Below are positions 1 through 64,000 of a stretch of DNA of 64,000 nt, in pieces; the first letter of the stretch is position 1; every line of letters starts with the position of its first letter. The notes under the pieces are model-generated. The model saw only the letters and a list, made by a program, of their open reading frames with translations, was not told the origin of the DNA and ran no database searches. The position numbers and the translations under genes were made by a program. This DNA comes from Vicia villosa (lineage: Eukaryota; Streptophyta; Magnoliopsida; Fabales; Fabaceae), in the NCBI RefSeq assembly GCF_029867415.1, contig NW_026705448.1, forward strand, positions 62,001 through 126,000, read 5' to 3'.

Positions 1-1184
1 TCGGAGAATCCTACCAAATGGCACTCATTTCCCTTTGGATACCATAGGCCATATGTAGTAGTTCCACGTAAGTATCGCAGAATTCTTTTGACAGCTTTTA
101 AGTGAGATTCTTTTGGACAAGATTGATATCTTGCACACATACACACACTAAACATAATGTCTGGTCTTGAGGCAGTAAGATACAATAGTGAACCTATCAT
201 ACCTCGGTACAATTTCACGTCAACCTCTTTACCTTTCTCATCTTTGTCTAGATTAGTATTTGTTGCCATAGGTGTGTCAATTTCCTTCTCTTCACTCATT
301 CCAAATCTTTTGAGCAGCTCCGTACAGTATTTAGTTTGATTCACAAACGTTCCATGACTGAGTTGCTTGATTTGTAGGCCAAGGAAGAAGTTTAGCTCAC
401 CCATGAGACTCATCTCAAATTCACTCTGCATAAGCTTAGAAAAATCTTTGACAAGTTTTGCATTAGTCTACCAAAATATAATATCATCTACATAAACTTG
501 GACTAAGAGAACATCTTTATCTTTTCTTTTAATAAAGAGAGTAGTGTCAACTTTACCCCTATAGTACCCTTGACTAACAAGAAATTTGCTCAAACGTTCG
601 TACCAAGCCCGAGGGGCTTGTTTAAGACCGTATAGAGCACGTTCCAGCTTATAAACATGAGTTGGGTACATGTAATTCTCAAAGCCGGGTGGCTGAGCAA
701 CATAGACTTCTTCATTTATATAGCCATTTAGAAAAGCACTTTTAACATCCATTTGGAATAGTTTGAAGTCTTTAGAACACGCATAAGCAAGTAAGAGACG
801 AATAGCTTCGAGACGTGCTACAGGAGCGTATGTCTCTTCATAATCAATACCTTCCTCTTGATTATAACCTTGGGCAACTAATCTAGCTTTGTTTCTAGTA
901 ATAACGCCGTTTTCATCAAGTTTGTTACGAAAAACCCATCTAGTGCCCATTACATGATGATCTCCCGAATGAGGGACTAAGTCCCAAACATCATTCCGTT
1001 TAAATTGGTTTAATTCTTCTTGCATGGCCATTAGCCAATGCTCATCAAGTAATGCATCCTTAGCGTTTTTCGGCTCAACTTGTGAAACAAAAGCAAAATG
1101 ATGACAGAAGTTACTTATCTTTGAGCGTGTTGTAACGCCCCTTGAGATGTCTCCTATTATATTGTCAATTGGATGGTCTTTCAC
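1..1184 (-). pseudogene. Copia reverse transcriptase, broken, start of RNase H at window edge
   Basis: RNA-dependent DNA polymerase of a copia element. Reading down from 1184, the frame begins with an acidic linker, then the RT core. Motifs seen are [45 protein letters not shown] and the catalytic VYVDD. An in-frame TAG at 468-470 follows YVDDIIF directly. The same frame then continues without a break to position 1, with the usual copia connection region (SRPDIMF, LRYLRGT) and a GFSD motif that starts the RNase H domain. The local bases after YVDD look like a paired one-base gain and one-base loss rather than a simple substitution. The protein cannot be full length unless the stop is read through. 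Confidence 0.88.
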
Positions 1185-1279
1185 ATTTGTCCAGGCCTTA
1201 GGAAGTTCTTCATTGTTTGAGATGCTTTCTTTTTCATTTTCATCATGAGACTCATCTTTCTCTCTCTCAGCATCTTTCT

Positions 1280-1531
1280 TTACAATACTTTCATTCTCGT
1301 CTTCCTTATCCTTGACAATGTCTTCAGTGGATGGACACTTCCTTTGCCAAGTATGGCTCCCCGATTGTTATCTCCATAGGTGACATACCCCTTTTTCTTT
1401 GCTTGAAACTCAACGAAAAGAGATAGGTCTCCCGTCATGTGTCTTGAACATCCGCTATCAAGGAACCACAACCTTTCGGCAATGTCAAGACACTTTTCCT
1501 GCAAGATTAATTTAGAGAGGGAGGTCCCCAA
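1280..1531 (-). pseudogene. Copia aspartic protease fragment, truncated by deletion
   Basis: Retropepsin-like protease piece with the copia signature LDSGCSRHMTG; the Asp of DSG is the catalytic residue. It overlaps the end of gag by 25 bases in another frame, which suggests a frame slip or a small indel between gag and protease. After about residue 60 the frame loses similarity and stops. A different frame then picks up an acidic linker leading into RT at 1184. The whole integrase, normally well over 1 kb in copia elements, is absent, so a deletion joins protease to the pre-RT linker. Confidence 0.82.
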
Positions 1532-3246
1532 TTTTCATTGGGTCCTTGGTAGTGAGTACACATTTTGTTGCACTTAGGCAACCATTGAAATACTCCTTTA
1601 GGAACTAAAATTCTCCTAAATTTGCATTTTTCAATGGTATGTCCCTTTTTGCAACAATAATGACAAGTAATATGATGAGAATATGCTGTTTTGCTAGTTG
1701 ATACTTTTGGTACAAAAGTGTATTTACTATATAAAGGAGTATACGATCTTTTGAACTTATTTGGATCAACCGCAAAAGTCACTTTTGGTTGTAGAGCCTT
1801 GTCTAACTTGGCTTTTAGATCTCTTACTTCTTTTTGCCAAATGTGACATGTCTCACAACCAAACCATGATGTAGGATCTATTTCAACTTTATCCTTTTGA
1901 ATGTCTAGCATAGATTGTTTTAAAGCTTCCATATCCTTTTCGGTTTTCTCAACTTTTGATTCAAGATATGAAAAGATTTTCTTATTTGAGGCCAAAAGTT
2001 TGAAAGCTTTAATTGCATCTCTATGTAATTCTTCAAAAGCAAGTTTTAGTTGAGAATGAGATACATTATCTACGAGTTCAGGTTTAAGATGACTTACAGC
2101 TTTCTTTTTCTTGTGTTGATGAGCCATAAAACATAGGTTTGCTGATTTTTCTTCATCGCTTGATGAGCTTTCACTAGATGAATCACTTTCCCATGCTATG
2201 TAGGCTCTCTTAGATTTGTTATGACCTTTGCTTTGGTTCTTCTCTTTTTCTTTCTTAAGGTATGGACAATCCGGTTTGTAGTGACCGACTTTCCCACAAT
2301 TAAAGCAAGGGCCTTTGATTTTTCCTTTGTTGTCGTCATCTTGTTTGAACTTGTTTGATTGCTTTCTATAGTTGATCAAGCCTTTGTCAGAATGTTTTGC
2401 TCCATTTTTCTTTAGATATTTGTTGTATCTTCGCACAAACAGTCCCATTTCCTCATCATCGGAGTCTTCGTCATCACTTGTATCACTATCCCTTAGCTCT
2501 TGTCTTGAGGTCTTGGAGCTTGAAGCTTTTAGAGCTATTGACTTCTTCTCTACCTCTTTCTCCATGTTCTTTTCTTTCTTTGCCCTTTTCTCATGCATGT
2601 CAAGGCATTTAAGGTGTTGTTCATGTTCCTCTAGTTTACCAAAGAGAGTGGTAATGTCTAAGATGTTTAGATCATCTGCTTCCTTTATTGCTGTAACCTT
2701 GGGTTGCCATTCCCTGTTCAAGCATCTTAAGATTTTGTTAGTAGCAACTGCATTGGAAACAGGTCTATCAAGAGAATTTAACCGATTTTTCAGGTGAACG
2801 AATCTCTTCTGCATGTTTTCGATGGATTCACCATCTTCCATGTGGAAGAGTTCGAACTCTTGAGTTAACGTATTGATCCTAGCTAGTTTGACATCATCCG
2901 TTCCCTCGTGGGCAACTTGCAATGTGTCCCACATAGCTTTAGCGGATCTACAATGGGAAACGCGATAGTATTCATCAACTCCTAGAGCTGAGATTAGAAT
3001 GTTTCTCGCTTTCCAATCGTATGCATATCTCTTTTCATCTTCAGCATCCCAAGTATTTTCTGGTTTTGGAACAACTGCACCAGCTGCATTTGTCATGGTG
3101 ATCTGAAAGGGACCATTGACAATAGTTGTCCAGATGTTCCTATCAATTGCATTGATGTGGACACACATACAATCCTTCCAATAGCCATAGTTGTCACCGT
3201 TGAAAACTGGAGCTCTATTGTGAGCCCCTTTAGGTCCGGAAGCCAT
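1507..3246 (-). CDS. Copia Gag capsid/nucleocapsid protein
   Basis: Structural Gag protein of about 579 residues. I take the start at the Met of MASGPKG (3246) because it lies just past the primer site; an upstream Met at 3285 overlaps the primer site region. The N-terminal half has the APVFNGDNYGYWK motif typical of copia gag (UBN2/DUF4219 type). A CCHC zinc knuckle CFNCGKVGHYKPDC lies near residue 311 and a second, CHYCCKKGHTIEKC, near residue 526. Between them are acidic Ser/Asp/Glu-rich stretches and a predicted helical region. The frame is open throughout, so this is the one intact protein of the left element. Confidence 0.85.
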   Translation of the reverse strand: MASGPKGAHNRAPVFNGDNYGYWKDCMCVHINAIDRNIWTTIVNGPFQITMTNAAGAVVPKPENTWDAEDEKRYAYDWKARNILISALGVDEYYRVSHCRSAKAMWDTLQVAHEGTDDVKLARINTLTQEFELFHMEDGESIENMQKRFVHLKNRLNSLDRPVSNAVATNKILRCLNREWQPKVTAIKEADDLNILDITTLFGKLEEHEQHLKCLDMHEKRAKKEKNMEKEVEKKSIALKASSSKTSRQELRDSDTSDDEDSDDEEMGLFVRRYNKYLKKNGAKHSDKGLINYRKQSNKFKQDDDNKGKIKGPCFNCGKVGHYKPDCPYLKKEKEKNQSKGHNKSKRAYIAWESDSSSESSSSDEEKSANLCFMAHQHKKKKAVSHLKPELVDNVSHSQLKLAFEELHRDAIKAFKLLASNKKIFSYLESKVEKTEKDMEALKQSMLDIQKDKVEIDPTSWFGCETCHIWQKEVRDLKAKLDKALQPKVTFAVDPNKFKRSYTPLYSKYTFVPKVSTSKTAYSHHITCHYCCKKGHTIEKCKFRRILVPKGVFQWLPKCNKMCTHYQGPNENWGPPSLN

Positions 3247-3285
3247 CTTTCCAATAAGTGTTTCACGTAGCACGGAATAAACCAA

Positions 3286-3298
3286 GCTCTTGATGCCA
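3286..3298 (-). other. Primer binding site of the left copia element
   Basis: On the minus strand the bases TGGCATCAAGAGC follow the LTR end after a 2-bp spacer. This resembles the initiator-Met tRNA primer site of plant copia elements (TGGTATCAGAGC) with a one-base insertion and a C for T. Confidence 0.75.
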
Positions 3299-4296
3299 CT
3301 TGTTAGACGCTGGCCTGAGGATCTAGAGGGGGGGGGTGAATAGATCTCACAGAGTTTTTCGGAATTATTTCGAACTAAAGCGAAAGCGGTTCTGAATCGA
3401 CTTGCGTCTATTCCGGACCGTTATTGCAAGGGTCGTATATGTGACAAAACCACAAGATAATTGAGATTAACGATGAAGTGATATGTTATCGAATCAATAC
3501 GTTTCACAGCTGAAAATCAATTAACTTCTAAATTGACAAACTTTGGTTTGCAATGCAGTAATAATGGAATAAGCAAAAAGACAAACACTTGGTGATAATG
3601 TTCAAATTGATGATGATTCAAGATGTGGTGAATTGTGATGTTTATGAAGAACCTTAATTCACAATTTTAACACTTGAATCGTTAATCAATTTTGCAATTA
3701 TGACCAAATATGAACAGAACGTAAATGAAAAGATAAAAGCGACAAGAACACGATATTTGTTCAGGCAGTTCGTCGATCGACCTTGCTACGACTACGTCTG
3801 CCCCCAATTCCAAATTGAAATTGGGAAATCTTCCATTAATGTTGAAAGCAGTTTATACAAAGAAGAAAGCAAAGCGATAAACAATAAACCGAATTTGTCG
3901 ATCCTTTGAATCTTCTTCCCCCTTAATCTTGAACCAGATCAAGGTGATCCAAGAGCTTCACTTGATCCCTTTTCTGCAGTGTCTTGAATTGCCTTGAACC
4001 CTTGTTCTTCAATTTTCACACTCAGATGGATCCTCGATGAAACCTCTTGATAAAAACCCCCAAGAAACACCTATCTTGGAGGACAAAACCCTCGGATTTT
4101 ATTCACCAAAAACCCCACAAATCTTCACCCACTAGGAATCTTCAATTCCGTTCCATGGACGTTATCGAACTCGATCACTAACCCTCAACGCAAGAATGAT
4201 TATGTGTAATTGTGTTGGAGATGACGAAGAACGAAGATGAGAAGCCTTTGTGTATCTTTCAGTCGTTGGTGTTGTCATGCAATAATTGAACCTTGG

Positions 4297-4306
4297 ATAA
4301 TATATG
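4297..4306 (-). promoter_or_regulatory. Possible TATA box of the left copia LTR
   Basis: Minus-strand CATATATTAT about 490 bp from the LTR 5' edge, with the palindrome array starting about 60 bp upstream of it. No start site can be proven from sequence. Confidence 0.35.
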
Positions 4307-4364
4307 TGAGTTGCTGGTATGTTGGAGCAGAGTGAACACATGATTTGGGAGGTTTTTAGCAGAT

Positions 4365-4673
4365 AGGTCGACCTACCTTGGTGCTTAGGTCGACCTAACA
4401 GAGGTAAGAATGAGTCAGAATGAATTTGTTGCCAGTTGAGTCGACCTATTGCTAGGTTAGGTCGACCTAGAATCAGTTAATTCAGCTTTTTGAAGAATTC
4501 TTCAGATTAGGTCGACCTGTGGATGTGAGTGGGTCGACCTAACAGTGATATGACAAAAACTCTTCAGTTTAGTTCGACCTGGGAGTGTGGTTAGGTCGAC
4601 CTACTTGTGGTATTTCTGAAACCTTCTTGTTTTCTTAGTTTTGAGTCGACCTAGAGATATTGCAGGTCGATCT
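4365..4673. repeat. Array of ten GTCGAC-type palindromes in five pairs (LTR U3)
   Basis: Ten matches to AGGTCGACCT begin at 4365, 4387, 4438, 4459, 4509, 4531, 4571, 4593, 4643 and 4664. Five are perfect 10-bp palindromes and the others differ by one base or so. Members of each pair are 21-22 bp apart. Pairs repeat every 62-73 bp. The block lies upstream of the putative TATA box on the coding (minus) strand. Confidence 0.9.
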
Positions 4674-4812
4674 GATTTGTCTCGAATAGCCAACCTAGCA
4701 TTTCCTTGAGTTCTTTTGCTTAAGCCTTGTTGTTTGTTTGCTTGTGGAGTTTGCCATGGATCAAAAACTTCTTTGTGAATGTGACCTTGTATTTACAGTA
4801 GCCACCCCTATA

Positions 4813-4950
4813 AGAGCGCTTTTCCAAAAGCGCTTTCGTAGGTTGTGTTTTTTTTATTTTTTATGCTTTTTTTTAATCTTAGGCAGCGCTTTTAGTAATA
4901 AAGCGCTTTAGTAGGTGGCCCTTTAAGATCGTTTTTTAAAAGCGCTGTCG
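4813..4950. repeat. CACTA subterminal repeats (AAAGCGCTTT type)
   Basis: Five copies of a GCGCT core, several as AAAGCGCTTT followed by the GTAGG motif, occur in alternating orientation at about 4814, 4827, 4884, 4900 and 4938. Clustered short motifs near the ends are typical of CACTA elements, where they act as transposase binding sites. That role is family knowledge, not shown here. Confidence 0.7.
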
Positions 4951-4999
4951 TTTCTAAATGAGGTATTTTAAAGTGCAACCTGTAATTTAAGCCTCCTAG

Positions 5000-5089
5000 T
5001 TCGACCTGTAATATTTTCGACCTGTAATATATTTTCAACCTGTAATATTTTCGACCTGTAATATATTTTCGACCTGTGATCTATTTTCA
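5000..5089. repeat. Short minisatellite with unit TTCGACCTGTAATAT
   Basis: Five tandem copies of TTCGACCTGTAATAT(AT)T, alternating 16 and 18 bp, with a few A/G changes. It lies in the CACTA 3' region, about 420 bp beyond the transposase stop codon. Confidence 0.85.
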
Positions 5090-5144
5090 ACAATAGGTAG
5101 GACAATATATATATACTAATATATATAATACCATTATAATATCC

Positions 5145-5150
<6 letters not shown>

Positions 5151-5187
<37 letters not shown>
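5151..5187. repeat. (AT)n microsatellite
   Basis: Uninterrupted AT dinucleotides over 37 bp inside a wider AT-rich stretch (5101-5200). From 5188 to 5506 I see only AT-rich spacer. Confidence 0.95.
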
Positions 5188-5193
<6 letters not shown>

Positions 5194-5506
5194 TATAGTT
5201 CAATTCACATGTAACTAACTCATGTCAAACAAATTAAATTAGTAACATCAACAATATTATACTTCAAATATTGGCAACAGTATGAACAAAGTTAGTAACC
5301 ACCTAGAGTACTATAATATTATACTTCAAAAGTTTGATCATTTCCCGGCCTGGTCTTGCAAAGTATGAACAAAACAACACGGTCAATTAAAGGCTCAACA
5401 ACAACAAAAACAAACATCAACCAACATCCACCAAAGAAACTCAAACACAAAGTCATTATCAAAATAATGTATTCATAAAACTGTTCACACAATAATGTAT
5501 TCATAC

Positions 5507-6593
5507 CTATATGAATAGTTGCTGAATATAAAATTGACACAAATCCTCTTTGATTTCTTCCAACTTAAGTCTCGTGTAAGAAGCAGCATAGAAGTCGTCA
5601 AAGTACTACAAAACAAAAACATAATATGAATGATTTAGTTAAAAGTAATAAATTATAAGAAATTATCTTAAGTTATAAATTCATACCGTGATTGGAATCT
5701 CCAATTGATTCGCTTGAATGATTTCTTTCATAAAACTCAAAACATAGTATTTGCAATCTGAACTGTTTCGCTGTATCGGACACTACATAGAAAAACAAAT
5801 AAGATTTTATAGTTGTCTTGTTTTATCAAGTAGCATAAATATTATAAGCAAAATTGTGAAAAATAATGTACCTGCACTTTGATCCAAGTAATGTTGTTTG
5901 ATTTAGTCCGAGATACCTGTGTTGGTAAGATCGCGGCATCGATCACCTTACTGCAAATTGACCTGAAGAAAAAACACACTTTAGTTATTGCGCTTACTTT
6001 TTCTGGCAGAATAGAACGTATACCTATTGGTAAAAAATGTTCCATTATAACATGGCAATCATGCGTCTTCAAACTCATTAACTTGAGGTCTTTCATGGAC
6101 ACAAGTCTTCTAATATCTGATGAGTAGCCTTCTTGAAGTTTAACTTCACTGAGGAACTTACACAATGTTTTCTTCTCCTTTCTAGATGGAGTGTAAACAG
6201 CAGGTGGCAGATATGTTTGTCTTCCTTTCGTCACGGGTCCCAATTCAGTTCTCATTCCCATGTTTACCATGTCCTTCCTTATGTTAAGGCCATCCTTAGA
6301 CTTTCCTTGTATATTGAGTAACGTACCTATAACGCTGTCAAATACATTTTTTTCAATATGCATAACATCCAGGAAATGTCTTACGTACAACGACTTCCAA
6401 TATGGAAGTTCAAAAAAAATTGACTTCTTCTTCCACCCACCCTTGACAAGTGAATGTGCAAAAGGCTTGCCAAACTGAGTGCTCACATCTTTCACCTTTT
6501 CAAAAATTTGATCACCTGACAAAAAAGGCGGGGCTGTACGATGTTCGGCCTTTCCATTGAATGCTTTTCTCCACCCACGGTAGTGATGATTAG
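5507..6593 (-). pseudogene. CACTA transposase, C-terminal part: TNP2 joined to C48 protease tail
   Basis: Reading down from 6593, the first exon (6593-5872) continues the TNP2 domain with WRKAFNGK, VRHFLDVMHIEKNV and MKSHDCHV-like motifs. At FRSICSKVID the TNP2 similarity ends and a second domain follows. Two introns with clean GT...AG ends and phase 0 are predicted: 5871-5783 and 5686-5606. Exons 5782-5687 and 5605-5507 complete the protein, ending in TAG at 5507-5509. The spliced frame gives WIKVQ, CPIQRNSSDC and YYVLSFMKEI. This is the Gln and catalytic-Cys region of the plant mobile C48 (Ulp1-like) peptidase. The His and Asp part of that protease and the TNP2 C-terminus are missing, so an internal deletion is likely. 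Confidence 0.75.
6589..6593. other. Target site duplication of Ogre-1, left copy
   Basis: ATTAG here matches ATTAG at 29408-29412, directly flanking the outer edges of the two LTRs. Confidence 0.95.
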
Positions 6594-9500
6594 TGTTATA
6601 CCCCAAAACTTGCCCGCATCTTTTTTAAAAAAAAGAAGGCAACAGACTTCTGTCTAAAAATTGGGAGTTTCATATAATCTTGGATTTTATTTCATAAATA
6701 TCCTGATTTTATGAATACTCAGTTTTTAGGATATTTTTTATACGGTATTTTGGGTTCGCTTTTGAATTTATTCTTACACAACCGCCAAATACTGTTTATC
6801 ACTTCACACGCTGTTTATTTGAGATTTACTTTCAGATAAATAATACTGACGCAATTGGTACAGAATTAAATTTTTGCAGGTATAGAGTCCGGGGATTCAG
6901 ACTGTACTGGTAACAATTAAATTATTATTGGATTTTTGTTTCCCACTAATTTTTTGAACTATATTATTTTCAAATCTCTTCCTTTCTTTTCAAATCTCTT
7001 TCTTTCAAATCAAATCCTAACTTTATTCCATACACTTTCTTTCAAATCCTACTACCACTCAAACTTTCCTTTTTTGTACGGTACCACTTCATTCCCCAAC
7101 GTCTCCATCCCTCTTTTCACTCTATAGATACCCCTCATTTTTTCCATAAAATCTCACATCAAATTTCACTCATCTCCCAAATTTCGATCATACTATCTCA
7201 TAATTATTTTCTCTTCTTCCCCGGCAAAAATGGCAAAGTGGGCGGATACGTTTTTTCTTGTGGTCATCACTGTTTTTGTGGTGTTCATGTCCTTTTTCTG
7301 TCTGCATAATCCTGAAAACTGCGGACCTGGGATGCTTGCACTCCCGTACATCTATATATTGTTGTTTATAGCATGGGTTTTTAATCGTCATACTTAAAGT
7401 TTGTCGTATCTTTCGCTTTCAAACAACGTACCGTTCATTATATTTGTCGTACTGTTCATTATATTATGTAATATTTGTACTGTCAGTATTAAATATTGTA
7501 TTGTCTATTGTACTGTCACTTAATTATCGAGATAATATTATGTGTGTTTATTGCTAGTTAAATATTTATTTTTCTGTGCATTAAATCCTTCTCATGATTA
7601 TTATCAGTAATTTCGTTCGCGTACGGTATATTTTATTTATTTATTTATTATGTTTGTGTTTTTCTAACAACTCATGTAAATAATTTTCACCATTAACACA
7701 ATAAAAACAAAAAAGAAAAAATTAACTTTAAATTTTTCACTTTAACTATTACGTTAATGCCCGGACAACCAGTTAACAGTCAAACCCGCTGACAGCACGA
7801 TTCTCCGTGTTTGTACCATCAGTCAAATCAATCTTTTGCATTTCAAAATTCCAAGATTTTTGTTCTAGAAGTCTTCTGATAATCACATGATCAGCAGAGA
7901 CTCAACACTGCACAAAATCAGGTACGCTTAACTGTCTCCTACACAAACAGTCCCTAACTAGGGTTTTTGTTTTTTTCAGGAGAACAAGTTTTTTGAGACC
8001 TCAAATGGATTTCATGGATCTCCATATGTCTCAAAGTACCACCAGACAAATTTTCCAACTTCGATTCGCTCGGACGCACAGTCAACAGCTCAAACAGTCA
8101 ACAGACGACCAGTTTGACCAAAAAGTCAACAGACAGTCAAAAATGAAATTTTTTGTCAACATCCATATTTTGTCAAAATATTCATCATTTGAGCAATGGT
8201 TGATCATAATTCATCAAGAAAAGTTCAGAAATCGACAAAACTCTAAGTTTCAAAATTAGGGTTTTCTCCAAAAAAGTCAACTGAACTTTGACCGGCCATA
8301 ACTCTCTCCTCGTTCATCCGAAAAATTCCAACCAAAGCTTATTTTGAAGGAAATTCAATTATCTTTCAAATGAAATTGGTCCCATGGTCATTGGATTTAC
8401 CATTTGGAAAATATGAGCTCAGACATTACAGGTCATTTTCAAAGTCAACAAAAAACAGTTTTTTGTCAAAGCCCATAACATCAAGATAACTTCTCCAAAT
8501 GCATAAAAGCTTCAAAAGTAGCTTGTAGAGGACATCTTGAGGTTTCTAAAAAGTACAAGAACTTCTTCATATGATCGAAATTGAGGGAGTTATGCCTTGT
8601 TGAAGTTGGTCATTTTTTGGGAAAATGCATGAAACCAACATTGATCAAAATTGTTTTTTTTCCAAAAGGGCCCAAGCATTTGTGATCCAAACATGTTCCT
8701 AATAATGTTTAAGGCCTCCCACGACCAACATTAGGCCCATAACATTTTTATTTCTTTTTTGATTTAATTTTACTTCATTTAAAGTTAAATTAAAAAAGAA
8801 ATGATCCAAGATAATAATCCAATGCTTTGTCTTTAGCTTGAGTCACCAAGTTTGATCCAAATTCTGAAGCATAGAGGTACAGAAGACCTATGGCAAGAGG
8901 GGTGAAGAAAATTGAAGCCATGGCCAAGACTTTCAAAGCTTTTATTCATAAAAAAATCAAAATTTCAAAGGCACTCAAGTATGGAAGAAAAGCATGGTTG
9001 CTTAAGTTCTAAGCACTCAATCTTGCCTATATAATAGCTTGAGTCCATCAGCATCAAGGAGACATGAATTCTGAACCAGAAACATACTTGTATCACACTT
9101 GAAAATTTCAAAGAAATTTAAAATTCGAATTTTGAGTTTAAGCTAGATTCAAGTGCCAATAATCATCCAAACACGTTCCTCAAGTAATTCTGAAACTATC
9201 CCAATCATTTCCAACAATCAAAGCACCCTAAATCAAGCTCCATAGCCCACGGTTTGTTCAAACAAAAACCTAAAAAAATTTAATCATACATGCATATTTA
9301 ACAAGATGTAATTGCATACTTGTGTTTGGTTAGATGCTCTGATCGTTTCTAGAACTTTAATTTGATTTTAATGGACGTTTGAAGAACTTACCATTTTAGG
9401 GTTCTTGAGCTCTATTTTGGGGTTCTTCTTTTTAGGCAAAATTTCAGGAAATTAATGGTTCTATTGAGTTCGTGAGACCCATACGAGCTCAACCATGGTC

Positions 9501-11258
9501 TCACAATAAATTTTTGATGCTCGTGTGGAGTTTTGATAGGTTGCAGGTTTGTAGCGACGGACAAAAACTGTAGGTAAAACCTTTACCTACGGTTACAGAC
9601 CTAAGGCGACGGGGTGGAGGTTGAAGGTGACTGCATGGCGCCATCTGATTGGCCAGTTTGAAAAACGCACGTTTTGTTTTGCCCCCAGATCTGGTGCTTC
9701 GCTTTCTAAGCTATTGCCATGTGCCATGCATCCGTGTCCATCAGATCAATCTGATCCCCTCATCTAACGCTCCTTGCCTTGTAGGCTCACCATAGACCCT
9801 TAGGGTCTGCCACACTAGATCATATATATTAGTATTTTCTTAATTAATTTGTTTTTTGTTGCATAATTAATAAAAAATACTTTCAAAAATCTAAAAATAA
9901 TTTTAATTTCACTTTTAGATTGATAAAATGTTTAATTAATTTTTGACATGAAAATATTTTATATTTCTTCATAATTAAAATACTTTGTTTAATTAATTAG
10001 ATAATATTTATATATTTATCTTTTAATTATTTCTAACCTATCAAAAAATCAGAAAAAAAATATTTCTTTTTTTAAATTAAGTTTACATATCATGAACTAA
10101 TTTTGTACATAATTAGAATATTTTTATCTTTAAGTTTAATTTATGTGTATAATTACTTGTATAATTATATATTAATTAACTTAATAATCTCCAAAACAAT
10201 TTCAAAAATCACAAAAAAAAAATTTATTTTAAAATTAATTAACAAATAACTTGGACATATTTTAGACTTAACTTTTTAGGTTTAAATTTTATTTCTAATT
10301 CTTAACCTTTTAATTAAATTAATTAGGCATTAATTTTAATTAAAATCAACCATCCAAAAATCCAAAAATATTTTCCCTTTATCTTATTGCAATTTAAATT
10401 CATAGATAAATGTATAGGTTGTCAAATTCATGTAAATAGCGTAGTTTACATTTCTCGTACAATCGATGTAATAGCGTAGATTTACCTTCCGCATTTTACA
10501 TTCCCGCACTTTAATTCCTGTACATATAAAACTGCGTGTATGTCAAGAATAATAACTGAAGCGCTAGATCACTAATCTCAAGACAAAACATATCTGAAAA
10601 CAAAACACAATCACACTTGCACCTCTTAGGGTAATCCCTCTGTTACTCTTTTCAAAACCAATCATATTATTTCAAATGCAAAAGTTCAAATTTTTCTTCT
10701 GTATTCAGTCAAAGAAAACTTTCTAAAGAAATGGGAAAAAACCTTATAAACTTAGGGTATACCTCCTAATTGCTTGCTCAATCAAAAACAACAAAAGTTC
10801 TCACATATCACTGTTTTTCCAAAACAAATTTTCAAAAGACTACACTTTGTATATGTCCAAACAAGGATCATTACAAAGTTAAAAATCTTATTTTAAAACC
10901 ATCAAAACATCTTTCGAAACATAAATACTTTGTATACATCCGCACAAGGATCATTACAAAGTTACCTCTTTACAAAAATATTTAAAACCACATACAAGCA
11001 TTTCAAGAAAAACAAACGATTCAAACAAGTGAGCTAAGCAATTAAGAGCCCATGGATAACCATGGATACAAAGGGTGCTAACACCTTCCCTTTGTATAAC
11101 CTACCCCCGAACCCAAAATCTCTTTAAGTTCTTTTTCTGTTTCTTTTATAAACCTTTCCTTAATTGAATAAAATAAAAGTCGGTGGCGACTCTCTGATTT
11201 TCACAACTCAAAAATAAAAGAAGAGTCAGTTCGCATCCCACAAAAAACCGAGGCGACA
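6594..11258 (+). repeat. Ogre-1 5' LTR
   Basis: 4665 bp, starting TGTTATACCCC and ending GGCGACA just before the primer site. It matches the 3' LTR over its length except for a block of about 140 bp at 6761-6902 that the 3' LTR lacks. AT-rich tracts dominate 9840-10400. Short open frames inside it are shared with the 3' LTR but look noncoding. Confidence 0.95.
9028..9034 (+). promoter_or_regulatory. Candidate TATA box of the Ogre-1 5' LTR
   Basis: TATATAA in the context CTTGCCTATATAATAGC, about midway in the LTR, conserved in the 3' LTR at 27173-27179. A second weaker candidate, CTCTATAGATACC, lies near 7118. Choice between them is a guess. Confidence 0.4.
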
Positions 11259-11262
11259 GAAC

Positions 11263-11280
11263 TGGCGACTCTGCTGGGGA
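11263..11280 (+). other. Ogre-1 primer binding site
   Basis: TGGCGACTCTGCTGGGGA, four bases after the LTR end. Ogre elements are reported to use a tRNA-Arg primer, and this sequence fits that type; the tRNA match itself was not checked. Confidence 0.8.
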
Positions 11281-11955
11281 TTTCAAAAACAAAATGTTTT
11301 CAAAAGGGGTTACCTTAGAGATTAGATCACTTCGATGTTTTCAATTGCTTGTCTTGTTAGCTCTATTTTTCAAAGGTTTGTTTGGGAATCGAATTTACTT
11401 GTGTGAAAGATTCTAGCTCGAATCTCGAGATACCTTAAGTATGTGACAATAGACCAAGGAAACTGTACGGCATGTACCGATACGGTTGATCTGGTAGTCA
11501 CCATTAGTGCGACACTTTGGTCTGTAATGATTTCCCTTGAAAACGATCAAGGAGTATGTTAGGCTTCCGAAATGTCATTAAGCACTAATTTGCCTTAGAA
11601 CCTTTAGTTGAACTTGACTTGTGGCCTATTAAGTGACTGGCTTAGAAATTGATCGAAGTTGGTTATCCTCGAGGAATGTTTTGATCGGCCGTCCGAGTGC
11701 CGTATTGAGATGTTGTCTCCAAGGATCATAGAACCTGAATACCATTTTAAGACAGGTTTAAACCAACTCAACTTCAGTGGGGAGGGTATCACCTATGAAC
11801 CTCGTGCAAGCCTTTAAACCAAAGGCTATTGTGTGATTTGTTTGTGTTTTCCACATGTTTGACATCATGACATCATAAGCATCATAAACATATCATTTTT
11901 CTCACTAATCATTTCAAGGATCGAAGAGTTTACCTTTGTTCCGTTGTTGTAGGTA
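11281..11955 (+). other. Ogre-1 leader between primer site and ORF1
   Basis: About 675 bp with no supported gene. It ends with ATG-poor sequence and short CATCAT-type repeats at about 11863-11900. Confidence 0.7.
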
Positions 11956-13299
11956 ATGGCTCCCGCTACCAGAAATTACATCCGGATCAACATCTCAACA
12001 GTACCGTCTGAACTAAAGGACTTAATATCAGAATTTCCCAGAAATGCTCAATTCACCGAGAGGCACGGTCACCTACTCCATTTGGTTACCTCAAAATTTG
12101 AAGAAGACATGATACGAGTCCTGTTCCAATTCTTTGATCCCGAGCATCATTGTTTTACATTTCCTGATTACCAATTAGTACCCACCTTGGAGGAATTCGC
12201 TGAACTAATTGGGCTACCTGTTCGAGATCAATTACCTTTCACTGGTTTAGAAAAGATCCCAAAGCCTGAAATCATTGCTGCTGCCTTACATTTACGAAAG
12301 TCAAAAATCGAGTCTAATTGGGAAACAAAGAGTGGAGTCAAGGGTTTGCTTGCTAAGTTCTTAATGGGAAAGGCTCGATCACTATTAAAAGATAGGAGTT
12401 ACCAAGCTTTTGAAGAAGTTGCGGCTCTTTTGATTTATGGGTTGGTTTTATTCCCTAATCCCGACCAATTCATAAGTGTGCACGCTATCAACATTTTCTT
12501 AGCCCGCAATCCGGTACCTACTTTGCTGGGAGACATTCTACATTCTCTATACACTCGTACCATGAAAAAGCGAGGAACTCTTATGTGTTGTGTACCACTA
12601 TTGGCTAGATGGTTTACATCACACCTTCCCCGATCATTGTTGAGAAACGAGCAAAGGATGCAATGGTCTCGCAGGATTATGTCTTTGTCTCACTCAGATA
12701 TCCGGTGGAACAACTTCTTTCAAGAAGACATCACTCTCATTGACCATTGTGGGGAGTACCCTAATGTGCCGCTCCTTGGAATTAGGGGAGGCATCACCTA
12801 CAATCCCTCCTTAGCTTTGCGCCAATTTGGATATGCACGAAGAAATGGTCCTCACGACATGATAATCCACAACATTGTGTTTGACTACGATGATGATTCC
12901 CAAAGACATCGACGAAGGTTTATACATGCTTGGGGCAGAGTCTACAAAGTAGAAAGCAAGTCTTTAGGACAATGGAATTCTATTCCCATGGAGCCTTACC
13001 TCAAATGGGTGCGTGCTCGTGCTCAGAAGTTCATCATGCCATATACCGCTATCCTACCTGTGACCATTGAGCCAAAAGTCGAAGGGGAGGAACCTCGAGT
13101 TATTCTACATTCGGACATGCCAACTGACCTAGAAGAGCTGCAGAAATCTTGGGTTCAATTAAAAGAAGAAAGGGACACCTTCAAAGTACACTGTCAGGAC
13201 TATGAGAGGAAAGTGTTAGAGCTCACCAGACAACTCCATGAAGAACAGCAGATCAACACGTTCCTGGGTGCAAAGAGAAAGCGTCCATGGGAGGCTTGA
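11956..13299 (+). CDS. Ogre-1 ORF1 protein, function unknown
   Basis: Intact 447-residue frame between the primer site and gag, the position of the extra ORF1 of Ogre elements. Residues 50-110 contain FFDPEHHCFTFPDYQLVPTL and a GLPV turn. The same block appears in Ogre-2 ORF1, with the later blocks LLIYGLVLFPN, NPVPTLLGD and GGITYNPSLALRQFGYA. The C-terminal 70 residues are charged and helical (LEELQKSWVQLKEERD), a probable coiled coil. I see no catalytic motif, signal peptide or membrane segment. Legume databases may list this family as DUF7745-like, from memory only. It is the only undamaged long frame of Ogre-1. Confidence 0.88.
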   Translation: MAPATRNYIRINISTVPSELKDLISEFPRNAQFTERHGHLLHLVTSKFEEDMIRVLFQFFDPEHHCFTFPDYQLVPTLEEFAELIGLPVRDQLPFTGLEKIPKPEIIAAALHLRKSKIESNWETKSGVKGLLAKFLMGKARSLLKDRSYQAFEEVAALLIYGLVLFPNPDQFISVHAINIFLARNPVPTLLGDILHSLYTRTMKKRGTLMCCVPLLARWFTSHLPRSLLRNEQRMQWSRRIMSLSHSDIRWNNFFQEDITLIDHCGEYPNVPLLGIRGGITYNPSLALRQFGYARRNGPHDMIIHNIVFDYDDDSQRHRRRFIHAWGRVYKVESKSLGQWNSIPMEPYLKWVRARAQKFIMPYTAILPVTIEPKVEGEEPRVILHSDMPTDLEELQKSWVQLKEERDTFKVHCQDYERKVLELTRQLHEEQQINTFLGAKRKRPWEA

Positions 13300-13463
13300 A
13301 GAATCCTTTATTTTCTTTATTTTTGCTTTATCTTGTAAGCCCGAAAGAGGCAAAGAAAAAAAAAGAGAGAAAAGAAAAGAAAAAAGAAAAGAAAAAAAAG
13401 AAATAAAATGTTTAACTAATAAATGTTTGTTTCTCTTTTGTTCAAACAAATTTAAATTCTAAG

Positions 13464-13468
13464 ATCCT
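13464..13468. other. Target site duplication of the solo LTR, left copy
   Basis: ATCCT here is repeated at 15217-15221. Bases 13300-13463 after ORF1 are an A/G-rich stretch (GAAAAGAAAAG type) with no gene. Confidence 0.85.
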
Positions 13469-13777
13469 TGATCGCGACTTTACGTGTCTATAAATCTGAT
13501 AACTGCAAGTGCACAGTCGTGTCGTGTAGTTTTAAAAGATATCGAATCCACAGGGACTATGAATCGATCTACCGTTATCTAAGGTTACTATGTAAAGCTA
13601 GGAGTACTAAAATTTCGATTGTTCCTAAGGGAAAGTGATTGTGAGAAAATAAAGAATAATAATAAAAGACAGGTATCAGTATGTATTTCGTTTAACTAAA
13701 GGTAATCCGAAGGTTCATTGGCTTTTGCATAATTAAATTAAAAATCTTTACTAATTCCAATTGATTAAAAATCCTCG

Positions 13778-14180
13778 TCTCAAACTTTCGCTCTGTTGAT
13801 TCAGACTACTATCCTAATCCTAATGTACGCTTTCGCCATCCCATTAGATTTTAGAAGAGCTTTTTGGAAACAATGTAATTAATAAAATGCCTATTTTACG
13901 AGGTTGTTATCTATTTAAATCTCCTAATCTCAAACTTTCGCTCTGTTGACTCGGAGCAAGCTAATACCCCTAACGTACGCTTTCGCCATCCCGCTCGAGT
14001 GTAAAAACAATTTTTGAAAACAAATAAGTTCCAATTAGTTTTAATACGCTTTCGCCATCCATAAAACTAATGTCCTATGTCTACTATCCAGTTAAAGATC
14101 TCAAACTTTCGCTCTATTGATTTTAACCTTTGACCGTCCTAATCCCTCAAACTTTCGCTCTATTGGTTTTAAGACTTACT
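13778..14180. repeat. Degenerate internal repeats of the solo LTR
   Basis: Four copies of CTCAAACTTTCGCTCTGTTG and three of TACGCTTTCGCCATCC alternate across this region, giving a decayed tandem repeat of roughly 140 bp in the transcribed part of the LTR. Confidence 0.85.
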
Positions 14181-14713
14181 AATTAAACTAGACATATAAA
14201 CCAAAAATAAGTGATAATTAATAAAACATAATTTAAGCCAATTTATTTCGGATCCCTACGGTTAACTTACTTTACATACCGACACCTTTAGTATTTTAGC
14301 CAGACATATTAATACGATTAAACAGACATATATCGGTTCGGTTCATAATAATAAGCATATTAAATGGCATATAATATATCATGCAAATAAATAATATAAA
14401 TAAGGCGGTAAATAAAAACCTGAATTAAAATAAATCTGAATTGAATTGAATCTTGAAGTACTCGAACTTCCACCACAGGTTGGCTGGATCGTTCTTCGGA
14501 ATTTAAATGGCAGAAAATAAAAACAAGGAAATAAAGCGATAAATCTAACGTAAGGCTAGATCTATGAAAAGTTCACAACAATTTCCAGTGTAGAAATCGT
14601 TGTGAGAAAATAGACGGTAAAATGAAAACAGAATAAGGAAAAGCAGTTCGCGGTACAATTTCGGCAGCACTTCGTTGGCAGGAAATCGGACTCTTTGGAA
14701 GTGGGATAGCAGG

Positions 14714-14725
14714 TCCTATTTATAG
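14714..14725 (-). promoter_or_regulatory. TATA box of the solo LTR
   Basis: Minus-strand CTATAAATAGGA, a strong plant TATA match, with the GAGACG inverted repeats starting about 57 bp upstream. Confidence 0.6.
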
Positions 14726-14781
14726 GAGGAGGTTCGCAGTTGGAATCCGTGAATTGAGGAACTTTCTGCAGACTGGGCGTG

Positions 14782-14913
14782 GAGACGTGGGTCTCCGTTT
14801 CTTCAGGAAGACTTGAGACGTGCGTCTCAAGTGGAGAAAATCTAGGGCAGTTGGAGACGGGCGTCTCCTCTTGGTGACGTGGCTGAAGAGAACGTGGAGA
14901 CGTGCGTCTCCAC
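14782..14913. repeat. Four GAGACG/CGTCTC inverted repeats upstream of the solo-LTR TATA box
   Basis: Inverted repeats centred near 14789, 14821, 14860 and 14903. The best one has 9-bp arms GTGGAGACG and CGTCTCCAC with a 2-bp centre (14894-14913). Another has arms CTTGAGACG and CGTCTCAAG (14812-14831). Confidence 0.88.
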
Positions 14914-15317
14914 TTGCTTGCAGGTCTGGGCCACGCGCCTTTTGATTCATGGTGGGCTGAATATATCTTTTGGGCCTTTTGGGTCCTAATTGCACCCTTC
15001 TTTCACTTCAGCACTCCCTTTTCATCTTTTAGGCATAAATATTGGTCATTTAAGCTCAATTTTCTTTCCTTTTCGCAAATAGTCGAAATTGAAGTGTAAA
15101 ACCTGAAATAAAGCAAATACACGCGTAATATCATAATAAATTAACATAATAAACGGAAAATGCTATAAATATCTATGGATTTTAGGCTAAATATACGATA
15201 TAAAATCGTGTTATCAATCCTTGAAAACATTGCATATACATTTCATTCATAAACATTGCATAATAGGTTCACATAATAGGTCTCTCATCTCCTCGCTGTT
15301 TATTTCAGTTAGGAGGG

Positions 15318-17156
15318 ATGGATTCCGAAACAAGCATCAAGAATCTCGAGGCACAAAACGCCCAAGTTCAGATAGCAATTTTGGAGCTAGCAAAGGGACA
15401 AGAGGAACTAAAAGCTCTGATGACCAAGAAGAAAAAGAAGCCCAAGGGATCTGTAGGTTTAAGCCACCTCGTGAGAAAAGTCAGAGTCCCAGCCAGGATA
15501 CCCAAAAAGGCGCCAATCCCTGAAGTAGTAGATGAAGGTGATCAGGAAGACAATCACAACCACTAGGGTTCTGCCAAACTCTCCCTCTCTTCTAACGAAG
15601 AAGATTATCATTCCGAAGACGAACAGGGTGATAGCAAATACCAGCAGTTGGAAGAACGCATAAAAGCTATGGAGATACAAAAAATACCTGGTTTAGACTT
15701 CAACGATCTTGGACCAATCTCAGATGTTGTTATTCCTCCAAAGTTCAAAGTTCCTGTCTTTGCAAAGTATGATGGAGTCTCTTGCCCAAAGTTTCATCTA
15801 AGGTCCTATGTGAGAAAGATACTACCTCATACGGCAGATAACAAATTGTGGATTCATTTCTTCCAGGAAAGTCTGACGGGTACACAACTCGAGTGGTACT
15901 ACCAACTGGAAAGTGCAAAAGTTCACACCTGGGAAGATCTGGCTGCTGCTTTCTACAAACAGTATCAATACAATGCTGACCTTGCACCAACCCGTACTCA
16001 ACTACGGGGCATGACCATGGCACCCAAAGAAAGTTTCAAAGAGTATGCACAAAAATGGAGAGATCTAGCTGGAAGGGTTCAACCTCCTTTATCTGATCGC
16101 GAGCTGGTCGACATGTTCATGGGCACTTTAACTGGCCCTTTCTACAGTCATTTGTTGGGAAGCTCGTCGTCAGGTTTCACTGACCTGATATTAACTGGAG
16201 AGCTAGTCGAAAGCGGCATTCAAAGCGGAAAAATTCAAGTAGGCTCCTCCTCTGGTACTACAAAGAGGCCCATCAGTGGGAGAAATGAAGTCAATACAGT
16301 GCACAGTCAGAAAAGTCGCAACAAAAGTGAGCATCACCAATCTGTAGGGGCTGTTCTGATCTCTGCGTCTGCACCTCAAAAAGAACAACCGCCGAAGTAT
16401 ACGCGTCGACCAGATGCACCAAGAAGAAACTTCACCAAAATCAACATGCCAATCTCTCAAGCATTGCAGCACTTGTTAAAGGCAACTCTGATTACATTGA
16501 AAGACCCTCCGAAGAATGTCAACACTTCCTCTCCTAGTTATCGCCCCGACGCAACATGTGCATACCATTCCAATTGTCCTGGACATGACGCAGATCACTG
16601 TTGGGCCCTGAAAAACAAGATCCAAGACATGATAGACGCTGGGGAAATTGAATTCGATCCTCCAGAGACTCCAAATGTCATCACTGCGCCTATGCCAAAA
16701 CACGACAAGGCCATTAATGCTATCATGAGCACTGTTTATATCTATGATGTGAGAGAACTGTCAACTCCGCTCCTTGAAATAAAAAGAAAGCTAATACAAG
16801 TTGGTTTATTTCCAGGTTGTGACCCTGATTGCTATTATTGTGCACACCTACCCAATTGTTGTGAAAATATGAAAAGAGGAATTCAAAAGTGGATGGATCG
16901 TCGTATCATTATGTTTGAGAAGCTCCCTTCTATAGACAATTTGTGCGAAGGTTTTTCAAATGGGATAAAGATAGAGGACGTCTCAGTGGTTTCTAACGTG
17001 CCATTGAAAATCCCTACCAAAGCTCCCTTCAAGATTTCTGCTACACCCAGAGTAGCATCTGTAATCATTACCAATCCGGCTCCATTTCCATATTCCTCAA
17101 ATAAAGCTGTCCCATGGAGTTATGGCGCTAATGTTTATGTCCATGGAGCTAAATAA
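15318..17156 (+). pseudogene. Ogre-1 Gag, with in-frame stops
   Basis: Capsid/nucleocapsid protein of the Ogre type. One frame runs from the Met at 15318 (coiled-coil start, LEAQNAQVQIAILELAKGQ) through TAG at 15564-15566 and on to TAA at 17154-17156. The capsid core has IPPKFKVPVFAKYDG, HFFQESLTGTQLEWYYQL and ESFKEYAQKWRDLAGRV. A variant zinc motif CAYHSNCPGHDADHC lies near 16558, followed by a Cys-rich stretch CDPDCYYCAHLPNCC near 16820. Ogre-2 has the same blocks. The protease follows in the same frame after the second stop. Start choice rests on the first Met after the solo LTR. Confidence 0.85.
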
Positions 17157-18314
17157 GACACCTTGACTGAAGAGGCCGTGAATTTTACTAATCCAGCTGT
17201 TGATAATATTGTGGGGGCTAGTAAGATTACAAGAAGTGGAAGAATCTTTTCGCCAGAAATTTCTCCAAATGTTACTACTAATCCAGTCCAGGTCCCAGTT
17301 CCTAATCAAGATGTCAATGCTCGAGGCAAAGAGCCACTAATTGAACCAGTTCAAGTACCTGTTGAAGTCACTGTTGAAGATCCTTCGAGGCAAGAAATGG
17401 AGGAAATATTGAAAATCATCTGCAAAAGTGATTACAATATTGTCGAACAACTGGGGCACACTGCTTCAAGGATTTCAATGCTATCTCTGTTGAAGTATTC
17501 AGAAACTCATGCCAAGGCCCTGATGAAATTCTTGAAAGCTGCACATGTACCACAAGAGATTTCAGTCGACCAATTTGAAAATTGTGTTGCCAGTCTAACA
17601 GTGGATAACGGTCTCAGTTTCTCTGACGCTGATTTAACCCCTGCTGGGAAAAATCACAATAAAGCCCTGCACATCTCTATTGAATGTAATGGCACCACTT
17701 TGTCTCATGTGCTGGTAGACACTGGTTCCCCATTAAATGTGTTACCAAAAGTAGTACTGGAAAAACTTGACTTCGAACGAGTTGTGTTACAACCAAGCGA
17801 TGTTGTGGTAAGAGCCTTCGACGGGTCAACAAGAACAGTATACGAAGAAGTTAAGCTCCCAATCAGAGTGGGATCTCATATCTTTGATTCTACCTTTTAC
17901 GAGATGGAAATTCATCCAGCATACTCCTGTTTACTAGGACGCCCTTGGATACATGGGGCAAGCGCTGTAACTTCTACCCTGCATCAGAAGTTAAAATATC
18001 CTATTAAAGGCAAGGTCGTCACGGTTCATGGTGAAGAAGAATATATGGTTAGCCACCTGAGTAACTCCAAGTATGTTAAGATGAATGGTGAATTCATCGA
18101 AACCCCCTGCCAATCTTTTGAGGTGGTCCCTCCAGCCATCTCTACTGCCAAACATATTTCTGCTACTCCTACTACAAGAATAACTCCAACAATGGCTTCT
18201 CTCAAAGATGCTAAGGCTGTGATCGAAGAGGGTGGTTGCACAGTGTGGGGACAACTCCTTGATGGGCCTTACAAGTTCGATAAGCTAGGATTGGGCTATG
18301 CTAATGGAACTTAG
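17157..18314 (+). pseudogene. Ogre-1 aspartic protease region
   Basis: Retropepsin that cleaves the polyprotein. The frame continues from gag after the TAA at 17154. The catalytic motif is VLVDTGSPLNVLPK (near 17710), with the flap-side motif YSCLLGRPWIHGASAVTSTLHQKL further on. The frame stops at TAG 18312-18314 and again at TGA 18369-18371, but the same phase then reads into the repeated module. Ogre-2 shows the same order, so these stops are probably decay. Confidence 0.85.
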
Positions 18315-18395
18315 AAGAATGATCAAAGTCTTCATTCTGGAGGATTAATGTCCCATTTCATCAGCCAATGAGTAAATGCTATTGAAGACGACAAA

Positions 18396-19052
18396 TTGAT
18401 CTCAAGCCATATTACTAAGCAACATCCAAATAAAGTTCCACCCGTTTCCAAGGAAGTTTGGGATACTTTGGGAGAACCAAGTGGCAAGTACGACTTTCTA
18501 GTGAAGTACACTGCTCCTCAGAGTCCTTTGATTGCCATTGAAGACATTGTCCCAACTGGATGGGATGATCATTTCGAAGATGACATGAGTATCATAGGTT
18601 CCATTGCTAAGCAATACCAAAGTCCGCCTAGTCCACCTATTCCAAGAGAAGTATGGGATACACTGGGAGAACCAAGTGGCAAGTACGACTTTATGGTGAA
18701 GTATTCCGCTCCCCTGAGCTTGCAAATCGCTATCGAAGACATTATCCCAACTGGATGGGATGAACATTTCAAAGACAATATGACAATCACAAGCCCTGTC
18801 ACCCCTGAAGATGTCTGGGAAACACCAAATGGCGAGAATGATTTTCTGGTGAAGTACGCTGCTCCCCAGAGTGCACAAGTCTCTATCAAAGACATCATCC
18901 CAACTGGATGGGACGATCTTATCGAGTATCTCTCTCATCCAACAGAAGTACCTCAGCCTGGGCTCTCTTATACAGCAGAGCATCTTGCTCATCCTGAAGG
19001 ATCAACAGCTCATCTCGTCACCAAAAAAGTCAATGCTGTGGAAAACGAATAA
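18396..19052 (+). pseudogene. Ogre-1 post-protease linker with a triplicated module
   Basis: Same frame as gag-pro, 218 residues. A block of about 40 residues, starting EVWDTLGEPSGKYDF, passing VKYTAP and IAIEDI, and ending PTGWDDHF, occurs three times at 18453-18575, 18648-18770 and 18810-18920. The first two copies are very alike and the third is shortened at its start. Ogre-2 has one copy at 45656-45778. No function is known to me. The frame is then interrupted by TAA at 19050-19052 and continues to 19148, where the stop overlaps the intron donor. Confidence 0.85.
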
Positions 19053-19144
19053 GACAACTGCAACTGGAGCAACTGGATATTCCCTACTCACAACAATGGA
19101 TTGAACAACTGGGAAGCTGAAGATGTTATCTCCTTTGATCAAGA

Positions 19145-19414
19145 GTAAATGCAATTTCCTGTTTTCATTGTTTATATGTTCAAAAATAAAAATGGTTCCT
19201 GTACTATCGAACCATGAACTTAAAAGCCAGGTGCCTTGCCCGAAGCACACTGGTCCTTTTTATAAGGGTTTGTCATACCATGATCATATGTTCATTCAAT
19301 AAAATCATGGGACGTTTTCATATTCAAATTTTGCGATCCTTTTTGTTTCTTTCTTTACTTTATTCATTTTCAAATAGCTATGTGTTCTTACACACACCCA
19401 CATAATAAATGCAG
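19145..19414 (+). other. Predicted Ogre-1 intron between protease and RT
   Basis: 270 bp with donor GTAAAT and acceptor AATGCAG. The donor lies inside the codon pair GAG TAA, so the stop of gag-pro is removed by splicing. Joining the exons keeps the frame into an acidic linker and then RT. A spliced intron between protease and RT is known for Ogre elements. Confidence 0.7.
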
Positions 19415-21123
19415 ATTCACATTCACTCTGGATCCTGTTGATAACGATTCTGCTATTGCCAGTCATGACTTTGAAAATCCGATCTACCAAACTGAGGACG
19501 AAAGTGAGGAAGATTGTGAAGTACCTAGGGAACTTGCAAGTCTATTATAACAAGAATAAAGGACTATACAGCCGCATGAGGAGCCAATTGAGGTTATCAA
19601 CCTGGGCAGTGACGAAGAAAAGAAAGAAGTCAAGATAGGGGCTGATTTAGAAGACAGTGTCAAGCAAAGACTGATTCAAATGTTACAAGACTACGTTGAG
19701 ATATTCGCTTGGTCCTATGAAGATATGCCTGGCCTCGACATGGATATTGTGGTCCATCGCCTGCCAATCAAAGAAGGTAGCACTCCAGTTAAGCAGAAAC
19801 TGCGGAGAAGTAGGCCCGATATGTCCAAGAAGATTAAAGACGAGGTTGAGAAGCAATTCAACGCAGGTTTTCTAAAAGTTGTGAGTTATCCTCCATGGAT
19901 AGCTAACATCGTGCCTGTTCCTAAAAAAGATGGGAAAGTCAGAATGTGTGTAGACTACAGAGATCTGAATCGGGCAAGCCCCAAAGATGATTTCCCTTTA
20001 CCTCACATCGATGTACTGGTTGACAATACTGCACAATGCAAGATATTTTCCTTTGTGGATGGATTCTCAGGTTACAATCAAATCAAGATGGCGCCCGAAG
20101 ACATGGAAAAGACAACCTTCACAACACCCTGGGGAACCTTTTGTTACAAAGTGATGCCCTTTGGTTTAAAAAATGCAGGAGCAACGTATCAGCGTGCAAT
20201 GGTAGCTCTGTTCCATGATATGATTCATCAAGAAATAGAGGTTTATGTGGATGATATGATTGCAAAGTCTAACACCGAAGAAGAACATCTGGGTCATCTG
20301 CACAAGCTGTTTGACAGACTCAAGAAGTACAGGTTGCGACTGAATTCGAACAAGTGTACCTTTGGGGTGAGATCCGGTAAACTCTTAGGTTTCATTGTCA
20401 GCAGCAAGGGTATTGAAGTTGATCCTGCCAAGGTCAAAGCCATTCAAGAAATGCCCATACCCCGTACCGAGAAGCAAGTCAGAGGATTCTTGGAACGTCT
20501 GAACTACATCGCCAGATTTATTTCCCATATGACTACTACTTGTGTGCCAATCTTCAAATTGTTGAAGAAAGATCAAGTAGAAAGATGGAACGACAAATGC
20601 CAATTAGCCTTTGACAAGATCAAAGAATATCTTAAAAAACCGCCAATCTTGCTACCACCAGTGGAAGGAAGACCTCTGATAATGTACCTAACAGTGTTAG
20701 AAGATTCAATGGGGTGTGTACTGGGGCAACATGACGAGTTTGGCCGAAAAGAGCATGCAATCTACTATCTTAGCAAAAAGTTTACCGATTGTGAAACAAG
20801 ATACTCACTGCTCGAGAAAACTTGCTGTGCCTTGGCATGGGCGGCTCGCCGACTAAGACAGTATATGCTAAACCATACCACTTTGCTGATCTCCAAAATG
20901 GATCCTATTAAATATGTGTTCGAAAAACCTGCTCTCTCTAGAAGAATAGCAAGATGGAAAATGATCTTAATAGAGTATGACATCCAGTACACTTCGCAAA
21001 AGGCGATCAAAGGAAGTGTGGTAGCTGATCATCTGGCTCATCAAGCAGTGGATGATTATCAAGCATTGAACTTTGACTTCCCAAATGAAGATATTATGCT
21101 AGTTACTGACTCGAACAACCCAG
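19415..21123 (+). pseudogene. Ogre-1 reverse transcriptase and degenerate RNase H
   Basis: The predicted second exon begins with an acidic linker holding two in-frame TAA codons (19548 and 19557 region). The frame then stays open from 19680. RT motifs are VPVPKKDGKVRMCVDYRDLN, DGFSGYNQIKMA, FGLKNAGATYQR and the catalytic EVYVDDMIAK (near 20239). The RNase H that follows (YLTVLEDSMGCVLGQ near 20684) lacks the first catalytic Asp at the usual TDAS position. This is usual for the Tat/Ogre lineage, which has a second RNase H. A one-base loss near 21118-21125 shifts the frame before that domain. Confidence 0.88.
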
Positions 21124-21560
21124 ACCGGAGGAAGGACCCGAGCCAGGTCCCCGATGGACTATGGTTTTTGATGGAGCCTCAAATGCGCTTGGCAATGGCA
21201 TCGGAGCTATGATCATTTCTCCTGCAGGAGGACATACACCATTCACTGCCAGATTATGTTTCAACTGCACTAACAATATAGCCGAGTATGAAGCATGTAT
21301 TCTGGGTCTCAAAGCTGCAATCGATCTGAGAATCAAGTTCCTGGAGGTCTACGGAGACTCGACCCTTGTAATTTATCAAGTTAAGGGAGAATGGGACACG
21401 AAGCACCCGAATCTAATTCCTTACAAAGAATATATGCTGAGTTTGATTCCTTACTTTGAAGAAATCACTTTTGAACATATCCCGCGAGAAGAAAATCAAC
21501 TGGCTGATTCCTTAGCTACCATGTCATCTATGTTCAAAGTCAGGTGTGATAATGAGGCGC
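21124..21560 (+). pseudogene. Ogre-1 archaeal-type RNase H (aRH)
   Basis: Second RNase H typical of Tat/Ogre elements, in the frame opened by the shift near 21120. The catalytic residues are present: Asp in MVFDGASN, Glu in AEYEACILG, Asp in YGDSTLVIYQ and Asp in ENQLADSLA. It is expected to degrade the RNA strand of the RNA-DNA hybrid. It is fused upstream to RT and downstream to integrase in an intact element. Confidence 0.8.
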
Positions 21561-22730
21561 CAATGATCACCATTTACAGACAGGATGAACCAGCCTATTG
21601 CAATGAGATTGATACCGAAGGAGTAGAAGAAAAACCATGGTTCCATGAAGTAAAAAGATATCTCGAAGCCCAAGAGTACCCTGAAGGGGCATCCATTAAC
21701 GATAGAAAGTTTCTAAGAAGATTTGCTGCCAAATTCTTTCTAAGTAATGGAATCCTGTACAAGCGCAACCATGACTCGACTCTGCTTCGTTGTGTGAACA
21801 AGAAGGAAGCGGAACAGATTATGGAAGACATACACGATGGTGCCTTCGGTACTCATTCAAGTGGGCATATGATGGCTAAAAAGATCTTAAGAGCATGTTA
21901 TTATTGGTCTACCATGGAGACAGACTGCCATCATCACTCCAGAACTTGTCACAAATGCCAGATATATGCCGACAAAGTACATGTACCTCCAGTCCCATTA
22001 AACATTCTGACGGCTCCTTGGCTTTTTTGCAATGTGGGGAATCGATATGATTGGAGAAATCAAGCCTACTGCTTCCAACGGACATTGTTTTATCCTAGTC
22101 GCTATTGACTACTTCACAAAATGGGTAGAGGCAGCCTCGTTTGCTTCAGTCACCAAGAATATCGTGGCCCGGTTTATCAAGCATAATCTCATTTGTCGGT
22201 ATGGCGTCCCTGAAAGGATCATCACAGAGAATGGCACAAATTTAAACAACAGGATGATTACCGAACTCTGCACGCAGTTCCAAATCAAACATCATAATTC
22301 ATCCCCATATAGACCAAAGATGAATGGCACGGTGGAAGCTGCCAACAAGAACATCAAGAAGATCATACAAAAGATGACAGTAACCTACAAAGACTGGCAT
22401 GAGATGTTACCTTTTGCTCTTCATGGTTATCGCACCTCAGCACGTACCTCAACAGGAACAACTCCATTCTCCTTAGTCTATGGTATGGAGGCAGTTCTTC
22501 CAATTGAAATTCAGATTCCTTCCCTAAGGATTATGAAAGAAGCCGATCTAGACGAAGACGATTGGATTCGGACTCGGTTGGACTAGATAAACTTGAATGA
22601 TGAGAAGAGGCTTGCGGCTATTTGTCATGGCCACTTGTACCAGAAACGTATGATCAAAGCCTTCAACAAGAAAGTCAAAAGTCAGGCATATCAAATCGGT
22701 GATTTGGTTGTAAAACGCATCATCTTATGT
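21561..22730 (+). pseudogene. Ogre-1 integrase, frameshifted and 3' truncated
   Basis: The zinc-binding H..H..C..C region (HSSGHMMAKKI to CHKCQ) is at 21855-21960. A one-base gain in the T run at 22022-22028 shifts the frame before the core, which restarts at 22032 with WGIDMIGEIKP, then TENGTN and GTVEAANKN. The second catalytic Asp, expected in a TDNG motif, is Glu here (TENG). A TAG at 22584 follows, and the frame continues to about 22738. The C-terminal domain seen in Ogre-2 (about 60 residues) is missing. Not functional. Confidence 0.85.
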
Positions 22731-22738
22731 CTCGTTTA

Positions 22739-24242
22739 GAGACTAAAAAAAATAATTAGAGACTAAAAAAAAAATTATCCCGGTAGGCTGAAAACCTGAA
22801 AAGGCAGCCTAGGCAAAAGTTAGGAAATAAAACGTACGACTATGTCCCGTTTGGCCACCTACTCACCTTCAAGGTTCAACACATCAAAGGCACCAATCAG
22901 TCCAATCATTTTCTTCCAACAAGTGAGGGATGAGATACTCAAAGACAGATCGGCAATAGGAGAGTTGAAACTTGATTGGATTGTTTTCACATAGCTATTT
23001 CTCTTTATAAGTACTTTTTAAAGTTTTATGACAAATTCCTACTACTAGGATTTTTGTCTCCTTGTACTAATTAGCCTATTATGGCTCTCTTTCAAATCAA
23101 TACAGTTCATGCTCAAAATCAATATTTTCACTTTTTTCTGTTTTGAACGCGTAAACGTCCCAATGATAATTTTGAATGAACATATGCATTTGAATATGAT
23201 TGATGTTTATAAGAAAAACAGGAATAGCATTCAGGTAATGTCCCAATCATCTGGACATCATCCCAAAACCGGCAACATGGGAATATCCCCCCACAGAGCA
23301 ATCTTCAAGGAGTTATCTCCGGATAAGCAAGGCTCAATTAATTCCCCAACGGAGTGTTTTATCACCGACACTGAGTACGGGCATCAGAAGAAACAGTTCC
23401 CCAACAGAGATACATTTCTCAGCAGAATCCTCGATGAGATTTCCCTCTCCAACAGTATGATTCGAGGGGCCCTATCTCCAAGCTCGGACAAGATATTACA
23501 TCGAAGGATTGTTCATCTCCTTCACCCCCAGCAGGGCTGTTTAAGATCACTATCCCCAGAAGGTTGGATCCTCTACACAAAGGCTTGATCAAATAGTACA
23601 TCGGAGGATTACTCATCTCTCTTATTCCCAGTCAAGGTGCATCAAAATCAGAACCTTCAAATTACCTTCATCCCCAAGCGGCAGTCAAAGATCCCTCAAC
23701 AGAACATCCTGGTCCGTAAGGAAGTTCCCTAGCTGAGTATACTCGAACAAGATAGCAAAGATCATCAACGGTCATAATGCCATCATTTCCGAAATAACAA
23801 GCAGGGATTTATTTTCCTAACCAGAAGTTTGATACGCTCTAAACTGCATAAGTCATGTCCATACATCATACATCATACGCATATTCATACATAGCATATA
23901 ATGTTTCATGACAAACGCATACATAACATGCACGGTTCTAATTTAGTTTGAGAATTTCAACATATACATTACATGCATCATGACATTGCATGTCACTAAC
24001 TTGGTTTTTCAGGTAGACGAATATCCTCAGCAAGTTATTCTCAATCACATGCAATATTCTCATGGGTTCTATTCAGACAAGCATTCCTCTCAGATATAAT
24101 CAAACCAAAGATTCATTTTGAAGAGCTCTCTCTTTCCAAATCACTTATCAACTCTAAACAAGCAAAGCAGATACAAACTAATGGTGACTCATTCTGACAT
24201 TTCCAGGCTATACGACAGTCTAATAAACAACTTCAAATCCTT
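22739..24242 (+). other. Ogre-1 3' untranslated region
   Basis: No supported gene. It holds the covarying hairpin at 22784-22811, an open frame at 23109-23588 that has no recognisable motif, and several CCCCAGC/CCCCAAC stretches that also occur in Ogre-2. Confidence 0.7.
22784..22811 (+). other. Conserved 3' UTR hairpin, Ogre-1 copy
   Basis: Stem arms TAGGCTG (22784-22790) and CAGCCTA (22805-22811) are fully complementary. The 14-nt loop AAAACCTGAAAAGG is nearly the same as in the three Ogre-2 copies, while the stem sequence differs. It is flanked by CGG before and GGCAAAA after. Confidence 0.85.
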
Positions 24243-24610
24243 CAGATCTAAGTCGATACCTTGGACGGTTCCTTAATGATCTACCCTCAGATCTATGTCG
24301 ATGCCTTGGACGGTTCCTTAATGATCTACCCTCAGATCTAAGTCGATGCCTTGACGGTTCCTTAATGATCCACCTTCAGATCTAAGTCGATGCCTTGGAC
24401 GGTTCCTTAATGATCTACCTTCTGATCTAAGTCGATACCTCAGACGGTTCCTTAAAACAGTCAATCTTCAAGATCTAAAGCGGAAACTTCGGACGGTTCT
24501 GTAACGATCAACATTCAAAATCTAAAGCAGAAACTTTGGACAGTTCCGTAACGATCAACCTCCAAGATTTAAAGCGGTAACCTCGGACGGATCCGTAACG
24601 GTCAACACAG
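24243..24610 (+). repeat. 45-bp minisatellite in the Ogre-1 3' UTR
   Basis: Eight tandem units of about 45 bp begin near 24243, 24288, 24333, 24377, 24422, 24469, 24516 and 24563. The first five follow CAGATCTAAGTCGATGCC and the last three CAAGATCTAAAGCGGAAAC; all share GGACGGTTCC. Confidence 0.9.
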
Positions 24611-24856
24611 AGATTTAAATCCTTCATCAAGATATAATCAATGGATTCATTCTAATGAACAAACCATCAACACATTCACTAGATGGCATCTGAAAGCCCA
24701 TATCAGGTAATGTTTTGATCCGCCAACGATATTTCTCAAGCCACATTCAATGCAATTTCCAACATCACTTCTGGTGGAGGTAAGTGCAAATTTTCAGGGC
24801 ATCTAAATATTCAATCATCTTCTACCTTCAGATTCCAATCGGTCTCTTCAGGTTTA

Positions 24857-24877
24857 AGAAGATTGAATAGGGGCAAC
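24857..24877 (+). other. Ogre-1 polypurine tract
   Basis: AGAAGATTGAATAGGGGCAAC directly before the 3' LTR. Ogre-2 has a matching AATAGGGGCA block before its 3' LTR. Confidence 0.75.
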
Positions 24878-27800
24878 TGTTATACCCCAAAATTTGCCCG
24901 CATCTTTTTTCAAAAAAAGAAGGCAACAGACTTCTGTCTAAAAATTGGGAGTTTCATATAATCTTGGATTTTATTTCATAAATATCCTGATTTTATGAAT
25001 ACTCAGTTTTTAGGATATTTTTTATACGGTATTTTTGGTTCGCTGTACTGGTAACAATTAAATTATTATTGGTTTTTTGTTTCCCACTAATTTTTTGTAC
25101 TATATTATTTTCAAATCTCTTCCTTTCTTTTCAAATCTCTTTCTTTCAAATCAAATCCTAACTTTATTCCATACACTTTCTTTCAAATCCTACTACCACT
25201 CAAACTTTCCTTTTTTGTACGATACCACTTCATTCCCCAACGTCTCCATCCCTCTTTTCACTCTATAGATACCACTCATTTTTTCCATAAAATCTCACAT
25301 CAAATTTCACTCATCTCCCAAATTTCTATCATACTATCTCATAATTATTTTCTCTTCTTCCCCGGCAAAAATGGCAAAGTGGGCGGATACGTTTTTTCTT
25401 GTGGTCATATCTGTTTTTGTGGTGATTATGTCCTTTTTCTGTCTGCATAATCCTGAAAAATGCGGACCTGGGATGCTTGCACTCCCGTACATCTATATAT
25501 TGTTGTTTATAGCATGGGCTTTTAATCGTCATACTTAAAGTTTGTCGTATCTTTCGCTTTCAAAATAACGTACCGTTCATTATATTTGTCGTACTGTTCG
25601 TTATATTATGTAATATTTGTACTGTCAGTATTAAATATTGTATTGTCTATTGTACTATCACTTAATTATTGAGATAATATTATGTGTGTTTATTGCTAGT
25701 TAAATATTTATTTTTCTGTGCATTAAATCCTTCTCAAGATTATTATCAGTAATTTCGTTCGCGTACGGTATATTTTATTTATTTATTATGTTTGTGTTTT
25801 TCTAACAACTCATGTAAATAATTTTCACCATTAACACAACAAAAACAAAAAAGAAAAAAATTAAGTTTAAAGTTTCCACTTTAACTGTTACGTTAATGCC
25901 CGGACAGCCAGTTAACAGTCAAACCCGCTGACAGCACGATTCTCCGTGTTTGTACCATCAGTCAAATCAATCTTTTGCATTTCAAAATTCCAAGATTTTT
26001 GTTCTAGAAGTCTTCTGATAATCACATGATCAGCAGAGACTCAACACTACATAAAAATCAGGTACGCTTAACTATCTCCTACACAAACAGTCCCTAACTA
26101 GGGTTTTTGTTTTTTTTTCTTCAGGAGAACAAGTTTTTTGAGACCTCAAATGGATTTCATGGATCTCCATATGTCTCAAAGTACCACCAGACAAATTTTC
26201 AAACTTCGATTCGCTCGGACGCACAGTCAACAGCTCAAACAGTCAACAGACGACCAGTTTGACCAAAAAGTCAACAGACACTCAAAAATAATTTTTTTTG
26301 TCAACATCCATATTTTGTCAAAAGATTCATCATTTGATCAATGGTTGATCATAATTCATCAAGAAAAGTTCAGAAATCGACAAAACTCTAAGTTTCAAAA
26401 TTAGGGTTTTCTCCTAAAAAGTCAACAGAACTTTGACCGGCCATAACTCTCTCCTCGTTCATCCGAAAAATTCCAACCAAAGCTTATTTTGAAGGAAATT
26501 CAATTATATTTCAAATGCAATTGGTCCCATGGTCATTGGATTTACCATTTGGAAAGTATGAGCTCAGACATTACAGGTCATTTTCGAAGTCAACAAAAAA
26601 CAGTTTTTTGTCAAAGCCCATAACATCAAGATAACTTCTCCAAATGCAAAAAAGCTTCCAATGTAGCTTGTAGAGGACATCTTGAGGTTTCTAAAAAGTA
26701 CAAGAACTTCTTCATATGATCAAAATTGAGGGAGCTATGCCTTGTTGAAGTTGGTCATTTTTTGGGAAAATGCATGAAACCAACATTGATCAAAATTGTT
26801 TTTCTTCCAAAAGGGCCCAAGCATTTATGATCCAAACATGTTCCTAATAATGTTTAAGGCCTCCCGCGACCAACATTAGGCCCATAACATTTTTATTTCT
26901 TTTTTGATTTAATTTTACTTCATTTGAAGTTAAATTAAAAAAGAAATTATCCAAGATAATGATCCAATGCTTTGTCTTTAGCTTGAGTCACCAAGTTTGA
27001 TCCAAATTCTGAAGCATAGAGGTACAGAAGACCTATGGCAAGAGGGGTGAAGAAAATTGAAGCCATGGCCAAGACTTTAAAAGCTTTTATTCATAAAAAA
27101 TTCAAAATTTCAAAGGCACTCAAGTATGGAAGAAAAGCATGGTTGCTTAAGTTCTAAGCACTCAATCTTGCCTATATAATAGCTCGAGTCCATCAGCATC
27201 AAGGAGAAATGAATTCTCAACCAGAAACATACTTGTATCACACTTGAAAATTTCAAAGAAATTTAAAATTCGAATTTTGAGTTTAAGCTAGATTCAAGTG
27301 CCAATAATCATCCAAACACGTTCCTCAAGTAATTATGAAACTATCCCAATCATTTCCAACAATCAAAGCACCCTAAATCAAGCTCCATAGCTCACGGTTT
27401 GTTCGAACAAAAACCTACAAAAATATAATCATACATGCATATTTAACAAGATGTAATTGCATACTTGTGTTTGGTTAGATGCTCTGATCGTTTCTGGAAC
27501 TTTAATTTGATTTTAATGGATGTTTGAAGAACTTACCATTTTAGGGTTCTTGAGCTCTATTTTGGGGTTCTTCGTTTTAGGCAAAATTTCAGGAAATTAA
27601 TGGTTCTATTGAGTTCGTGAGACCCATACGAGCTCAACCATGGTCTCACAATAAATTTTTGATGCTTGTGTGGAGTTTGGATAGGTTGCAGGTTTGTAGC
27701 GACGGACAAAAACTGTAGGTAAAACCTTTACCTACGGTTACAGACTTAAGGCGACGGGCTGGAGGTTGAAGGTGACTGCGTGACGCCATCTGAATGGCCA

Positions 27801-29407
27801 GTTTGAAAAACGCGCGTTTTGTTTTGCCCCCAGATCTGGTGCTTCGCTTTCTAAGCTATTGCCATGTGCCATACATCCGTGTCCATCAGATCAATCTGAT
27901 CCCCTCATCTAACGCTCCTTGCCTTGCAAGCTCACCATAGACCCTTAGGGTCTGCCACATTGGATCATATATATTAGTATTTTCTTAATTAATTTGTTTT
28001 TTCTTGCATAATTAATAAAAAATACTTTCAAAAATCCAAAAATAATTTTAATTTCACTTTTAGATTGATAAAATGTTTAATTAATTTTTGACATGAAAAT
28101 ATTTTATATTTCTTCATAATTAAAATATTTTGTTTAATTAATTAGATAATATTTATATATTTATCTTTTAATTATTTCTAACCTATCAAAAAATCAGAAA
28201 AAAATATTTCTTTTTTTAAATTAAGTTTACATATCATGAACTAATTTTGTACATAATTAGAATATTTTTATCTTTAAGTTTAATTTATGTGTATAATTAC
28301 TTGTATAATTATATATTAATTAACTTAATAATCTCCAAAACAATTTCAAAAATCACAAAAAAAAAAGTAATTTTATTATAAAACTAATTAACAAACAATT
28401 TGGACATATTTTAGACTTAACTTTTTAGGTTTAAATTTTATTTCTAATTCTTAACCTTTTAATTAAATTAATTATGCATTAATTTTAATTAAAATCAACC
28501 ATCCAAAAATCCAAAAATATTTTCCCTTTATCTTATTACAATTTAAATTCATAGATAAATGTATAGGTTGTCAAATTCATGTAAATAGCGTAGTTTACAT
28601 TTCTCGCACAATCAATGTAATAGCGTAGATTTACCTTCCGCATTTTACATTCCCGCACTTTAATTCCTGTACATATAAAACTGCGTGTATGTCAAGAATA
28701 ATAACTGAAGCGCTAGATCACTAATCTCAAGACAAAACATATCTGAAAACAAAACACAATCACACTTGCACCTCTTAGGGTAATCCCTCTGTTACTCTTT
28801 TCAAAACCAATCATATTATTTCAAATGCAAAAGTTCAAATTTTTCTTCTGTATTCAGTCAAAGAAAACTTTCTAAAGAAATGGGAAAAAACCTTATAAAC
28901 TTAGGGTATACCTCCTAATTGCTTGCTCAATCAAAAACAACAAAAGTTCTCACATATCACTGTTTTTCCAAAACAAATTTTCAAAAGACTACACTTTGTA
29001 TATGTCCAAACAAGGATCATTACGAAGTTAAAAATCTTTTTTTTAAACCATCAAAACATCTTTCGAAAGATAAATACTTTGTATACATCCGCACAAGGAT
29101 CATTACAAAGTTAACTCTTTACAAAAATATTTAAAACCACATACAAGCATTTCAAGCAAAACAAACGATTCAAACAAGTGAGCTAAGCAATTAAGAGCCC
29201 ATGGATAACCATTGATACAAAGGGTGCTAACACCTTCCCTTTGTATAACCTACCCCCGAACCCAAAATCTCTTTAAGGTCTTTTTCTGTTTCTTTTATAA
29301 ACCTTTCCTTAATTGCATAAAATAAAAGTCGGTGGCGACTCTCTGATTTTCACAACTCAAAAATAAAAGAAGAGTCAGTTCGCATCCCACAAAAAACCGA
29401 GGCGACA
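24878..29407 (+). repeat. Ogre-1 3' LTR
   Basis: 4530 bp, starting TGTTATACCCC and ending GGCGACA, followed by ATTAG. It lacks the roughly 140-bp block found at 6761-6902 in the 5' LTR and has scattered substitutions. Confidence 0.95.
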
Positions 29408-30751
29408 ATTAGAATTTAAGAATCTACGATGGCCGAGAAAGACATTCTTCTGACAAAGATCCAATCGTGTCGTATCGGTTTCATCTTCGCAAACAGGACA
29501 CGCTTTTTGACCTTTATTGCTGTACCCGTATAGATTTCCGTATGCTGGAAAATCATTAATTATTCCAAACAACATCGCCCTCAAGTTGAAACTTTCTTTC
29601 CTATACCCATCGTAAACCTCCACACCGTTCTCCCACAAAAACTTTAAATCTTTGATTAAGGGTGCCAAGTATACGTCTATGTTATTCCCTGGTTGTTTAG
29701 GCCCAGAAATTAGCATAGATAACATCATGTACTTACGCTTCATACATAGCCACGGAGGTAGGTTATAAATCATAAGAATCACAGGCCATGTGCTATGCGA
29801 GATACTTTGAATACCATGCGGGTTCATTCCATCAGTAGACAATGACAAGCGAAGGTTTCTTGCTTCTTTTCCAAATTCAAGATAATCAGTATCAACTTTC
29901 ATCCACTATGGTGAGTCTGCCGGATGTCGCAACTTTCCATCAATAATTCTTTCATCTGCATGCCAAGTCAAGTGTCTTGAATCGGTTTCACTACGATACA
30001 TGCGTCTACATCTCGGAATTATAGGAAAATACCATAAGACTTTGGCCGGAGACAACTTTTTCTTATATCGAGGGGCACCGCATTTAGGACACTCATTCAA
30101 CGCTGCATACTCGTTTCGAAACAAAACACAATATTTTGGACATGCATGTATCTTATCATAGCTCATGCCAATAGAGGACAACATCTTTTTGGCTTCATAC
30201 GTTCGATTGAGGAGAACATTATCCTCTGGTAGCATATCTTTCATAAGGGCTAATAACTCTGTGAAACTTTTATCCGACCATCCATTGTCCGCCTTTAAGT
30301 TGTACAACTTTAACACCGCCGACAATCTTGTGAATTTTGAACAACCATCATACAACGGTTTCTCTGCATCGCTTACCAACCTCTTGAACATTTTGGGACA
30401 ATCCTCAAGATCTTCTTCAAGCGCTTCTGCAATCTCTTCGACTCGATCATAATCGTATGTGTCTGTGCAATCGTCGTTTGAAGCATACTTCGTATTACAC
30501 CTCGACTCAACATTCCCGTTACTTTTCTCACCATGCAAACTCCAAACTGTATAACTTCTATCAATTCCAAACCGTAGTAAATGCGATGCCAACTGATTCC
30601 CGTCAACCTTACCCCCATAGCAGCAACCCATGCAAGGACACGCCATTCGAATCGGGTCTTTGGCGTGCGCAACCACAAATTTAACGAATTCCCATAACTC
30701 TTTCTCGTACTCTTTCGACAACCGGTTTGAATTCATCCATGTCTTATCCAT
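29408..30751 (-). pseudogene. CACTA transposase, N-terminal part (transposase-associated and TNP2 domains)
   Basis: Start Met at 30751 (MDKTWMNSN). The first 75 residues match the transposase-associated domain seen at the start of plant CACTA transposases, with a Cys-rich CPCMGCC motif. A zinc-like CPKCGAPRY lies about 30 residues before the HLTWHADERI block, and TNP2 follows: LSLSTDGMNPHGIQ, PPWLCMKRKYMM and GYSNKGQKACPVC. A TAG at 29903-29905 breaks the frame between RHPADSP and WMKVD, where relatives have Gln, a likely CAG to TAG change. The frame is cut by Ogre-1 at RRFLN and resumes at 6593. Confidence 0.88.
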
Positions 30752-31995
30752 GTCTTAATTAAGCTAAACAAAAACAACTAATTATTAAGGCACAAAACGG
30801 TATAATGCGTTTATGTCAAAACCAATAATAAAATGCAGCATATTCACACAATTTCAGACAAATTCATCACAATATTTTTCATATTTAACAATGATTTAGG
30901 TAATAAAACGCAGCATATTCATCATAATAAAATGCAGGTTCAATATTTTGAGTAATAAAACGCAACATATATATTCACGCAATTTCAGACAAATTAATCA
31001 CAATACTAGTAATTTAAGAAAGAAATTTACCTCGGATTTCACCGAACTCAAGAAAACGTAGAGATTGAGTGCTGTACGTCAAACTAGGCCAGGAAACGCT
31101 GCTAATTCAAAGGAAAGAAAACTTCTATTATAAAAAATTTCATACAAAAAAAACCGACTCAACCACTAATTAGTTTATATACAAATGATACTAGAACTAT
31201 CTGTAATAGCATAAGTAGTGCATTAATGTGAGTATACATAAAAATGAGGCCATACTCCATAGCTTAAGAAATATGTCAATCTTAAGAAAAAATGAGGCCA
31301 TACAAATGATGCATTACTCGGTATTCAAGAATTGGAACCGCATCAATCAACCAATATAATCACAATTTGATATTAACAACAATTCAACATGCGTGATTCA
31401 ATGAACATCCCCACCCTTAAATGTCAAGAATGAACAACAACACTTTAATTTTAACATCAATTAAGCACAACAAGCATTGAGTTTCAAGAATCCACAACAA
31501 CAAATATGAATTTCTAGCAATATCAATCTCAACAATTAGTGTTCAACATCAATATGAATATCAACGCAATTCTACCTCTCATTCAAATTCGTTCAACAAC
31601 AACAACCTCCATAATTGAATATTCCTCATTAGGCACAACAATTTGCAAATTCAGAATTCAAGTATCATCACAAGTAGCAAGCATGTAATCATCATCATCA
31701 CACTTATATTCAAACAACAAGACCCACACTAGAATTTATCATCAACTACCAACAACAATAAACAGGTTTAATCCACAATGCAAATAATTGAATCAACAAC
31801 TAAAGGATCGTGAAATTACCGAGAAAATGAAGAGAAGATCAGAGGAGTAAAGACCACGGTCGGAATTGCAACCAGAAGGTGAAGCCGTAGTGCAAACGCA
31901 GAGTCACTGCGCAAAGCAGGAGCTCACAGCGTGAATCGAGTAGAGAGATAGAGGATTCACGATGGAGGGAGGAAGTCCGACGAGGTTGCGGCGGT
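30752..31995 (-). other. CACTA transposase 5' region with possible 5' UTR introns
   Basis: No coding frame. Splice-like signals on the minus strand suggest two 5' UTR introns: 31819-31099 (donor G|GTAATT, acceptor TTAGCAG) and 31030-30764 (donor GAG|GTAAAT, acceptor GTTTAG). The last acceptor lies 12 bases before the start codon. 31100-31800 is AT- and CAA-rich. Confidence 0.4.
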
Positions 31996-32581
31996 TGTTA
32001 GAACAAGATTTGTTTTGATCAATATTCTTAGTTTTGATGATAACAAGGATATGAATTTTGGATGAGATAATGTGGTACTCTAATACACTGCAATTTCCCT
32101 TTCAGGAAATATATAAAGAGTATGCACAAATCAGCGCTCAGAAGCTTTGACTCAGAAGGTTCAGCATGCAACATCAGAATATGGTCTGGCAAGACATCAG
32201 AAGATGGTCAAAGCAGAATCAGAACATGGGTCTATGGAAGCATCAGAAGAACTTGAGATCAGAAGCAGAAGCACTGAAGTTCTCATGGTATCACACTCAG
32301 AAGCACTTCAAGGTCAGAAGACAAGAAGATGCTCTGCACCAAGCTATTTGACTCTGATGATATTCAAACGTTGTATACACAAACATCAGATCAGAAGCAA
32401 GTACAAGATGGCAGGCTACGCTGACTGACAAAAGGAACGTTAGAAGCTATTAAAGGCAACGTCAGTAGACACAGCGTAAACAAGGCTCGAGGTAGTTGAC
32501 AAAAGAGTGAAACATTAAATGCAATGCTGTACGGAATACGCAAAGCATTAAATGCTCCCAACGGTCATCTTCTCAAGTGCC

Positions 32582-32590
32582 TATAAATAT
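32582..32590 (+). promoter_or_regulatory. TATA box of the SIRE LTR
   Basis: TATAAATAT, unchanged in both LTR copies. Confidence 0.6.
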
Positions 32591-32827
32591 GAAGTTCTGA
32601 TGAGAAGCAAGGTTACCGATCCTGACGAATTCTGTGAATACTAACTTGCTGAAACGCTGTTCAAATCAAAGCTCACAAACTTCATCTTCATCAAAGCTCA
32701 CTACATTGCTGTTGTAATATATTAGTGAGATTAAGCTTAAACTTTAAGAGAAATATCACTGTTGTGATTATAGCTTTTCAGAAGCATTGTAATACTCTTA
32801 GAATTGATTACATTAATTTTTAAGTAG

Positions 32828-32990
32828 CTAGAGTGATCAAGTGTGATCAGGATACTCTAGGAAGTATTAGCTTGTGTCTAAGCAGTTGTAACTAGAGTGA
32901 TCACGTGGTGGTCAGGATACTCTAGAAAGTCTTAGCTTGTGTCTAAGCAATTGTTCCTAGAGTGATCAAGTTGTGATCAGGATACTCTAG
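32828..32990 (+). repeat. Three tandem 64-65-bp repeats, each with a CTAGAGT hairpin
   Basis: Copies start at 32828, 32892 and 32957. Each has arms CTAGAGT and ACTCTAG around a GATCA-containing loop of about 19 bases. They lie in the presumed transcribed part of the LTR, 225-390 bases before the primer site. Confidence 0.88.
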
Positions 32991-33213
32991 AAGACTTGGT
33001 CGTGGGCTAAGTGGAAAACCATTGTAATCTGTTGAGATTAGTGGATTAAATCCTCAGGTGAGGTAAATCACTCCAAAGGGGTGGACTGGAGTAGTTTAGT
33101 TAACAACGAACCAGGATAAAAATAACTGTGCAATTTGTTTTTATCGTTCAAGTTTTTAGACTACACTTATTCAAACCCCCCCCCCCTTTCTAAGTGTTTT
33201 TCTATCCTTCAAT

Positions 33214-33225
33214 TGGCATCAGAGC
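33214..33225 (+). other. SIRE primer binding site
   Basis: TGGCATCAGAGC, two bases after the LTR end, an initiator-Met tRNA type site of plant copia elements. Confidence 0.85.
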
Positions 33226-33297
33226 GCCGGTTCTAAGGTGCAAGCACTTAACCGTGTTTAGAAAAGATTCAGGAAGAGAAAAACGCTTCAGTAAAAG

Positions 33298-34623
33298 ATG
33301 GCTGGTGAAATTCCAACAAACCCACCTGCATCTACATCTGGCTCTGCTGAGCAATTTAATGGTAACAATGGTTATACTAGACCACCAGTATTTGATGGTG
33401 AAAACTTTGAATACTGGAAAGATAAACTAGAAAGTTACTTTCTTGGTCTAGATGGTGAACTATGGGATCTTCTGATGGATGGTTACAAACATCCAGTGAA
33501 AGCTAGTGGCGTGAGGCTTACAAGGCAAGAAATGGATGATGATCAGAAGAAGCTTTTCAAGAATCATCATAAATGTAGAACTGTTTTGCTGAATGCTATC
33601 TCTCATGCTGAGTATGAGAAGATATCTAACAGGGAAACAGCCTATGATATATATGAGTCATTGAAAATGACCCATGAGGGAAATACTCAAGTCAAGGAGA
33701 CTAAAGCTCTTGCTCTAATCCAGAGATATGAAGCCTTCAAGATGGAGGATGATGAAAACATTGAGAAGATGTTCTCAAGATTTCAAACGCTAACTGCTGG
33801 ATTAAGAGTTCTGGATAAAGGCTACATCAAGGCTAATCATGTAAAGAAGATTATCAGAAGCTTACCCAGAAGATGGGGTCCAATGGTAACAACATTCAAG
33901 ATTGCAAAGAATCTGAATGAAGTTTCTTTGGAAGAGCTTATCAGTGCCTTGAGAAGCCATGAAATAGAGCTGGACGCAAACGAGCCTCAAAAGAAAGGTA
34001 AGTCTATTGCATTAAAATCTAATGTTAAAAAATACACTAACGCTTTTCAGGCTAAAGAAGAAGATTCTGAAGAATCAGAATCAGAAGAAGAAGATGAACT
34101 GTCCATGATCTCCAGAAGGGTAAACCAACTCTGGAAGAGCAAGCAAAGGAAGTTCAGAGGCTTCAGAAGTTCAAAGAGATTTGAACGAGGAGAATCTTCT
34201 GGTGACAGAAGATCTGACAAGAAGAAGGCTGTCTGCTATGAGTGCAATGAGCCTGGACACTTCAAGAATGAATGTCCAAAACTTCAGAAGGAGAATCCCA
34301 AGAAGAAGTTTCATAAGAAGAAAGGTCTTATGGCAACATGGGGTGATTCTGAATCAGAATCAGAATCAGACTCTGAAGGAGAGCAAGCCAACTTCGCGCT
34401 GATGGCTACAGAAGATTATGGATCAGAATCTACATCAGAATCAGATTCTGAAGAGGTATTTTATGAACTATCTAGAGAAGAGTTAGTTTCCAGCTTAACA
34501 GAACTTCTGGAACTCAAGGCTCATCTTAGTATCAAATACAAAAAGCTGAAGAAGTAGTTTGAATTTGAAACTAAGAAGCTGGAAGTGGAAAATTCTGAAC
34601 TGAAGGAAAAAGTTTTAAATCTA
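33298..34623 (+). pseudogene. SIRE Gag, 5' part, cut by Ogre-2
   Basis: Start MAGEIPTNPP at 33298. Contains RPPVFDGENFEYWKDKLESY, typical of copia gag, then a basic region and the CCHC zinc knuckle CYECNEPGHFKNEC near 34236. Ser/Glu-rich acidic tracts follow. A TAG at 34555-34557 interrupts the frame, probably CAG to TAG. The same frame goes on through a helical segment (FETKKLEVENSELKEK) up to the Ogre-2 edge, and the 3' part resumes at 56968. Confidence 0.88.
34619..34623. other. Target site duplication of Ogre-2, left copy
   Basis: ATCTA here matches ATCTA at 56968-56972. Confidence 0.95.
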
Positions 34624-36208
34624 TGTCATACCCCAATTTTTGACCTAAGATACCACCTCATATCATAGCATATGCATCATTTGCATCTCTAACAAATTGC
34701 ATAGCTTGTGTTTGCTACTTGTGACTCAGCAGGGTTTAATCAAGAAATCACTCATCAGTACAAGCAACAATCAATTAGGGTTTTGTTTTCCCTTCATCTC
34801 AAAAGAACCATCTTCACCAACAATCAACATCTGGTCCTCAAAGATTCATTTCAACAAGCTCAGAGGCTTTGAATCAACCAGATTAGGGTTTTGACTGAAG
34901 ATAGCACACCCCTGACTTTTGCTCAGGATTTGACCTAATGACTTGGGACATGACCTCAAGACCCCAAGTACATCATTTTGGCCTAATCTATTGACTCAAG
35001 ACATCTCCAACACAGGGACTGATCAACAATGAAATTTCAAATTATCAAATTAGGGTTTTTTGAACTATCAGGGACTGAAATCAGGGATCACATTTGGGAA
35101 ACCCTAAAAATCCCCAGGAAGTCAATCAAAGGTTTCAATCATCCTCAAATAATCCCTATGACAACATCCAATGGAAATTACATCTCAATTCAAGATCCAC
35201 AGTCATCAATTTCATCAGGTCGACAATTAGGGTTTTTGACCTAATTCACTGAACAACTGACTTTTTAATCAGAACATGGTGCCATAACTTAAACCATGGC
35301 TCAAGGTCCTCCAATAACTCAATATGATCCATTCATACCATTCATTTGGTGAGGATAGCTTGGTTCATTTAAAATCTCCAGAAACGCGATTCGTCTGAAA
35401 AAGTCAACTGCACAAGATCACCATTGACTTTTGGGGAATTTTGGTCAACCTTGACTTTTGAAGTTTTGAATCATCAATATATGATATATGAAGTCATTTG
35501 ATCAAGAAAAATCAAGAAAATCAATCAAGAATCAAAAAGTCAAAGTTTGACTTTTATACTTAGAAAAAATTCTAAGTGTTTTTCAATGGTTTTTTCCAAA
35601 CTTTGGAAGGGAATAACTCAAAATTTCACCTACAAACTGAAAAAAACTTCCAACATGAAAGTTGTAGATTTTGATCCAATGAACAAATTTGTCACATATA
35701 ATTTTTTTCCAAAAGATCAACCATTTAAGAGATATGGAGCTTCAAAGTTGGTATCTTTTGAAAATTTCACTTAAAACCTCATTTTCTTCAAAGTTCATGG
35801 ATCTTTTTCACCCATTTCCCTAAAGGTCTTGAAGAAACTTTCAACTAGGGTTTTGAAGTGTGTAATATGAGCTTTCCAAAATGTCCAAGAGCATGAAAAA
35901 ATATGGAGCATAGCTATGGTTTTGAATTATGCATTTAGTGATCATTTTCACTTGAAATTTCAAGCCATTTTCACTAAGTTATGAACCATTTTGCCAAATA
36001 ATGCAAGTAATGATGCATCAAGACAATAATTGAAGATATTTTCTGATTTGAAGATCATAATGGAAGAGGATAAGAAGCTTGAAGTTTAACCATGGTTTAG
36101 TCACTTTTAACCATTATGCATTAAATGTAAAGATTCCATTTTCTCTCCAAATGCCAAATCACCATTCTTTGATCAACTTGCAAAGCTTGGAGTTCAGAAT
36201 CCTTGGCC

Positions 36209-36216
36209 TATAAATA
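36209..36216 (+). promoter_or_regulatory. TATA box of the Ogre-2 LTR
   Basis: TATAAATA in CCTATAAATAGAGG, same in the 3' LTR at 53611-53618. It would give a U3 of about 1.6 kb. Confidence 0.6.
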
Positions 36217-37160
36217 GAGGTCCAAACTTCATTCAAATTCACACCAAAACCTCATAATCATAGGTTTTCTCTCTTCTTTCTTAAGTTACAAGTTTCATGA
36301 GTTTCAAAGAGGGAGAATTGCAATTTCCATCTCTTGCAATTTCTAAGCAAAGTGAGGGTTCTAACATCCCATAAACATCAAATGTGATGTGTTTGATCCA
36401 TCCACACACCCCAAAAACACTCAAATCTCAAAATCACTACCTCACTTCCATATATGCACATAATAAGCCTTATCATGCCAAAATCCACACAAGCTCATTT
36501 CTGACCAAGTTAATCATCCAAACACCATCCATGTACCATATATGAACTATCCCAATCATCATCCCTGACCTGTAACTCCAAAATCACCAAGTTTAATCCT
36601 CACTTGAGTCCTACTGCAGATCGGGTACCACAAACTGATCAAGAGGTTTTCAATCCACTCCAAGTATCCAAACATGTTCCATAAGGTCCACCGAAGGTGT
36701 TCAGATCAAGAAACAACATCTGGAATCCCTCATTTGCAGAATTCGATCCTAAGTTGTGCCGTTTTTAAGGTAAGTGTTCATGAACTTCAAACTCTATCAT
36801 ACATGCATCATAAATGAAAAATTGAGTTACCATCTTGTTTCTGCACCATCACTGAATAATAACCCTCAATCAATTGCATCATATCATGATCATACACGAT
36901 TTCACAATGATTTGTCATATTAGGGTTCTTCGTGTTCATCAGAAAATTAACCATCTTAGAACAAAAATAAATGAAATTAAAGATCACCATCATGTTCCTT
37001 ATGGAAAATCGAGTGAAATAGACCCTTTACTTGTTCAAATTGGTTCAGTTTCAGAAAAATTCAAAATCAAAATAGGGATGTGTTCTTGGCGCCATTTTTT
37101 GTTCAGAAGTTTCAAATACTTGTTTTTGAATATAATTAAATGAGTGTGTATCATAAACAA

Positions 37161-37251
37161 GCTGCGCGCCAGCTCAGTTGGTTGTTGTTTTGAGTAGTGA
37201 ACCTCAGGGCGTGGGTTCAAACCCTGGCAGGACCAAAACCCAATTTTTTTT
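37161..37251 (+). ncRNA. tRNA-like Pol III unit in the Ogre-2 5' LTR (SINE head or tRNA relic)
   Basis: A-box-like CCAGCTCAGTTGG (37169-37181) and B-box-like GGGTTCAAACCC (37213-37224) are spaced as in tRNA genes. A run of eight T (37244-37251), a Pol III stop signal, follows. The T-arm pairs only in part and no full cloverleaf is evident, so this is a tRNA-derived piece, not a tRNA gene. The 3' LTR copy is at 54563-54654. Confidence 0.55.
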
Positions 37252-38334
37252 GACACTTATTTTCTTCAATTTCTTTACAACTTCAATTAATTATTTAACC
37301 AATCAAAATTCATCATTTTCACTTCATTTTTTTACACTTCTTATTTAATAGGTATATTTTAAGAACATCCAAAAAATCACAAAAAAAATATTAATTTAAT
37401 ACATTTTTAATTAAGTTTAAAATGACATATTTTTAAGTATTTTTTATACTTTAAAATTTGTTTTTTTCATTTGATTTTTCAAACTTAATCACTTGTAAAT
37501 ATTTTGTGATCAAACCCTAATTATTTAGGTCTTAATTAAATATGAAATTTATTTTTTATCTTAATTAAGTTGACTCTTGTCAAAATTCAAACCGTTTTAA
37601 AACAAACGATCACAATTTTTCAAAACGATAAACCGTTTCTTTTTGGTTTTTCTTTTCAAAAGAAACTATTGATTAAATCTTTTTGGAATGATCAATTGAT
37701 TTTCAAACGTGGGCCTCTCGAATATTAGAGAGTATAAGTCCCTTTCCTTTTTTCTTTGTACAGTTTTTCTTTAAACAGAAAACTTCTTTCAAAACAAAAC
37801 TTTCAAACTGTTTTCAAAACGACGAAACCTCGCGTTTTTTAACAAAACAATCAACCATGTGTTATAAAATAAAACATGGGCCTCCACATAGGTATAAGTC
37901 CCATTCATGTACATGAAATTAGGTATTTCATTGTACACACACCTTTTTGTATATATCTCGTTCAATTCAATTTGTTTTTTTAACTTCGAACAACAAATCA
38001 AAAAATGAAGGTTTTCTTTAAATCTTCCCAAAAATACCATGGGCCTCCATGTAGGTATAAGTCCCAAGCCCCTTTTATAAATACTTGTTTACATAGCTTT
38101 TGAATAAACTCAAGTGGGCCTCTCCCCGAGTATAAGTCCCGAGCCCCGTGTATACAAATGGATCATGCTTACAGGTATATTTCATAAACTCCATTATATA
38201 CACACACTTTGTCATATATATGTAATTGTTCATACTCGTTCATGTTTGTCCATGTTTGTTCATACTTGTTCATGTGTTTGTTCATGTTATATATATATAT
38301 ATGCTTGTTCAACTTAGTACAACACTAGGTTCCC

Positions 38335-38600
38335 CATAGCCTCCTATTGGGCTTCGTGCAAAGAATCTCCCTAGTTTAGGTTAGGACATAGAGTATGGTT
38401 TCCCGGTGAAATCGCTCTAAGAGCTCAAACCAACTATACCATGCCTCCTCTTGGGCTTCGTACAAACGACTTGTCCCTCCCATAGCCTCCTCTTGGGCTT
38501 ACAATACAAGGACCCTCGATAGTCCCTCCCATAGCCTCCTCTTGGGCTTACAATGCAAGGACCCTCGGATAGCCTCCTCTTGGGCTTCGTACAAGGACCC
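38335..38600 (+). repeat. CTCCTCTTGGGCTT repeats in the Ogre-2 LTR
   Basis: Five copies of ATAGCCTCCTCTTGGGCTT-like sequence begin near 38335, 38440, 38481, 38530 and 38568, with GGACCCTCG between some. The 3' LTR has the same set near 55735-56000. Confidence 0.85.
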
Positions 38601-38724
38601 ACGGGCTTCTTATAAGCATCCCCAATATCCAAATCACATACCCTAGGAGATTAGACATTTATCATCTCTATGATAGGAGTATCTCATCTATATCATCACA
38701 AACAATCAATCAATCAAATAACTC

Positions 38725-38905
38725 TTTTTGCCACAAGGCTGGCTAATCAATCAAACCTTTTTGCCACCATACTGGCTGATTAATCAAAGTTTTTGTCACA
38801 AGGCTGACTTCATTGAAACTTTTGCCACAAGGCTGGCTGATTAATCAAAACTTTTTGTCACAAGGCTGACTTCATTGAAAGTTTTTGCCACAAGGCTGGC
38901 TAAAA
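38725..38905 (+). repeat. GCCACAAGGCTGG tandem repeats in the Ogre-2 LTR
   Basis: Six units of about 31-33 bp of the type TTTTTGCCACAAGGCTGGCT, alternating with TTTTTGTCACAAGGCTGACT. Repeated in the 3' LTR near 56123-56303. Confidence 0.88.
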
Positions 38906-39575
38906 AGCATCTTTATCATTCTAAGCACCATAAGTGGCATGGCCCAGGGCTTATAATGAAAAGATTTTCAAACAAAATCAAACAGATGTATGTGATGATA
39001 TAGATTAGATACATCGAACATTTAGATGAGATTTGTCTCTTTTCCTTTGCTTCTACTAGCATAAGTGGGAACTACGATTGCTCTGACTTTCTCAACATCC
39101 CTTTGAGAATACGTAGGCACAAGGTCGTATCCTTGGCGAGCAAAACTTCTCCCTCAAACCATTCAAACCTTAGCACCCGTAGACCCGAGCTACAGATGCT
39201 CTGATTCCCTCTAAGGGATATGTATGTAGAGGATCGCGATGATCTTTGCGAGCATAATCAAACAAACACCTTAGGTCCCACCTATTTCACAAGAACCTCT
39301 CAATAACATGGAATGAAAAACATAGAAAAGAAACCTATAGAGTACTATAGATACGTTGGGTGATAATACCTTCCCTTCGTATAACCAACCCTCTTACCCA
39401 AGATCTCTCCCCCACTTTTAAGGTTATTGCAGCTTTTTTCCTTTTCCTACTTTGGAAACAATAAAAAGTTTGGTCGGAACAAAAGAAAAATCATTTTTTT
39501 GAGCACTCGAGCCCAAAGAAGGCATCAGGTGTCTCATCCCGAAAAAGGATACGATTTTTCCCCGCGACAGAAAAA

Positions 39576-39593
39576 TGGCGACTTCACTGGGGA
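39576..39593 (+). other. Ogre-2 primer binding site
   Basis: TGGCGACTTCACTGGGGA, six bases after the LTR end. It differs from the Ogre-1 site only in the middle (TTCA for TCTG). Confidence 0.8.
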
Positions 39594-40390
39594 CCATCTT
39601 TTTATTGTTTGCAAAGGAAGGGTTAATTCTATTTTCTATATTTTTCATTTCATTTTTTGTTACATGTGTGGTTCTGGTTCGTTTACTTGTGTGGTTCTGT
39701 TACAAGTGATACATTATGGACAAATCCTAACCCGGATTAAGTGCACATAAGAATTAGGTGGAGGGTATAGTCATGTACAGGCGTACGTGAGAATCCTTCC
39801 GCTCAGTGGAGGTTCCTTGTTGGTAATATATGTTTAGCATGTTTCGTAGCGAAGACATTATTACTTTCATTGAACTATAGAAGCTGAGTTGGCCGTAGAA
39901 CCCTAACCCATCCTGGCCTTATTAGGTTGTGGTGCAGAAACTATTCAGGTGAAGACTTGGATTAGTTGTCATGCGGAGAACCACACTCAGACAAGTTTTT
40001 CTTGAGAATATTGCTGGCTCACAAGTTTAATTGTGCAAGCCGGTAATATCCGAAAGAAAAATGTAGACTCTGACGTATCAGTAGAACATGTTGTGCAGGT
40101 GATTAACTAGAACTATCCCATTTTTGGTTCTCTGACCTCATGCTCGTGACGCTGGACCTTTGAACCTATGTGTACCATGTTTACTACCATGTTTGTGTAC
40201 CATGTTTGTAGTACCATGTTTGCGTTACCATGTTTGCGCTACCATGTTTGCTTTACCATGTTTGAATATGTGGCATCCATGCATCCATGCATTCATACAT
40301 TCATTAAAAAACCCATCTTTTTTCCATAAAAACATGATTTTTCCAAAAAAATTTAGAGAATTTTCCTTGCAAACATTATAGGATTAAGTT
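39594..40390 (+). other. Ogre-2 leader with an upstream-ATG minisatellite
   Basis: No gene is supported. At 40173-40265 seven tandem units of 12-14 bp of the type TACCATGTTTG bring seven ATGs (40177, 40189, 40202, 40216, 40230, 40244, 40258) in an ACCATG context, 130-215 bases before ORF1. Confidence 0.85.
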
Positions 40391-41920
40391 ATGGAAGGGG
40401 TAAAAAGGTATACCAAAAAGTACGGTTTCAAAGCGCCTGATGTGGAAAAACTAAGAGAGTTAGCATCTTCTGTACAAGATCCTTCCGATTTTAGGAAAAG
40501 TTATGGAAAGCTTTTGCCTATCCTGAACACTCATGTTGATGAAGGACTTCTCAAAACTCTGGTTCAGTTCTATGATCCCGTCTACCGGTGTTTCACCTTT
40601 CCAGACTACCAGTTGGTACCGACCTTGGAAGAATATGCCAATCTTTTGGGTATTCCTGTGTCTGAAAAAATACCCTTCAATGGTTTGGAAGCCATTCCTA
40701 AGTCACACGTCATTGCAGCAAGTATCCACTTGAAGAAGTCTGAAGTGGAGAGTAATTGGACTACCAAAGGAAACCTCCCGGGTTTAACTTCACACTTCTT
40801 AATAAAGAAAGCCTTTGATTTCATCGAAACTGGTATCATGATAGCTTTTGAAGCTATACTAGCCTTGCTCATCTATGGGTTGGTTCTGTTTCCCAACGTC
40901 AACGACTTTGTTGATATCAACGCCATAAAGATCTTTCTGATTGGAAATCCTGTTCCGACTTTTCTTGGTGACATGTATTTCTCTATCCATCATAGGAATC
41001 GCCAAAGCGGTGTAATCATTGTGTGTTGTGCACCTCTGTTGTTCAAATGGATTGTTTCACACTTACCTGAGTCTCCTATTTTCACGGAAAACCGAGAAGG
41101 CTTACATTGGCCTCGAAGACTTATGTCTCTTACTAATAATGATATTCATTGGTATACCTTGGCTCGCTGTGGTACAGAAACCATTGACAGTTGCGGAGAA
41201 TTCGCCAACGTACCCCTCATTGGTACACAAGGAGGAATTAACTACAATCCGGTCCTAGCCCGATGACAACTCGGGTATGCAAATTCAACTAAACCCATTG
41301 GTCCCTCAGTGGAAGGCTACTTCTACCGAGAAGGGGATAATCCTCAAAGGTTGAAAGCAAGAATGGTGAGAGCTTGGTACGACGTCCGATGGAAAGAAAA
41401 AGGTGAGGCAAGAAATTGCATTGCCATGGACGCCTACACCTACTGGGTAAAGAAAAGAGCAAAAGAGTTCCAAATGCCTTATGCTTATGAAAAACCCATG
41501 TTTCCTGCAGTGTCTCAACGACCCAACATTCCCACTATGGAGGAATACCAAGACACTTTGGCTAAGATGAGGGTAGAAAAAGACGCTTGGGAAAAAAAGT
41601 TTCGTAGAACTGATGTGGAAAATAGAAAGTTGAAGAAAAGGGTGAAAGATCACGAAGAAACTCTCTATTATCAAGATGGATGGCTCATGAGCAAAGATGA
41701 GAAGATTTGTCAGAAAGACGCTGCAATCAAGAGGTACATCAAAGAAAGCAAGAAGAATCTCGAAGGCTCAACAAGAAACGCTCCGACTCCTGATGATTGG
41801 AAGAATGTTGTTGACAAACTGAGGACCGAAAAGGCCAAATTAAAAGCTTACTATGGGAAAGAAATCATGAAGCTCAAGCTGCACAATGCATTTGGTTCTT
41901 CGTCTGATGAAGATGCTTAG
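40391..41920 (+). pseudogene. Ogre-2 ORF1 protein, one in-frame stop
   Basis: About 509 codons in one frame, broken by TGA at 41264-41266 where Ogre-1 ORF1 has Arg, a probable CGA to TGA change. The shared core is VYRCFTFPDYQLVPTLEEY, LLIYGLVLFPN, NPVPTFLGD, SHLPESP and GGINYNP. After the stop comes a long charged helical part (MRVEKDAWEKKFRRTDVENR) likely to form a coiled coil, longer than in Ogre-1. Function of Ogre ORF1 is unknown. I see no catalytic or membrane motif. Confidence 0.85.
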
Positions 41921-42229
41921 GAATGTTTAGCTTTTTATTTATCATTTGCTTTTGTAAGGAGCTACGCTCCAATGTTGTAACATTTCCCATTTATTCAAAA
42001 AAAGAATAGTTTGTGTTCAAATGTTTGCAAGGAAATAATCTTTAAAAATATTTGGAAAAATCATAAATTTCTTTTTGCATACATCATTCTGCATATCGAG
42101 TCTGTAGTATAGAGTCTCATCTTTTGGATCTTTCTCCATTAGATCGTCAAGCTGTCGCGTCTCAAAGTTTCTCGACCGTGCTCGCAATCAGATCACAGAT
42201 ACAATACTCGTTCAAGCAGAAGAAGAGTA
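41921..42229 (+). other. Ogre-2 spacer between ORF1 and gag
   Basis: 309 bp, no frame and no repeat of note. It lies where Ogre-1 has its solo LTR. Confidence 0.7.
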
Positions 42230-44599
42230 ATGGAACACTCTGAGCAAGAGAATATTGAGCTTCGTGGTACAGTGACCACCCTTCAGGAAAAGTTGGAAAG
42301 TCTCACTACTCTGGTTGACTCCTTAATGGCCGCACAGAATCAGCCGCCGCCACCAAACAGTCAAGCAACAGTGACATCTGAAGTCACTACTCCAGTTTCT
42401 ACAGTTGCATTCAGCATTCCATCTTTCTCCATGCCAGAAGGTTGGGGCCCGCCTTTCAGCTTTGGTGCAGGTTTTCGCCATAATTTCTCTGGGGTTCAAA
42501 CAACCACAACTGAAGCGCCTGCTACACAAGGTTCGGCGTTTATTCCACATTCAGGGGTAACTTTTTCCCAAATCACTATGGCACTTTCTCAACCCACTAT
42601 GACGGTTCCGACCCATACGGTTCACACAGTTCCTTATGGTGGCAATGAGATTTATCATGATCAAGGTGATAGCACAAATCAGCGTAATCTTGTGGGAGAT
42701 CTCCAAGAGCAGTTTAACAAGATTCAACTGGAAGTCAAGGCTATTCGTGGGAAAGATTTGTTTGGAAAGAATGCCCAGGAGCTATGTTTAGTTCCCAGTG
42801 TACAAATACCTGCTAAATTCAAGGTCCCTGACTTTGAGAAGTACAAAGGTAGTTCTTGTCCACAAAGCCATCTTGTGATGTATGCTAGAAAGATGTCTAC
42901 TTATGCAGATAATCATCAGTTGCTTATCCATTACTTTCAAGACAGTTTGACTGGTGCCGCACTGAAGTGGTACACAGGCTTGGATAGCACTAATATTCGA
43001 ACATTCAATGACCTAGGTGACGCCTTTGTCCGACAATACAAGTATAACTCGGATATGGCTCCAGACAGAGATCAGCTTCGATCCATGGCTCAGAAAGACC
43101 ATGAAGCTTTCAAAGAGTATGCCCAACGATGGAGAGAAACTGCTGCTCAGATTAATCCACCGTTAAAAGAGAAAGAGATGACAAAGATCTTCTTGAATAC
43201 TCTTGGCCCATTTTACTATGAACGCATGATTGCCAGTGCTCCAAGTGATTTCACCGAAATGGTAAATATGGGGATGCGTCTAGAAGAAGGAGTCCGAACC
43301 GGACGTCTAACTAAAGAAGGTGGATCTTCAAGCGGAGCCAAAAAGTTCGGAAGTGGTTTCCCAAAGAAGAAAGAACAAAGTGTTGACATGGTATCCCAAG
43401 GAAGGCCAAGAGGAAATGTCAATCGTCAACGACAGGTAGCTGCTATTGCACCAGCCGTTAATACAGCACCGAATTCGGGATTTACCCCGCAGTTTCAACA
43501 ACAACAGGCTCAACAGTTTAACAATAATCAGAATCGTGTACAAAGAGCTCCACAGTTTGATCCGATTCCAATGACCTACACAGAATTGTACCCTGCTTTG
43601 ATTCAAAGAGGTCTTGTTCAAACTAAAGCACCACCACCAGTACCTGAGAAACTACCATGGTGGTACAAAGCTGAGGTCTCATGCCCTTATCATCAAGGAG
43701 CACCTGGCCATGATCTTGAGCATTGCATAGCTTTGAAATATGAAGTTCAGAGGTTGGTTAGATCTAATCTCCTCTCTTTCAGAAATTTGAACCCAAATGT
43801 GCAAGCAAATCCGCTGACCAATCATGGAGGGCATGTTGTAAACATGGTGTATGGATGTCCTGGTCCATACCGAGTCTATAATATCAATTTCTCAAGAGCA
43901 GATTTGGTACAAATGCACGCCACTCTCTGTCGAGGGCAGAATTTTCGCCAGCATCACTACGGTTCCTGTAGCATATGTTGTGTAGATCCTCACGGATGTT
44001 CGATTGTGAGAAGAGATCTCCAAGTTCTGTTGGATAATGGTACTATTCAGATCTACAGAAATAGGAATGAAGATGAAGTTAACATGATAGGATGTTATCC
44101 GCATGAGCTTTTAGTCTCAGATATCAACTCGGAAATGCCTAAAGTTAACGTCATCGTTCCTCATTTCAACATGCCTGAGCGCATAGAAGTTACCTACAAC
44201 AAGCCAAAGGTTCCTATTGCTCCTTTGATCATTTGTCTACCTGGACCTGTTCCCTATGACTCTGACAAGGCAGTTCCATACAACTACAATGCTACAATGA
44301 TAAAGAATGGACAAGAAGTTCCTTTACCTACTCTTTCATCTGTCGTGAATATCGCCGATGTGAGTCGAGTAACAAGAAGTGGACGTGTGTATACTCCACT
44401 ACCTTCGAAGCAGCCTGTTGCTCCTGCTACCGGACAAAATCCTATCAATACACCAGTGGGAAATCCCGAGAAAACTCCTGTCAGTAATACAAACACTGAT
44501 GTTGGTCAATCCAGTGGAACCAATGTCAATCCTGACTTTGACGAAATTTTGAAGCTTATCAAAAGAAGTGAATACAAGATTGTGGATCAGCTTATGTAG
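42230..44599 (+). pseudogene. Ogre-2 Gag
   Basis: 789 residues from MEHSEQENIELRG. N-terminal coiled coil (TLQEKLESLTTLVDSLMAAQ), a Pro/Thr-rich stretch, then the capsid core IPAKFKVPDFEKYKGSSCPQ, HYFQDSLTGAALKWYTGL and EAFKEYAQRWRETAAQI. A Gln/Asn-rich linker follows. The variant zinc motif CPYHQGAPGHDLEHC is near 43681 and the Cys-rich CSICCVDPHGC near 43968. TAG at 44597-44599 ends the frame. The protease continues in the same frame right after, so this stop is likely decay rather than the normal end of gag. Confidence 0.88.
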
Positions 44600-46246
44600 A
44601 CTCCTTCAAAAATCTCAATACTTTCATTGCTGTTGAATTCAGAAGCCCACAGGGAAGCCCTGATGAGAGTTTTGGATCAGGCTTTTATAGATCATGATGT
44701 GACTGTTGACCATTTTGATGGGATAATAGCCAACATAACTGCTTGCAACAATTTAAGCTTCTGTGATGAAGAACTCCCCGAGGAGGGTAAAAATCACAAT
44801 CTTGCTTTGCACATTTCTATGAACTGTCAGTCAGACTCTTTGTCCAATGTGTTGGTAGACACCGGATCTTCCTTGAATGTGATGCCAAAGACGACTCTTG
44901 CTCGCTTGTCTTACCAAGGAATGCCTATGAAGTTCAGTGGTGTAGTTGTCAAAGCATTTGATGGATCGCGAAAATCTGTTATCGGCGAAGTCAACCTTCC
45001 CATGACAATTGGTCCACATACATTTCAAATCACCTTCCAGGTCATGGACATTCAAGCTGCTTATAGCTGTCTGTTAGGACGACCATGGATCCATGAAGCA
45101 GGGGCAGTAACTTCTACGCTCCATCAAAAGTTAAAATTTGTAACAAATGGAAAATTGGTAACGATAAGTGGAGAGCAAGCCTTAATGGTGAGTCATTTAT
45201 CCAATTTCTCTTTCATTGGTGCTGATGATGTGGAAGGAACTCAGTTCCAAGGTCTCTCTTTAGAAGACGAATCTTCCAAGAAGAAAGCATCAATCTCTTC
45301 TTACAAAGAGGCGGTAAAAGTAGTGAAAGATGGAACTACCACTGGCTAGGGGCAAGTTGTGATCCCTACCAAGAATGAAACCAGAGCAGGACTCGGATGT
45401 TCACCAATGTTCTCAAACTGCACCAAGAAGGATGAAACCCTTCGTCCGATCAAAGAAACATTCATTAGTGGAGGATTCCTTAACCCAATTCCTCAAGAGG
45501 TTAATGTCCTTATCCAAGAATGCATCGAAGAAGGTCTGCCCGATACTGAAGAAGAATGGAAATGTTATCTCAATGACTCAGGATACATATCTCAGGAAGA
45601 ACCATATCCTCCTTCAGAGAAATCCAAAGGCAAAGAAACTGAGCCTGTTCCTGCAGAAATCTGGGACACCTTGGGACAACCAAGTGGAAAATATGATTAT
45701 ATGGTGAAATATACTGCACCTGAAAGTTCAAAGATTGCGATTAAAGATATTCAACCAACTGGATGGGGAGATTCCTTTGAATATAATAGTCAACCAGGAG
45801 AGGCTTATCAGCCCTGTCAATTTTCTCAGCAGCCTGAAATTACTGAAGATTTCGGATTCAACGCATCTACCAAGATTGATAACCCTGAAGATGGTTATTA
45901 TCACATAAATGCCATTTTTGAAGATGAAGGGGAAGATGGTCCCTCAATTGACTCGGAAAGTGTCGCTGACAATGAGTCTCTTCATCCTGAAGACTGGGAA
46001 ATACATCCTGAAAATTCTGAAGATTGTGACTCATCTTATGCTCTTCAAGAAGTAGAAGAAGACCGTTTCAACTCTACAAAGAACAAAGTTGACAAATCAG
46101 GACCTTCAAATCCTGCTCGACCAGCGGTCAATGTCAATACTGAAGATAATTCTGAGGGGAATTTTCCTGAATACATTATACACAGAGGAGTTCGTTGCTA
46201 CTGGAAAGCTGTTGACGTTCTGAATGTTGTTCGCCGCTCAAAGTAA
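44600..46246 (+). pseudogene. Ogre-2 aspartic protease and post-protease linker
   Basis: Same frame as gag. The catalytic motif is NVLVDTGSSLNVMPK near 44848, then YSCLLGRPWIHEAGAVTSTL. A TAG at 45347-45349 breaks the frame where Ogre-1 has Trp (VWGQ), a likely TGG to TAG change. The linker to 46246 is acidic and holds one copy of the module seen three times in Ogre-1 (45656-45778, EIWDTLGQPSGKYDY to PTGWGDSF). It ends in RRSK and a TAA (46244-46246) that overlaps the predicted GT donor at 46243. Confidence 0.85.
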
Positions 46247-46595
46247 TCACCTCGCTGTTATTTTGACCTCCTGCCTAGCCCAAAGCAGAGAGATGTTTTT
46301 TAGGGCTTTGCTTTTAAATGTTTTGTTTTGCCCAAATAAATTTGTGTATAGGGCTTTGTTTTAAAAGTTTCCCTCTTTGTCCCGCCCAAGACAAATGAGT
46401 TTGTGTTTAGGGCTTTGTTTCAAAAATGAATCATAAATAAAGTGTCATTTTGAATTCCCTACACTATGTGTTTTATTTTTTGCTTTTTTCTGGAAATGGT
46501 AATCCTAAAAAACCAAAAAAAAACTTTTCAAAAAAAATCTGCATACACTCTTGCATTCATAAATTTTCTGAAACAAATATAATTCATATGTGCAG
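46243..46595 (+). other. Predicted Ogre-2 intron between protease and RT
   Basis: 353 bp with donor GTAATC and acceptor TATGTGCAG. Splicing would join the RRSK codons to LTIDKPIE in frame, with the same split-codon phase as in Ogre-1. It contains GGGCTTTG(T/C)TTT repeats (46300-46430). Confidence 0.72.
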
Positions 46596-48700
46596 ATTAA
46601 CTATTGATAAACCCATTGAATGCAATAACCCTATGCCCTCTCCCAACTTTGAGTTTCCTGTGTTCGAAGCCGAAGAAGAGGAAGAAGAAGAGATCCCGGA
46701 CGAGATCTCCCGATTACATAAGCACGAGGAAAGAGCCATTCTGCCCCACAAAGAGCCTTTAGAAAAGATCAACTTGGGTTCTGAAGAAGACAAAAAAGAA
46801 GTGACCATTGGATCGCTGCTTGATGCTGATATCAAGAGTAAGTTGACAGACCTTCTCAAAGAATATGTTGACGTGTTTGCCTGGTCCTACCAAGCCATGC
46901 CTGGGTTGGATACCATTATTGTTCAGCTTTACTTGCCATTGAAGCCAGAATGTCCGCCAGTTAAGGAGAAATTGCGAAGGACTCACCCTGATATGGCTAA
47001 CAAGATCAAAGTGGAAGTTCAAAAACAGCTCGACGCAGGTTTTCTTGTCACCTCAGAATATCCTCAATGGTTGGCCAACATAGTGCCAGTTCCGAAGAAA
47101 GATGGCAATGTCAGAATGTGTGTTGACTACCGTGACTTGAACAAGGCCAGTCCAAAAGATGACTTTCCATTACCACATATTGACATGTTGGTTGATAACA
47201 CCGCTAAGTTCAACGTCTTTTCTTTCATGGACGGGTTCTCTGGTTATAATCAGATCAAGATGGCTCCTGAAGACATGGAGAAGACGTCTTTCATCACCCC
47301 ATGGGGTACCTTTTGCTACAAAGTGATGCCGTTTGGATTGAAGAATGCAGGCGCAACTTACCAAAGGGCAATGACTACTCTCTTTCATGACATGATGCAT
47401 AAAGAAATTGAAGTTTATGTGGACGACATGATAGCCAAGTCCAACACAGAAAAAGAACATATTGAATACCTTTTGAAGTTGTTTCAACGACTAAGGAAAT
47501 ATCAGCTTCGCTTGAATCCTAACAAATGTACTTTTGGGGTTAGATCTGGAAAACTCTTGGGTTTCATTGTCAGCCAAAGAGGAATTGAAGTAGATCCCGA
47601 CAAAGTCAGAGCTATTCAAGAGATGCCTGCACCAAAGACTGAAAAGAAAGTAAGACGATTTCTCGGACTATTGAACTATATCTCCAGATTTATCTCTCAA
47701 ATGACTGCTACTTGTGAGCCAATTTTCAAGCTTCTCCGCAAAGATCAAGGGGTTGTATGGACTGAAGATTGCCAGAAAGCGTTCGACAGTATCAAGGAAT
47801 ACCTGTTAGAACCACCAATATTGATTCCTCCAGTTGAAGGAAGACCACTAATCATGTACCTTACCGTGTTGGAAGAATCCATGGGCTGTATGCTTGGACA
47901 GCAAGATGAAACTGGTAAGAAGGAGCATGCCATCTATTACTTGAGTAAGAAATTCACAGACTGTGAGTCTCGTTACTCCATGCTCGAAAAAACGTGTTGT
48001 GCTTTGGCTTGGGCTTCAAAACGTCTCCGCCAATACATGATCAACAATACTACTTGGTTAATCTCCAAAATGGATCCGATCAAGTATGTCTTTGAAAAGC
48101 CTGCATTAACAGGAAGGATTGCCCGATGGCAAATGCTGTTATCTGAGTATGACATTGAGTACCGTGCCCAAAAAGCGGTCAAAGGAAGCATTCTCGCCGA
48201 TCACTTGGCACATCAGCCAATCAATGAATATCAATCTCTCAAGTTTGACTTTCCTGATGAAGATGTCTTATACTTGAAGATGAAAGATTGTGACGAACCG
48301 TTACCTGAAGAAGGTCCTGATCCTGGATCAAGATGGGGCCTAATTTTTGATGAAGCAGTAAACGCTTTTGGCAATGGAATTGGGGCAATCACTCCCAAGG
48401 GTACTCATATCCCGTTCTCTGCCAGATTACTATTTGATTGCACCAACAACATCGCAGAATATGAAGCTTGTATCATGGGTCTCGAAGAAGCCATTGACTT
48501 AAGGATCAAGATCCTAGACATATATGGAGATTCAGCCTTTGTGATCAACCAAATCAAAGACAAGTGGGAAACTTACCACCCTGGTTTGATTCTTTATAGA
48601 GATTATGCAAGACGTCTGTTGACTTTCTTCAACAAGGTTGAATTGCATCATATACCTCGAGATCAGTATCGAATGGCAGACGCCTTGGCTACTCTACTTC
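46596..48700 (+). pseudogene. Ogre-2 RT, degenerate RNase H and archaeal-type RNase H
   Basis: Acidic linker, then RT with VPVPKKDGNVRMCVDYRDLN, DGFSGYNQIKMA, FGLKNAGATYQR and EVYVDDMIAK (near 47408). The first RNase H (YLTVLEESMGCMLGQ, near 47857) lacks the usual first Asp. The archaeal-type RNase H keeps its acidic residues: LIFDEAVN (near 48340), AEYEACIMG, YGDSAFVI and YRMADALATL. The frame breaks by a one-base loss near 48695, just before MFKV, where integrase begins in the next frame. The open frame upstream of 46596 is intron sequence. Confidence 0.9.
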
Positions 48701-48701
48701 C

Positions 48702-50054
48702 ATGTTCAAAGTCAATCATTGGAACGATATGCCTACAGTCAGAATTACGCGCCTTGAAAGGCCCGCCTATGTGTTTGCTACTGAAGCCGTCATCGATGAT
48801 AAACCGTGGTTCCACGACATCAAACGCTTCCTTCAAACTCAAGAGTACTCACTTGGGGCATCAAACAAAGATAAGAAAACTCTAAGGTGGCTTTCTGGCA
48901 GTTTCTTCCTGAACGGAGATGTGCTATACAAAAGAAACTTCGACATGGTTTTGCTCAGATGCGTGGATAGACACGAAGCAGACATGTTAATGCATGAAGT
49001 GCATGAAGGGTCCTTTGGAACTCATTCAAATGGGCATGCAATGTCCAAAAAGATCTTAAGAGCAGGATACTATTGGTTGACAATGGAATCAGACTGTTAC
49101 AAACACGTGAAGAGATGTCACAAGTGCCAGATCTACGCAGATAAGATCCATGTGCCACCGACTCTACTCAACATTCTCTCATCTCCGTGGCCTTTCTCCA
49201 TGTGGGGTATCGACATGATTGGAATGATCGAGCTGAAAGCTTCAAATGGTCATTGTTTCATCTTGGTAGCCATTGATTACTTCACCAAATGGGTCGAAGC
49301 AGCATCTTACGCCAATGTTACAAGACAAGTGGTTGTGAGGTTTATCAAGAATAACATCATTTGCCGATATGGTGTTCCCATCAAGATCATTACTGACAAT
49401 GGTTCGAACTTGAACAACAAAATGATGAAAGAATTATGTGAGGAATTCAAGATTGAGCATCATAACTCTTCTCCTTACAGACCAAAAATGAATGGCGCCG
49501 TCGAAGCTGCTAACAAGAATATTAAGAAGATCGTCCAGAAAATGGTCGTCACTTACAAAGACTGGCACGAAATGCTGCCATTTGCTTTACATGGATACCG
49601 TACTTCAGTGCGTACTTCAACAGGGGCAACCCCTTTTTCTCTGGTATACGGCATGGAAGTTGTGCTACCCGTAGAGGTTGAAATCCCATCAATGAGAGTC
49701 CTCATGGAGACTAAGTTATCAGAGGCTGAATGGTGCCAAAGCAGATATGATCAGTTGAACTTAATCGAAGAAAAACGTATGACTGCTCTATGCCATGGAC
49801 AGTTATACCAAGCAAGGATGAAACAAGCCTTCAACAAAAAGGTTCGACCTCGTGAATTTCAAGAAGGCGACCTCGTGCTTAAAAAGATCTTGTCTTTTCA
49901 ACCAGATTCTAGGGGCAAATGGTCTCCTAATTACGAAGGCCCGTATGTTGTCAAAAGAACATTTTCTGGCGGCGCCATGACTCTTGCAACCATGGATGGT
50001 GATGAACTCCCACATCCTGTGAATGCTGATGCAGTCAAGAAATACTTTGTCTAA
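48702..50054 (+). CDS. Ogre-2 integrase
   Basis: 450 codons open to TAA at 50052-50054. Zinc-binding region with HSNGHAMSKKI and CHKCQ (49025-49135). The DDE core is complete: WGIDMIG (49203), TDNGSNLNN (49389) and AVEAANKN (49499). The C-terminal domain has EEKRMTALCHG, FQEGDLVLKK and GKWSPNYEGPYVVK. It inserts the DNA copy into the host chromosome. In an intact element it is fused to aRH; the one-base loss upstream separates it here. Start as given is the first Met of the shifted frame. Confidence 0.9.
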   Translation: MFKVNHWNDMPTVRITRLERPAYVFATEAVIDDKPWFHDIKRFLQTQEYSLGASNKDKKTLRWLSGSFFLNGDVLYKRNFDMVLLRCVDRHEADMLMHEVHEGSFGTHSNGHAMSKKILRAGYYWLTMESDCYKHVKRCHKCQIYADKIHVPPTLLNILSSPWPFSMWGIDMIGMIELKASNGHCFILVAIDYFTKWVEAASYANVTRQVVVRFIKNNIICRYGVPIKIITDNGSNLNNKMMKELCEEFKIEHHNSSPYRPKMNGAVEAANKNIKKIVQKMVVTYKDWHEMLPFALHGYRTSVRTSTGATPFSLVYGMEVVLPVEVEIPSMRVLMETKLSEAEWCQSRYDQLNLIEEKRMTALCHGQLYQARMKQAFNKKVRPREFQEGDLVLKKILSFQPDSRGKWSPNYEGPYVVKRTFSGGAMTLATMDGDELPHPVNADAVKKYFV

Positions 50055-50077
50055 AAAAGAACAAAAGAACAGCTCGG

Positions 50078-50222
50078 TAAGTCGAAAACCCGCAAAGGGC
50101 GACTTAGGCAAAAATGAGCGTCTCGGTGGACTGAAAACCTGAAAGGGCGGTCCAGGCAAAAATTAGAGACAATAAACAGAAAAATTCATCCTGGTAGATT
50201 GAAAACCTGAAAGGGCAATCTA
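50078..50222 (+). other. Three covarying hairpins in the Ogre-2 3' UTR
   Basis: Hairpin 1 has arms TAAGTCG (50078-50084) and CGACTTA (50100-50106). Hairpin 2 has TGGACTG (50127-50133) and CGGTCCA (50148-50154, one G-U pair). Hairpin 3 has TAGATTG (50195-50201) and CAATCTA (50216-50222). Loops are AAAACCTGAAAGGG or one base longer. Each is preceded by GG and followed by GGCAAAAA. They start 24 bases after the integrase stop. Confidence 0.92.
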
Positions 50223-52002
50223 GGCAAAAATTAGGGATTTATGACAAAGTAACTGCATCAGTCCATACTTCGTCACCTGAGGAGTCTTTTTCATCAAAGG
50301 ATCTTCAATCAAATCATCGCCAATCTGAAGCGACAGGCACAGTTGGAACTCAAAGTTGTTAGGGGGAATAGTGGTTATTGCTTTCAAAGTAGCCTTTTCC
50401 GCATAATTACTATTTTCAACTTTTGTAAATACTCCATGGAATCACGCCTTTAGCTGATTACCATCCTATTAAATAAATTTGAGCCTTGTGCCCATTTGTT
50501 TGCAATCTTTAATTTCTTTCAGCTTGCAAAATGACGCTTTAATTGTGTTATTCTTTTGAAAAAAAAAAAAGAAAAAATAATTTTTAAAATAAAAGCGAAA
50601 CTTTCCTTTGAGTTGTGAACAACAGAAGGAACATCAACAGCTATCTCCATAGGATGAATCAAAGATTATGATAGGAAGAAGCTCTTCTATCCCCAGTGAA
50701 GAAGCTCTTCTATCCCCAGTGAAGAAGGTCTTTTATCCCCAGTGACGAAGATTTTCCATCTCCAGTGAAGAGGTTCTTCCATCTTAATAAGAAAAGATGC
50801 TTATCATCCCCAGAGAAGATTAAAGCACGCAACACCATTCATCACCTGTGTTATCTACACCGTGTTGAAGAACATTTGCCAAGTATCTGGTTGTATTGCG
50901 ACGTCGGTCCCTCTCCAGTGTACACTTCATTATCTGTCAGTATTGTTAGCATGCATGCAACATTCATGACATTCATCATTCATACATATTTGCATCATTT
51001 ATGCATTCTTGCATTTTTCAATGTCTGCCTAAAATCACTTGTCCAGGATATATCTATCCCAAAAAAAAGAAGAAAGAAGAAAAAAAAAAGAAGAAAAAAG
51101 AAACAGGTATGGGCATGTCATCTCTCCAGTAGGTTGTCACCCATAAGCAAAAAGAACATTTTCTTTCTCCAGTTCCCCACTGAGATCATTCCTCGTGGAA
51201 GAAGTTTGCTTTAGTTTTCTCCTCTCAAAACGAAGGAGAAAATCCCCAGTCGAGTTCATTCCTCATTGGGTACAAAGTCTTGTTTGACTGTTTCTTTCCA
51301 ATTCATTCATGGATAGAACCTTGTCTTTTCCAAAAATTCAAATTCCGATTCCTCAAACAGAGTTGTGAAAAACAGGCAATAAACAATAGCCTCATCATCT
51401 GAGCAGCTTATGTCTCTTTCAAAAGCTTTTTCCTCTCAAGGAAATCAATCATGAAGACTATTTGACAATCAGGGCCTTATTACTGTTCACAAGGCTGAAT
51501 AACCAGTAATTTCCCTAGCAAAGTCTCCAGAATCATTTTATCACTTGGCTGATAATTGATCATGTCTTCAGAACCACTATCAAGAGGCTGGTAGTCGGTA
51601 ACTTTTTGTTCTGGTTATATTATTTAACATGTCTATCACCATGCTGATAGTCGGTAATATTAACCGAACCTTTGAGATGTATTTACCTTGTCAAGTCTAT
51701 CCCCATGCTGATAGTCGATAATGTCGATAGGTAAGCTTTTCTTACAAAGCTATCATTTCTCGGTGAGGCATACACTTGCTTTCCCGAAAAAAAAGAAAAA
51801 ACGGATTCTCTTCCTAAAACGGATTGAGACATCCTTCCCGGTCTCTTGTCCCCAGTGGAGTCAGTTCTTGATATCCTCTCGGTACACATATCCTTGCATC
51901 ATTCGCAATTTTGGTATCTTAGGTCCAAAATTTGCGTCTTCTGATATTTAAGTCTCTTCCACCCTATCAAAACGAAGATTTTCAATCTTCATGTCTCAGG
52001 TT
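50223..52002 (+). other. Ogre-2 3' UTR remainder
   Basis: No gene is supported. It holds the 23-bp repeats at 50678-50783, an AAG-rich tract at 51060-51105, many scattered CCCCAGT motifs and three copies of GCTGATAGTCGGTAA-like sequence between 51589 and 51725. Confidence 0.75.
50678..50783 (+). repeat. 23-bp minisatellite with CCCCAGTGAA
   Basis: Units GAAGCTCTTCTATCCCCAGT plus GAA begin at 50678, 50701, 50724, 50747 and 50770; the last is partial. Confidence 0.92.
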
Positions 52003-52025
52003 GAAGAAACTTAAATAGGGGCATC
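52003..52025 (+). other. Ogre-2 polypurine tract
   Basis: Purine-rich GAAGAAACTTAAATAGGGGC followed by ATC, directly before the 3' LTR. Confidence 0.75.
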
Positions 52026-55000
52026 TGTCATACCCCAATTTTTGACCTAAGATACCACCTCATATCATAGCATATGCATCATTTGCATCTCTAACAAATT
52101 GCATAGCTTGTGTTTGCTACTTGTGACTCAGCAGGGTTTAATCAAGAAATCACTCATCAGTACAAGCAACAATCAATTAGGGTTTTGTTTTCCCTTCATC
52201 TCAAAAGAACCATCTTCACCAACAATCAACATCTGGTCCTCAAAGATTCATTTCAACAAGCTCAGAGGCTTTGAATCAACCAGATTAGGGTTTTGACTGA
52301 AGATAGCACACCCTTGACTTTTGCTCAGGATTTGACCTAATGACTTGGGACATGACCTCAAGACCCCAAGTACATCATTTTGGCCTAATCTATTGACTCA
52401 AGACATCTCCAACACGGGGACTGATCAACAATGAAATTTCAAATCATCAGATTAGGGTTTTTTGAACTATCAGGGACTGAAATCAGGGATCACATTTGGG
52501 AAACCCTAAAAATCCCCAGGAAGTCAATAAAAGGTTTCAATCATCCTCAAATAATCCCTATGACAACATCCAATGGAAATTACATCTCAATTCAAGATCC
52601 ACAGTCATCAATTTCATCAGGTCGACAATTAGGGTTTTTGACCTAATTCACTGAACAACTGACTTTTTAATCAGAACATGGTGCCATAACTTAAAACATG
52701 GCTCAAGGTCCTCCAATAACTCAATATGATCCATTCATACCATTCATTTGGTGAGGATAGCTTGGTTCATTTAAAATCTCCAGAAACGCGATTCGTCTGA
52801 AAAAGTCAACTGCACAAGATCACCATTGACTTTTGGGGAATTTTGGTCAACCTTGACTTTTGAAGTTTTGAATCATCAATATATGATATATGAAGTCATT
52901 TGATCAAGAAAAATCAAGAAAATCAATCAAGAATCAAAAAGTCAAAGTTTGACTTTTATACTTAGAAAAAATTCTAAGTGTTTTTCAATGGTTTTTTCCA
53001 AACTTTGGAAGGGAATAACTCAAAATTTCACCTACAAACTGAAAAAAACTTCCAACATGAAAGTTGTAGATTTTGATCCAATGAACAACTTTGTCACAAT
53101 AAATATTTTTCCAAAAGATCAACCATTTAAGAGATATGGAGCTTCAAAGTTGGTATCTTTTGAAAATTTCACTTAAAACCTCATTTTCTTCAAAGTTCAT
53201 GGATCTTTTTCACCCATTTCCCTAAAGGTCTTGAAGAAACTTTCAACTAGGGTTTTGAAGTGTGTAATATGAGCTTTCCAAAATGTCCAAGAGCATGAAA
53301 AAATATGGAGCATAGCTATGGTTTTGAATTATGCATTTAGTGATCATTTTCACTTGAAATTTCAAGCCATTTTCACTAAGTTATGAACCATTTTGCCAAA
53401 TAATGCAAGTAATGATGCATCAAGACAATAATTGAAGATATTTTCTGATTTGAAGATCATAATGGAAGAGGATAAGAAGCTTGAAGTTTAACCATGGTTT
53501 AGTCACTTTTAACCATTATGCATTAAATGTAAAGATTCCATTTTATCTCCAAATGCCAAATCACCATTCTTTGATCAACTTGCAAAGCTTGGAGTTCAGA
53601 ATCCTTGGCCTATAAATAGAGGTCCAAACTTCATTCAAATTCACACCAAAACCTCATAATCATAGGTTTTCTCTCTTCTTTCTTAAGTTACAAGTTTCAT
53701 GAGTTTCAAAGAGGGAGAATTGCAATTTCCATCTCTTGCAATTTCTAAGCAAAGTGAGGGTTCTAACATCCCATAAACATCAAATGTGATGTGTTTGATC
53801 CATCCACACACCCCAAAAACACTCAAATCTCAAAATCACTACCTCACTTCCATATATGCACATAATAAGCCTTATCATGCCAAAATCCACACAAGCTCAT
53901 TTCTGACCAAGTTAATCATCCAAACACCATCCATGTACCATATATGAACTATCCCAATCATCATCCCTGACCTGTAACTCCAAAATCACCAAGTTTAATC
54001 CTCACATGAGTCCTACTGCAGATCGGGTACCACAAACTGATCAAGAGGTTTTCAATCCACTCCAAGTATCCAAACATGTTCCATAAGGTCCACCGAAGGT
54101 GTTCAGATCAAGAAACAACATCTGGAATCCCTCATTTGCAGAATTCGATCCTAAGTTGTGCCGTTTTTAAGGTAAGTGTTCATGAACTTCAAACTCTATC
54201 ATACATGCATCATAAATGAAAAATTGAGTTACCATCTTGTTTCTGCACCATCACTGAATAATAACCCTCAATCAATTGCATCATATCATGATCATACACG
54301 ATTTCACAATGATTTGTCATATTAGGGTTCTTCGTGTTCATCAGAAAATTAACCATCTTAGAACAAAAATAAATGAAATTAAAGATCACCATCATGTTCC
54401 TTATGGAAAATCGAGTGAAATAGACCCTTTACTTGTTCAAATTGGTTCAGTTTCAGAAAAATTCAAAATCAAAATAGGGATGTGTTCTTGGCGCCATTTT
54501 TTGTTCAGAAGTTTCAAATACTTGTTTTTGAATATAATTAAATGAGTGTGTATCATAAACAAGCTGCGCGCGCAGCTCAGTTGGTTGTTGTTTTGAGTAG
54601 TGAACCTCAGGGCGTGGGTTCAAACCCTGGCAGGACCAAAACCTAATTTTTTTTGACACTTATTTTCTTCAATTTCTTTACAACTTCAATTAATTATTTA
54701 ACCAATCAAAATTCATCATTTTCACTTCATTTTTTTACACTTCTTATTTAATAGGTATATTTTAAGAACATCCAAAAAAATCACAAAAAAAATATTAATT
54801 TAATACATTTTTAATTAAGTTTAAAATGACATATTTTTAAGTATTTTTTATACTTTAAAATTTGTTTTTTTCATTTGATTTTTCAAACTTAATCACTTGT
54901 AAATATTTTGTGATCAAACCCTAATTATTTAGGTCTTAGTTAAGCATGAAATTTATTTTTTATCTTAATTAAGTTGACTCTTGTCAAAATTCAAACCGTT

Positions 55001-56967
55001 TTAAAACAAACGATCACAATTTTTCAAAACGATAAACCGTTTCTTTTTGGTTTTTCTTTTCAATAGAAACTATTGATTAAATCTTTTTGGATTGATCAAT
55101 TGATTTTCAAACGTGGGCCTCTCGAATATTAGAGAGTATAAGTCCCTTTCCTTTTTTCTTTGTACAGTTTTTCTTTAAACAGAAAACTTCTTTCAAAACA
55201 AAACTTTCAAACTGTTTTCAAAACGACGAAACTTCGCGTTTTTTAACAAAACAATCAACCATGTGTTATAAAATAAAACATGGGCCTCCACATAGGTATA
55301 AGTCCCATTCCTGTACATGAAATTAGGTATTTCATTGTACACACACCTTTTTGTATATATCTCGTTCAATTTGTTTTTTTAACTTCGAACAACAAATCAA
55401 AAAATGAAGGTTTTCTTTAAATCTTCCCAAAAATACCATGGGCCTCCATGTAGGTATAAGTCCCAAGCCCCTTTTGTAAATACTTGTTTACATAGCTTTT
55501 GAATAAACTCAAGTGGGCCTCTCCCCGAGTATAAGTCCCGAGCCCCGTGTATACAAATGGATCATGCTTACAGGTATATTTCCTTCATAAACTCCATTAT
55601 ATACACACACTTTGTCATATATATGTAATTGTTCATACTCGTTCATGTTTGTCCATGTTTGTTCATACTTGTTAATGTGTTTGTTCATGTTATATATATA
55701 TGCTTGTTCAACTTAGTACAACACTAGGTTCCCCATAGCCTCCTATTGGGCTTCGTGCAAAGAATCTCCCTAGTTTAGGTTAGGACATAGAGTATGGTTT
55801 CCCGGTGAAATCGCTCTAAGAGCTCAAACCAACTATACCATGCCTCCTCTTGGGCTTCGTACAAACGACTTGTCCCTCCCATAGCCTCCTCTTGGGCTTA
55901 CAATGCAAGGACCCTCGATAGTCCCTCCCATAGCCTCCTCTTGGGCTTACAATGCAAGGACCCTCGGATAGCCTCCTCTTGGGCTTCGTACAAGGACCCA
56001 CGGGCTTCTTATAAGCATCCCCAATATCCAAATCAAATACCCTAGGAGATTAGACATTTATCATCTCTATGATAGGGGTATCTTATCTATATCATCCCAA
56101 ACAATCAATCAATCAAATAACTCTTTTTGCCACAAGGCTGGCTAATCAATCAAACCTTTTTGCCACCATACTGGCTGATTAATCAAAGTTTTTGTCACAA
56201 GGCTGACTTCATTGAAACTTTTGCCACAAGGCTGGCTGATTAATCAAAACTTTTTGTCACAAGGCTGACTTCATTGGAAGTTTTTGCCACAAGGCTGGCT
56301 AAAAAGCATCTTTATCATTCTAAGCACCATAAGTGGCATGGCCCAGGGCTTATAATGAAAAGATTTTCAAACAAAATCAAACAGATGTATGTGATGATAT
56401 AGATTAGATACATCAAACATTTAGATGACATTTGTCTCTTTTCCGTTGCTTCCACAAGCATAAGTGGGAACTACGATTGCTCTGACTTTCTCAACATCCC
56501 TTTGAGAATACGTAGGCACAAGGTCGTATCCTTGGCGAGCAAAACTTCTCCCTCAAACCATTCAAACCTTAGCACCCGTAGACCCGAGCTACAGATGCTC
56601 TGATTCCCTCTAAGGGATATGTATGCAGAGGATCGCAATGATCTTTGCGAGCATAATCAAACAAACACCTTAGGTCCCACCTATTTCACAAGAACCTCTC
56701 AATAACATGGAATGAAAAACATAGAAAAGAAACCTATAGAGTACTATAGATACGTTGGGTGCTAATACCTTCCCTTCGTATAACCAACCCTCTTACCCAA
56801 GATCTCTCCCCCACTTTTAAGGTTATTGCAGCTTTTTTCCTTTTCCTACTTTGGAAACAATAAAAAGTTTGGTCGGAACAAAAGAAAAATCATTTTTTGA
56901 GCACTCGAGCCCAAAGAAGGCATCAGGTGTCTCATCCCGAAAAAGGATACGATTTTTCCCTGCGACA
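52026..56967 (+). repeat. Ogre-2 3' LTR
   Basis: 4942 bp, close copy of the 5' LTR with the same internal repeats. The tRNA-like unit is at 54563-54654, with GCGCGCGC in place of GCGCGCC before its A box. Followed by ATCTA. Confidence 0.96.
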
Positions 56968-57572
56968 ATCTATCCAAAGATAGTGGATCTCCTTCTGAAA
57001 CAGAAAAATCCATTCCAAGTCTCAATCATATTCTGAAAGAATATGACTCGAGCTTTAGAAAGTTCTTATCTAGAAGTATTGGCAGAAGTCATCTTGCTTC
57101 TATGATATATGGTGTATCTGGAAACAGAAGGTTTGGCTTTGGCTATGAGGGTGATACCTCACATAAATTTGAACCTATTGATGATCTGAAGATCACATAC
57201 AAGCCATTGTATGATCAGTTCAAATATGGCCATGCACATGATATTAGGCTCACTTCACATGCACAGAGCTTTAACACTGTTCACACCAAGAAACATGTGA
57301 CACATCCTAAGAAATATCATGCTGACAAACCCAAAGAATATCATGTTGTTCCTCCTATTAAATATTATGCTAAACCCAAGTTCAATCAGAACTTGAGGAG
57401 AACTAACAAGAAAGGACCCAAGAAATTGTGGGTACCTAAGGAGAAGATAATTTCTGTTGCAAATATCCTTGGCTGCAAAGAGGACAAAAAGCAAAATGTC
57501 ATGGTACCTGGACTCTGGGTGCTCGCGACACATGACGAGAAGAAGGTCTACATTCCAAGACCTGGTGCTTAA
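56968..57572 (+). pseudogene. SIRE Gag, 3' part
   Basis: Continues the gag frame after Ogre-2 once one ATCTA copy is left out. It holds a His/Lys/Tyr-rich region and the end motif NKKGPKKLWVPKE common in SIRE-type gag. The frame then runs past the protease in the wrong phase and stops at 57572, so a one-base shift between about 57455 and 57515 separates it from pol. Confidence 0.82.
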
Positions 57573-59040
57573 ACCAGGTGGAGAAGTCAAGTTTGGAGGA
57601 GATCAGATGGGCAAAATCATTGGCTCTGGAACCATAAGTCTTGGTAACTCTCCTTCCATAACTAATGTACTTCTTGTAGAAGGATTAACGCATAACTTAT
57701 TGTCCATAAGTCAATTAAGTGACAATGGTTATGATATAATCTTCAATCAAAAGTCTTGCAAGGCTGTAAGTCAGAAGGATGGCTCAATCCTATTTACAAG
57801 CAAGAGAAAGAACAACATTTATAAGATTGATCTTTCAGATCTTGAGAAGCAGAAGGTGCCATGCCTTATGTCTGTTTCTGAGGAGCAATGGGTCTGGCAC
57901 AGAAGATTAGGACATGCTAGTTTGAGAAAGATTTCTCAGATTAACAAACTAAATCTGGTCAGAGGACTCCCAAATCTGAAATACAAATCAGATGCTCTTT
58001 GTGAAGCATGTCAGAAGGGCAAGTTCTCCAAACCTGCATTCAAGTCTAAGAATGTTGTGTCTACCTCAAGGCCGTTAGAACTCTTGCACATTGATCTGTT
58101 TGGCCCAGTCAAAACAGCATCTGTCAGAGGAAAGAAATATGGATTAGTCATCGTAGATAATTATAGCCGCTGGACATGGGTAAAGTTCTTAAAACACAAG
58201 GATGAGTCTCATTCAGTGTTCTTTGAATTCTGCACTCAGATCCAATCTGAGAAGGAGTGCAAGATCATAAAGGTTAGAAGTGATCATGGTGGTGAATTTG
58301 AGAACAAATTCTTTAAGGAGTTCTTTAAAGAAAATGGCATTGCCCATGATTTCTCTTGTCCTAGAACTCCACAGCAAAATGGAGTTGTAGAGCGAAAGAA
58401 TAGGACTCTACAAGAAATGGCCAGAACCATGATCAATGAAACCAATATGGCTAAGCATTTCTGGGCAAAAGCAATAAACACTGCATGTTACATTCAGAAT
58501 AGAATATCTATCAGTCCTATTCTAAATAAGACTCCTTATGAATTGTGGAAGAACAGAAAGCCCAACATTTCATATTTCCATCCTTTTGGATGTGTATGTT
58601 TTATTCTAAATACTAAAGATCATCTTGGTAAGTTTGATTCTAAAGCACAAAAGTGTTTCCTTCTTGGATATTCTGAACGCTCTAAAGGCTACAGAGTATA
58701 CAATACTGAAACATTGATTGTAGAAGAATCAATCAATATCAGGTTTGATGATAAGCTTGGTCTTGAAAAACCAAAGCAGCTTGAGAATTTTGCAGATATA
58801 GATATTGATATATCAGAAGCTGTAGAACCAAGAAGCAAAGCTGCAGAAGCTGGTAGTCTCAGAAGCAATGGATCAGAAGATCAAGTTGCTGCATCTTTAG
58901 AGAATCTCAGGATTTCTGAAGAGCCAATAGTCAGAAGATCATCCAGACTTGCATCAGCTCATTCAGAAGATGTGATTCTTGGGAAGAAAGATGATCCTAT
59001 CAAAACAAGATCATTTCTAAAGAATGACTATCAGAAGTAG
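57457..59040 (+). pseudogene. SIRE protease and integrase; RT and RNase H deleted
   Basis: Protease signature WYLDSGCSRHMT near 57508, with catalytic Asp in DSG. Then the integrase zinc region (VWHRRLGHASLRKI to CEACQKGKF), and a complete DDE core: LLHIDLFGP (58082), VRSDHGGEFEN (58273) and NGVVERKNRTLQ (58380). The usual copia tail LLGYSERSKGYRVYN follows, then an acidic linker that stops at 59038-59040. An intact element would continue into RT; nothing of RT or RNase H is found before the 3' ORF. The Met at 57457 is only the first in this frame, not a real start. Confidence 0.88.
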
Positions 59041-59329
59041 TGATCAGAATCAGAAGATGTACAGTTTTTTCAAAACAACACAGCTGTCATCTATAAGTTT
59101 CTGAAAATGAACGCGTGTCTGTACGGACAGTACAAGCGTGCAGTTGAAAAGACGCCGACCTAGGTAACTGTGTTAAATTATTTCATTTACCATGTTCTCT
59201 CTCCTAATGTCATTTCTCATTAAATGCATAATGATGTCTTTTTTCTTGAAATCAATTTCTTTCAAAACAGTTTTTTCTTTTCTCTTTATTTTTTTAAATC
59301 GTTTAAATAACCCGCTTCATCTTCATTTC

Positions 59330-59553
<224 letters not shown>

Positions 59554-59620
59554 GTGTATCTCTTTCGTTGCATTTGTTTTCAAACCCTAGTTTTTGATTT
59601 GATCTCAAAGCATAATCATC

Positions 59621-62080
59621 ATGAACTCATCTTCAAGTTCATCAAACCCAGCAGAAAGTCTCACTTCTACACAGATTCTTCTACGCAAATATGGGTATGC
59701 TCCTTTGAATACATGCATGATTCCCATGGACGAACTGGAAGTTCTTTGTGAATCTGCTGTGGACTTCGACAACCTTAAAGCAAATGGTTTTCTGTGTGAC
59801 GTCAGAATATTGGAGCAAGGATGGTCAAAATATCTTGATAGATTGGTTGGACCAATTTATCCTGAACTTGTGAAGGACTTCTGGGTACATGCAACGGTTA
59901 CCCCAACTGCTATAATTTCCTTTGTGCTAGGGCATGAAGTGGTTATTACTGAAAAGCTCATCAGGAAGTTGTACAATCTGAATGATGAAGAAGGTTGGTC
60001 CGGCTTTCAACTTGGAACGGTTAACTGGTATCAAGTTGAAAATCAAATCTCTCTTGCCTTCGGAGCTGATTCTCATAAAACGGGCACTTTGAGGCCGTTT
60101 TATCAAGTATGGGCTGAGATTATTCTGGGTTCTCTTCACCATAGAAAGAAGATGTTCTCTCCCTCCGCCTACATCAGTCCGGATCACAAGTACACTCTCT
60201 TTTGCATTGGCAGAAAGATAGAACTCAACATCTCTCACATTCTATTTGAGAATCTGAAGACTTCTATAGTTGAATCAAGAGAAGATGAAAGGGCGAAGTA
60301 CCCTCATATTCCTAGAAAAACTATTCCTTTCGGAAGAATGATTTCAGACATTCTAATTGAAAGCAAATTGCTGGACTCCATCAGAACACTTGATGTGTCC
60401 CATTTTCTTGGAGTAGTTCAGGGTCCCATCTTCAATGGTGTGGATTTGTTCAGACTAGAGCTCATCTAGAATGTATCTTCTGTGTGCACAAGCTTTCCTG
60501 ACATTCTGTCAAGAAGAGTTGCTGTTGAAGGTTTTGTCTCTTTGTTTCATAAAGAACTTCATCAGGTTGTCAAGCTTTACCTGGAAGATTGTGTTAGGAA
60601 GCAATCAGATATTGATCCTGCTTGGATCCGTGGCAGAGTACTTCTGTCCAAAGCTGATCTTCTGAAGAAGGATCAGAAGGAACAACAGGCAAGGCTAAAA
60701 AGAAAGGCCCGAAAAGATGAGGCTAAGAAAGCCAAGAAGCTGAGGGTCACCTATGATCCTGACAAGGTGTACTCTCCTGAATACAGGGAGCAAAGGATCA
60801 AAGACTCTTTTCACACCACCAGATCTACATATGCTTCTTCTGAATCCGTCACCAGGCATGTTTTTACTCCACCTCCTTCTGTTCCTAAACCTTCTACCCA
60901 ATCACCTCCTTCTGAACCAAAAATCAACTTCACTATACCAAATCCTTCTCCATCATCTCTTTCCACTCCCATTCTAAACCCCACACCTCTAAGTATTCTT
61001 CCCCCAACTCCTTCTGATAAATCTTTCTCACCAATCCCCTTCATAAATACTCCATCCTCTTCACAACCTATATTTTCTGATACTCCATCCACATCAATCA
61101 TTCCCTCAGATGTTCCTTCTTCCTCATCCACCGCACCTCCACCTTCTTTATCCCATCCCTTACCTATCAGAAAATCCAAACCCTACTGCCTTCTCTACCC
61201 TGACTACAAATTCACCTTCAATCCACCTGAACCTGAACCCTATGCCTACTTGGAACTGTTCAGACATGAGGTGATTAGCAGTCTAGACCTTCTGAAGGAT
61301 GCCTTCCTAAATGGTCTGGATGATGTTTCTACAAGAAATCTCTGGAGAAGCTTTCGCCAGGATTTTCAAGTAGGAGCAATGGGAGTACAGAAGAGACTAG
61401 TGGCTGCTGCCCCTGGTTACCTTCTGGAGGGTGATAATGGTATATACTACCATCCTCTCAGAAATTGTGTTCCTATTAAGGAGAAGCAGTTTGTGGATGA
61501 ATTGGACGAAGCAAGACTTGCTGCTGCATTGGAAGCTAACCCTTGCAGAAAAATTGTGGTTTGGAAACCTCATTTCTTTGTCTTGGTTGGAGACTTCAAG
61601 AGTCTTTTTGACTTTCTGAGGGAAAACCCTTCTAAGAAAGACCCAAGCTTGGTCATTCCAGAAGTTGTTGACCCACCAGAAGTTGAAGGTCCTTCTGCCC
61701 CTAGGAATCTAGCTGCCATTCTTCAGGCACTTGAGAATGGAGATTCTGATATTCCGGTTGCAGAATATGAAGATGCTTCTATGCAAGAAGCAGATGTAGA
61801 AGATCATGTGGCTGAAACAGTTCCTGTTGAGGAAAACCCTGCAAATGATCTATCAATGGAAGCTACAGATCACAATGCCATCCCTGTGGATAGAAGCTGT
61901 GAAGCTTCTTCTGATGAACCTTCCCGTCTTGCAAGGACTCTGGAAGTTATTCAGAAGAACCAGGATGAGCAAAGCTCAGTCAATGCTGAGTTTAGAGCTT
62001 TCATGGAGAGGCAGAATGAGCACAACAATGGGGTTCAAGATATGCTGGACAAGATCTTGTCGAAGCTAGGGTCATCTTAG
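59621..62080 (+). pseudogene. SIRE env-position ORF, one in-frame stop
   Basis: One frame of about 820 codons, broken by TAG at 60467-60469. The first part (DVRILEQGWSKYL, FWVHATVTPTAIISFVLGHE) resembles the putative plant transposon protein family found in many plant retroelements. The second part has a Lys/Arg-rich helical stretch (LKKDQKEQQARLKRKARKDE), a long Pro/Ser-rich region (about 60850-61190) and a helical C-terminus. This layout fits the env-like ORF reported after pol in SIRE elements. I see no signal peptide and no clear membrane segment, so an envelope role is not supported by the sequence. Confidence 0.72.
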
Positions 62081-62716
62081 ATTGAGTCTTAGTTGTTTTG
62101 TTTTCTCTGTTTTTTGCTTTTCTGCATCTGTTTTGTGCATCTTCTCTTGCTATCCTCATGTACTTCTGTACTTCTGTCTTCTTGAGCTTAATTGAAAATT
62201 ATCTTTTTCTTCCATATGTTTCCTTTTGTTTTTCATCTGAATCTTTTATGTTTTTGATGTTATGACAAAAAGGGGGAGAAAATGTGATAAATGATCTGAT
62301 TAATATTATCAGTTACCGAGTAAAAAGGCCCCACATTTCTAACAGAACTTGCAAAGTTCTATGCTTTGAGTTTTGTTGTTGCAGGAATTGAAGATCCTCT
62401 TCAAGGAGAAGCAAGTATAAAGAATCAAGCTCTTGGATTCTTGAAGCAAGTTGAGTGCTATGAAGCTTCAGAATCAGAAGCAAGAAGGAAGAATGTTCAG
62501 ATATTCTGATGATAGAATATGCTCTGAAACATTATGTCCATTTGTTCTGATACATATTATGTGGCTCTGATACATATTATGTGTTCTGACTCATTCATGC
62601 TGACTTTTGTCGTTTAGCGTTGTTCTGTAACATTTCAGGATGTAGAGATGCTCTGATGATGCTCTGGTACATTCAACAATGTTCTGATACAATCTAGCAT
62701 GAAGTGATGTAAGAAG
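62081..62716 (+). other. SIRE 3' region after the env-position ORF
   Basis: No gene is seen. A polypurine block AAAAAGGGGGAGAAAA lies at 62267-62282, far from the LTR. GTTCTGA and CAGAAG motifs are frequent. Confidence 0.7.
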
Positions 62717-62988
62717 AAATTCAAGCTCTGAAGCTGTCCTGATGGAAGCAAGAATCAGAAGCTGTGAATGTTCTGAAGATCAAAGAAATTCAAGCTCTGA
62801 AGCTGTCCGATGGAAGCAAGAATCAGAAGCTGTGAATGTTCTGAAGATCAAATAAATTCAAGTTCTGAAGCTGTCCGATGGAAGCAAGAATCAGAAGCTG
62901 TGAATGTTCTGAGGATCTAAAGAAATTCAAAGTTCTGAAGCTGTCCTATGGAAGCAAGAATCAGAAGTCATGAATGTTCTGAAGATCA
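62717..62988 (+). repeat. Four tandem 68-69-bp repeats in the SIRE 3' region
   Basis: Units begin with AAATTCAAGCTCTGAAGCTG at 62717, 62786, 62854 and 62923 and contain GGAAGCAAGAATCAGAAG and GAATGTTCTGA. Confidence 0.92.
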
Positions 62989-63207
62989 AGCATATATGAA
63001 CGTCTCTACTAAAATACTCAGGGAACTCTTTTATTATTAAAATTCTTCTAGTATTTATTTCAGGGGAGATTATCTATCTCAGGGGGAGATTATAAATCTC
63101 AGGGGGAGACATATACACATTCTTATGCTTTAGCTGTGTAATTGTCTTTAGCCGTCTGCTCTTTCTGATCGCAAATTCATATCATTTATATATGTTATTG
63201 TCATCAT

Positions 63208-63222
63208 CAAAAAGGGGGAGAT
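63208..63222 (+). other. SIRE polypurine tract
   Basis: AAAAAGGGGGAGAT directly before the 3' LTR. Related CAGGGGGAGA blocks precede it between 63060 and 63110. Confidence 0.85.
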
Positions 63223-64000
63223 TGTTAGAACAAGATTTGTTCTGATCAATATTCTTAGTTTTCATGATAACAAGGATATGAATTTTGGATGAGATAATGT
63301 GGTACTCTAATACACTGCAATTTCCCTTTCAGGAAATATATAAAGAGTATGCACAAATCAGCGCTCAGAAGCTTTGACTCAGAAGGTTCAGCATGCAACA
63401 TCAGAACATGGTCTGGCAAGACATCAGAAGATGGTCAAAGCAGAATCAGAACATGGGTCTATGGAAGAATCAGAAGAACTTGAGATCAGAAGCAGAAGCA
63501 CTGAAGTTCTCATGGTATCACGCTCAGAAGCACTTCAAGGTCAGAAGACAAGAAGATGCTCTGCACCAAGCTGTTTGACTCTGATGATATTCAAACGTTG
63601 TATACACAAACATCAGATCAGAAGCAAGTACAAGATGGCAGGCTACGCTGACTGACAAAAGGAACGTTAGAAGCTATTAAAGGCAACGTCAGTAGACACA
63701 GCGTAAACAAGGCTCGAGGTAGTTGACAAAAGAGTGGAACATTAAATGCAATGCTGTACGGAATACGCAAAGCATTAAATGCTCCCAACGGTCATCTTCT
63801 CAAGTGCCTATAAATATGAAGTTATGATGAGAAGCAAGGTTACCGATCCTGACGAATTCTGTGAATACTAACTTGCTGAAACGCTGTTCAAATCAAAGCT
63901 CACAAACTTCATCTTCATCAAAGCTCACTACATTGCTGTTGTAATATATTAGTGAGATTAAGCTTAAACTTTAAGAGAAATATCACTGTTGTGATTATAG
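63223..64000 (+). repeat. SIRE 3' LTR, partial
   Basis: First 778 bp of the LTR, 8 substitutions from the 5' LTR and no indels. The window ends inside it. Confidence 0.95.

What the first reader, a model, noticed from the sequence alone, without database searches (positions are those of the whole stretch)
50078..50222. Covarying hairpin array in the Ogre-2 3' UTR
Three hairpins stand in a row after the integrase stop. All have 7-bp stems and almost the same loop (AAAACCTGAAAGGG). The stem arms differ (TAAGTCG, TGGACTG, TAGATTG) while the partner arms change to match, with one G-U pair. Five of seven stem positions vary with pairing kept; the outer T-A and inner G-C stay. Compensatory change with a constant loop is the mark of a selected RNA (or cruciform) structure. 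It could serve genome packaging, RNA export, 3' processing or translation of a multi-kb RNA. I know no description of it as a structured element.
Basis: seen in the sequence. Interest (0 to 1): 0.86.

Follow-up and report, generated by a model that had tools for sequence, protein, structure and literature searches.

The report
Covarying RNA hairpin array in retrotransposons
Just after the last gene of an abundant plant retrotransposon sits a row of RNA hairpins whose paired sides have changed together while the unpaired parts stayed the same, so the folded RNA itself seems to be kept, probably to control what happens to the element's RNA in the cell.

Summary
Confirmed and extended. Three hairpins follow the integrase stop of Ogre-type element B; a fourth lies at the matching place in element A of the window. 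The exact 14-nt loop string occurs 10,176 times in the host genome, its reversed control 11 times. I fetched 60 short stretches chosen by that string; 60 of 60 have the integrase C-terminus upstream. With the window they hold 174 canonical units: 166 have the 7-bp stem fully paired, in 14 different arm combinations.

The unit is larger than reported. An outer stem of at least 4 bp is present in 168 of 174 and covaries. The "loop" is itself folded: AAAA bulge, 3 bp, GAAA or GCAAA cap. Coding-strand wobbles are G-U (109 cells) rather than A-C (4), which points to sense RNA, not a DNA cruciform. Some divergent units keep both stems and a GGCAAAA-type joint without the cap.

Selected RNA structure: about 0.93. 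Function is inferred only. I favour a multivalent cis element for cytoplasmic use (export) of intron-containing RNA; Gag packaging and RNA protection are close rivals. My library searches found no description of it.

The parts
50052..50054 (+). Stop codon of the integrase-bearing ORF of element B
   Evidence: ORF 48642-50054 with Integrase_H2C2 and rve domains
50072..50119 (+). Unit B1: P1 GCTC 50072-50075 / GAGC 50116-50119; P2 TAAGTCG 50078-50084 / CGACTTA 50100-50106; AAAA 50085-50088; P3 CCC/GGG with GCAAA cap; joint GGCAAAAAT 50107-50115
50120..50170 (+). Unit B2: P1 GTCTC 50120-50124 / GAGAC 50166-50170; P2 TGGACTG 50127-50133 / CGGTCCA 50148-50154; P3 CCT/GGG with GAAA cap; joint GGCAAAAATTA 50155-50165
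50188..50238 (+). Unit B3: P1 ATCCT 50188-50192 / GGGAT 50234-50238; P2 TAGATTG 50195-50201 / CAATCTA 50216-50222; P3 CCT/GGG with GAAA cap; joint GGCAAAAATTA 50223-50233
22778..22825 (+). Unit A1 of element A: P2 TAGGCTG 22784-22790 / CAGCCTA 22805-22811, P3 CCT/AGG with GAAA cap, joint GGCAAAAGTTA 22812-22822; P1 weak here (TCC/GGA, one base skipped), TCCC/GGGA in 17 fetched units of this type
22729..22743 (+). Probable remnant of a further unit of element A: P1 arms GTCTC and GAGAC with the inside missing
   Evidence: read in the sequence beside the B2-type units of other copies
34624..56967 (+). Element B (LTRs 34624-39569 and 52026-56967, 98.9% identical) that carries units B1-B3
   Evidence: domains
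6594..29407 (+). Element A (LTR pieces 6594-11258 and 24878-29407, 97.4% identical over the longest piece) that carries unit A1
   Evidence: domains

Best explanation
Shown: a repeated two-stem RNA module, mostly three per copy among those sampled, stands in the 3' UTR directly after pol of several Ogre-type subfamilies, and its stems P1 and P2 keep pairing through compensatory change, with the wobbles expected of coding-strand RNA. Inferred: the constant unpaired parts (the GG / GGCAAAAAUUA internal loop, the AAAA bulge and the GAAA-type cap) are held in shape by the stems and form several copies of one protein-binding site. Inferred, and most likely to me: the array works like the 3' transport elements of animal retroelements; it recruits a host export or mRNP factor (perhaps Gag) so that full-length, intron-containing Ogre RNA reaches the cytoplasm and is used there. 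Confidence that it is a selected sense-RNA structure is about 0.93; the figure below is for the export-type mechanism.
For: Structure: 166 of 174 units 7/7 in P2 with 14 distinct fully paired arm combinations; P1 of 4 or more bp in 168 of 174 against 912 of 3887 with swapped flanks. On 44 distinct units the paired cells, doubly changed cells and covariation score exceed 500 of 500 shuffles, and slid partners pair 23-53%; the same three measures with P1 included on 29 units. Orthologous units of different subfamilies show C-G, U-G and U-A at one position, as stepwise change under selection for pairing would leave. G-U 109 against A-C 4 cells. Place: 60 of 60 fetched arrays lie directly behind the integrase C-terminus, before the 3' LTR in the window elements. 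Export idea: the region between the gag-pro and pol ORFs of Ogre is an intron removed from only part of the transcripts in pea and Medicago (PMC6317226, passages); mouse IAP and musD use cis RNA elements for splicing-independent export, and export of plant LTR element RNA has not been studied directly (PMC12786077, passages).
Against: No function, binding partner or RNA probing is shown by any search. The copies are related and all fetched ones come from the first 34 Mb of one contig, chosen by an exact loop string. 46 of 182 non-cognate arm combinations also pair 7/7 by wobble. Number of pair types does not exceed shuffles (500/500), and pairs with a change on both sides exceed them only weakly (9/500 and 42/500). 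Energies of the window units with P1 are modest (z -2.09, -2.37, -0.56, -1.09). An Ogre relative, L023, has no such unit behind its integrase, so the module is not universal. Position and analogy alone do not separate export from packaging or protection; the array would be in spliced RNA too. Splicing of element B was not tested.
Confidence: 0.38

Rival explanations
1. Packaging signal: Gag binds the repeated module and selects Ogre RNA for virus-like particles.
For: Several hairpins in a row with constant purine-rich unpaired parts and GNRA-type caps suit a multivalent Gag site; the element encodes Gag.
Against: Packaging signals of retroviruses lie mainly in the 5' leader (recalled, no call). 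At the 3' end the array would be in spliced and unspliced RNA alike. No binding data.
Confidence: 0.27
2. RNA protection or translation element: the array next to the stop shields a long 3' UTR from decay or supports translation, without a role in export or packaging.
For: First canonical P2 starts 12-33 nt behind the stop in 52 of 60 fetched stretches, and about 2 kb of 3' UTR follow in B. A 3' UTR structure (ENE) stabilises RNA of the plant element Evade (PMC12501189, abstract and passages).
Against: The ENE design (U-rich internal loops taking up the poly(A) tail) is not met; loops here are A-rich. 8 of 60 stretches have the first recognised unit 65-156 nt behind the stop, some because an earlier divergent unit is not counted. 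Unspliced RNA ends translation earlier, upstream of pol, where no such array was found by the model search of the window.
Confidence: 0.2
3. No selection: the paired arms are made alike by template switching within the hairpin during reverse transcription or replication (quasi-palindrome correction), and copies inherit it.
For: B3 and A1 differ by two neighbouring pairs changed on both sides, as one switch would do.
Against: Template switching restores Watson-Crick identity; here wobble states are stable across many copies (108 U-G cells), P1 and P2 change separately, and unpaired parts stay constant.
Confidence: 0.05
4. DNA cruciform or structure of the minus-strand cDNA.
For: The pairing exists on the other strand apart from wobbles, and antisense folds are in part nearly as stable.
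Against: G-U 109 against A-C 4 on the coding strand. The sense strand folds better in the four window units (-14.9, -16.7, -10.8, -12.7 against -13.0, -11.9, -7.4, -12.3 kcal/mol).
Confidence: 0.03

Closest known systems
ENE (element for nuclear expression) of Evade/Copia93 and other plant transposons
   Same: Structured RNA in the spacer between the last ORF and the 3' LTR of a plant LTR element (PMC12501189, passages).
   Different: ENE needs U-rich internal loops that form a triple helix with poly(A); here the unpaired parts are A-rich on the coding strand and the module is repeated.
Retroelement RNA transport elements (IAP RTE, musD MTE; MPMV CTE)
   Same: Cis RNA structures that move full-length retroelement RNA out of the nucleus (PMC12786077, passages); their place near the 3' end is recalled.
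   Different: No Rfam family matches, no export shown, different size and repetition.
Retroviral packaging (psi) hairpins
   Same: Several short hairpins with purine-rich or GNRA-type loops in genomic RNA (recalled).
   Different: Here at the 3' end, not in the 5' leader; Gag binding untested.
Hypervariable 3' UTR tandem repeats of Ogre/Tat elements
   Same: Same region between pol and 3' LTR (PMC7004042, passages).
   Different: Those repeats vary freely and seed satellites; this module keeps stems and joints across subfamilies and lies before the tandem repeats.

Membership tests
Ogre/Tat lineage of Ty3/gypsy elements (host element) | Two LTRs around gag and pol | tested here: met
   LTR pairs of A and B; gag, RT, RNase H, integrase domains
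Ogre/Tat lineage of Ty3/gypsy elements (host element) | Second RNase H between RNase H and integrase (Ogre/Retand order, PMC6317226) | tested here: met
   RVT_3 at residues 668-751 behind RT_RNaseH at 468-570 in ORF 46441-48885, integrase in the next ORF
Ogre/Tat lineage of Ty3/gypsy elements (host element) | Intron between gag-pro and pol, partly spliced | not tested
   Separate ORFs 45350-46246 and 46441-48885 are seen but no splice evidence was sought
Ogre/Tat lineage of Ty3/gypsy elements (host element) | Primer binding site type | not tested
   not looked at
ENE triple-helix element | Repeated U-rich internal loops flanked by G-C pairs | tested here: not met
   Unpaired parts on the coding strand are AAAA, GG and GGCAAAAATTA
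ENE triple-helix element | Lies in the 3' UTR of the element | tested here: met
Retroelement transport element (CTE/RTE/MTE) | Lies behind the last ORF and before the 3' LTR | tested here: met
   window elements; 60 of 60 fetched arrays behind the integrase
Retroelement transport element (CTE/RTE/MTE) | Match to a described RNA family | tested here: not met
   0 Rfam matches at gathering score in the window; in 50040-50300 four weak matches, all below gathering (best 14.6 bits against 38, E 0.24)
Retroelement transport element (CTE/RTE/MTE) | Promotes nuclear export of unspliced RNA | not testable with these tools
   needs a reporter assay
Packaging signal | Lies in the 5' leader | tested here: not met
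   units lie behind pol; the 5' leaders in the window have no match by the model search
Packaging signal | Binds Gag and directs RNA into particles | not testable with these tools
   needs a binding or particle assay

The most novel reading that the evidence does not exclude
A previously undescribed class of modular cis-acting RNA: Ogre-type elements carry behind pol an array of two-stem hairpins read by shape, and subfamilies may have exchanged one array type for another (the GGCAAAAATTA module in A, B and the 60 sampled copies; a 12-unit AUAACACU hairpin array in the relative L023). It would be the first known RNA transport or packaging system of intron-bearing plant retrotransposons, present at thousands of sites in one plant genome.
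Probability: 0.3. Interest if true: 0.88.

Novelty: new variant of a known kind. Interest (0 to 1): 0.72.

Why it matters
Ogre elements make up a large share of some legume genomes (45% of Lathyrus sativus according to PMC7004042, passage), yet export of plant LTR-element RNA has not been studied directly (PMC12786077, passage). A compact, covarying RNA module at a steady place gives a handle: it can be put into a reporter, broken in one arm and re-paired with the other. It could also explain why part of an otherwise hypervariable 3' UTR is kept, and it is a candidate new RNA family with 10,176 exact loop-string matches in one genome.

Tried and rejected
Relatives outside the host genome: four scans of viral contigs gave 18 stretches with the bare 16-mer, none with a 5-bp or longer stem around it, and otherwise nothing. 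A loop-plus-joint pattern in bacterial and archaeal genomes gave nothing. Six variants of the loop string in full texts gave no paper. Covariation across plant species could therefore not be tested.

A generic descriptor (P1, P2, GGCAAAA-like joint) over the window and L019-L042 gave 15 hits against 8 in block-shuffled sequence, so it is not specific. Divergent units are claimed only in subfamily III (beside canonical ones) and in L032 (model E 1.1e-4 for one, E 0.23 for its neighbour). In L046 I first saw by eye another unit between these and the stop; the fold does not show it and the fold energy is ordinary (z -0.62), so it is not claimed.

Blind sampling of 24 ten-kb stretches: no canonical unit in the 20 scanned for the loop nor, by the joint-anchored scan, in all 24; the model search covered the 20 and found L032. 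At one loop string per about 200 kb that is no surprise.

Limits of the counts: the 60 stretches come from the first 34 Mb of one contig, taken from the 100 listed places of 10,176, and were chosen by an exact loop match, so loop constancy is biased upward; stems were not selected on. Two loop-like matches were dropped before the count of 174: one in L070 (2 pairs) and unit 3 of L094 (3 pairs in that register; 6 of 7 in another). Unit 1 of L094 (7/7, loop changed) was found by eye and is not among the 174. 32 loop-like matches (up to 3 mismatches) on the other strand of the 62 stretches were not examined. For alignment A4 I left out 15 of the 44 rows of A3 because their 3' joint is not 11 nt or unclear. 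The first placement of the integrase used a wrong reading frame and was redone; one search was also out of frame.

Considered and not supported: stop-codon readthrough (the frame ends again after 8 codons), ENE triple helix, described ribozymes or other Rfam families, tRNA.

Full report
What is in the window. Two LTR elements with the domain order of the Ogre/Tat lineage lie in the same orientation: A (LTR pieces 6594-11258 and 24878-29407) and B (34624-39569 and 52026-56967, 98.9% identical), pol about 70% identical in DNA. Behind the integrase stop of B (50052-50054) stand the three hairpins of the finding. A fourth stands at the corresponding place in A, 22784-22811, behind a truncated integrase.

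Anatomy. Folding shows a larger module than was reported: outer stem P1 (4-5 bp), two unpaired bases (mostly GG), stem P2 (7 bp), AAAA bulge on the 5' side, stem P3 (3 bp), a GAAA or GCAAA cap, P2', an unpaired joint such as GGCAAAAAT or GGCAAAAATTA, P1'. In 174 units the cap is GAAA in 138, GCAAA in 35 and AAAA in 1, and the pair that closes it is C-G in 87, U-G in 85 and U-A in 2.

Copies. The host genome has 2.03 Gb in 1888 contigs; the exact loop string occurs 5040 + 5136 times, its reversed control 9 + 2 times. I fetched 60 short stretches around places among the 100 listed. 60 of 60 have the integrase C-terminus upstream; P2 of the first canonical unit begins 12-33 nt behind the stop in 52 and 65-156 nt in 8. 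With the two window elements there are 174 canonical units in 62 stretches: three units in 53 stretches, two in 6, one in 3.

Covariation. Of 1218 P2 cells, 1101 are Watson-Crick, 108 U-G, 1 G-U, 4 A-C and 4 other. 166 of 174 units pair 7/7 and 8 pair 6/7. P1 has at least 4 bp in 168 of 174, against 912 of 3887 when flanks of units with different P1 are swapped. On 44 distinct units, paired cells, cells changed on both sides and covariation score exceed all 500 shuffles, and slid partners fall to 23-53% paired. On 29 units with equal joint length, with P1 included, the same three measures exceed all 500 shuffles. Against this: the number of pair types does not exceed shuffles in either test (500/500), pairs with a change on both sides do so only weakly (9/500 and 42/500), and 46 of 182 non-cognate combinations of the 14 arm pairs also reach 7/7 through wobbles. 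Counts treat related copies as separate.

Read by subfamily and unit order (my reading, not a computed event count), changes that keep pairing include: unit 1, P2 position 1 (U-A, C-G), position 6 (C-G, U-G, U-A); unit 2, positions 3, 5 and 6; unit 3, positions 4, 5 and 6; P1 of unit 1 (GCTC/GAGC, ACCC/GGGT), of unit 2 (GTCTC/GAGAC, GTCCT/GGGAC in one copy) and of unit 3 (ATCCT with GGGAT or AGGAT, TCCC/GGGA). A further subfamily (L094, one copy) has P2 TGAATCG/CGATTCA in unit 2 and P3 CUC/GAG in unit 1.

Strand. Wobbles on the coding strand are G-U (109) far more than A-C (4). Decay of cytosines on both strands would give both alike. The structure is therefore most likely read in sense RNA. 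Many of these cells are one inherited state in many copies.

Divergent units. In subfamily III (L046, L056, L066, L067, L081; 5 of 5) a unit with P1 ATCCC/GGGAT, P2 CAAACC/GGTTTG and joint GGCAAAAATTA has a five-base cap in place of the AAAA-P3-GAAA part. In L032, from the blind sample, two units keep P1, P2 (6 and 8 bp) and a GCAAAA-containing joint but have unrelated loops. So P1, P2 and the joint look like the core and the cap like an accessory; this rests on few units.

A relative without it. L023 encodes an integrase 74.6% identical to that of B and has no such unit behind its stop. Its 3' UTR has instead twelve tandem hairpins that alternate between TTCGCG/CGCGAA-type and TCTGCG/CGCAGA arms around ATAACACT or a near variant; 10 of the 12 pair 6/6 (the scan of L023 gave 24 loop-like matches, the other 12 scattered). 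A 91-nt piece folds at z -3.92. Two positions change on both sides between the two forms. This may be an analogous array of different sequence; two forms in one element are a lead, not proof.

How it most likely works. The stems are free to change as long as they pair while the unpaired parts stay: the design of an RNA read by its shape and loops. Repetition suggests a multivalent or cooperative binder. The place behind pol and before the 3' LTR, and the intron that Ogre transcripts keep in part (PMC6317226, passages), resemble the situation of animal retroelements with RNA transport elements (PMC12786077, passages). Packaging by Gag and protection of the RNA are close rivals; a 3' UTR structure that protects RNA is shown for Evade (PMC12501189, abstract and passages), but its U-rich triple-helix design is not met here. 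No function is shown by any search.

Novelty. No Rfam family reaches its gathering score in the window; in 50040-50300 there are only four weak matches. Library searches listed work on Ogre 3' UTR tandem repeats but I saw no title, abstract start or passage that describes such hairpins (listings; passages of PMC7004042, and PMC6317226). Most subscription papers are not held; the 2009 paper on these hypervariable 3' UTRs, cited in PMC7004042, was not read.

Noticed in passing
L023 about 6420-6945, minus strand: Twelve tandem hairpins with two alternating, compensated arm pairs around an ATAACACT-type loop in the 3' UTR of an Ogre relative that lacks the GGCAAAAATTA module.
   Followed up: partly
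L032 3131-3242, minus strand: Two divergent units with paired P1 and P2 but unrelated loops, in a stretch with no match to the gag, RT or integrase queries.
   Followed up: partly
24242-24607 and 50675-50783: Tandem repeats (45-47 nt and 23 nt) in the 3' UTRs of elements A and B, the hypervariable kind known for Ogre.
   Followed up: no
48642-48885: The RT/RNase H ORF and the integrase ORF of element B overlap in different frames, so pol is interrupted or frameshifted there.
   Followed up: no
L022 4977-8303: Ogre copy in which a gag 93.5% identical to B runs directly into LTR-like sequence, pol and array missing.
   Followed up: no
59336-59550: Nearly pure TC dinucleotide run of 215 bases downstream of a copia-type integrase ORF.
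   Followed up: no
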